IMG/VR virus record: IMGVR_UViG_3300040751_005014
Span: 1 to 35,687 of that record
DNA from: a virus
DNA: 35,687 nucleotides
Reading direction: 5' to 3' (one strand)
Below are positions 1 through 35,687 of this stretch, one piece after another. The first letter of the stretch is position 1. Every line of letters begins with the position of its first letter. Both the position numbers and the translations under genes were made by a program. The notes beneath the pieces were generated by a model. That model was not told the origin of the DNA. It saw nothing but the letters and a program-made list of their open reading frames with translations, and made no database searches.

Positions 1-591
1 ATATTTATCTACTGGCCAATGGTATAATTGTTTTAAGTAAGTATGGGGGATTCCAGTAAGCCCAGGGGCAGTTCCAGGATCATTACTTATACCATCTTCA
101 GCGTATGATTCAAATACGGGTTGACTACCAGCATTATTAGTATAAGTTAGGTCACTACCATCGTATCTCATAATACCATCAGTTGGTTCATTGTTTGGAT
201 CGCGAGCAGCCAAACAAAATTCAATTTTTGAGTCTTTTACTAATGATAATTCATACTCGTCATATTGATCAGTTAGAGCAGCTAAAGATTCAACATCACC
301 TCTAAATCGATGATTAAGATTTTCTATACAACTTAAGATTTGTTCGTCGGAGATATTGGTCTCCACCCCCAAAGGTTCACCTAAGTGTATTACGTGAAAC
401 ACTACTGGGATAGTAAGTACTTGTGCTGTGTCTAAATCGACTTCGGGTGCACAAGCAACTCGTTCCGTATATAATTGTTGTAGAAACGGATTTCTACGAA
501 TCATTTCATCAGTTCCACATTCGTCTTGAGAAAACGTAATAAACGGAACTAATAAAATTAAAGATAAGAAAAAACTTTTTAAGTTTACCAT
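1..591 (-). CDS. Secreted M43-like metalloprotease paralogue, N-terminal part (runs off left edge)
   Basis: The minus-strand reading frame is open from the ATG at 591 to the window edge (197 codons), so the C-terminal part lies outside. It begins with a hydrophobic Sec signal peptide (MVNLKSFFLSLILLVPFITF, then SQ) and continues with ECGTDE-type, ACAPEV and LTIPVVFHVIHLGEP segments. These match the N-terminal region of the neighbouring protein encoded at 585-2609 almost segment by segment, so the two are tandem paralogues. The start overlaps the upstream gene's stop by 7 bases, indicating co-transcription. The catalytic HExxH region is not in the window, so protease activity is inferred only from the paralogue. 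The two are not one broken gene, because each has its own signal peptide. Confidence 0.85.
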   Translation of the reverse strand, partial: MVNLKSFFLSLILLVPFITFSQDECGTDEMIRRNPFLQQLYTERVACAPEVDLDTAQVLTIPVVFHVIHLGEPLGVETNISDEQILSCIENLNHRFRGDVESLAALTDQYDEYELSLVKDSKIEFCLAARDPNNEPTDGIMRYDGSDLTYTNNAGSQPVFESYAEDGISNDPGTAPGLTGIPHTYLKQLYHWPVDKY

Positions 592-2609
592 GAATTTATA
601 TATATTTTTTTTGTTATAACAGTACCATCCGACCATTTCTCAGTCACTAGATATACACCAGGACTTAAATCAGCAGGAGATAATACAATTACTTGTTTTC
701 CTGACATATCATAATAAGAAGGATCACCAACAACATAATGATCACTTAATGAAATATATTTTTTATTTTCTATTACACCTTCAGCACATAACATACCGTA
801 GTTATCGACCAATAAATTAATATCGTCTTGATTTATAAAACCATCGAAATTAAAATCCCCAGGAGTACAATAACCAACTTCAGTATCCATATTAGTTAGT
901 AATACAAGTAAATCTTTGTTATTTACTACATTATCGTCATTTAAATCCCAAGGACAGATATCTGTTTCTAATTCACATGTATAGTCAACACAGAAATTTT
1001 CACTATATTCTGACCAACTACCACTACTAGTATATGAGGAAATTTCCTCACCATTTATTGTTATAGTATATTCACCACCATATTGCCACCCATTACCATC
1101 ACTATCATATAATGTAAGGGTGTAACAACCGTCTGGTAAGCATAACTCATATACACGAGTTGTAATACCAGCACCAAATCCTCCCTCATCTAACAGCACA
1201 TTACCAACTTCGTCAGTTAATGTGTAAGTATTTTGATTTGCAAAAAATTCAGTTGTAACTGCAAGTTCAAGTAGACTTTCGTTTTCAACTATTACACTTT
1301 CGAAAGCTGTGTTGTTAGAAGGGTATTCATCACCATCTAAAATAACCTCAAAATTAAATTGACCATTACCTAAAGTATAATCTACAAATTCCATAACCGT
1401 AAAATCACCACTAGGGATGGTTGGTAGATCATATAGTGTGCCATTTATTGAAAGTACTCCATCAACAGCATCATCACCACCTAAATTATTAACTTTAACA
1501 TTAAAACTTATAAGACTTTGACACCAACTTTCAGGTAAACCATAAACACCTGTTATTGCCAGATCTTTAGAACTTAATGACTGACAATTATAGTTGTTAT
1601 TTATTACTCCATTCATATCAGACCATAACACATTCCTCATCTCTTCTATCTGGTTTTGAGTAAACATAATCCTACAAGATTGACTTGTATAATCCATATA
1701 ATTTTCAGTTATTGCATCTTCACAATCTGGAAAACTACAACTGATATTTGAACTTGTTACTGGGGTATCTGGTATGTAATCACCATTAGTACATGTAGAT
1801 TCGCCAGTACAATTCGTTGTGTTCCAAAATGTATGATATAAACCTAGTGAATGACCTACCTCATGTGCAGTAGTTGAATTTAAATTACCTAATTTTATGT
1901 TACCTACAGTACCTGCCACATTATAAAGTAATACTGGACCTGAATTACAACTCGTACCGTAGTAACCAATATATGAGTATCCTTGTATACCTCCTCCTCC
2001 GTTATTACCACCTATTTCAGTTACTATCCATATATTATAGTATTTTTCAGTATCCCAACAACCTAGTGTTGATTTCATCCAGGAATCACTAATACCTGAA
2101 GATTGACTGTCTATTGCAACACCATCTTCAGCATAAGATTCACCATTATATACTAAATTGGACCCATCATGTCGGACAATACCATCTGTTGGTTGATTAT
2201 CAGGATCCCTTTGAGCCATACAGAATTCAATTTTACTATCTATTGCCAATGATAATTGATATTCATCATATGATTGAGTACCTGAACTTGATACTAATTG
2301 TGATAAAGCATCTGTATCGGCCCTAAATCTATGATTTAAATTTTCAACCATACTTAAGACCTGTTCATCTGAAATATTTGTCTGCTCCCCAACTGGTTCA
2401 CCTAAATGTACAATGTGAACAACTACAGGGATAGTAAGAACTTGTGCCGTGTCTAGATTAACTTCTGGTGCACATGCAACTCGCTCCTCATACACTTGTT
2501 GTAAAAACGGATTTCGATTTATTATCTCATCGGTACCGCATTCTTCTTGTGAAAACACAGAAAAAATCGAAATAATGTAAAAAACCGACAAGAATAATAG
2601 ATTTTTCAT
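585..2609 (-). CDS. Secreted pappalysin-like (M43) zinc metalloprotease with dockerin-like repeat and T9SS sorting domain
   Basis: This 674-residue protein is predicted to be exported and sorted to the host surface or medium. Seen: signal peptide MKNLLFLSVFYIISIFSVFS before Q; zinc motif HEVGHSLGLYH at about residues 249-259; Met-turn region NYMDYTSQSC with Met about 305; CARDB-like and beta-sandwich segments (PDGCYTLTLYDSDGNGW); a dockerin-like pair (DLNDDNVVNNKDL and DFNFDGFINQDDI); and a C-terminus with GVYLVTEKWSDGTVITKKIY, typical of type A type IX secretion domains. The HExxHxxGxxH plus Met-turn pattern identifies the metzincin family M43. A longer start at 2657 exists, but it would bury the signal peptide and sits inside a promoter-like element, so 2609 is preferred. 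A host-like secreted protease in a phage is unusual; its substrate is unknown. Confidence 0.9.
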   Translation of the reverse strand: MKNLLFLSVFYIISIFSVFSQEECGTDEIINRNPFLQQVYEERVACAPEVNLDTAQVLTIPVVVHIVHLGEPVGEQTNISDEQVLSMVENLNHRFRADTDALSQLVSSSGTQSYDEYQLSLAIDSKIEFCMAQRDPDNQPTDGIVRHDGSNLVYNGESYAEDGVAIDSQSSGISDSWMKSTLGCWDTEKYYNIWIVTEIGGNNGGGGIQGYSYIGYYGTSCNSGPVLLYNVAGTVGNIKLGNLNSTTAHEVGHSLGLYHTFWNTTNCTGESTCTNGDYIPDTPVTSSNISCSFPDCEDAITENYMDYTSQSCRIMFTQNQIEEMRNVLWSDMNGVINNNYNCQSLSSKDLAITGVYGLPESWCQSLISFNVKVNNLGGDDAVDGVLSINGTLYDLPTIPSGDFTVMEFVDYTLGNGQFNFEVILDGDEYPSNNTAFESVIVENESLLELAVTTEFFANQNTYTLTDEVGNVLLDEGGFGAGITTRVYELCLPDGCYTLTLYDSDGNGWQYGGEYTITINGEEISSYTSSGSWSEYSENFCVDYTCELETDICPWDLNDDNVVNNKDLLVLLTNMDTEVGYCTPGDFNFDGFINQDDINLLVDNYGMLCAEGVIENKKYISLSDHYVVGDPSYYDMSGKQVIVLSPADLSPGVYLVTEKWSDGTVITKKIYINSW

Positions 2610-2655
2610 AAAAAATTTATTAGATTTTAAAAAAATTATACTCGAGTCGTTGTCC

Positions 2656-2663
2656 ATAAATAG
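2656..2663 (-). promoter_or_regulatory. Candidate late promoter element (CTATTTAT)
   Basis: CTATTTAT on the minus strand lies 46 bases before the ATG at 2609. It is one of the recurring TATTTAT elements described in the findings. It overlaps the alternative start at 2657. Confidence 0.3.
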
Positions 2664-2671
2664 TACATTTA

Positions 2672-3127
2672 ATGAGAAACATTTTACTTTTCATATTAAT
2701 TTATGCTTCAACACATTTTAGTATTTATGGTCAATCATCAGGAGTAGGTTTCTTATTTGATGAAACGTCTTTTTATTTCAGTACTGATAATCTTAATTTT
2801 ACAACTGATGTATCACCTTGGGGTTTTTATACCACATATAGGATGATTTTGATACCTGGTGACCCCCTTATCGTAAACAATGCATATCTCAACAGACTAG
2901 GTTTAACTTACATGAGTAAATCGGAGGTTATTAGTCTAGGTTGTGGGGTAAAAATGACTTATGATAGTGAACCACAATTTCATCCAGATTTTATGTTTAA
3001 ATTTCACCCATCTCGAATTTTTACAGAGAAGACCCGGAATGTTGACGTTGGTTTACTTTTTAATGTATCAAATACATTGGATTTTGGGGTTTGTTTATCA
3101 CTTCCTTTTGTATTAAACAGGTATTAA
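2672..3127 (+). CDS. Small exported protein, possibly envelope-associated
   Basis: This 151-residue protein is not recognised as a known family. It starts with a clear signal peptide (MRNILLFILIYASTHFSIYG before Q). The mature part is rich in alternating aromatic/hydrophobic segments (FYFSTDNLNF, WGFYTTYRMIL, DVGLLFNVSNTLDFGVCLSL) and ends in an aromatic residue (NRY), which is suggestive of a small beta-barrel or periplasmic beta-protein. It is divergent from the metalloprotease gene, with only 62 bases between the two starts, so both may be regulated together. The function is unknown. Confidence 0.75.
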   Translation: MRNILLFILIYASTHFSIYGQSSGVGFLFDETSFYFSTDNLNFTTDVSPWGFYTTYRMILIPGDPLIVNNAYLNRLGLTYMSKSEVISLGCGVKMTYDSEPQFHPDFMFKFHPSRIFTEKTRNVDVGLLFNVSNTLDFGVCLSLPFVLNRY

Positions 3128-3130
3128 AAC

Positions 3131-3138
3131 ATATTTAT
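3131..3138 (+). promoter_or_regulatory. Candidate late promoter element (ATATTTAT)
   Basis: ATATTTAT lies 29 bases upstream of the ATG at 3168, in the 40-base gap after the preceding gene. It is one of the recurring elements. Confidence 0.35.
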
Positions 3139-3167
3139 TTGATATAAATCAAGTAAATTTATAAAAA

Positions 3168-3776
3168 ATGGGTTGTTATACTAGAGAACAAATTGAAAAA
3201 ACAATCAAATCGAAAGATTACAAATGGTTTGAAAATGGTGATTACAATTTAAATATTGTAGGTGTTAGGAATTCTGACACTAACCAAGAAGTGACTAATA
3301 AATTTGATGATTGCATCACTTTATCTTATAAATCCAACGGTGACTGGAAATTCCATTGTTTCAAAGCGACAACAGATCCTGGAAAACACTGGGTCGAAAA
3401 TATACTGAACGAATCCGGTGTTGCAGTTTTGAAACCTAATCAGTATCGAGGGTCACACAAAATCGGATTACACCAAGGAAAGTACGAGGCACTCAGGCAA
3501 CAGAAACCTGTTCAAGTTTACAGAGATGATAATCTTGATGTTTGTTATGATCTTTTAGAAGAAAATGTTCAAGAAGGAATATATGGTATTAACATCCATA
3601 GAGCAACAGGAATCAAAGGAGGCGAATCTAAACAAATAGATAAATGGAGTGCGGGTTGTCAAGTAATTGCAGCATATGATGACTTCGAATTATTCATGGA
3701 AATTTGTAATAAAGCCAAAGATAATTGGGGTAATTCATTCACATATACACTTATAGAATCAGATGACATTGTGTAA
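3168..3776 (+). CDS. L,D-transpeptidase-like (YkuD-like) cell-wall enzyme; candidate endolysin
   Basis: This 202-residue protein carries NIHRATGIKGG with His144, then KWSAGCQVI with Ser161 and Cys164. The spacing (16 residues between His and Ser) and the S-x-G-C form match the catalytic signature of L,D-transpeptidase-like domains, H-x(14-17)-[ST]-x-G-C. Such enzymes act on peptidoglycan cross-links; in phages, related domains are used for wall degradation. There is no signal peptide, so it is either a cytoplasmic lysis enzyme needing a holin or a virion component. It overlaps the next gene (TAATG), which places it in an operon with the genes at 3776 and 4224. The fold is fairly confident; the reaction (hydrolysis or transfer) is inferred. 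Confidence 0.65.
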   Translation: MGCYTREQIEKTIKSKDYKWFENGDYNLNIVGVRNSDTNQEVTNKFDDCITLSYKSNGDWKFHCFKATTDPGKHWVENILNESGVAVLKPNQYRGSHKIGLHQGKYEALRQQKPVQVYRDDNLDVCYDLLEENVQEGIYGINIHRATGIKGGESKQIDKWSAGCQVIAAYDDFELFMEICNKAKDNWGNSFTYTLIESDDIV

Positions 3777-4234
3777 TGGAAGAATATAATCCAAATTACT
3801 GGGAAGATGAACAGAATAGAATTAAACAAGAAATTGATTCTGAAATAGATAATGTCCGAAAGGCTAATCAATATCTTAATCGATACAGACAATTCAACAT
3901 CGAATTGGAGAATATAAAATCGAAAAGTTTAGACAAAATTTCAGGTGAGTATAAAATGGATATTAAATCTATCGGTACAAAAAGAAGAGGTCTATCGATC
4001 GAGAAGTTTTTAAAAATTATTTTGTATTTGAAAGATTTGAAAATCGACAGTGATCTTGCACCGACAACAGTACACATCGATGATAGACTTTCAGATGATT
4101 TAAAAAATAGTGTTTTAAGAATGTATGTTCATGGATATAAGACAATAGGTTTTGAGTTATATTATAATCTTCAAAATTTACTGGGACTTAATGATTATTT
4201 AATTGAATTTGAAACTGTAATTTATGATGAGTGA
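3776..4234 (+). CDS. Hypothetical protein
   Basis: This 152-residue soluble protein is not recognised. The N-terminal half is charged and likely helical/coiled (KQEIDSEIDNVRKANQYLNR); the C-terminal half alternates hydrophobic segments (KFLKIILYLKDLKID, GFELYYNLQNLLGL). It has no leader, signal peptide or catalytic motif. Its start overlaps the stop of the L,D-transpeptidase-like gene, and its end overlaps the PPK2 fusion by 11 bases, so it is translated from the same message. Confidence 0.75.
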   Translation: MEEYNPNYWEDEQNRIKQEIDSEIDNVRKANQYLNRYRQFNIELENIKSKSLDKISGEYKMDIKSIGTKRRGLSIEKFLKIILYLKDLKIDSDLAPTTVHIDDRLSDDLKNSVLRMYVHGYKTIGFELYYNLQNLLGLNDYLIEFETVIYDE

Positions 4235-6134
4235 AGAGTTTAAAGATTATTATAATGAAATACTAGACTCGGTAAAATTAATTACTGGGGATGGAGTATA
4301 TGCAAAATCAATTGTGGAAGATAACTTTTTTAGAATAAAGACAGGATTCTATGAGGATGAAAACCCGACCAATATTATTAATTCAATTGTTTTCAAAATA
4401 AATGAAAATAAAAAAAAGGATCGAAGACTATTAGTCGAAGGTTTTTTTGATACTATTACTAACTTTTTCAAAGGTTTAAATCAGAAAGAAGATTCAGCCG
4501 ATGAAATAAACAGGTATCTACAACAAATACAAGATATTTTAGATGAGAATCAAATTTTTGATGAAGAGATTACTAAATTGTTAGGTGAGTTAAGAGATTC
4601 TGACTATATAAATTTAATTGATTTCTCCACTACAATAAGAGGATTGAAAAATAAATTTTTAAAACCTGGTAATAAGGAGGACTCGATCAGAGAATTCTTA
4701 CAGAAGTTATTAATTTCATTACCTAAAAGAGCGGAGTATGAAGAAAAAATAAATCAACAATCATTAGATAATGTACCAGATGGATCCGAAGAGGAAGAAG
4801 AATCTAAAATACCTAGAAAAAAATACATCAAAGAAAAAGAATTATTACAAATCGAATTATTGAAACTTCAAGAGTGGGTTAAAGAAAACAACGTACCAGT
4901 TGCGGTTGTTTTTGAAGGTAGAGATAGTGCAGGTAAAGGATCAACTATTAAAAAGTTTACTGAGTATTTGGATCCTAAATACTACCAGATAGTTGCATTA
5001 GGTATACCGACTGAAGAAGAAAAAAAGAATTGGTTCGAAAGGTATGAAAAGTATATAAAACCAGGTGTGATTACGTTCTTTGATAGGAGTTGGTACAATA
5101 GAGGTATTGTTGAACCAGTCATGGGATATTCTTCAGAGGAAGAATACGAAAAATTTATGAATGAAGTTGTACCATTCGAAAAAGATTTAATTTCAAAGGG
5201 TGTAATATTATTAAAATTCTGGTTATCGATAACTCAAGATAGACAGGAAAAAAGGTTTACCCTTAGACAACAGTCACCTTTGAAATATTGGAAATATTCT
5301 CCTAATGACGAAGCATCCAAAGATAAGTGGGATGAATATACAAAGTATAAAGAAAGAGTATTCAAAGACACATCTCATGATGAATCACCATGGATTGTGT
5401 TGGACTCAAATGATAAAAGAGTTTCAGGTCTAAATGCGATGAGAAAGTTATTACAAAAAATAAGTTACGATGATAAAAATAATGAAATCGTTGATCTGAA
5501 TTATCCTGAAGTTGTAAGTACAATAAAAGAATCGTTGATTATTGAGAGAAGTTTTACAGATCAATACGTTAGAGATATTGTAAAGTCATTGACTGAAATT
5601 GTGAAAACTAGAATTGAAAAAACATATTACTTACCAGAAGACATAACTAATGGTGAAAAGTTCGAATATGAAATCGATGGTATACCTCCATTTAGTATAG
5701 AATTCGTGTATAATTTAGATGAATATTTAGATGGTGAATATCGTCTTGATGGTGATTATGATAAAGATGATGATGTTATCGAAATAAGATTAACTGCTAA
5801 TCCTAATTTTCTTCCTAAACTACTTTATGATTTAATCGGTGACTTGAATGATATTGTTAGGCATGAAATGGAGCATTTATTTCAAAATGAAAGAGGGGAA
5901 TTAGATGATGACGGTGATGTACCAAAAGATAAAAGTTATTACTTACAACCTAAAGAATTACCCGCACAGATACAAGGATTAAGAAGAATTGCAAGACTAA
6001 GAAAACAACCTATAGACTTCGTAATTAGATCATGGTTTCAAAGAAATAAACCGATCCATGGATTAAATGATGAAGATATCGAAGAATTAACCTTGTATTT
6101 ATCATCGTTATATGATGATAAATTTAAACAATAA
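4224..6134 (+). CDS. Polyphosphate kinase 2 domain fused to a C-terminal HExxH metallopeptidase-like domain
   Basis: This 636-residue protein has three parts. Residues 1-200 are helical, with LLVE at 69-72 followed by GFF, resembling the [IL]-x-E sites of the neighbouring leader proteins. Residues about 205-430 are a PPK2 domain: Walker A GRDSAGKGS at 232-240, Walker B/DRSWYNRG at 287-294, then the PVMGY and KYWKYSPND lid segments. PPK2 enzymes transfer phosphate between polyphosphate and nucleotides. Residues about 470-636 hold DIVRHEMEHLFQ with HEMEH at 547-551 and a downstream PKELPAQ (Glu578), a possible third metal ligand, giving a zincin-like domain. All PPK2 motifs appear intact. I know of no standard family with this architecture. 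Direction of phosphate transfer and peptidase activity are not shown by the sequence. Confidence 0.85.
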   Translation: MMSEEFKDYYNEILDSVKLITGDGVYAKSIVEDNFFRIKTGFYEDENPTNIINSIVFKINENKKKDRRLLVEGFFDTITNFFKGLNQKEDSADEINRYLQQIQDILDENQIFDEEITKLLGELRDSDYINLIDFSTTIRGLKNKFLKPGNKEDSIREFLQKLLISLPKRAEYEEKINQQSLDNVPDGSEEEEESKIPRKKYIKEKELLQIELLKLQEWVKENNVPVAVVFEGRDSAGKGSTIKKFTEYLDPKYYQIVALGIPTEEEKKNWFERYEKYIKPGVITFFDRSWYNRGIVEPVMGYSSEEEYEKFMNEVVPFEKDLISKGVILLKFWLSITQDRQEKRFTLRQQSPLKYWKYSPNDEASKDKWDEYTKYKERVFKDTSHDESPWIVLDSNDKRVSGLNAMRKLLQKISYDDKNNEIVDLNYPEVVSTIKESLIIERSFTDQYVRDIVKSLTEIVKTRIEKTYYLPEDITNGEKFEYEIDGIPPFSIEFVYNLDEYLDGEYRLDGDYDKDDDVIEIRLTANPNFLPKLLYDLIGDLNDIVRHEMEHLFQNERGELDDDGDVPKDKSYYLQPKELPAQIQGLRRIARLRKQPIDFVIRSWFQRNKPIHGLNDEDIEELTLYLSSLYDDKFKQ

Positions 6135-6137
6135 TAT

Positions 6138-6145
6138 ATATTTAT
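6138..6145 (+). promoter_or_regulatory. Candidate late promoter element (ATATTTAT)
   Basis: ATATTTAT ends four bases before the ATG at 6150. If it acts as a -10 element, the transcript would be leaderless or nearly so. Confidence 0.4.
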
Positions 6146-6149
6146 TATT

Positions 6150-7292
6150 ATGGAGAAGAAATTATTGAATGAGATAAGTCGTTATAGAGAGATTCTAGGT
6201 CTAGACTCTATTTTAGAACAAGAAAATAAAAGAGCTGAATTCAGATTCAAGCTCGGTGGAGATCTGATTTTTAAAATTTCAGATAATGGTAATGGTAATT
6301 CTCTAGAAGTTGCAAATGATACTTCAGGACCTAAGAAGTATACTGATATTGGAAATGCTAGAAGTGTAGTTTATGATATCACCACTGGAACTGCCGTTGG
6401 AGAAGGGACACCAGGTTTCAAAAATTATCAGATTGCGAATGAAATTCAATTTGATAGAGATAAATATCCAGATCAGAAACCTTGTAAAAGAGGTAGTCAA
6501 GGACAGTCAGCATTGGCCGGTGGAGTATCACTTTATACAGGAAAAAGTTTTTATGTTTTAGATATACCAAGAAATGTAAAAAATCCAAATATCAAATATC
6601 CTACAATAAGATTACTTTGTGTCAAAAAATCTTCAACAGAGATGGGTACTGGATTACCAAAAAACAGACGTGTAGATTCTCCTCAAATTAGATTTGGTCA
6701 ATATTGGTGTGAAAAAGGAAAACCTGGAAAAGGAAAAGGTTGTTACTTTTTAGAACCAAATGGTATGGGTCCGAGAGCGGAGGAGTTTGGACCCGCAGAA
6801 AAACAAGTAAGAAGACCAATTGAAATACAATTTAGAATCGGAAACCCATTCGTGTTCAACTCAGTTGATTTCTTACCTCAAGGTCAATCAGAATTTGATA
6901 AGAAAATTCAAGAACTAAATGCAATATTCGAGGAACAACCAGATTACAAGGAGTTTTTGAAACAAAATCCAATAAATATACTTGGTTTCTCATCCCGTGA
7001 TGATGATCCAGAAGGTCCTAGACCAAGTCAGGGTTGGCCATTTAGTCCTTGTTCTAATAGATCAAAAAGAAAAGACTACAACCTTTGTTTATCACAAAAA
7101 AGAGCTGAAAGAGTTGCTGAGTTGTTGAGTGCAAAATATCCAGATCTAAAATTCAATCCAAAAGGTATGGGTGAGAATTGTGATAGTGGAAATTGTTGGA
7201 AACCCGGTAAGAAGAATCATGACTCGAAGCAAACTGCAATGGACAGACGATTTGAAGTGAAACTTCCCAAGTACACTAGTCAAATTAATTAA
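6150..7292 (+). CDS. Leader-bearing protein with C-terminal OmpA-like peptidoglycan-binding domain
   Basis: This 380-residue protein begins with the shared leader (MEKKLLNEISRYREILGL, then DSILE at 19-23, Q24), giving a possible gp21-type cut after Glu23. Residues about 30-230 are an unrecognised domain. Residues about 232-372 resemble the OmpA C-terminal fold: an initial FNSVDFLPQG strand, IDILGFSS-like strand (INILGFSSRDD), CLSQKRAERVAELL helix, GMGE segment and a terminal MDRRFEVKL. This fold binds the diaminopimelate of peptidoglycan. There is no Sec signal, so export by the host is unlikely. Delivery from the virion, or wall binding during lysis, is more plausible. The stop overlaps the convergent gene at 7285 by 8 bases. 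Confidence 0.8.
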   Translation: MEKKLLNEISRYREILGLDSILEQENKRAEFRFKLGGDLIFKISDNGNGNSLEVANDTSGPKKYTDIGNARSVVYDITTGTAVGEGTPGFKNYQIANEIQFDRDKYPDQKPCKRGSQGQSALAGGVSLYTGKSFYVLDIPRNVKNPNIKYPTIRLLCVKKSSTEMGTGLPKNRRVDSPQIRFGQYWCEKGKPGKGKGCYFLEPNGMGPRAEEFGPAEKQVRRPIEIQFRIGNPFVFNSVDFLPQGQSEFDKKIQELNAIFEEQPDYKEFLKQNPINILGFSSRDDDPEGPRPSQGWPFSPCSNRSKRKDYNLCLSQKRAERVAELLSAKYPDLKFNPKGMGENCDSGNCWKPGKKNHDSKQTAMDRRFEVKLPKYTSQIN

Positions 7293-7671
7293 AGATATAG
7301 ATGGTCGTTCTATTTCGACCATACTTTTCATCTGTATATTCTCTAGTCTCGATAAAAACATACTTAGAATCCATCTTGTATTCTGGTGTACCGTATTCTT
7401 CTTTGACAAATGATGTTACATTGTCATTACCATATTTAAAACAGTGGTAACCTGTACAAAAATAATCACCATGTGTCAACTCTTTGTAAAGTGAATCTTC
7501 ATCATGAATAAACATCATATCAGAAATGTTAAGATCATAATGTTGAGTAAGACTATCAATATAAACATCTTCCAGATCATTAATTGATACCCAACATGAA
7601 ATAACAAAGTCATTCTGAGCAATTGACTGTAGAGAAATAAAAGAGAGTAAGAGGACTAATACGTTTTTCAT
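7285..7671 (-). CDS. Small exported hypothetical protein
   Basis: This 128-residue protein starts with MKNVLVLLLSFISLQSIA followed by Q, a typical Bacteroidota Sec signal peptide. A longer start at 7686 only adds MYISN and is less likely. The mature part is about 110 residues with three cysteines (ISCW, FCTGYHCF) and a C-terminal beta-rich segment ending in IYIFN. The Cys residues may form disulfides in the periplasm. The family is not recognised. It converges on, and slightly overlaps, the OmpA-like gene. Confidence 0.75.
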   Translation of the reverse strand: MKNVLVLLLSFISLQSIAQNDFVISCWVSINDLEDVYIDSLTQHYDLNISDMMFIHDEDSLYKELTHGDYFCTGYHCFKYGNDNVTSFVKEEYGTPEYKMDSKYVFIETREYTDEKYGRNRTTIYIFN

Positions 7672-7707
7672 ATTACTAATATACAAAAAACTGTTCAGAA
7701 AAAAAAA

Positions 7708-8325
7708 TTATTGTAACTTATTTACAAGTCTATCAATAAATTCTTTGATTGCGGCACCACTCAATGTAATTAGTCCAGAAGAGACTAATGGTTCTATAAT
7801 ATCATTTAAAGTATCACTGTTTACATTTTGGTCTGTTATTAAATTCAACAAAACTGAAAATATTGGTAAGAGAAATGTGTAAGATAATATATCCATACTT
7901 CTATAAATCGAGGACCCAGTAATTTTAAGAATATTACTCACTTTAGCTTTCATTCTTTCTAGATATTCAATTGCGGTTTCTAATTCATCCCCCAAAGTTC
8001 TTGTTTCAAACCATTCTTTATTAACCTTTAGATTCTGTTTTTCAAAAAATACTATAGAAACTGCCATGATAAATAAAGATGCTATTTGTTCTCTATTTAA
8101 AGTAGGAAATTCACCTTGTAAATATTGCGTTACAGGACCTACTAATGCACCAATACCTGCTCCGTAAGTTATTAGGAATCTAAACGAATCTTTCAATTGT
8201 TCTTGTGCTGTCTTTAGTATAGATAAAAAAGACTGAAAGTTTTCTTGAGTTGTTGATATAATCTTTTCTTTTGATGATTCAACAATTAAAGTTCTGTACT
8301 GAGTTTCTGATATTAATATTTTCAT
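7708..8325 (-). CDS. Leader-bearing multi-pass membrane protein
   Basis: This 205-residue protein starts MKILISETQYRTLIVE, then SSKEK; the I-V-E at 14-16 fits the gp21-like cleavage pattern shared by other proteins here. Hydrophobic segments occur at about 49-68 (rich in Gly), 81-95, 146-163 and 181-193, so up to four membrane passes are possible. It could be a membrane-inserting virion protein used during DNA entry, or a holin-like protein, although it is larger than typical holins. The family is not recognised. It is transcribed divergently from the DUF4314 gene. Confidence 0.8.
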   Translation of the reverse strand: MKILISETQYRTLIVESSKEKIISTTQENFQSFLSILKTAQEQLKDSFRFLITYGAGIGALVGPVTQYLQGEFPTLNREQIASLFIMAVSIVFFEKQNLKVNKEWFETRTLGDELETAIEYLERMKAKVSNILKITGSSIYRSMDILSYTFLLPIFSVLLNLITDQNVNSDTLNDIIEPLVSSGLITLSGAAIKEFIDRLVNKLQ

Positions 8326-8336
8326 GATCTATTAAT

Positions 8337-8344
8337 ATAAATAT
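8337..8344 (-). promoter_or_regulatory. Candidate late promoter element (ATATTTAT), minus strand
   Basis: The minus-strand ATATTTAT lies 11 bases before the ATG at 8325. A second copy for the opposite gene begins two bases away, so the 35-base divergent gap holds one element for each direction. Confidence 0.4.
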
Positions 8345-8346
8345 AC

Positions 8347-8354
8347 ATATTTAT
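8347..8354 (+). promoter_or_regulatory. Candidate late promoter element (ATATTTAT)
   Basis: ATATTTAT ends six bases before the ATG at 8361, back to back with the copy serving the gene on the other strand. Confidence 0.4.
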
Positions 8355-8360
8355 AAACAT

Positions 8361-9008
8361 ATGAAGCAAGAGTCAAAATTAAATCCAGAATTAAAAGTAG
8401 GTGACACTATAAGATTGATCCATATGGACGATCCATTCTCACCTATCACTGTTGGTACGACTGGAAAAGTAACGAGAAAAAACAAAGATCCATTTTCTAA
8501 AGAAGGAGAATTTATGTATGGGGTTGATTGGGAAAATGGTAGAAGTCTGAATCTTATGCCAGAGGATAGTTGGATGATTGTTGACCAATTATTGGAACAA
8601 GTCGGAGGAAATCCTGACAGATATAAAGATATTGTAAATCTCCTAAAGAAATTAAGTGGATCAGACTTAAGAAAATTAAATCAATTTTTATTAGATCTTA
8701 GAGACAGCGGAATAACTAACATGTGGGGTGCAGCTCCTTTTATTTATTCTGGAAGAGATTGGATAGAAAACTGGGTCAAAGCTGAAAACTTCAAGAACAC
8801 AAATCGACTAGAATTACCTGAAGATAATGAAAATTTAGACGAAGTTTTAGATAAGGCCGATGAAATGAGAAACATTATGGCAAGAGGTGCAATGAACGCA
8901 GTAAGAAACAGTGAAGATGATTTGAACTTGAATCAGATAAATGACGAACTATTTAAACTAGCCAAAGAAGTTCATACATTCTATATGGAATTTGGAACTT
9001 TATTATAA
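8361..9008 (+). CDS. DUF4314-like domain protein with helical C-terminal domain
   Basis: Residues about 8-75 match the DUF4314 pattern: VGDTIRLIHMDDPFSP, a VGTTGKV turn, and GVDWENGRSLNLMPEDSW. This is an SH3-like small beta-barrel common in phage and plasmid genes, with no firm function. It is followed by DQLLE (75-79) and Q80, the same L-x-E-Q form seen at leader ends elsewhere, here between two domains. The C-terminal part (about 85-215) is helical and charged (NLLKKLSGSDLRKLNQFLLD, EVLDKADEMRNIMARGAMNA). The family of that half is not recognised. The protein is presumably cytoplasmic or in the virion. Confidence 0.75.
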   Translation: MKQESKLNPELKVGDTIRLIHMDDPFSPITVGTTGKVTRKNKDPFSKEGEFMYGVDWENGRSLNLMPEDSWMIVDQLLEQVGGNPDRYKDIVNLLKKLSGSDLRKLNQFLLDLRDSGITNMWGAAPFIYSGRDWIENWVKAENFKNTNRLELPEDNENLDEVLDKADEMRNIMARGAMNAVRNSEDDLNLNQINDELFKLAKEVHTFYMEFGTLL

Positions 9009-9027
9009 AAAATAAAAAATTATTACA

Positions 9028-9378
9028 ATGATTAGAATAACTGAAGAAGAAAGAAAAATTATTTTGGAAAGTCACAGAGTTGCTTTCGAAAAACAAGTAA
9101 TGTTACAAAAAACTGATAACTTGACTCCTTTAGAAGAAGAAGATTTAGCCACAGACAAAAAAGGAATTACTGTCGATGGTAAAGGTGATGTAAAGGAGTA
9201 CACCAATATTGTTAATGAACAAGACGGTAAAGGTTGTGCTGACACCGAAGCTGGATGTATCAGAAAGAAAGATGGTGGTTGGGTTGTAATGAATAATAAG
9301 AAAGGAGGTGTTTGGAGAAAATGTGATTCTAAGAAACACTGTGAAGAAATTCTCGACGCTTATCATTCGAATCAATAA
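9028..9378 (+). CDS. Leader-bearing small protein
   Basis: This 116-residue protein starts MIRITEEERKIILE with Ile12-Leu13-Glu14 followed by Ser15, one of the shared leader-type starts. After a charged linker, the C-terminal half is a small Cys- and Trp-containing module (KGCADTEAGCIRKKDGGW, NNKKGGVWRKCDSKKHCEEI) with four or more cysteines that could form disulfides or bind a metal. The module is not a family I recognise. It follows the DUF4314 gene by 19 bases. Confidence 0.75.
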   Translation: MIRITEEERKIILESHRVAFEKQVMLQKTDNLTPLEEEDLATDKKGITVDGKGDVKEYTNIVNEQDGKGCADTEAGCIRKKDGGWVVMNNKKGGVWRKCDSKKHCEEILDAYHSNQ

Positions 9379-9438
9379 TTTTTTAAGAAAACTTGATTTT
9401 TGAAACTTTTATAGATATTTGTATAAAAAATAAATGTT

Positions 9439-9717
9439 ATGAAAGTTCTCGAAGTAATATATCAGAATTTCGATTCATTTGAAAATTCTATCGAAGTTGA
9501 ATTTTTGGATGAGGATGAAAATGTATTTTCAGACAAAATCGAATATAATCATTTGATTGATTTTGGTTATGTCGAAGAAGAATTAGAGGTTTTTGATTTC
9601 AATGATGATACCGATTGGGAAGAATTCATTGATCAAAACGAAATTGATGTTGAAAATCTCGTTTCATTTTTAAATGAGTATTATACAACTTTTCCCGATA
9701 GAATTCCTATCGATTAA
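9439..9717 (+). CDS. Small, very acidic hypothetical protein
   Basis: This 92-residue protein has Asp/Glu at roughly a third of positions (EFLDEDENVFSD, FDFNDDTDWEEF) and few basic residues. Strongly acidic small phage proteins are sometimes DNA mimics or bind host nucleic-acid enzymes, but nothing here proves that. A degenerate ATATTTGT lies just upstream (about 9414-9421). It is probably co-transcribed with the gene at 9729, 11 bases downstream. Confidence 0.7.
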   Translation: MKVLEVIYQNFDSFENSIEVEFLDEDENVFSDKIEYNHLIDFGYVEEELEVFDFNDDTDWEEFIDQNEIDVENLVSFLNEYYTTFPDRIPID

Positions 9718-9728
9718 AAATAAAAAAT

Positions 9729-10205
9729 ATGAGTGGAGTAATAAACATACCAGATAGTAATCAAAAGAGGATCTCAGATATAAAGGGGATGGTGTACTCT
9801 CTGCTCGGAAAAGTGTATTTAACAAAACCTACTTTTTTTGGTTTAGATAGTAAGCAAATAATAATTATCGTGAGTCCTACACTCAAAGTCTTACATGTCG
9901 GTGCAACTCAAAACAAACTATTGAGTAATTTTCCTCAAAAAGTAGACACTAAATTGGATGCTGAACCAATTATGGATTGGGCTAATGATAATGATTTTGT
10001 AATCACATTTGAGGCACCGACTCCAAAACTTAATAGGATATTATATTATAAATTTTCTAGGGTCCTTAACGATTCTTTGAATGAAAAGACTTTTGATGAT
10101 TATATTGTAGAGTCGAGATTACCTGATAACATAAAAAACAAAGCCTTAGATAATCAGGAATGGTTCAAAACTAATATTATTGAAATATTTAAAAAAATAA
10201 AATGA
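9729..10205 (+). CDS. Hypothetical protein
   Basis: This 158-residue soluble protein has an N-terminal alpha/beta appearance (ISDIKGMVYSLLGKVYL, QIIIIVSPTLKVLHVGAT) and a helical basic C-terminus ending in IFKKIK. It has no leader or signal peptide, and no known domain is recognised. Its TGA stop lies inside the stem of the strong hairpin that ends this transcription unit. Confidence 0.75.
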   Translation: MSGVINIPDSNQKRISDIKGMVYSLLGKVYLTKPTFFGLDSKQIIIIVSPTLKVLHVGATQNKLLSNFPQKVDTKLDAEPIMDWANDNDFVITFEAPTPKLNRILYYKFSRVLNDSLNEKTFDDYIVESRLPDNIKNKALDNQEWFKTNIIEIFKKIK

Positions 10206-10224
10206 GGGGAAGTCCCCTCATTTT
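10199..10224. terminator. Bidirectional intrinsic terminator
   Basis: An 11-base-pair perfect stem (AAAATGAGGGG / CCCCTCATTTT) with an AAGT loop has an A-run on the left and a T-run on the right, between two convergent genes. It can serve both the + gene ending at 10205 and the minus gene ending at 10226. Confidence 0.85.
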
Positions 10225-10225
10225 A

Positions 10226-10750
10226 TTATGCACCTACTCTAATAAATTCTAGTTGATAATTACACTTAAAACCAGTGATGGGATCTTCATATTCAGTTGG
10301 ACCCTCCAGCATCAAATATTCCATACCATCTTCAATGATCATATAACGACGGAGACTGTTAAGAATAGGTGTTACGTATTCGACATTGATTGCAACCCAA
10401 CGATTAGTGATAAAATCTTGTTGAAGAGTGAAATCATAATCATAGTGCCAATGATCACCTCCATTCTGAAGATAATAACCTGTGTACAATTTATTCCCAC
10501 TAAAGTGAATACGTGTTTTACCTACTTTCATTGAATCTAGTGGACCTGCTGGGTTGAGATATGAGAAGTCACCGTGGTAGATTGTCGTATCACCAATCTC
10601 ACTAGTATATACGTTACTACGATTGATGGTGACAGACCGAAGAATATACGTACCATCCAAGGTAGGAAAGGTAGGTTCTGAATATTGGTAACAACCAGTA
10701 CAAATTGTTGCGACAATGAAAAAAAGAGGTACAATTACTTTGTTAAACAT
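10226..10750 (-). CDS. Predicted lipoprotein
   Basis: This 174-residue protein starts MFNKVIVPLFFIVATICTGC. The hydrophobic stretch followed by a lipobox-like ICTGC places the lipidated Cys at residue 20 and makes this a signal peptidase II substrate. The mature domain is beta-rich (DGTYILRSVTI, TRIHFSGNKLYTGYY, WVAINVEYVTP) and resembles small lipocalin-like lipoproteins of Bacteroidota in general pattern only. A phage lipoprotein could act in superinfection exclusion or surface modification. That is a guess from precedent in other phages, not from sequence similarity. Confidence 0.75.
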   Translation of the reverse strand: MFNKVIVPLFFIVATICTGCYQYSEPTFPTLDGTYILRSVTINRSNVYTSEIGDTTIYHGDFSYLNPAGPLDSMKVGKTRIHFSGNKLYTGYYLQNGGDHWHYDYDFTLQQDFITNRWVAINVEYVTPILNSLRRYMIIEDGMEYLMLEGPTEYEDPITGFKCNYQLEFIRVGA

Positions 10751-10753
10751 GAT

Positions 10754-10761
10754 ATATTTAT
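10754..10761 (+). promoter_or_regulatory. Candidate late promoter element (ATATTTAT)
   Basis: ATATTTAT ends four bases before the ATG at 10766, in the 15-base gap between divergent genes. Read on the other strand, the same site contains TATAAATA, the exact T4 late promoter core, pointing to the lipoprotein gene. Confidence 0.45.
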
Positions 10762-10765
10762 AGAT

Positions 10766-11221
10766 ATGAATTTAAAAACCGAAATTTCCCGTATTAAGGG
10801 ATTAATGACTGAGGGTGAAAATCAACTTTATAAAGATAAGGAATCAAAGTCTAAAAACAAAATAAAAGAAGAAGAAACTGATGATATGGATGTATCAGAT
10901 GTGGAATCTGGTTATAACTTCGATTCTGGTGGTCCAGAACAATTCGAAGAACCAGTAGATTTTAGTTTAGATTCACTATTGGGAATAAAACCAGCATATA
11001 ATTTCGATTCGGATGGTGGTGACGTTGATGTGTATGGTGAAGAAATGGCAGAACAAGAAGATGGTGGAGGAGATACAACAGGTGATTCAGATGCAACTAA
11101 TGCTGGGATTTCAACTTGGGACAGTGGAGTTTCTAGAGGACCCGCAAATCCTATTGATCAAAATTCTAAATGGCAAGATTCTTATGGTATCACCAGGGGT
11201 AAAGGAAATCCTCTTTGGTAA
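10766..11221 (+). CDS. Leader-bearing acidic, low-complexity protein
   Basis: This 151-residue protein starts MNLKTEISRIKGLMTE, then GENQ, the clearest copy of the shared leader. The remaining sequence is acidic and disordered-looking, with the segment YNFDSGG/YNFDSDGG repeated (about residues 47 and 79) and two GNP/ANP turns near the end. The upstream in-frame extension to 10685 lacks a plausible start and crosses the promoter-like element, so 10766 is chosen. It is a likely small internal virion protein. No known domain is recognised. Confidence 0.75.
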   Translation: MNLKTEISRIKGLMTEGENQLYKDKESKSKNKIKEEETDDMDVSDVESGYNFDSGGPEQFEEPVDFSLDSLLGIKPAYNFDSDGGDVDVYGEEMAEQEDGGGDTTGDSDATNAGISTWDSGVSRGPANPIDQNSKWQDSYGITRGKGNPLW

Positions 11222-11222
11222 G

Positions 11223-11230
11223 ATATTTAT
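11223..11230 (+). promoter_or_regulatory. Candidate late promoter element (ATATTTAT)
   Basis: ATATTTAT lies nine bases upstream of the ATG at 11240, in the 18-base gap. Confidence 0.4.
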
Positions 11231-11239
11231 ATAAAATAT

Positions 11240-12586
11240 ATGACCTACGACCAAAAAATATCAACACAAGTCAGTGAGATGAATAGACTTATCAATTATG
11301 ATAGGTCTAAAACTCTATTAGAACAAAAACCTGACTCTGTTTCGGACAGAAACCTAGGGATATCAAGGAGAAATGCACGTGCACTTAATATGACTGATAA
11401 GGAATATGAAGATAAAATGTACGGTAAGGATTCCTTAGATAATATTAAATGGAATCATGATTTGGCAGGTTACTTAGAAATAGGACTTACAATTGGTGGT
11501 ATATTAGCTGTTGCTACAGGTGTTGGAGCACCAATAGGGGCTGCTATGTTAGCTGCAGGTACTACTATTGGTGTTGCTGATGCCGCTGCGTATTTCGTTC
11601 AGGAAAAAGATCCTTATATGGGTAGTATGATGTTAGCACTCTCATTGATACCAGGTGGTGAGTTAGTGAGTGCACTTGGTAAGAAAGCCGGTAAAGAAAT
11701 TACTGAACAGGAATTAAAAAAGTTACCAGCGTTATTACAAAAAATTTCCAATAATAAAGTCTTAACTGATTTAGAAGGTGAATTATGGCAAAGATTTTCA
11801 AAATCATTCGTAGAAAATGCACCTGAAATATTAAAGACTAGTGCTAGAAACTCATTGAAATTTCTAAATAAACATATGGTCAGTAAAGGATTATTGTGGA
11901 CTCTAGGAACTTTAGCAAAAGTTAGTGGTAAGGGTCTTCAATTAGTTGTTAAAATAGGTCGTATAGCCGTCAGTGTAGATTTATTATGGACACTTTTAGC
12001 AGCTCCAGAAGGATACCGAAAAAGAATGAGAGATAAGTCAGAATTCTCGAAGATTATGGACATGTTATATGATGGTACTTTAGGACCAACTATAATCGAT
12101 GGACTTTATGATCTATGGTTAAGTTTGACTGATTCTGATGGTAATATAGATAAAAGTAAGGAACAAGAATTGATCATAGAAATTATCGAAAATAGTGACA
12201 TAGATTTTACAGATAGTGATATCGCAGATCAAATTCAAGATAGTTTCAATGATACATACGATAACATTACGTTCGATTTGATTGACAATAGATGGTCTAA
12301 CTTAGAACAAGGTACAAAACAACAGACAACCTTTAATGATTTATTATCGGGAGATAAAATAGCCAAATTAGGATCAAAGGGTAAATTTGTTAGAGACATT
12401 CAAATAATGTTAAATACACTAGGTTATGATCTAGGTGAATCAGGCATAGATAGTGATTTTGGAAAAGTTACACAAGACGCTGTAATTGATTTTCAAATTG
12501 ATTATGATTTAGATGGGTTAGATGGTATTGTTGGAAAAGAGACATCAACTAAATTAAAAAGTTTATATGATGAAAGAAAAGGATAA
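11240..12586 (+). CDS. Leader-bearing protein with hydrophobic regions and C-terminal peptidoglycan-binding domain
   Basis: This 448-residue protein begins with a leader ending SKTLLE (Glu28) then Q29. Residues about 75-125 are a long Gly/Ala-rich hydrophobic stretch (GLTIGGILAVATGVGAPIGA), with another at about 217-256 (LLWTLGTLAKV, LQLVVKIGRIAVSVDLLWTL). Residues about 370-442 match the PG_binding_1 fold: KLGSKGKFVRDIQIMLNTLG, DSDFGKVTQDAVIDFQ and DGIVGKETSTKLKSL. There is no Sec signal. A protein that both binds the wall and can insert in membranes, with a capsid-type leader, fits an ejection or channel-forming role during infection. It overlaps the next gene by 20 bases. Confidence 0.85.
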   Translation: MTYDQKISTQVSEMNRLINYDRSKTLLEQKPDSVSDRNLGISRRNARALNMTDKEYEDKMYGKDSLDNIKWNHDLAGYLEIGLTIGGILAVATGVGAPIGAAMLAAGTTIGVADAAAYFVQEKDPYMGSMMLALSLIPGGELVSALGKKAGKEITEQELKKLPALLQKISNNKVLTDLEGELWQRFSKSFVENAPEILKTSARNSLKFLNKHMVSKGLLWTLGTLAKVSGKGLQLVVKIGRIAVSVDLLWTLLAAPEGYRKRMRDKSEFSKIMDMLYDGTLGPTIIDGLYDLWLSLTDSDGNIDKSKEQELIIEIIENSDIDFTDSDIADQIQDSFNDTYDNITFDLIDNRWSNLEQGTKQQTTFNDLLSGDKIAKLGSKGKFVRDIQIMLNTLGYDLGESGIDSDFGKVTQDAVIDFQIDYDLDGLDGIVGKETSTKLKSLYDERKG

Positions 12587-15341
12587 TATAAAAAGAATAC
12601 ATGAAATAATGGGTGTTAATAAAAAAGTCATCGTTGAACAAGCATATATTGATGACTTATTACAATTTCTTATTTCCAGAGGTGCTAGAAGTATTGATGA
12701 ACTTGCACCTTTAATTACAAAGTTAGAAAATCAAGTTGCCGATGCGTCAACTTCAACCGCAGCAAAAAGAAAAACTTTAAATGATATTGTCACAACAGCT
12801 AAAAAGTTAAATAATACAGAACTGGTTGATGTGATAACAGCGCAAATATTGAAAGATCCTGGATTTGTTTCGAAACTAGTCAACGATTTTTTCAGAAATG
12901 CAGAAGTGAAAAAATTCTTAGATGAAATGATAGAATCTGGATTTACTCCCGAAAGTGCTGCCGCTAGAATGGTAAATGAATTTGGAAATAAAGTATTAAG
13001 AACCCAATCTAAAGGTGAGGTACTTGACAATCAGATCTTAAGGGAAGTCAATAAACAAACTAGAGAAAGATTTGAAAAAAGAACCTCCGAACTAGCTAAA
13101 GCAACTGACGATACAACAACTCCAAAAGCTGACGAACCTGAAACTCCTTCACCTGAACCAAATGTGTCTGAAAAAGATATCGCAGATATGGAGGATTTTA
13201 CTGAAGAATCTTCGTGGGTTAATGTTCCATCTTATTCGGATGAAGAGATTGACCAATTATTAAAACAAGAGGGAGGTATCGGAGCAAGACTAAGGAACGT
13301 TTTTAAGGTACCATCAACTAAAGTTAAAGAAAGGGCGGAAAGATTATTACGTAATTCAAGAAAATTCGCTGAGACAAAAGATCCAACAATTAAAGCTAGA
13401 CTCAGAAAAAAAATTAACGAGGATATTCTAAAATTAGCAGACGACCAGTCGTCTGCTTTGGATGGTGTTAGAGAACAACTAGAACTTGTTATTGATCAAG
13501 CTCCAAGAGGAAGAGGAGGAACTATAGAAGATCCGGGAATTAGGTCTTTGGAAAAGTTATATAACGACCTGAAAGGGGGTACAAACAATTTCAGAGATTT
13601 TTTAGGAATATCAAAATTACTTTATGGTGATAGATTTCCTACAACTTTAGTTTTGAAAGAAGCTTTCATGTCGAATACCTTTAGACCATTTCTCAAACAA
13701 TTAAGATCTAGTTTAAAAGGCGTAAGTTTAGGTAGATCTAAAATTCTAGATACTACCATAACAGGTTTTAAAGAATCTTTCCCTAGTGAAGCATGGTGGA
13801 AAAGAGCGGTGTATGGAGATTATAGAGGTGTACCAACACAAGATAATCCCGCATATGCTGAACTTGTAAGGGCTGGTGGTAAAAAAGCTGCGAGAGCATC
13901 ATTTTTGATTGCACTTTTAGGTAGACTAATCAAAATTAGAATTTTATATGCCTTTGCTGAGACAATGAGAAATTCATTTGCTTTTTATGTTTCAGGTAAA
14001 GAAGGTAGGGACATTATAAATTCTTGTTTATCTTCCGGTAGAAATCCGGAAAATGAAGCTTGTAAAAAAATAGCAAATGATAAATCATTTTTACCTTGGT
14101 TAGCTTGGGCTATGGACATCATGGAAGAAGGTGAGTCTTCACCTTTTTTAAAAGAAATGTTAGAAGATTTTTTAGGGCAAAGTACTGATGATTTTAGTGG
14201 TGATTTAACGAGAGAAGTTATGAAAGGATCACCGACATTAATTGACGATTTGATTTATTATCTAAATGAAGTTAGGAAAGGGTTTCTAAATCAAGAAACT
14301 GCGGACAATATGGAAGACCGTTGGAATCAAACGGAAGAAGAATTAGAAGACGATTTAAGACAGGCTGAAAGAGAAATAGATCAAGAGATAGATAATGACA
14401 CTCCTAGATCTTCTTCAGGATCATTTAATACAATCAGAACAAGCCCTGAACTACGTGGAATAATTGGCGATATCGCGTCTGATCTAAGAATATCTGAAAC
14501 TAGTAGTGAATTAAAAAATCTAGTGAATCAATATCTAAAAGTTGAAAACGGGAAAGTATACTTCAAATGTGGTGACTATAAAGGTGTATTGAGGCCTAGT
14601 GGTGGAAGATGGTATATGGACTTTGGAAGTGGAGGTAATTATAAATTTGGAGAAGGAGGAGAAAATAATTTAGCAACGGATTATTGTAGTCCTGTAAGTA
14701 GTTGGTCAGTAAATGAATCAAATGAAGGTTTAATTAATGTATTATTAGAACAAAGAACCGCACCAGTACCAGGTACAGATGATTCTGAAAGTGCAACTGG
14801 AGATGGATCATCTGCAGAACCAACTCAACCTGATGATCCAACTCCACCAACACCAAGTAACCCAGATACTCCAGATACTGAAAGCAGTCGTTGTGTTGAA
14901 ACGTTATCAGAAAGTTTTTTCTGTAAAAGATGTGAAAATGGAAACTCGATAAGTGAATGTGATCAACTATGGGGTAATGATTTATATACTGGAAAATGTT
15001 TCGACTTTGATAAAAAGAAAATCTCAAATGAATTATCGAACAAAATGGCATGTAGGTTTGGTGATGACCCAAAATTCTCGGTAGGAAAATCACAACTACA
15101 AGAAGAAAATAATTTATTATACGTTTTAGGTGAGAAAAAAGACCAAGAAACAAAGGATGATTTACAACTTAAAAAAGTAGTAAATGGTGGAAATAGAGAT
15201 TGGGTTTTTATGGAAAATGGACAGTGGTTAGATTTCTTCAACAAGTACCATGGTAATGTTTCTGAGTCTACCGATACTGTAAACAAAACTTTTTCAGGAT
15301 TAGAAAATATTTTAGAAATTTACAGGAAAAACATAAACTAA
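12567..15341 (+). CDS. Large leader-bearing protein, probable internal virion/ejection protein
   Basis: This 924-residue protein starts with a leader (DNIKRIHEIMGVNKKVIVE, Glu24, Q25). It then shows long helical regions, a Pro/Thr-rich linker near 185-205, a basic helical region (SRKFAETKDPTIKARLRKK), a hydrophobic stretch at about 444-475 (ASFLIALLGRLIKIRILYAF), an acidic helical segment, a small beta domain (YFKCGDYKGVLRPSGGRWYM), and LLE (726-728) before Q729. The tail after that is a Pro/Thr linker and a Cys-rich module (RCVETLSESFFCKRCENG). No family is recognised. Size, helix content and leader recall phage ejection proteins, but this is inference. Two adjacent ATG codons are possible starts. 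Confidence 0.8.
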   Translation: MMKEKDNIKRIHEIMGVNKKVIVEQAYIDDLLQFLISRGARSIDELAPLITKLENQVADASTSTAAKRKTLNDIVTTAKKLNNTELVDVITAQILKDPGFVSKLVNDFFRNAEVKKFLDEMIESGFTPESAAARMVNEFGNKVLRTQSKGEVLDNQILREVNKQTRERFEKRTSELAKATDDTTTPKADEPETPSPEPNVSEKDIADMEDFTEESSWVNVPSYSDEEIDQLLKQEGGIGARLRNVFKVPSTKVKERAERLLRNSRKFAETKDPTIKARLRKKINEDILKLADDQSSALDGVREQLELVIDQAPRGRGGTIEDPGIRSLEKLYNDLKGGTNNFRDFLGISKLLYGDRFPTTLVLKEAFMSNTFRPFLKQLRSSLKGVSLGRSKILDTTITGFKESFPSEAWWKRAVYGDYRGVPTQDNPAYAELVRAGGKKAARASFLIALLGRLIKIRILYAFAETMRNSFAFYVSGKEGRDIINSCLSSGRNPENEACKKIANDKSFLPWLAWAMDIMEEGESSPFLKEMLEDFLGQSTDDFSGDLTREVMKGSPTLIDDLIYYLNEVRKGFLNQETADNMEDRWNQTEEELEDDLRQAEREIDQEIDNDTPRSSSGSFNTIRTSPELRGIIGDIASDLRISETSSELKNLVNQYLKVENGKVYFKCGDYKGVLRPSGGRWYMDFGSGGNYKFGEGGENNLATDYCSPVSSWSVNESNEGLINVLLEQRTAPVPGTDDSESATGDGSSAEPTQPDDPTPPTPSNPDTPDTESSRCVETLSESFFCKRCENGNSISECDQLWGNDLYTGKCFDFDKKKISNELSNKMACRFGDDPKFSVGKSQLQEENNLLYVLGEKKDQETKDDLQLKKVVNGGNRDWVFMENGQWLDFFNKYHGNVSESTDTVNKTFSGLENILEIYRKNIN

Positions 15342-15344
15342 TTG

Positions 15345-15352
15345 ATATTTAT
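15345..15352 (+). promoter_or_regulatory. Candidate late promoter element (ATATTTAT)
   Basis: ATATTTAT lies 25 bases before the ATG at 15378, directly after the stop of the large upstream gene. Confidence 0.35.
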
Positions 15353-15377
15353 CAATAGTAACAATCAAGTTATAGTT

Positions 15378-16004
15378 ATGGATTTAAAAAAGAAATTAAA
15401 GAAAAATCTATATCTTCTGAAGGAAGGAAAAGAGAGGTTCCTTATAGAAGAAAAAATTGTAAAATCACGATTAAACCTTTTACCTAAAAATGTCAACAAG
15501 AATTCAAAAATTCAAGTGACAGATGCATTCAATAAATTATTTGAAGAAATAAAATTCTACAATTCAAATGATATAGGAATTCCATTTTTAAATGAAAATT
15601 TAGTTGATGTTTTAGGACAAATGTTCAATGAGGATAGTGATAAATTTTTGGATACAATAAAAGATAAACTTACCGACTTTTTAGTCTCGAAATTACAAGG
15701 GACCGATTTTGATCGGGAAGCTATCGAAATGGCAATAGGTGATACTGAATTGGATGATATATCCAAGTTATTTACCGATACCAGATTCCTAGCCAAAAAA
15801 TTAGCAGAAATCTACTCTACAAAATATAACGAAATGTCACTTGATCTTTCTAGTCTTTCAGGGCCGACAGTATCTAGTCAGATTTCAAGTGGGCAATCGG
15901 AACTCGAAGATAAAATTGTAGATCAACTTCGTCCAATCATGGGTGATATAAATTCCAAAATGGAATTGAAACTGAGCGATATCAGAGATGGTATCATATC
16001 ATAA
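15378..16004 (+). CDS. Leader-bearing helical protein
   Basis: This 208-residue protein starts MDLKKKLKKNLYLLKEGK and reaches RFLIE (Glu24) then E25, a more basic version of the shared leader. The rest is charged and mostly helical, with a Ser-rich patch (LSSLSGPTVSSQISSGQSE) followed by a possible coiled C-terminus (LEDKIVDQLRPIMGDINSKM). A TTG start at 15342 would add 12 residues, but ATG at 15378 begins at the leader and is preferred. It is the last gene of the 10766-16004 unit, before a terminator. Confidence 0.75.
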   Translation: MDLKKKLKKNLYLLKEGKERFLIEEKIVKSRLNLLPKNVNKNSKIQVTDAFNKLFEEIKFYNSNDIGIPFLNENLVDVLGQMFNEDSDKFLDTIKDKLTDFLVSKLQGTDFDREAIEMAIGDTELDDISKLFTDTRFLAKKLAEIYSTKYNEMSLDLSSLSGPTVSSQISSGQSELEDKIVDQLRPIMGDINSKMELKLSDIRDGIIS

Positions 16005-16042
16005 ACTTGAAAAATAAAAGGGGATAATCAAGTCTATTAAAG

Positions 16043-16068
16043 AAGGTGTCGAAAGACACCTTTTTTTT
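16043..16068 (+). terminator. Intrinsic terminator
   Basis: An 8-base-pair stem AAGGTGTC / GACACCTT with a GAAA tetraloop is followed by a run of T to 16068. It ends the + strand unit that finishes at 16004. Its T-run overlaps the stop of the convergent HNH gene. Confidence 0.85.
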
Positions 16069-16570
16069 ATATACTATTGAAAGACTTTGTATAATTATTC
16101 CAAATAGACTCTACCTCATCATAAATTATATTCGAGAATATTGTGGGTTCTTTAGGTTTGTTAAGTAACTTCAAACCTGCTTCTTTGAGTGTCTTATTTC
16201 CTTTATATGTGTTACATCTGGAACAACACGTCACCATATTAACCCAGGTATTTTCACCCCCCTTAGATCTAGGAATTACATGGTCTATTGTTAGATTCTT
16301 CTTAGTTCCACAATATTGACATGTATTTTTATCTCTCTTGAATATTCTTCTACGATTCACCCTTAGACCTTCTCTTCTGAATCTTATATAGTTTAGTAAC
16401 CTTATAATCACTGGTCTCACAAAATTACCCACTGATGTTACTATATCATTTTCCCCTTTTTTTACTACCTCAGCTTTACCTTTATCTACAAGTACAAAAC
16501 CTCTGTGTAATGACGTAATGTTTAATGGTGAAAAATCTGCATTTAATACTAATACTAAATTATTTCTCAT
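16067..16570 (-). CDS. HNH endonuclease
   Basis: This 167-residue protein shows the zinc-stabilised HNH fold. A CQYCG pair is at about 84-88, LTIDHVIPRSKGG contains the catalytic Asp96-His97, then comes a WVNMVTCC segment with Asn111, and RCNTYKGNK completes the second Cys pair and the metal-binding end. The N-terminal VLVLNADFSPLNITS followed by RGFVLVDKGKAEVV is typical of the HNH_5-type proteins common in bacteria and phages. It may be a stand-alone homing-type nuclease or have a packaging-associated role. It lies just downstream of the tmRNA terminator. Confidence 0.9.
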   Translation of the reverse strand: MRNNLVLVLNADFSPLNITSLHRGFVLVDKGKAEVVKKGENDIVTSVGNFVRPVIIRLLNYIRFRREGLRVNRRRIFKRDKNTCQYCGTKKNLTIDHVIPRSKGGENTWVNMVTCCSRCNTYKGNKTLKEAGLKLLNKPKEPTIFSNIIYDEVESIWNNYTKSFNSI

Positions 16571-16585
16571 AATCCCCTTTTTTAA

Positions 16586-16593
16586 ATAAATAT
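16586..16593 (-). promoter_or_regulatory. Candidate late promoter element (ATATTTAT), minus strand
   Basis: The minus-strand ATATTTAT lies 15 bases before the ATG of the HNH gene. Just before the ATG is AAAGGGGATT, one of the few purine-rich stretches at a start in this window. Confidence 0.35.
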
Positions 16594-16604
16594 TTTTTTA
16601 AACT

Positions 16605-16641
16605 ATAAAAAAAAAGATCGACTTTTTCAAGTCGATCTTTT
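16605..16641 (-). terminator. Intrinsic terminator of the tmRNA gene
   Basis: On the minus strand a 13-base-pair perfect stem (AAAAGATCGACTT / AAGTCGATCTTTT, loop GAAA) starts two bases after the 3' end of the tmRNA and runs into a T-run. It defines the 3' end of the primary transcript. Confidence 0.9.
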
Positions 16642-16642
16642 G

Positions 16643-17028
16643 TGGAGATGCTGGGCCTCGAACCCAGGTCCTGATTGTCCCAAACAGAAAGGACTACACG
16701 TTTAGGTCATTATTGATTCTCAACAATCCGAAATAGGTGATTGAATTTTTACATCCTCCGTCACCAATAGATGTATGACTCAATTTAGGGTTTAGTCATT
16801 TCTCCACCACAACAACGGACTTCTGTTCATAGGTACATGTCCTGACCGACCCGCTGGATACGTCGCCTTAGGCTGCGTATACCTCTTCAGTACGGATCAA
16901 ACCGAGAGTCTGAAGTTTTGCGAAAGTTTCGCCATTTGTGTTTTGAAACCGTGGATTAAAGTGATAGGTAACCTCTCACTACGTGCCCTTTGTGACTGAT
17001 GACACCAGTCAAATCCATAATCATCCCC
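16643..17028 (-). ncRNA. ssrA: tmRNA (transfer-messenger RNA)
   Basis: The RNA is about 386 nt. The 5' end GGGGATG (17028-17022) pairs with 3' CATCTCC (16650-16644) to form the acceptor stem with one G-U pair; CCA is not fully encoded. The 5' part has GATTATGGATTTGACTGG, close to the tmRNA D-loop consensus. The 3' part has a T-arm CTGGG-TTCGAGG-CCCAG. Between them is a tag reading frame ending VYAA-stop, with the stop codon in a hairpin loop (GCC-TAA-GGC), as in helix 5 of tmRNAs. tmRNA with SmpB rescues stalled ribosomes and adds a degradation tag. It lies 32 bases after the peptidase gene on the same strand. No smpB was seen, so host SmpB would be needed. Confidence 0.92.
16868..16933 (-). 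other. tmRNA tag-peptide reading frame
   Basis: The most likely frame resumes at GGC (16933) and encodes 21 residues: GETFAKLQTL, then GLI, then RTEEVYAA, followed by TAA at 16870-16868. The C-terminal AA is the usual protease signal, and the initial GE resembles Bacteroidota tags of the GETNYALAA type from memory. The tag is longer than those. The exact resume codon is inferred. Confidence 0.7.
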
Positions 17029-17039
17029 ATATGTAAAGA

Positions 17040-17053
17040 ACTTATTGATAAGT
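17040..17053. other. Inverted repeat between peptidase and tmRNA genes
   Basis: ACTTAT-TG-ATAAGT sits in the 32-base gap between the peptidase stop and the mature tmRNA 5' end. It could be a processing signal in a shared precursor transcript. It is too weak and lacks a T-run for a terminator. Confidence 0.35.
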
Positions 17054-17060
17054 ATCTTTC

Positions 17061-18104
17061 TTATTCTTCATAATCAACAAACCGTTCCTCGATCAAATCC
17101 AAAAGTCGATCGATATCATTCGGTGACAGAGTTACTCCATCACCAGTAAGTTCATTTTCGATCACCAGATTGTTACCCATATAATACATGTCCACCTCAT
17201 ATTCGTCAAGTTCATCATCAGAATTGTCTTCTTCATTGTTCTGGAACAAATCGAAGAAAGAGCTAGACATTGGGTTACGATACTCAAAATCATATTTCAC
17301 ATATCCCAATCGGTTAACAATCTCTTTTGCCATATAAAATGCATTCTCTACGTCTTCCAATACAACAAACTCTTGGACAGAATGCATATTATAGTAACCA
17401 CATGAGAGGTTGATGCAAGAAAAGTCTCCTTTTCTTTTGATTTGTGACACATCCGTGTAAGGATGGGACTGAAGCATGGGATCAGTTTTCATGTACTTTG
17501 TAAAAACTGGGATAATTTTATTAATAAATTCACCATCCCGATCAAACAATCTAACACCTGAACAAACTTCCGTAATAAGGTGATTTCCGGGAGCATCAAA
17601 CTGAATCGCATATCCTACATCTTTGAGAAACTCTTCATCACATTGCTGAGAACCGTGACAACCAGTTTCCTCTGATACGAATAAACCGATCTTTACTTTC
17701 GGAAGTTCCATCAGGAGTTCGAGACACAAAAAGATCCCACACTTGTCATCTCCACCAATACCTGTTGGAAGTCCGCCCGTAGTGTATGCCTTATATGACG
17801 CATACGTCTGATTACCAAATGACTTACCAAAGGTAGTTGGTTTCGAAAGAAATTCATCTTTGACAACGATTTCTTTCTGAATATCGTGAACTGTATCTGT
17901 ATGTGCGATGAACATTGGGTAGTATTCACCTTGATCCAGAACACCTTTCGTGACATAGATATTTCCCATATGATCAGTTTCAAAATTGACATTTGGGATC
18001 TTAGTCAAAAAGTTAACAACATAATCGATCATCATTTCCTCCCTATAAGTTTTGGTTGGGACACTCAAGAGGTTTTTAAAACGATTTGCCTTTTCGATAT
18101 TCAT
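17061..18104 (-). CDS. M20-family (peptidase T-like) zinc peptidase
   Basis: This 347-residue cytoplasmic protein has all metal-site elements of the two-zinc M20 family in order: AHTDTVH (His68, Asp70), TGIGGDDKCG (Asp119), SEETGCHGS (Glu145-Glu146), FDAPG (Asp170) and NMHSVQEFV (His241). M20 enzymes such as peptidase T release residues from di- and tripeptides. Only about 70 residues separate Asp170 and His241, against roughly 180 in enterobacterial PepT, so the lid/dimerisation domain is much reduced. The acidic C-terminal tail (NNEEDNSDDELDEYEVD) is unusual. The gene is richer in G+C than its neighbours and lies directly upstream of the tmRNA on the same strand. The likely role is hydrolysis of peptides made by proteolysis; substrate is not known. 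Confidence 0.85.
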   Translation of the reverse strand: MNIEKANRFKNLLSVPTKTYREEMMIDYVVNFLTKIPNVNFETDHMGNIYVTKGVLDQGEYYPMFIAHTDTVHDIQKEIVVKDEFLSKPTTFGKSFGNQTYASYKAYTTGGLPTGIGGDDKCGIFLCLELLMELPKVKIGLFVSEETGCHGSQQCDEEFLKDVGYAIQFDAPGNHLITEVCSGVRLFDRDGEFINKIIPVFTKYMKTDPMLQSHPYTDVSQIKRKGDFSCINLSCGYYNMHSVQEFVVLEDVENAFYMAKEIVNRLGYVKYDFEYRNPMSSSFFDLFQNNEEDNSDDELDEYEVDMYYMGNNLVIENELTGDGVTLSPNDIDRLLDLIEERFVDYEE

Positions 18105-18119
18105 AGTTAATTATTTCTA

Positions 18120-18151
18120 CAAATATAGAACAAAAAGTCCAAGTAAACAAA
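18120..18151 (-). promoter_or_regulatory. Candidate Bacteroidota-type promoter for peptidase-tmRNA unit
   Basis: On the minus strand, TTTG (18151-18148), a 20-base spacer, and TATATTTG (18127-18120) match the Bacteroidota -33/-7 consensus (TTTG and TAnnTTTG). The -7 box ends 15 bases before the ATG. It differs from the TATTTAT elements, suggesting host RNA polymerase use. It overlaps the clp terminator hairpin. Confidence 0.5.
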
Positions 18152-18167
18152 CTTACTTGGACTTTTT
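18132..18167 (-). terminator. Intrinsic terminator of the clp-like gene
   Basis: A 15-base-pair perfect stem (AAAAAGTCCAAGTAA / TTACTTGGACTTTTT) with a six-base loop includes the stop codon of the ClpC-like gene at its base. The short T5 run makes it moderate in strength. Its loop contains the -33 box of the next gene. Confidence 0.7.
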
Positions 18168-20168
18168 TATAAATAACTTTTCTTCTTTGTCTATATCAAG
18201 TAGATATTTTAAATTCTCTTTGATATTACCTCTAAGGACTTCTTCAGATATTAAATCTTCAATCTTTTCTTGAATTGCTCTTTTAATAGGTCTAGCCCCG
18301 AACTTCTCATCAAAACCTATTTTTTGTATGTATGATTTAACTTCATCTGAGACCTCAACGTTGTAGTTCAAAGAATCCAATCTTTCATTCAACTTATATA
18401 ATTCAATAGATACAATCCTATTAACTTCATTTTCTTTCAGTTGGTTAAATATAATAATTTCATCTACCCTATTCAAAAACTCAGGTGTAAAGTAATTTTT
18501 AAGTTCTTTTCTTAACAAAGATTTCTTAATTTCTTCGTTATTACTCATTCTGTTTTTTGTATCAAAACCAACACCTACTCCAAAATCTTGTAATTTCTTC
18601 ACACCTAAATTAGAAGTCATAATAATCAAACAATTCTTGAAATTAATCTTACGACCAAAACTATCAGTCAAATGACCATCATCAAGTAATTGTAATAGTA
18701 GTGAAAAGATGTCCTTATTTGCTTTTTCAATCTCGTCAAATAATACAACAGAATATGGTTTATTCTTTACCGCCTCAGTTAACTGACCTCCATCATTGTG
18801 ACCAACATATCCTGGAGGAGATCCGATCAATCTACTCATTGAGTGTTTTTCTTGATATTCAGACATATCAACTCTTATAAGACAATCTTCAGATCCAAAA
18901 ATCTCTTTAGCCAATTGTTTCGCCAAATAAGTTTTACCAATACCAGTAGAACCTAAGAATATAAATGAACCTATTGGTCTATTAGGGTCTTTGATACCAA
19001 TTCTATTTCTCCTAATCGCCTTAGAAATCTTTTCAACAGCCTGTTCTTGACCAATAACCTTATTATTAAGATTTTCTTCCAAATTCAACAAACCTTTTTT
19101 GTCATCAGCGGTAAGTTTCGAAATTGGTATTTTAGTCATGTTAGATACAACATCATAAACCATCTCTTCAGTAATTGGTTTTCTAGTTGTATTTTTTTCC
19201 TCTTCGAATTCTTTCTTTTCTTGTTCGAGTTTACGTAATATTTTACGTTCTTTATCTCTTAATTCAGCAGCTTCTTCATACTTCTGACTTTTGACAACTT
19301 CAATTTTTTGTTTTTTAATCTCTTTGGAATCGAGTTTAAGTTTCTCTATACTTTCAGGATATTTGACATTTATCTGTGCTCTTGCACCGACTTCATCTAA
19401 TATATCAATAGCCTTATCTGGAAATTCTCTATCAGTTATGTATCTGTCCGCCAAAGAAACACAAGCTTGAATAGACTCATCAGTATAAATAACTTTGTGG
19501 TGGTACTCATATTTGTCCTTCAAATTATTCAAAATCTCTAAAGTTTCTTCAGGAGTTGATCCATCAACCATAATCTTTTGAAATCTTCTTTCTAATGCAC
19601 CATCCTTTTCGATATTTTCACGATACTCATCCAAAGTTGTCGCACCGATACACTGCAATTCACCTCTAGCTAATGCAGGTTTGAATATATTTGATGCATC
19701 CAAAGAACCAGAAGTATTACCAGCACCTATGATGGTGTGAATCTCATCAATAAAAATTATAATATCATCAGCATTTTGTAATTCTTCTAAAATTACTTTT
19801 AATCTTTCCTCAAATTGACCCCTGTATTTTGTACCAGCAACAATAGAAGTCATATCAAGAGATAATATTCTTTTTTCTGTTAGACTCTGAGGACACTCAC
19901 CATTAAGTATTTTCATCGCTAAACCTTCAACAATCGCAGTCTTACCGCATCCTGGTTCACCAATTATAATTGGATTATTCTTTTTACGTCTCGAGAGTAC
20001 TTGAGCAATTCTTGTAATTTCTCTATCTCTACCAATTACGGGATCTAATTTTCCTTCTTCAGCTAACTTAATTAAGTCCCGTGAAAAGTTATCTAAAACT
20101 GGTGTATTCGAATTAGTATTACTACTTTCTTTTTCACTTTTTTCATTTGGGTCAATCGACTCTATCAT
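18153..20168 (-). CDS. ClpC-like double AAA+ protein unfoldase lacking the N domain
   Basis: This 671-residue protein has two AAA+ modules. D1: Walker A GEPGCGKT (70-77), Walker B IIFIDE (Asp141-Glu142), Arg194-Arg195. D2: Walker A GSTGIGKT (406-413), Walker B VVLFDE (478-479), Arg567. Between them, residues about 286-320 are a UVR-type middle region ([20 protein letters not shown]), typical of ClpC. In D2, VGF at 533-535 matches the ClpP-docking loop of ClpC/ClpX proteins; disaggregase ClpB lacks this. The usual ~150-residue N-terminal substrate/adaptor domain is absent, replaced by a short Ser/Asn-rich tail. It likely unfolds proteins for host ClpP; no clpP is seen here. It is divergent from hsp20. 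Confidence 0.92.
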
Positions 20169-20251
20169 ATCCTTGGTTTTTAGTTAAAGATAAATGAATT
20201 TGGTATATAATCAATTTAATTCTCAATTTGTCAGGGTATTTTATTTGCGCA

Positions 20252-20264
20252 TGACAAAATGTCA
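20252..20264. promoter_or_regulatory. Palindrome between divergent clp and hsp20 genes
   Basis: TGACA-AAA-TGTCA is a perfect 5+5 inverted repeat in the 162-base divergent intergenic region. It is a possible operator for coordinated control of both chaperone genes. The rest of the region is AT-rich with no clear consensus promoter. Confidence 0.4.
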
Positions 20265-20330
20265 GTAAATTATCAAAAGGTACAATTTTTACTATATCAG
20301 AGGTAAATAAAAAATAAATTTAATAAAATT

Positions 20331-20708
20331 ATGAAAAGTTTAATTTTAAATTCTAAAACTCTATTCGATTCGATCTTTGATGATCCTTACTTCTTTAATG
20401 AAGATAAACAAAATACCGATTATATTGTAAAAAATGAAGAGGGTTATTTTTTTGAGTCATTCCTTCCCGGGATGAATAAAAAAAATCTTACCATTGAAAT
20501 TGATGATGATATAGTGTCGATCATAGGTGATTATAATAGTAAAAATGAAATAACCTCAGATATGTCCTATTCATATACAAAAAAATATAAAGTTCCCATA
20601 GATGTGGACCAATCACAAATAAGTGCTAACATAAAAGATGGAATACTTAGAATTAAGTTTCCGTATTCAGAAATAAAAAAGAAAAAGAAACGTGTGGTCA
20701 CACTCTAA
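20331..20708 (+). CDS. Small heat shock protein (Hsp20 / alpha-crystallin family)
   Basis: This 125-residue protein shows the alpha-crystallin domain over residues about 28-115: the YFFESFLPGMNKKNLTIEID segment, the VSIIGDY strand, and the conserved ISANIKDGILRIKFP with its G-x-L motif. The last residues (KRVVTL) take the place of the usual I-x-I anchor. Hsp20 proteins hold unfolded proteins in a refoldable state and occur in several T4-like phages. It is divergent from the ClpC-like unfoldase, which suggests joint control of protein quality. A strong terminator follows four bases after the stop. Confidence 0.9.
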   Translation: MKSLILNSKTLFDSIFDDPYFFNEDKQNTDYIVKNEEGYFFESFLPGMNKKNLTIEIDDDIVSIIGDYNSKNEITSDMSYSYTKKYKVPIDVDQSQISANIKDGILRIKFPYSEIKKKKKRVVTL

Positions 20709-20711
20709 ATT

Positions 20712-20737
20712 AAACACCCTTCGGGGTGTTTTTTTTT
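20712..20737 (+). terminator. Intrinsic terminator
   Basis: An 8-base-pair stem AAACACCC / GGGTGTTT with a UUCG loop is followed by a T-run, just after the hsp20 stop. Confidence 0.9.
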
Positions 20738-20743
20738 CTCATG

Positions 20744-20751
20744 ATATTTAT
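20744..20751 (+). promoter_or_regulatory. Candidate late promoter element (ATATTTAT)
   Basis: ATATTTAT lies 18 bases before the ATG at 20770 and directly after the hsp20 terminator, so a new promoter is needed here. Confidence 0.45.
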
Positions 20752-20769
20752 AACAAAACATCAGTAATT

Positions 20770-21252
20770 ATGTACAACAAAATTTTAAATGAAATCAAGG
20801 AAATTAAGCATATGATGGGTCTGACAGAATCCGAAGTCGATGAACAAGTTTTTCAGACAGCAATGTCAGCAATAAAAAAAGGTTCAGATAAGGCTAAAGA
20901 AACTTTAAAAAAAGGATCGAATAAAATCAAAGACTTGATCAATAAATCTGACGAAGATACTGGAGTAGATGATTTAGGTGACTACAATGGAAAACCTATA
21001 TCAGAAATTTTGGAAGAGATAAAAGAAAAGATAAAAGAAGAGAATGAAGATTTCGGTACAATTGATGTAAATGGAGAAACACTTCAATTTGGTGTTGGTG
21101 AGAGTATGAGTCAAGCTACTTCATCAAAAATAGCTAATGATAATGCTGACAAATCATTTGGAAGAAAAGGGAATTACGCAACAGAAATTAAAAAAGTATT
21201 TTTAGTAGGAAACAACTATATAACATATATTTTAAAGAAAAAACTTTCATAA
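20770..21252 (+). CDS. Leader-bearing hypothetical protein
   Basis: This 160-residue protein starts MYNKILNEIKEIKHMMGLTE (Glu20), then S21, a close match to the shared leader. After that are Lys-rich near-repeats (AIKKGSDKAKETLKKGSNKI), a charged helix, a short beta segment (GTIDVNGETLQFGVG) and a C-terminal KVFLVGNNYITYILKK. The in-frame extension to 20692 runs through the hsp20 stop and terminator and is rejected. No domain is recognised. It overlaps the KTSC gene by one base. Confidence 0.75.
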   Translation: MYNKILNEIKEIKHMMGLTESEVDEQVFQTAMSAIKKGSDKAKETLKKGSNKIKDLINKSDEDTGVDDLGDYNGKPISEILEEIKEKIKEENEDFGTIDVNGETLQFGVGESMSQATSSKIANDNADKSFGRKGNYATEIKKVFLVGNNYITYILKKKLS

Positions 21253-21503
21253 TGTCGATAAAATCAGAAAAAATTGAAGGAAAGAAAATTATATGTGAAA
21301 TAGATTCATCCAACTTGATGAAAGCAATCTATGATACATTATCTAAAACACTCACCGTCACTTTCAAAAATGGAAATGAATATGAGTATTATAAAGTACC
21401 TCACCAAGTATTTACTAAATTGAGAATGGCAGAATCACAGGGAAGATTCTTTAACTATGAAATATCGAAAGAATATAAATACAAAAAGATTTCTATGAAT
21501 TGA
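21252..21503 (+). CDS. KTSC domain protein
   Basis: This 83-residue protein is essentially a single KTSC domain: SSNLMKAIYDTLSKTLTVTF, NGNEYEYYKVP, FTKLRMAESQGRFFNYEI and the closing YKYKKI. KTSC domains occur alone or attached to nucleic-acid-related proteins such as lysyl-tRNA synthetase, but their role is not established. Starts and stops overlap with both neighbours (TAATG and TGATG), so translation is coupled with the nucleotidyltransferase-fold gene. Confidence 0.8.
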   Translation: MSIKSEKIEGKKIICEIDSSNLMKAIYDTLSKTLTVTFKNGNEYEYYKVPHQVFTKLRMAESQGRFFNYEISKEYKYKKISMN

Positions 21504-22231
21504 TGGAGACTAATACAAAAATATTAAGTTCATTCAAAGTTAAAGACAAAATGAATGATGAAATCTGGGATCTAAGTAAGAAAACCCCAACGATGCATTC
21601 TGATGTAAGAAATTCTTTATTAGATATTGCTGAAAATTTCATTTCATTCTTAGGGTTTGATATTTTTGTTCAAGACATTACAATGACAGGGTCTTTAGCA
21701 AACTATAACTGGTCATCATTTTCAGATATTGATTTACATATAATATTCAATTACAAAGATGCTGGAGAACAGGAAGAAATATTCAAGGATCTTTTTAAGT
21801 TGAAAAAGACTGTATATAATTCAACTCATGATATAACAGTTAAAGGATATGAAGTTGAATTATATGTTCAGGATTCAAACGAACCACATTTTTCTACTGG
21901 TGTATATTCTGTACTGTATAATAGTTGGATCGAGAAACCTGAAAGAGAATCAGTAAAAATTCAATATGAAAAAATCTTAGAAAAATCACAATTGTGGATG
22001 GATAAAATTGACAACTTAATTGAAAATTATGAAGATAATGATTTAGATCAAGTTTTGAAATCAATTGATAATCTAAAAACAAAATTAAAAGATTTTAGAG
22101 GTTCTGGTTTAGAGGATGGTGGTGAATATTCTTATGAAAATCTCACGTTTAAGTTTTTAAGAAGAAATGGATATATTGATAAATTATTCGATTTTAGTAA
22201 TCAAATAACCGATAAATCACTTTCTTTGTGA
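21503..22231 (+). CDS. Nucleotidyltransferase-fold (Pol beta superfamily) protein
   Basis: This 242-residue protein has the superfamily signature GS-x(10)-D-x-D: TGSLANYNWSSFSDIDLHII with Gly63-Ser64, Asp75 and Asp77. A third acidic residue is available in the following strand (YEVELYVQ, Glu117 or Glu119). Such proteins transfer nucleotides to RNA, proteins or small molecules; MNT-type members act in toxin-antitoxin pairs. The C-terminal ~100 residues are helical. No separate HEPN partner is seen. The partner by gene coupling is the KTSC protein. The ATG at 21503 is chosen over an upstream TTG. The substrate is unknown. Confidence 0.75.
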   Translation: METNTKILSSFKVKDKMNDEIWDLSKKTPTMHSDVRNSLLDIAENFISFLGFDIFVQDITMTGSLANYNWSSFSDIDLHIIFNYKDAGEQEEIFKDLFKLKKTVYNSTHDITVKGYEVELYVQDSNEPHFSTGVYSVLYNSWIEKPERESVKIQYEKILEKSQLWMDKIDNLIENYEDNDLDQVLKSIDNLKTKLKDFRGSGLEDGGEYSYENLTFKFLRRNGYIDKLFDFSNQITDKSLSL

Positions 22232-22249
22232 TAATTACATAAAAACTAC

Positions 22250-22257
22250 ATATTTAT
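22250..22257 (+). promoter_or_regulatory. Candidate late promoter element (ATATTTAT)
   Basis: ATATTTAT lies 15 bases before the ATG at 22273, in the 41-base gap after the nucleotidyltransferase-fold gene. Confidence 0.4.
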
Positions 22258-22272
22258 TAATAAAATAATATA

Positions 22273-22455
22273 ATGACCGCTTATACCGCATGTACAGTTG
22301 TTAACGAAGCAAAAGTTCCTCCAATTACTGGTGGGACACGTCAGGATGTTGAACATGCTATTTTTAGAACCTGGGTCTATGACAATGACTCATCGGGCGA
22401 TACAAGATCACAATGTGCAACAGTTCGACTAGGACCAGACGGATTACAAAATTAA
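22273..22455 (+). CDS. Small hypothetical protein
   Basis: This 60-residue protein is not recognised. It contains Gly/Asp turns and two Cys (YTACTVV, SQCATVRLG) and no leader. The good upstream element and tight packing with the next gene (18 bases) support it as a real gene. Confidence 0.6.
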   Translation: MTAYTACTVVNEAKVPPITGGTRQDVEHAIFRTWVYDNDSSGDTRSQCATVRLGPDGLQN

Positions 22456-22473
22456 AATAAAAAAATTTAGAAA

Positions 22474-23649
22474 ATGTCAGATTTAAGACCTTTAGGAAGT
22501 GAAAAATTAACTGGTGATGATAAGATTCAAAGAATCCTAGAAATTGCTAATTTCAAAAAAAACGATGTAAAAAATAAAAATATAACTGAATCTGTAGTTA
22601 CTCTAGCCGATGGTAAAACTTACGGTATCGAAAAAGAAAAGGGAGGTTATATTGTAAAGGTACAGATAGATGAATCTAGTGATTTTGAATATCGTACTAA
22701 TATAAAAAATAGAAGATACCATAAATCATTTTCTCAGGCTCTGAAAGAAATGAATTTGTTAGCAAAAGAGTTGAACAGACTAAACGAGAACAGTGAAAAT
22801 ATTGACTTATTTGTTGAACAGAAGAAATTTGTTCTCAAAACTCCAAAACCAGAAGTAAGTGATGAACCAGCAATGGATGAACCAATGGACGATGGTGGTG
22901 ATGATCTAAGTCTAGATTTAGATATGACATCTGATGAAGGTGACACAGAATTAGATATGGACTTAGATGATGAAGATACTATGGGTGATTTAGATTTGGA
23001 TTTAGATACTGAAACAACTCCAGCTGGTGAAGAAGGTGATGAGGAAGCGAGTTTTAAATCAGTACAAAAATTAGTCGGTAAATTAGGACAAAAGGTTAGA
23101 TCATTAGAAAGTCAACAAGGTCTAACTTCAGAGGAAATTAAATACGTTTTAAATTCAGTTATTTCAGCGGTTAATTTAGAGACTCTAACTGAGGAAGATA
23201 AAGATGACATTTTGGAAAACTTCGAAGAGGAAGTTGAATATGATGATTTAGAAGGTGATATTGATATCGATTCTACTGGTGATGAATTAGATCTTGATTT
23301 GGATCTTGACGCAGGTGGTGACGAAGGTGAAATGGGAGAACCATTAGAAATGGTCATGGATGAAATTTTTTCAGAATCAAAGGCTGAAGAAGTAATATCT
23401 AAGTATTACGACAAAGAAGTTGACGAAGAAATCAAAAATAAATCTTACTTGAAGGAGACAATCGAAAAAGTAAAATTGAAAAAAGAAATCAATAGACTTT
23501 CTACCTCTGTAGAACAACAGGTAGTTTCGGAGTCAATTGTAAATGAAAACAAGAATATTAAATTAGTTGGAAGAACAAATTTAAAAAATTTAGTTTTCGA
23601 AACAGAGGATAAAAAGTTTAAAATAAGTCCATCGGGTGAATTATTATGA
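22474..23649 (+). CDS. Acidic leader-bearing protein, scaffold/core-like
   Basis: This 391-residue protein has an N-terminal region with ITE (37-39) before Ser40, a small beta domain (TYGIEKEKGGYIVKVQID, then a helix), and FVE (113-115) before Gln116. Two long Asp/Leu/Gly-rich stretches follow (LSLDLDMTSDEG, GDLDLDLDTE, LDLDLDLDAGG) with a helical segment between (SVQKLVGKLGQKVRSLESQQ). The C-terminus is basic and helical. The composition matches the acidic prohead scaffold gene at 32357, and it also has internal [IL]-x-E-type sites. It may be a second core or internal protein of the head. No catalytic motif is seen. Confidence 0.75.
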   Translation: MSDLRPLGSEKLTGDDKIQRILEIANFKKNDVKNKNITESVVTLADGKTYGIEKEKGGYIVKVQIDESSDFEYRTNIKNRRYHKSFSQALKEMNLLAKELNRLNENSENIDLFVEQKKFVLKTPKPEVSDEPAMDEPMDDGGDDLSLDLDMTSDEGDTELDMDLDDEDTMGDLDLDLDTETTPAGEEGDEEASFKSVQKLVGKLGQKVRSLESQQGLTSEEIKYVLNSVISAVNLETLTEEDKDDILENFEEEVEYDDLEGDIDIDSTGDELDLDLDLDAGGDEGEMGEPLEMVMDEIFSESKAEEVISKYYDKEVDEEIKNKSYLKETIEKVKLKKEINRLSTSVEQQVVSESIVNENKNIKLVGRTNLKNLVFETEDKKFKISPSGELL

Positions 23650-24053
23650 AACTTGTATATGTAAATGAATTAGGACCTAACTATAGGGGTGATAATGTTT
23701 ATGAATTTATCTTTTCTGATAAAGAAAACGTTTGGGGAGAAGGATGGGATGAAAGTCCCGCAATGTCAAAACCAGAACCACCTAATTTAGAATTTATATC
23801 ACTTGTTAAAATTTTGAAAAATTCAGGTCTTGAACTAAATCTAATTCAAGACTCTGATTTTTTCTCTTTTTATGACTCAATTGATGGAGTCATTGCACTT
23901 GCTTGGGAAAACGAGGATTCTCATTATGTAGTTAATAAAAAATTTGATAGATTAGTATTTTCTTATGGTGAAACAGTACAAAGTATTGAAGATAAGATTT
24001 ATGAAAGAGATCTAATCTTGATGGATGATAAAATTTTGATTGGAAATGAATAA
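23646..24053 (+). CDS. Hypothetical protein
   Basis: This 135-residue soluble protein starts MKLVYVNELGPNYRGDNVYE and contains ENVWGEGWDESPA and DGVIALAWENED, a mixed alpha/beta pattern rich in Trp and acidic residues. It is not a family I can name. Starts and stops overlap with both neighbours by 4 and 8 bases, so it is translated within the same operon as the acidic core-like protein and the Lys/Pro repeat protein. Confidence 0.75.
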   Translation: MKLVYVNELGPNYRGDNVYEFIFSDKENVWGEGWDESPAMSKPEPPNLEFISLVKILKNSGLELNLIQDSDFFSFYDSIDGVIALAWENEDSHYVVNKKFDRLVFSYGETVQSIEDKIYERDLILMDDKILIGNE

Positions 24054-24903
24054 AAATAGAAAAATATTGAAATTGGTAAGTGAGGGATTTAAGTATAACA
24101 CACTTAAAGAAATGACTAATAGTGACATTCATCAATTATATAATAAAATTATCGGTGAATCCACAACCACTACAGTTCAAAAGACCACGTATTCAAAACA
24201 AGACGTACAGTCAATGAAAAATAAAAATGCCGGTATAAAAGTTGATGATGGTACTGTAGTTCCAAATGACGATGGTTCAGTGACAGTGACCACACAAGAA
24301 GGTGAAATGGGAGAATCAGATATCAACACAATTAACCCGTATGACGGTCAACAAACTCAGGACCCTAAACAAGTAGGTCCAAGTACGGATGACGGTATGG
24401 ATAATTATCAAGATGGGATGATTGATGAGGAAGAAGATAATCCATATGCTATCTGCACATCTTCTTTAGGGTTAGTTGGTAGAAAAAGAGATTCCTATTC
24501 TAAAGAAGAATCTAAGAAGTTTGAAAGATGTGTTTTAGATGTTAAAAAAGAAAGTATTAGGAAATTAGAAGAATCTTTAGTATCTTTAATTTTAGAAACT
24601 GAAGGTATGATTACAAAAAAAGATTTGATCGAACAAGAAGTTGCACCTACAAGGGTTAAGCCTGGTACAAAAGAAAAACCCAAAAGAGGTACACCTTATA
24701 AACCAAAACATTCACCCAAACCAAAAGCGGGAAACACTGAGACTGCACCTACAAGAGTAAAACCAGGAACAAAAGAAAAACCAAAAAGAGGTACTCCTTA
24801 CAAACCAAAACATTCACCGAAGCCTAAGGCCGAGGATCAATCAATTCCAGATTTTTTCAAATTCGATAATATCAATATTACATTTAAAGATGAGCAAGAT
24901 TAA
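24046..24903 (+). CDS. Leader-bearing protein with duplicated Lys/Pro-rich module
   Basis: This 285-residue protein starts MNKNRKILKLVSE (Glu13) then G14. An acidic, low-complexity middle follows, then a helical segment ending KKDLIE (Glu196) before Q197. Immediately after is a 29-residue basic module, APTRVKPGTK through SPKPKA, present twice with identical protein sequence. Cleavage at LIE-Q would free a strongly basic Pro/Lys peptide, which might bind packaged DNA. That is inference. The TTG at 24040 is a possible upstream start, but ATG at 24046 begins at the leader. It overlaps the next gene by 14 bases. Confidence 0.75.
   Translation: MNKNRKILKLVSEGFKYNTLKEMTNSDIHQLYNKIIGESTTTTVQKTTYSKQDVQSMKNKNAGIKVDDGTVVPNDDGSVTVTTQEGEMGESDINTINPYDGQQTQDPKQVGPSTDDGMDNYQDGMIDEEEDNPYAICTSSLGLVGRKRDSYSKEESKKFERCVLDVKKESIRKLEESLVSLILETEGMITKKDLIEQEVAPTRVKPGTKEKPKRGTPYKPKHSPKPKAGNTETAPTRVKPGTKEKPKRGTPYKPKHSPKPKAEDQSIPDFFKFDNINITFKDEQD
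24643..24831 (+). repeat. Two 87-base coding repeats (29 residues each)
   Basis: The copies are 24643-24729 and 24745-24831, separated by 15 bases. The encoded residues are identical, while 13 of 29 codons differ synonymously. Confidence 0.95.
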
Positions 24904-26161
24904 AGAACAAATACAATATGACGGTCCAGAAAGAATGGATCAAGATATCGAAAGAAAGATTTCAAGTGGTGATACACCTCTGTCAGACAATCCAGCTTTT
25001 CCAGGAAAAGAAGAGGATGAGTTTGATAATAGTTTTGCGGAACTTGTAGCTTCTAAGAGATTTAAAGATGTTGTTGAAAAGGTTAAACAATATACTGGAA
25101 TGCAAGAAGTTGCGGGTCAAAATGCTTTCATGCAATTACAGATGATGTTGATGAATGCCGTAAGACGTGTAAAGGAATTAGAATCAAATAATGAGGGTTT
25201 TTTAGAACAATTAGCTGTCGATCTCGTAAAAAAAGAAATGTCTTTACCGGACGATGCTTTTCAATATGACGTAGAATTAATGTCGATGCCAGGCGGTATT
25301 GACACTTCAAAAATGCAAGGACAACCTGAAGAATTTGAAGATGAGGAAATTCAGGATGTATTCGGTATTGAAAGTAATGAAGCCGAAGATGACCTTGAAA
25401 ACTTTATGGCAGCATTTGAGAAATTTGATCTTGAGAAGGCTAAAAGGAGATTCATAAACTCATTGATTCAAGGAGCATCAAAAAAGGGTCACTATATGTT
25501 CAATCTCGTTAGTGAAGAAATAAATAATATCAATCCAGAACTTCTAAATCTATATGGTGTACTAATGTCTATTAATGATCTTCTATATTGGATTATGCCA
25601 GACCAAATGACTATGTCAGCCGCTGAGGGTGGTGAAGGAGTACAGGGTTCCGAAGAAATTGATGAAACTACTGATCCACCTACGATCAGAGCTAAAGGTC
25701 TCTTTTTTCCAGTCCTTATTCATGAATTGATTAAAGGAGTTTACGAAGTTTTAGGAACTCAAGGTTTACCTGATGATCCTAGAGCTGCGGAAATGGTTAT
25801 GGGTGCTGAAGATACATTACCATATGAAGTTTGGGATTTAAGACTTGGACCAGTCATTTGGGAAAAGTTCACTGAGTCCTATCCAGATAAACTTTTCGAA
25901 GATGATATGAGAGAAATTCAAAACTATCTATTCTCAAGATTTTCATCTTTGACTACCGATGAATTCTTCGAGGTTGCTAGAATGATACTTTCAGGATCTG
26001 AAGAGGGTAAGAAAATTGTATCTAACATGGTTGATGAAATCATAGACGAATTAAAAGGATATGATTATGAGGATGCAATGAGTCAATACTCAGATGATGA
26101 CGACGATGATGAAGGAGGATTAGAAGATTTCTTAGGTGATTTAGGAATCTCTCTTACATAA
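24890..26161 (+). CDS. Conserved-looking phage protein upstream of the large terminase
   Basis: This 423-residue acidic protein occupies the position of the small terminase (gp16) in T4, directly before gp17 with a one-base overlap, but it is far larger than gp16 (about 18 kDa) and I do not recognise homology. It is helical in large part (FKDVVEKVKQYTG, MQLQMMLMNAVRRVKEL), has a central part (GLFFPVLIHELIKGVYEVLG) and ends in an acidic tail (DDDDDDEGGLEDFLGDLG). A packaging or head-completion role is possible from position alone. Confidence 0.75.
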   Translation: MSKIKEQIQYDGPERMDQDIERKISSGDTPLSDNPAFPGKEEDEFDNSFAELVASKRFKDVVEKVKQYTGMQEVAGQNAFMQLQMMLMNAVRRVKELESNNEGFLEQLAVDLVKKEMSLPDDAFQYDVELMSMPGGIDTSKMQGQPEEFEDEEIQDVFGIESNEAEDDLENFMAAFEKFDLEKAKRRFINSLIQGASKKGHYMFNLVSEEINNINPELLNLYGVLMSINDLLYWIMPDQMTMSAAEGGEGVQGSEEIDETTDPPTIRAKGLFFPVLIHELIKGVYEVLGTQGLPDDPRAAEMVMGAEDTLPYEVWDLRLGPVIWEKFTESYPDKLFEDDMREIQNYLFSRFSSLTTDEFFEVARMILSGSEEGKKIVSNMVDEIIDELKGYDYEDAMSQYSDDDDDDEGGLEDFLGDLGISLT

Positions 26162-27930
26162 TGGGTCTGACAAAGGAAAAAGTTTTACTAGAATACGCTA
26201 AGTGTGTCAGAGATACTGACTATGCTATGAGTACTTATCTACAAACATATGATAATACTCAAAAGGGATACGTACCTTTAAAATTATTTCCTGATCAAAA
26301 AAAATTGATAGAAGATTTTGAAAAACATGAAGAAAATATTGCTCTGAAATATAGACAAGCAGGTGTATCCACAGTCACATCGGCTTGGGTATCCAAGAAA
26401 ATTGTATTTGCTTCCAAAAGTAGACCAGAAAAAATTCTGATAATCGCAAATAAATTAGATACTGCGGTTGAGATGGCCAATAAAATCAGAGGGTTTGTTG
26501 ATCAATGGCCAGATTGGTTAGGTATTAATTTCTCTAACGAAAAAAATTCACAGAGACATTTTAAACTAAGTAACGGTTGTGAAGTTAAGGCGGTTGCAAC
26601 ATCAAAGGACGCACTTAGGGGATATACACCTACCACACTAATTTTTGATGAGGCGGCTTATATTGAAGCTGATGATGATTTTTGGGCAGCTTGTATGGCT
26701 TCCCTCTCAACAGGGGGTAAAGTGATTGTAATTTCAACACCTAATGGGTTTGACCCCATATATTATCAGATATATGATCAGTCATTGAAGGGTATGAATG
26801 ATTTCCAAGTCACCGAAATGTTTTGGTATCGGGATCCAAGATACACTTCTGACTTAAAGTTGGTTCAAACTAAAGATATAGTTCATTATTTGTTGAATAG
26901 AGAAGACTATAATGACAGTGAAATAACAATAGATTATTCACACATAAATCCCAGAGAAAGAGACTTTGATGAGATCAAATCACATTTTGAAAAAGGATAT
27001 AAACCATTGTCCTCTTGGTTCGAAGCTATGGCTAAAAAACTCAAGTTTGACAGACGAAAAATTTCTCAAGAACTTGAATGTAATTTTCTTGGATCTGGTG
27101 ATAATGTTATTCCCTCTGAAACTGTTGAATATCTAAAAGACAATTGTATAAGGGAACCTGAAAATAAATTTATGGGTGGTGCTCTTTGGCAATGGAAAGA
27201 ACCGGTCATAGGTCACAAATACATTATGGGTATAGATGTTTCTCGAGGTGATAGTGAAGATTTTACGACATTTTGTATCATAGATTTCGATGAAAGGGAA
27301 CAAGTTTTAGAATACTTAGGTAAGATACCACCAGATGTCGCAGCTGAAGTCGCTTACAAATGGGCAACAATGTATTCCGCATTTGTTGTTATCGATATTA
27401 CTGGAGGTATGGGAGTTTCTACTTCACGTAAATTACAAGAACTAGGTTACAAAGACTTATACGTAGAGGGAAAAGATGTATTCAACAAATGGAAATATGA
27501 TCCGAAAGTTAACGAAAAAATACCAGGTCTAAATTTCAACTCAAAAAGAGTACAAATAATTTCGTCATTTGAGGAGTGTTTGAGACATAAGTTTACTGTA
27601 AGATCAATCAGACTTTTGAATGAACTTAACACTTTTGTATATATAAATGGTAGACCAGACCATATGAAGGGACAACATGATGATTTGATAATGGCTATGG
27701 CAATGGCAATTTACGTCGGTGAAAATTCATTTACACAACTTAATAAATTGACCGAACAAACTAAAGCAATGGTTGACAGTTGGTCGTTACAAGAAAGTGA
27801 CCAAAGTCAAAAAGTTGCAGATTTTAATCCATCAATACCAAACTACTATAGAAGTGAGGGTCACCAAAGAGATGCTTTGAAGAAAGATTATAGAGAATAT
27901 TCTTGGCTTTTTGGTAGAGGTTCTATTTAA
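26161..27930 (+). CDS. gp17: Terminase large subunit (T4 gp17-like)
   Basis: This 589-residue protein is the packaging motor ATPase and nuclease. The ATPase part has KYRQAGVST at about 63-71 in the Walker A position, Walker B LIFDEAAY (Asp163-Glu164) and the coupling segment VIVISTPNG. The RNase H-like nuclease part has MGIDVSRGDSEDF (Asp359), VVIDITGG (Asp412) and HDDLIMAMA (Asp507-Asp508). The Walker A lacks the usual Gly-Lys, having Gly-Val-Ser-Thr instead, as in several deviant terminase P-loops; the function is probably kept. It cuts concatemeric DNA and drives it through the portal. It is followed by the portal gene 30 bases later. Confidence 0.93.
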   Translation: MGLTKEKVLLEYAKCVRDTDYAMSTYLQTYDNTQKGYVPLKLFPDQKKLIEDFEKHEENIALKYRQAGVSTVTSAWVSKKIVFASKSRPEKILIIANKLDTAVEMANKIRGFVDQWPDWLGINFSNEKNSQRHFKLSNGCEVKAVATSKDALRGYTPTTLIFDEAAYIEADDDFWAACMASLSTGGKVIVISTPNGFDPIYYQIYDQSLKGMNDFQVTEMFWYRDPRYTSDLKLVQTKDIVHYLLNREDYNDSEITIDYSHINPRERDFDEIKSHFEKGYKPLSSWFEAMAKKLKFDRRKISQELECNFLGSGDNVIPSETVEYLKDNCIREPENKFMGGALWQWKEPVIGHKYIMGIDVSRGDSEDFTTFCIIDFDEREQVLEYLGKIPPDVAAEVAYKWATMYSAFVVIDITGGMGVSTSRKLQELGYKDLYVEGKDVFNKWKYDPKVNEKIPGLNFNSKRVQIISSFEECLRHKFTVRSIRLLNELNTFVYINGRPDHMKGQHDDLIMAMAMAIYVGENSFTQLNKLTEQTKAMVDSWSLQESDQSQKVADFNPSIPNYYRSEGHQRDALKKDYREYSWLFGRGSI

Positions 27931-27948
27931 GTAATAGTATATTTCTTT

Positions 27949-27956
27949 ATATTTAT
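27949..27956 (+). promoter_or_regulatory. Candidate late promoter element (ATATTTAT)
   Basis: ATATTTAT ends four bases before the ATG of the portal gene, in the 30-base gap after the terminase gene. Confidence 0.45.
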
Positions 27957-27960
27957 CAGT

Positions 27961-29811
27961 ATGGCAGATAACAATTATACAATTTGGCAAAGACTAACAA
28001 AGGTTTTTGGACCTGATTCAACCTTGGATCAGCAACCACCAGTTTTCAAATTTGATAAACAAGAATTATTAAAGACGACTAACAAGAGTGAGTATGAGAA
28101 GGAAAAACTACAAGCACAACAAACTTACTATTTAGGTCAACAGTGGCAAAAAATTGAAAATAATTTATACACACAAGCCGTCTATTATGAACCTACTAGG
28201 TTAGCATCTTTTTATGATTATGAATCTATGGAGTATACTCCTGAAATATCTGCCGCATTAGACATATACGCCGAAGAATCTACAACACCTAATGAAGATG
28301 GATTTATTTTACAGATATATTCTGAAAGTAAAAGAATAAAGTCTATACTCGCTGATTTGTTCAATAACAAATTGGATATTAATACGAATCTTCAAATGTG
28401 GACTAGAAACACATGTAAGTATGGAGATAACTTTGTATTTTTAAAACTTGACCCAGAAAAAGGTGTAATGGGAGGACAACAATTACCTAACATTGAAATA
28501 CAAAGATTAGAGAGAGGTATGAAACTACGTCCTGAAAGAAACACTACCGATACTGAAAATGATTCGTTAAAGTTTCTTTGGCAAGTTAAGGACATGAGTT
28601 TTAACACATGGGAAATTGCTCACTTCAGATTATTAGGTGACGATAGAAAGTTACCCTATGGTACTTCCATGTTAGAAAAAGCTAGAAGGATTTGGAAACA
28701 ATTAATCTTGTCTGAAGATGCGATGTTAATTTACAGAACATCTAGGGCACCAGAAAGAAGAGTCTTTAAAGTTTTCGTGGGAAATATGGACGATAAGGAT
28801 GTTGAACCATATATCCAAAGAGTTGCGAATAAATTCAAGAGAGATCAAGTTGCAGATCCTCAAAATGGTAATGTTGATTTGAGATACAATCAGATGGCTG
28901 TCGATCAAGATTATTTCATACCTGTCAGGGACCCTAACGCACCTAATCCAATCGATACTTTACCAGGAGCACAAAACTTATCTGAAATAGCGGATATTGA
29001 GTACATCCAAAAAAAGTTATTGACAGCACTAAGGGTTCCTAAAGCATTCCTAGGTTTTGAAGAAGTGGTGGGTGACGGTAAAACTTTAGCTTTACAAGAT
29101 ATCAGGTTTGCAAGAACAATTAATAAAATACAAAAGTCTATGATAGCAGAATTGAATAAAATTGCTATTATTCACCTTTACATATTAGGATTTGAAGATG
29201 AACTAACAAACTTTACTCTTTCACTGACTAACCCATCAACTCAAGCAGACCTACTCAAAGTAGAAAATTGGCAATCTAAAATTCAACTATATAGAGATGC
29301 GGTCTCTGATCCTGGTAATGGAATCCAAGCAGTATCCAGCTCATGGGCTAAGAAACATATTCTTGGTCTTTCAGATGACGAAATTAAGTTGGATATACAA
29401 CAACAAAGAATTGAAAAAGCCGTAGCTGCTGAATTAGAAAAAACACCTGAAGTTATTTCTAAGACTGGATTGTTCGCCAACATTGACAAACTTTACGGTA
29501 ATAAGGTTGATCAAGATACGGGTGAACAAGAAGGTGAGGTTTCAGAACCATCTGATTCTGGATTTGGAGATTTGGGTGGAGGACCTCCTCCTGATTTAGG
29601 TGGAGATTTAGGTGGAGACTTAGGTGGTGATTTAGGAGGTGATGAAGGTGGTGGTACTGAAGAAACACCCATAGAATCATTTGTAAAAAATAAGGATCTT
29701 GATTTAATTTTAGAGGATTCATTACTAAATGGTAAAGATTCTATTGATCTATCTAAAGGTCGTGAAGACTTGAAAGAAATCGAAGAAAAACTCAATAAAC
29801 TTTTATTGTAA
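27961..29811 (+). CDS. gp20: Portal vertex protein (T4 gp20-like)
   Basis: This 616-residue protein matches the T4 gp20 portal family: the early YEPTRLASFYDYESMEYTPE segment, EDAMLIYRTSRAPERRVFKV, the ALRVPKAFLGFEE region and the late SLTNPSTQADLLKVENW. Twelve copies form the ring through which DNA enters and leaves the head and on which prohead assembly begins. T4 gp20 is about 524 residues; the extra length here includes a Gly/Asp/Leu repeat tail at about 537-565 (DLGGDLGGDLGGDLGG) and an acidic helical end. It lies between terminase and protease genes, as in T4. Confidence 0.95.
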   Translation: MADNNYTIWQRLTKVFGPDSTLDQQPPVFKFDKQELLKTTNKSEYEKEKLQAQQTYYLGQQWQKIENNLYTQAVYYEPTRLASFYDYESMEYTPEISAALDIYAEESTTPNEDGFILQIYSESKRIKSILADLFNNKLDINTNLQMWTRNTCKYGDNFVFLKLDPEKGVMGGQQLPNIEIQRLERGMKLRPERNTTDTENDSLKFLWQVKDMSFNTWEIAHFRLLGDDRKLPYGTSMLEKARRIWKQLILSEDAMLIYRTSRAPERRVFKVFVGNMDDKDVEPYIQRVANKFKRDQVADPQNGNVDLRYNQMAVDQDYFIPVRDPNAPNPIDTLPGAQNLSEIADIEYIQKKLLTALRVPKAFLGFEEVVGDGKTLALQDIRFARTINKIQKSMIAELNKIAIIHLYILGFEDELTNFTLSLTNPSTQADLLKVENWQSKIQLYRDAVSDPGNGIQAVSSSWAKKHILGLSDDEIKLDIQQQRIEKAVAAELEKTPEVISKTGLFANIDKLYGNKVDQDTGEQEGEVSEPSDSGFGDLGGGPPPDLGGDLGGDLGGDLGGDEGGGTEETPIESFVKNKDLDLILEDSLLNGKDSIDLSKGREDLKEIEEKLNKLLL

Positions 29812-29818
29812 TATTTAT
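29811..29818 (+). promoter_or_regulatory. Candidate late promoter element (ATATTTAT, also containing TATAAATA)
   Basis: ATATTTATAAATA begins at the last base of the portal stop codon. ATATTTAT ends seven bases before the ATG at 29826. The extended site contains TATAAATA, identical to the T4 late promoter core. Confidence 0.5.
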
Positions 29819-29825
29819 AAATAAA

Positions 29826-30551
29826 ATGGCTATGAAAACTTTTGGACAACTCAAGACATATATCGAAAATTCATTGACGGAATCATATGGTACTAATGAA
29901 TTTAAAACAAACATGAAATTTTTCAAAGATAACGTATTATCTGACAAACAAATTTGTGAAGCTTACAGTATTTACGATAACCTAAGTGAATCACAAGAAT
30001 TAGATCAAACAGTATCAGGAGAATATTTGGAAGAAAGTTTAACCATTTTAGAGAATATTCTGATAAGTAACAAAGATAAGATCGGTAAACTCTCTGAAGG
30101 TTTGAAATTGGATGTTAATAATTATATTGATATTGATAATCTAGTTTACCATAAAACATCCGATAAAATTCTAGAAAGAATTGAATCAAAAAATAAGATT
30201 AAATCTTTATTACAAGAAAGTAAGGTCGACATACCAACTTCTAAAATAGATTTACCTCTTTCTTCAATGAAAGTCATTGCCGCAAAAACATTCGATAGAA
30301 ATTTTTCGAACTTGAGTGAGTCAGATCTAAATCAGGTAAAAAAATATTTATCGATGAGTAATGATGAATTAAAGGTAGAGTATGAAAATGAAAAGACTAA
30401 AATTTTCGAAAGTCTTAATTTACAACTAAATGAATCATCTAGTGACCAAGAATTGAAAACAAAAGTTGATAAGACAATCGAGAAAATTAATTCTAATGAA
30501 GTAAACTTATTTTCTTTATTTCAATTGAAACAGTTATCAGAAAATCTGTGA
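29826..30551 (+). CDS. Leader-bearing head protein candidate
   Basis: This 241-residue protein starts MAMKTFGQLKTYIENSLTE (Glu19), then S20. The MKTF-Q-type beginning and [IL]-x-E end recall T4 internal proteins, whose capsid-targeting leader begins MKTYQEFIAE. The rest is helical and charged (DNLSESQELDQTVSGEYLEE, SLNLQLNESSSDQELKTKVD) with no domain I recognise. It sits where T4 has the small core genes 67 and 68, between portal and protease, so a prohead core role is plausible. Its 3' end overlaps the antisense bS21 gene by 15 bases. Confidence 0.75.
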   Translation: MAMKTFGQLKTYIENSLTESYGTNEFKTNMKFFKDNVLSDKQICEAYSIYDNLSESQELDQTVSGEYLEESLTILENILISNKDKIGKLSEGLKLDVNNYIDIDNLVYHKTSDKILERIESKNKIKSLLQESKVDIPTSKIDLPLSSMKVIAAKTFDRNFSNLSESDLNQVKKYLSMSNDELKVEYENEKTKIFESLNLQLNESSSDQELKTKVDKTIEKINSNEVNLFSLFQLKQLSENL

Positions 30552-30725
30552 TTTTTTGTGTAAGTAAATCGCCTTCTTTTTAGATTTTCTTTTTTTAACA
30601 CTTTTTTTCTCAAAAAACATATTAGAACGAATCTTTTCATTCTGTTTAACTTTTTGAACTTTGTTCTTGTAAATTTTCAGAGCCCTCTCTATCCCATCTT
30701 TTTTATTTACTTTGACTATTAGCAT
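30537..30725 (-). CDS. rpsU: Ribosomal protein bS21
   Basis: This 62-residue protein matches bS21, especially of Bacteroidota: start MLIVKVNKKDGIERALKIYK, then NMFFEKKSVKKRKSKKKAIY. The length is usual for the family. bS21 sits on the 30S subunit near the anti-Shine-Dalgarno end of 16S rRNA and affects initiation. Phage-borne bS21 genes are known from environmental phages. It is on the minus strand inside the + strand head-gene cluster, with its own TATTTAT element 5 bases upstream, so it appears to be an independent insertion. The protein lacks obvious defects. Confidence 0.9.
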   Translation of the reverse strand: MLIVKVNKKDGIERALKIYKNKVQKVKQNEKIRSNMFFEKKSVKKRKSKKKAIYLHKKSQIF

Positions 30726-30730
30726 GTTAT

Positions 30731-30738
30731 ATAAATAG
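30731..30738 (-). promoter_or_regulatory. Candidate late promoter element (CTATTTAT), minus strand
   Basis: The minus-strand CTATTTAT ends five bases before the ATG of the bS21 gene, giving the isolated antisense gene its own element. Confidence 0.45.
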
Positions 30739-30810
30739 TTTCTTTTGACAAATGTACAAATATAACTTATATTTTTAATTATAAAAATAAACTATTATTA
30801 TGTTTAAAAT

Positions 30811-31257
30811 ATGAAAAAAGGAAAAACCAGTCGGTTGAATTTTTTACAAAATGCGACATGTTTTTTTGGTACAGTTGACGCTAAAAAATTAAAATCATTA
30901 TATATCGTTTTACAATGCTGGATCGAACCAACAGATCATTACGAGAATTGGGAAAGAATCGTAGGTAATTTGGAGAGAAAAATAAAACATACAGTCTTGG
31001 AGTCTATGGATTTAATAACATTCAAAAAATATAATATCATAGATCTAGACATCAGAAGTAGTGGTATAAAAGAAGGTAAGAGAAGTTTTGCGAATCTTGA
31101 AATTACACTATTTCTAAATGAAGAAAACGAAAATTTCAAATCCTTAATATTAAGAAATAAAATAAAAAATATTATAGGTCAGATTTATAAAGAAGATCTT
31201 ATGAAATCAAAATATTTCAAAATACATAAGTCTAAATCAATCAAAGTTTCATCTTAA
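30811..31257 (+). CDS. Hypothetical protein between portal and protease genes
   Basis: This 148-residue basic protein is not recognised. It contains a Trp-rich segment (LYIVLQCWIEPTDHYENWER) and several strand-helix segments (KYNIIDLDIRSSG, SFANLEITLFLNEENE) and ends in a Lys/Ser-rich tail. The position within the head cluster suggests a small morphogenesis role. A degenerate element (ACTATTATT) is upstream. Confidence 0.75.
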   Translation: MKKGKTSRLNFLQNATCFFGTVDAKKLKSLYIVLQCWIEPTDHYENWERIVGNLERKIKHTVLESMDLITFKKYNIIDLDIRSSGIKEGKRSFANLEITLFLNEENENFKSLILRNKIKNIIGQIYKEDLMKSKYFKIHKSKSIKVSS

Positions 31258-31269
31258 ATCAAATTCAAA

Positions 31270-31282
31270 CTATTTATAAATA
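31270..31282 (+). promoter_or_regulatory. Candidate late promoter element (CTATTTATAAATA)
   Basis: CTATTTATAAATA contains both the window's TATTTAT element and an exact T4-type TATAAATA (31275-31282), eight bases before the ATG of the prohead protease gene. Confidence 0.5.
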
Positions 31283-31290
31283 AATTTGAT

Positions 31291-32007
31291 ATGAAAGTTT
31301 TAGGACCCTCAGATATAGGAAAAGGTATATTAATTGAGTATGATGCCGGATCGATCTCACCAGGAGATTCAAGAAATGCCCAAGTTATCAAAGAATCTTA
31401 TGGTGACTTAGATCACTCCAAGCCGTTTGTTTTTTACGCGACTTTACAAAAGTATGATATACCAAATAGAAACGGTAGAACTTATCCAGAAAAAATATTG
31501 AGAAGAGAAGTTGAAAAGTATAAAAATAACATTCAAAAAGGTTTGGCAATTTCTGAGTTAAACCACCCAGAATCTTCATTAATTGACTTAGATAGAGTTT
31601 CTCATTTAATAACTGACGTTTGGTGGGAAGGAAACACATTGATGGGTAAGATAAAGTTATTAACCTCACCTGGTTTCCATGAAAGAGGTGTTGTTTCAAC
31701 ACCAGGTGATCAAGCGGCAAATTTAATGAGACAAGGTGTTACGATGGGTGTGTCATCAAGAGGTGTTGGATCACTTGTAAATAAAGGAGAAAAAAATGAA
31801 GTTCAAGATGATTTCGAATTAATATGTTTTGATTTGGTTTCGGCACCTTCAACTCCAGGAGCTTACTTATACTTAAATCCTGATGATAGAGGTAAGTATG
31901 ATGAAAAACTAGATGAAGAAAAAAATCAAGAAAAAGAGGTAAATACAGATAAATTTACACGTTCACTTGATTTGATGACAAAGTTATCCGATTATTTAGA
32001 TAAATAA
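31291..32007 (+). CDS. gp21: Prohead core protease (T4 gp21-like)
   Basis: This 238-residue protein belongs to the gp21/herpesvirus-assemblin-like serine protease fold. Catalytic candidates are His92 in SELNHPESS and Ser155 or Ser156 in GVSSRGVGS. The segment KYDIPNRNGRTYPEKIL and the closing SAPSTPGAYL are also typical. In T4, gp21 cuts scaffold, capsid and internal proteins after [IL]-x-E, then is lost from the head. The many [IL]-x-E leaders in this window make this the likely processing enzyme. It is followed by a DUF4494-like gene and the scaffold gene. Confidence 0.93.
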   Translation: MKVLGPSDIGKGILIEYDAGSISPGDSRNAQVIKESYGDLDHSKPFVFYATLQKYDIPNRNGRTYPEKILRREVEKYKNNIQKGLAISELNHPESSLIDLDRVSHLITDVWWEGNTLMGKIKLLTSPGFHERGVVSTPGDQAANLMRQGVTMGVSSRGVGSLVNKGEKNEVQDDFELICFDLVSAPSTPGAYLYLNPDDRGKYDEKLDEEKNQEKEVNTDKFTRSLDLMTKLSDYLDK

Positions 32008-32014
32008 TATTATT

Positions 32015-32230
32015 ATGGTTACAGCTGAAAAATACTTTGTGGTCAAAATACAGATTGATGACGTAGATCCACAAACAGGAAGAATTAAAAAACTACGTGA
32101 AGAAAAGTTAGTCAATGCTATTAGTGTCACTGATTGTGAAGCTAAAGTTATGGAAAGAATGGGTAATATTTCATTGGATTGGAGAATTACTTCAGTCAGT
32201 GAAAGTAAGATTGACGAAGTTTTCGAATAA
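32015..32230 (+). CDS. DUF4494-like small protein
   Basis: This 71-residue protein has the pattern YFVVKIQIDDVDPQTGRIKK, EKLVNAISVTDCEAKV, then DWRITSVSESKIDEVFE. This resembles the N-terminal half of DUF4494 proteins of Bacteroidota and their phages (KV-strand, LVDA-S-TEAEA helix, SVK-I-EIF). Function is unknown. It lies between the protease and scaffold genes and is ended by a terminator. Confidence 0.7.
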   Translation: MVTAEKYFVVKIQIDDVDPQTGRIKKLREEKLVNAISVTDCEAKVMERMGNISLDWRITSVSESKIDEVFE

Positions 32231-32253
32231 ACTTTCTACAACTAACAAATTAC

Positions 32254-32279
32254 AAGTCGAGGTAAAACTCGACTTTTTT
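32254..32279 (+). terminator. Intrinsic terminator
   Basis: An 8-base-pair stem AAGTCGAG / CTCGACTT with loop GTAAAA is followed by a T-run. It separates the protease unit from the scaffold-capsid unit. Confidence 0.85.
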
Positions 32280-32321
32280 GTTTTCTAGAAATAGATGGCC
32301 AGATTTTTTTTAGTTTTTCAC

Positions 32322-32329
32322 ATATTTAT
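32322..32329 (+). promoter_or_regulatory. Candidate late promoter element (ATATTTAT)
   Basis: ATATTTAT lies 27 bases before the ATG of the scaffold gene and directly downstream of a terminator, so a promoter is expected here. Confidence 0.5.
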
Positions 32330-32356
32330 TTAGAAATAAACCTTATTAATAAAAAA

Positions 32357-33808
32357 ATGGCAGATAAAAAACAATCTTTGGTTGAAGAGGCACTTTTACA
32401 AATGGAGAATTTGAAAGAAGCCGTAACTGAAAACGCAAAAGGAATACTTGCTTCAACAATGAAGGAAGAAATCAGTCAATTAGTAAAAGAATCTCTAAAA
32501 GAAGAAGAGGTTGAAATCGAAGAATCTGAAAAGGACGAGACAGAAGAAGCAGTTCATAAAGAAATTGATGAACAAGAAGAAGTCGGTGATGACACCGAAG
32601 ATCTCGAAATTGATGTAGATTTGGATAACTTAGATTTAGATGATGATTCTGATGATGAAGAAGTTGAATTAGATCTTGATGATATGGGTATGGACACTGA
32701 TGTGGAAGACGACGTTGAAATCGATGATCTGATGTTGACTGACTTACCTGGTGACGACTTGGAAGTCGATTCTGAAGAAGAAATTTTAGCACCTTTAGAT
32801 CTCACAATGGCAACTGATGATGAAATTATTCAGGTGTTCAAAAAAATGGGTGAAGAAGATGGTATCATTGTTCAACAAACAGATTCTGGTGTTAACATTA
32901 AAGATGACACTGAAGATGTTGAATATGAAATCAAAATGGAATCAACTGAATCTGATGAATCAGATGAAATTCTTTATGAAATTGAATTTACTGAAGAAGA
33001 AACCGAAGAAGGTTACAATGAAGTAGAAGAAGGTTACAACGAAGAAATGGATGAAGCTAGTTGTGGAACTCATGAAGGTGAAGAGCACGAAGGTGAAACA
33101 CATGAAATGAGAGAGATAATGGACAAAATGAAAGAAATGATGGAAAGAGAAGATTTAGATGATGACATGAAAGAGATGATGAAAAAAGTCACTGAAATGA
33201 TGTCTACTGAAGAAGAAACTGTAGAAGTTGAAGAAGGATATGAAAAGACGGAAATGGATGAAGTAGAAGAAATCGAGGAAACTGAAGAAGTTGACGAAGG
33301 TGAGGTTGAAGAAAGATCTTTAGCACAAGGACAAAGAAAAGGTGTAAATCCTGACGGTAGTCCTAAAGGTGGTTCTAAACCAGGTACTGGTCCAGTTCCA
33401 AATAAATTATTGTATAGAAAACTTCAAAATGAAGTGAAACAACTTAGAGAAAAGAATCAAGAGTACAAACAAGCTCTAGGTGTTTTCCAAGAGAAGTTAA
33501 CTGAAGTTGCAGTTTTTAATTCAAACTTAGCTTACGCTACTAGATTGTTCACTGAACACACTACAACTAAGCAAGAGAAAATAAATATATTAAGACGTTT
33601 CGATGGTGTCGATACGTTAAAAGAATCAAAATCATTATATAAGAGTGTCAAAAAATCTTTAAGTGATGATTCAACCCTCGTTAAGGAAACAATTGAAAAC
33701 AAAGTTGAAAAAACTCCAACTACGGGTTCAGCTACAAACCTTATCGAAAATAAAACTTATGAGAACCCTCAATTTATGAGAATGAGGGACCTCATGAAAA
33801 AACTATAA
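32357..33808 (+). CDS. gp22: Prohead scaffold / core protein (T4 gp22-like)
   Basis: This 483-residue, very acidic protein lies directly before the major capsid gene, as gene 22 does in T4. Long Asp/Glu-rich stretches (LDNLDLDDDSDDEEVELDLD, EEGYNEVEEGYNEEMDEA) occupy residues 50-320. A coiled segment (LYRKLQNEVKQLREKNQEYK) is at about 354-373, and the C-terminus is NPQFMRMRDLMKKL. [IL]-x-E-type sites occur near both ends (LVEE at 8-11, LIEN near the C-terminus), consistent with gp21 destruction of the core. T4 gp22 is about 269 residues, so this one is much longer. Confidence 0.85.
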   Translation: MADKKQSLVEEALLQMENLKEAVTENAKGILASTMKEEISQLVKESLKEEEVEIEESEKDETEEAVHKEIDEQEEVGDDTEDLEIDVDLDNLDLDDDSDDEEVELDLDDMGMDTDVEDDVEIDDLMLTDLPGDDLEVDSEEEILAPLDLTMATDDEIIQVFKKMGEEDGIIVQQTDSGVNIKDDTEDVEYEIKMESTESDESDEILYEIEFTEEETEEGYNEVEEGYNEEMDEASCGTHEGEEHEGETHEMREIMDKMKEMMEREDLDDDMKEMMKKVTEMMSTEEETVEVEEGYEKTEMDEVEEIEETEEVDEGEVEERSLAQGQRKGVNPDGSPKGGSKPGTGPVPNKLLYRKLQNEVKQLREKNQEYKQALGVFQEKLTEVAVFNSNLAYATRLFTEHTTTKQEKINILRRFDGVDTLKESKSLYKSVKKSLSDDSTLVKETIENKVEKTPTTGSATNLIENKTYENPQFMRMRDLMKKL

Positions 33809-33834
33809 TAAAAATAACTTAAAAAATTATAAAA

Positions 33835-35586
33835 ATGGGAGCATTATTAGAATCAGGTCTCGTTGGTAACATTGGTCTTAAGCACCTCAAAGTTATCAAG
33901 GAAGACACAGTAAACAAATGGGACAAGTTAGGGTTCCTAGATGGCCTCAATGGTCAATTAAAAGAGAACATGGCTCAGTTATATGAGAACCAAGCATCTC
34001 ACCTAATCAACGAAGCTGCGACATCTGACGCTGGCGGATCATTTGAAACAGTCGTTTTCCCAATCATCAGAAGAGTATTCTCTAAGTTGTTGGCTAACGA
34101 TATCGTTTCTGTACAGGCTATGAACCTACCAATCGGTAAGTTGTTCTACTTTGTACCTAAAATTCAGGCTAGAGGTGCTGCTAACGAGCACGTTCCTCCA
34201 TTCGGAGCACCTAATGGTCCTACTACTCCATATTCTGGATACTCTGAAAGTTCGGTTAACCTATACGATAGATTCTACGAAGGATCTGTTCCAGGTACTG
34301 CTGGATCAGGTGTTGATCCTGAAGGATTGTTTGACTACTCTAAGGGTAGATTCAGTGCACACACCATCCAAGGTACTATCGTTTCTGGTAGTAGCTATGG
34401 TACTGTAGTGACTGATGCGGCATTTACTGGTGGAACATCATTCCCTAAGTCTGTTGTTGTTGCATTCTCTGGATTTAGTAATGTTGCTGCTGGTAGAATG
34501 ATTGGTCCAAGCGGTAACGAAATGGATACTGAAGAATTCCTATCTTACTTAAATGTTCAAGGTGAGGGTTCTGCATTCCCAGTAAACGTTCTTACTCAGA
34601 AGTATGGTAAGGGTATTGTTGAATATGGTGATACTCAGACATCTACATTCTCTGACGGTAACGGAGGTAGATATCAAGATCTATGTGACGCTAATGGTAT
34701 TTTACGTGTCGTTGTTGACTTGAAGACACCAACAGACGATAGTAGTTCACTTGATGGTTACACAGGTACATCATTCACAGCGGCTTTCGCTGGATTCCAG
34801 GCAACATACAGAGTATATGAAGAACTCGAATTCGAAGACAAGATCGGTGAAGTATCGTTCGATCTTGAAGCGGTTACTGTAACAGCAATCGAAAGAAAAC
34901 TAAGAGCACAATGGTCTCCAGAACTCGCACAAGACGTTTCTGCATTCCACAACATTGACGCTGAAGCTGAATTGACAGCTTTATTGTCAGAGCAAGTGGC
35001 AGCAGAAATTGATCGTGAGATCTTAAGAGACTTGAGAAAAGGTGCGGCTTGGAAACTAAGATGGGACTATGACGGATGGAGAAGATTATCAACAACTTCT
35101 ACAGCATACAACCAGAAGGACTGGAACCAGACATTGATCACTGCGATCAACCAGATTTCAGCTCAAATCCACAAATCAACATTGAGAGGTGGTGCTAACT
35201 GGGTAGTTTGCTCTTCAGAGGTTTCAGCAATCTTTGACGATCTAGAGTACTTCCACGTTTCAAACGCGGCTCCTGATCAGGATAACTACAACATGGGTAT
35301 TGAAAGAGTTGGTACTCTTTCTGGAAGATACCAAGTGTACCGTGACCCATACTTCCCACCAAACATGGTATTGTTAGGTCACAAGGGTAATTCAATGTTG
35401 GATACTGGATATGTATACGCACCGTATGTACCACTCCAGTTAACACCAACTATGTACAACCCATTCAACTTCACACCAATTAAGGGTATCATGACAAGAT
35501 ACGCTAAGAAGATGGTTAACAACAGATTCTATGGTGTGATTCAGGTTGATGGTGTTAGAACATTCGACCTCAACTCTTTAAGATAA
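33835..35586 (+). CDS. gp23: Major capsid protein (T4 gp23-like)
   Basis: This 583-residue protein is the HK97-fold shell protein. The segment HLINEAATSD at 56-65 gives a gp21-type cleavage after Ile58-Asn59-Glu60 with Ala61 next, comparable to T4 gp23 cleavage after residue 65. Other gp23 features are FPIIRRVFSKLLANDIVSVQ and MNLPIGKLFYFVPK near the start, the ALLSEQVAAEIDREILRDL helix, and the closing RYAKKMVNNRFYGVI. The gene uses many C-ending codons (AAC, TTC, TAC) unlike its neighbours, consistent with selection for high expression. It is followed by a terminator. Confidence 0.96.
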   Translation: MGALLESGLVGNIGLKHLKVIKEDTVNKWDKLGFLDGLNGQLKENMAQLYENQASHLINEAATSDAGGSFETVVFPIIRRVFSKLLANDIVSVQAMNLPIGKLFYFVPKIQARGAANEHVPPFGAPNGPTTPYSGYSESSVNLYDRFYEGSVPGTAGSGVDPEGLFDYSKGRFSAHTIQGTIVSGSSYGTVVTDAAFTGGTSFPKSVVVAFSGFSNVAAGRMIGPSGNEMDTEEFLSYLNVQGEGSAFPVNVLTQKYGKGIVEYGDTQTSTFSDGNGGRYQDLCDANGILRVVVDLKTPTDDSSSLDGYTGTSFTAAFAGFQATYRVYEELEFEDKIGEVSFDLEAVTVTAIERKLRAQWSPELAQDVSAFHNIDAEAELTALLSEQVAAEIDREILRDLRKGAAWKLRWDYDGWRRLSTTSTAYNQKDWNQTLITAINQISAQIHKSTLRGGANWVVCSSEVSAIFDDLEYFHVSNAAPDQDNYNMGIERVGTLSGRYQVYRDPYFPPNMVLLGHKGNSMLDTGYVYAPYVPLQLTPTMYNPFNFTPIKGIMTRYAKKMVNNRFYGVIQVDGVRTFDLNSLR

Positions 35587-35608
35587 TAATTAAAGAGTTG
35601 AAAAAATT

Positions 35609-35635
35609 AAAGGGGGACATTAGTCCCCCTTTTTT
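35609..35635 (+). terminator. Intrinsic terminator after capsid gene
   Basis: A 10-base-pair stem AAAGGGGGAC / GTCCCCCTTT with an ATTA loop and a T-run ends the capsid transcript. The last 50 bases of the window show no further gene. Confidence 0.9.
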
Positions 35636-35687
35636 ATTTCACAATATTTGGAATCTGGTCCAAAATATAAACATCTGTATAATTTTA

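Follow-up and report, generated by a model that had tools for sequence, protein, structure and literature searches.

Tandem genes for M43 metalloproteases with predicted type IX sorting tails in a T4-like phage, and the conserved, often lysis-linked phage lineage to which they belong

The stretch of DNA analysed here (the window) is the whole of IMG/VR record IMGVR_UViG_3300040751_005014, 35,687 bases in length, and it carries a T4-like head module with terminase, portal and capsid genes. The virus is regarded as one that infects Bacteroidota. The nearest capsids to its gp23 are those of an uncultured phage and of Microcystis, Rhodothermus and Flavobacterium phages, at 30–42% identity. At the left end of the contig, two genes for M43 metalloproteases lie in tandem on the minus strand: copy 1, which is complete (ATG at 2609, stop codon at 585–587), and copy 2, with its start codon at 589–591 and a reading frame that leaves the contig after 197 aa (Table 1).

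Table 1 Features of the tandem protease locus, of the head module and of other parts of the same phage (window coordinates unless a contig is named)
Feature	Position	Strand	Basis or remark
Copy 2, truncated at the contig end (5' part of the second M43 gene)	1..591	-	complete at L002:12019-14196
Overlap of copy 1 and copy 2 genes, 7 bases	585..591	-	sequence
Copy 1, complete M43 metalloprotease gene, 674 aa	585..2609	-	ORF and Pfam
Compact T9SS C-terminal sorting tail (predicted), copy 1 residues 627-674	588..731	-	profile-profile alignment to bacterial T9SS tails
Dockerin-like calcium-loop pair, copy 1 residues ~552-608	786..956	-	profile match to dockerin 2y3n
CARDB-like Ig domain, copy 1 residues ~346-440	1290..1574	-	AlphaFold model vs CARDB 2kl6, E 9.6e-4
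Met-turn YMDY, copy 1 residues 304-307	1689..1700	-	sequence; tyrosine two residues on
Zinc-binding motif HEVGHSLGLYH, copy 1 residues 249-259	1833..1865	-	sequence
Cys24, candidate cysteine-switch residue of copy 1	2538..2540	-	invariant in 16 aligned phage proteins
Signal-peptide-like N-terminus, copy 1 residues 1-21	2547..2609	-	hydrophobic stretch ending FSQ; family h-region hydropathy
Candidate late-promoter heptamer TATTTAT, 53 bases upstream of copy 1	2656..2662	-	motif position count
Endolysin-like gene, divergent neighbour outside protease operon	3168..3776	+	phrog_33083 'endolysin' E 6e-17; phrog_3000 E 2e-35
Terminase gene	26161-27930		window head module
gp20 portal gene	27961-29811		window head module
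gp23 capsid gene	33835-35586		window head module
Por_Secre_tail protein, 1,126 aa, secreted-type	L340 758-4138		canonical T9SS domain above cut-off; same phage
CHU_C protein, 1,107 aa, secreted-type	L340 11451-14774		canonical T9SS domain above cut-off; same phage

The preliminary description of this DNA had read copy 1 as a complete M43 protease with dockerin-like calcium loops, and this reading was borne out by the ORF and by its match to the Pfam profile Peptidase_M43 (E 2.5e-17; score 63.7 bits, cut-off 23); the M43 profile also matches ulilysin (5e-43) and mirolysin (8e-38). Both copies carry the zinc motif HExxHxxG/NxxH and exceed the family HMM cut-off, copy 1 shows the Met-turn tyrosine, and on the sequence they are assigned to the pappalysin-type zinc proteases (M43B) and predicted to be secreted; PHROGs gave no match for either copy. 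An M43B pappalysin would be expected to cleave with Xaa-Arg/Lys specificity. The pro-region cysteine, placed at residue 24 or 25, is positionally conserved across the aligned phage M43 proteins and stands in copy 1 at the position equivalent to Cys23/24 of mirolysin and cytophagalysin, with a putative switch function. Downstream of the catalytic domain, a CARDB-like domain is suggested by structural likeness, and the profile also matches 2kl6 and 3idu, weakly. It is followed by two F-hand calcium loops, DLNDDNVVNNKD and DFNFDGFINQDD; the family profile matches the solved dockerin 2y3n with E 1.4e-5, and NF041540 (dockerin_GC) was found in 11 of 16 relatives. Because the AlphaFold model of the protease is of moderate confidence (70.4) and low near residues 259–314, the catalytic assignment is carried by the sequence profiles.

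The C-terminus had also been described as a type IX (T9SS) sorting domain, and this description gained support from profile comparison. Single-sequence HMM searches gave weak hits below cut-off (type A, TIGR04183, E 0.04–0.26; type C, E 0.003–0.05), and since the TIGR04183 scores of 11.3–15.7 bits fall short of the curated cut-off of 23, the proteases are not filed as curated type A members. These searches were replaced by an hhalign comparison of 18 phage tails with 68 bacterial M43 tails, which gave a probability of 95.2, E 2.8e-8 and a score of 40.9, against at most 11.1 for 20 column-shuffled controls and one reversed control; the match spans 36 columns, equivalent to the C-terminal half of a typical sorting domain. 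The comparison indicates that the phage tails are homologous to T9SS cargo tails of known type, placing the proteases among T9SS cargo in the broad sense. Moreover, the same phage encodes two other secreted-type proteins with canonical T9SS domains (Table 1), and the genomes with the nearest bacterial M43 homologues contain 47–149 T9SS sorting domains each. Export of the phage proteases through the type IX system is thus very probable.

Copy 2 could be followed beyond the window. A scan of IMG/VR retrieved a 96,160-bp contig (L002, record G021, IMGVR_UViG_3300040856_003829) and a 68,186-bp contig (L003, record G022) that overlap it, and on the longer one copy 2 is complete, encoding 725 aa with an M43 match of E 1.3e-17 (64.6 bits, cut-off 23), the zinc motif HEIGHAFNLFH, dockerin loops and a sorting tail. 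This leftward extension had been proposed as a check, and it revealed an intact active site and a sorting tail in the second copy. The description of a 7-base overlap with a diverged second copy likewise holds: the two proteins are 42% identical from end to end and are sisters in the catalytic-domain tree (support 100/98), so that the suggestion of duplication followed by diversification, with the active site intact in each copy, appears fair. Beyond copy 2 comes a gene that overlaps it by 14 bases and encodes a DNA/RNA endonuclease (PF01223, E 3e-26) whose N-terminus resembles a signal peptide; genes for a thioesterase and an FKBP isomerase come next.

A fusion of host exoenzyme genes to a phage contig during assembly was weighed as an explanation for the locus, given that the M43 genes sit at a contig end and resemble host-type exoenzymes. 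The two overlapping contigs come from other sample numbers and are 100% identical to the window over 12,609 bp, protease junction included, and both also carry gp23, which assigns the proteases to the phage; the 96-kb contig has the two proteins with canonical T9SS domains as well. M43 and gp23 genes occur together on a single contig in 8 of the 22 M43 records tested, among them diverged phages, and the phage M43 sequences form a phage-only clade. The artefact is therefore extremely improbable, and the chimeric assembly, named beforehand as a possible refutation, was rejected on the replicated junction and the M43–gp23 linkage. The tandem M43 genes are encoded by the phage, as originally proposed, a conclusion in which the sequence, the completed second copy, the replicated gp23 linkage and the phage homologues of the same architecture agree. 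The window's phage also encodes a full-length DnaK of 621 aa (L340:6481-8346), and assignment of a host through this protein was dropped, its best full-length match among 150 genomes being about 67% identical (order of G043).

An alignment-based scan found relatives of the proteases encoded in 230 IMG/VR stretches. The 96 ORFs examined, which are redundant between overlapping loci, were reduced to 40 clusters at 90% identity, and all 40 keep the HExGHxxxxxH motif, the NxMDY Met-turn and the N-terminal cysteine, a count that understates loss of the active site since the ORF filter demanded HExGH and the Met-turn; an ORF passing this filter was missing from just three loci, which lie on short or truncated contigs. 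The sorting tail is kept in all complete proteins but one (L162), two further ones having missed the regular expression for the tail while showing it by eye. In unsaturated pairs the dN/dS ratio is approximately 0.05–0.11, indicating that these genes are under purifying selection. In the catalytic-domain tree, the 20 phage sequences group in a single clade (100/98), outside which fall the 79 bacterial homologues, almost all of them from Bacteroidota; bacterial sampling covered the 80 top loci from a single scan. A recent capture from a host is not favoured by this separate clade.

The lineage spans T4-like and other tailed phages, the records without gp23 carrying different terminase, portal or tape-measure genes. 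The closest relatives outside the window's own species (L114 and L115) are 43–45% identical. The unrelated phage L007 encodes, next to M43, a 102-aa membrane protein with an 82% identical counterpart in the window's phage, which shows that genes have been exchanged between these phage types. The M43 gene is accessory: 20 contigs with an identical or related gp23, all of them fragments, yielded no relative that passed the M43 cut-off. Likewise, no M43 relative was detected in 50,697 INPHARED phage records, so that studies of isolates would have missed this lineage.

The arrangement of neighbouring genes is recurrent. In 28 of 40 phage clusters the next gene encodes a relative of CHU_C (T9SS type B), usually with an overlap of 4 bases, as against none of 74 bacterial M43 genes. 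This neighbour is present in L114 and L115; in the window's phage the second protease takes its place, with a CHU_C protein encoded some 13 kb further on. AlphaFold modelled the CHU_C partner poorly (pLDDT 57), and this model was not used. A lysis-type gene (amidase, M15 or GH19 endolysin, holin-like or endolysin-like) is located within 1.5 kb of the M43 gene in 22 of 40 clusters against 6.6 expected from other ORFs of the same loci, an excess to be read as an estimate, the seeds being drawn from those very loci and the holin labels coming from one weak PHROG match. Two gene orders recur, namely tape measure–tail–M43–CHU_C–holin–amidase and portal–M43–CHU_C–holin–M15 endolysin. No ORF resembling a unimolecular spanin was found within 4 kb of M43 in the 40 loci by a crude heuristic that misses some lipoproteins, and a LysM search of the phage contig returned nothing.

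The heptamer TATTTAT, which copy 1 and the structural genes have in common, copy 1 in a weaker form, lies no more than 70 bases upstream of plus-strand genes in 12 of its 18 occurrences, where 1.1 would be expected, and it may be the late promoter of this phage. Unlike TATTTAT, the classic T4 late element TATAAATA did not clearly favour either strand and was set aside.

The best reading of these data is a late surface protease, exported through the T9SS, that acts when the virus leaves the cell. The M43 genes would be expressed late and the protease exported by Sec as a cysteine-blocked zymogen, which would then pass the type IX system and be activated outside; it may cut proteins of the host surface or matrix around lysis, allowing progeny virions to escape and disperse, with the CHU_C protein encoded next door in most relatives as its probable surface partner. 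The first of these steps are suggested by sequence and the exit role by gene order, and export, timing, substrate and exit role all keep this conditional standing. For the exit role in particular, the chances appear about even. The excess of neighbouring lysis-type genes, the CHU_C partner and the TATTTAT element were counted in its favour. Counting against it are the 18 of 40 clusters that lack a lysis gene within 1.5 kb, partly on short contigs, and the window itself, where transcription of the protease genes runs away from the late genes and the closest lysis-like gene is a divergent neighbour. The short sorting tail, with its scores under the curated HMM cut-offs, and the weaker form of TATTTAT before copy 1 also weigh against the reading as a whole.

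Several other roles were weighed on the same evidence. A protease displayed at the surface could strip phage receptors or adhesins and so bar competing phages, as the authors of the Cryophage study proposed for other T9SS cargo (PMC7468147), and both surface display and variable cargo would fit; however, the M43 genes lie next to structural and lysis genes and have the upstream element in common with structural genes, which suggests expression late in infection, when exclusion would be of little use. We consider superinfection exclusion unlikely, and infer that the gene neighbourhood favours release over the blocking of other phages. An auxiliary role in nutrition, in which the exported protease and the co-encoded nuclease would digest external polymer and feed the infected cell, accords with the overlap of copy 2 with a secreted-nuclease gene, with a nuclease near M43 in L088 as well, and with bacterial homologues that are likely digestive exoenzymes, but it leaves the linkage to lysis genes and the conserved CHU_C partner unexplained and is judged improbable. 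Quite improbable, too, is a protease carried on or bound by virions that would aid passage through matrix or entry into the next host: in several phages the M43 gene adjoins tail genes, the dockerin loops might serve for docking and a tail-fibre-like protein of the window's phage bears a separate metzincin domain, yet virions are assembled in the cytoplasm, whereas signal-peptide-like N-termini and sorting tails would direct the proteases outside.

The reading of a protease acting at virus exit can be taken one step further, by regarding the protease and the CHU_C protein as an external branch of the lysis cassette that the host's T9SS would deliver, and with which Bacteroidota phages that have no recognisable spanins would attack the outer envelope from its outer side, breaching or unloading it; this extension seems rather unlikely. 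Bacteroidota phages have been reported to use only unimolecular spanins (PMC12596118), and several are without recognisable ones (PMC6139136). With the phage spanins (Rz/Rz1 and unimolecular), the proteases share at most a functional likeness, as products aimed at the envelope whose genes lie next to those for holin and endolysin; they combine a signal-peptide-like N-terminus with a predicted T9SS tail in place of the lipobox-plus-transmembrane design, and are not classed as spanins.

The proposed mechanism draws on established knowledge of T9SS cargo and of the M43B enzymes mirolysin, ulilysin and cytophagalysin, which have the same catalytic domain, zinc motif, Met-turn tyrosine and pro-region cysteine as the phage proteases (MEROPS M43B), mirolysin and cytophagalysin also carrying C-terminal domains of T9SS type (PMC8259862, PMC11674741). 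The phage proteins differ in being phage-encoded, in their dockerin pair, their much shorter sorting tail and their own clade, and many of them have Ser, Thr or Asn for the Gly of HExxHxxG. Phage-encoded T9SS cargo as such is already known. Cryophage encodes type A cargo presumed to use the host machine, namely an endoglucanase, a GH39 enzyme and a PA14 protein, which vary between strains of one phage (PMC7468147), whereas in the present case a single protease lineage is conserved across unrelated phages together with a CHU_C partner and a linkage to lysis. T9SS sorting domains in Bacteroidota phages were likewise described near crAss-BACON ORFs, with no M43 protease reported there (PMC6949934). 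No description of phage M43 proteases, their CHU_C partner or their link to lysis genes was found in the literature searched, which lay outside most subscription journals and all bioRxiv preprints, and the conserved, lysis-linked protease lineage appears to be new. T9SS cargo had thus been noted for single phages; here one protease lineage and its T9SS partner extend across T4-like and other tailed phages, and recurrence in dozens of otherwise unrelated viruses suggests that late cutting of the host cell surface is widespread and little studied.

Additional features of the window and of related records may be noted. A tmRNA gene is located at 16640-17028 on the minus strand (Rfam RF00023, 99.3 bits; ARAGORN tag GETFAKLQTLGLIRTEEVYAA). 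The plus-strand ORFs at 6150, 10685, 11240, 12567 and 20692 have, by eye, similar short starts (e.g., EISRYREILGLDSILEQ, ISRIKGLMTEGE and IHEIMGVNKKVIVEQ), a common segment that looks like a capsid-targeting or propeptide sequence. The 636-aa protein encoded at 4224-6134 (+) contains a polyphosphate kinase 2 domain (PF03976, E 6e-73) and, in its C-terminal part, a metallopeptidase-like HEMEH motif. In record G001, which is 99.98% identical to window positions 23835-35687, a tail-fibre-like protein of 1,230 aa, which has T/P-rich linkers but no signal peptide (L341:2773-6465, minus strand), contains the metzincin domain mentioned above (HEWGHLIGFNHT; Reprolysin_5, E 6e-6) and is possibly a virion-borne protease. 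Finally, a 113-kb gp23-positive record shows the order nuclease–TonB-dependent receptor–CHU_C protein–M43 (L088:4571-12037); to our knowledge, an outer-membrane receptor gene is unusual in a phage.
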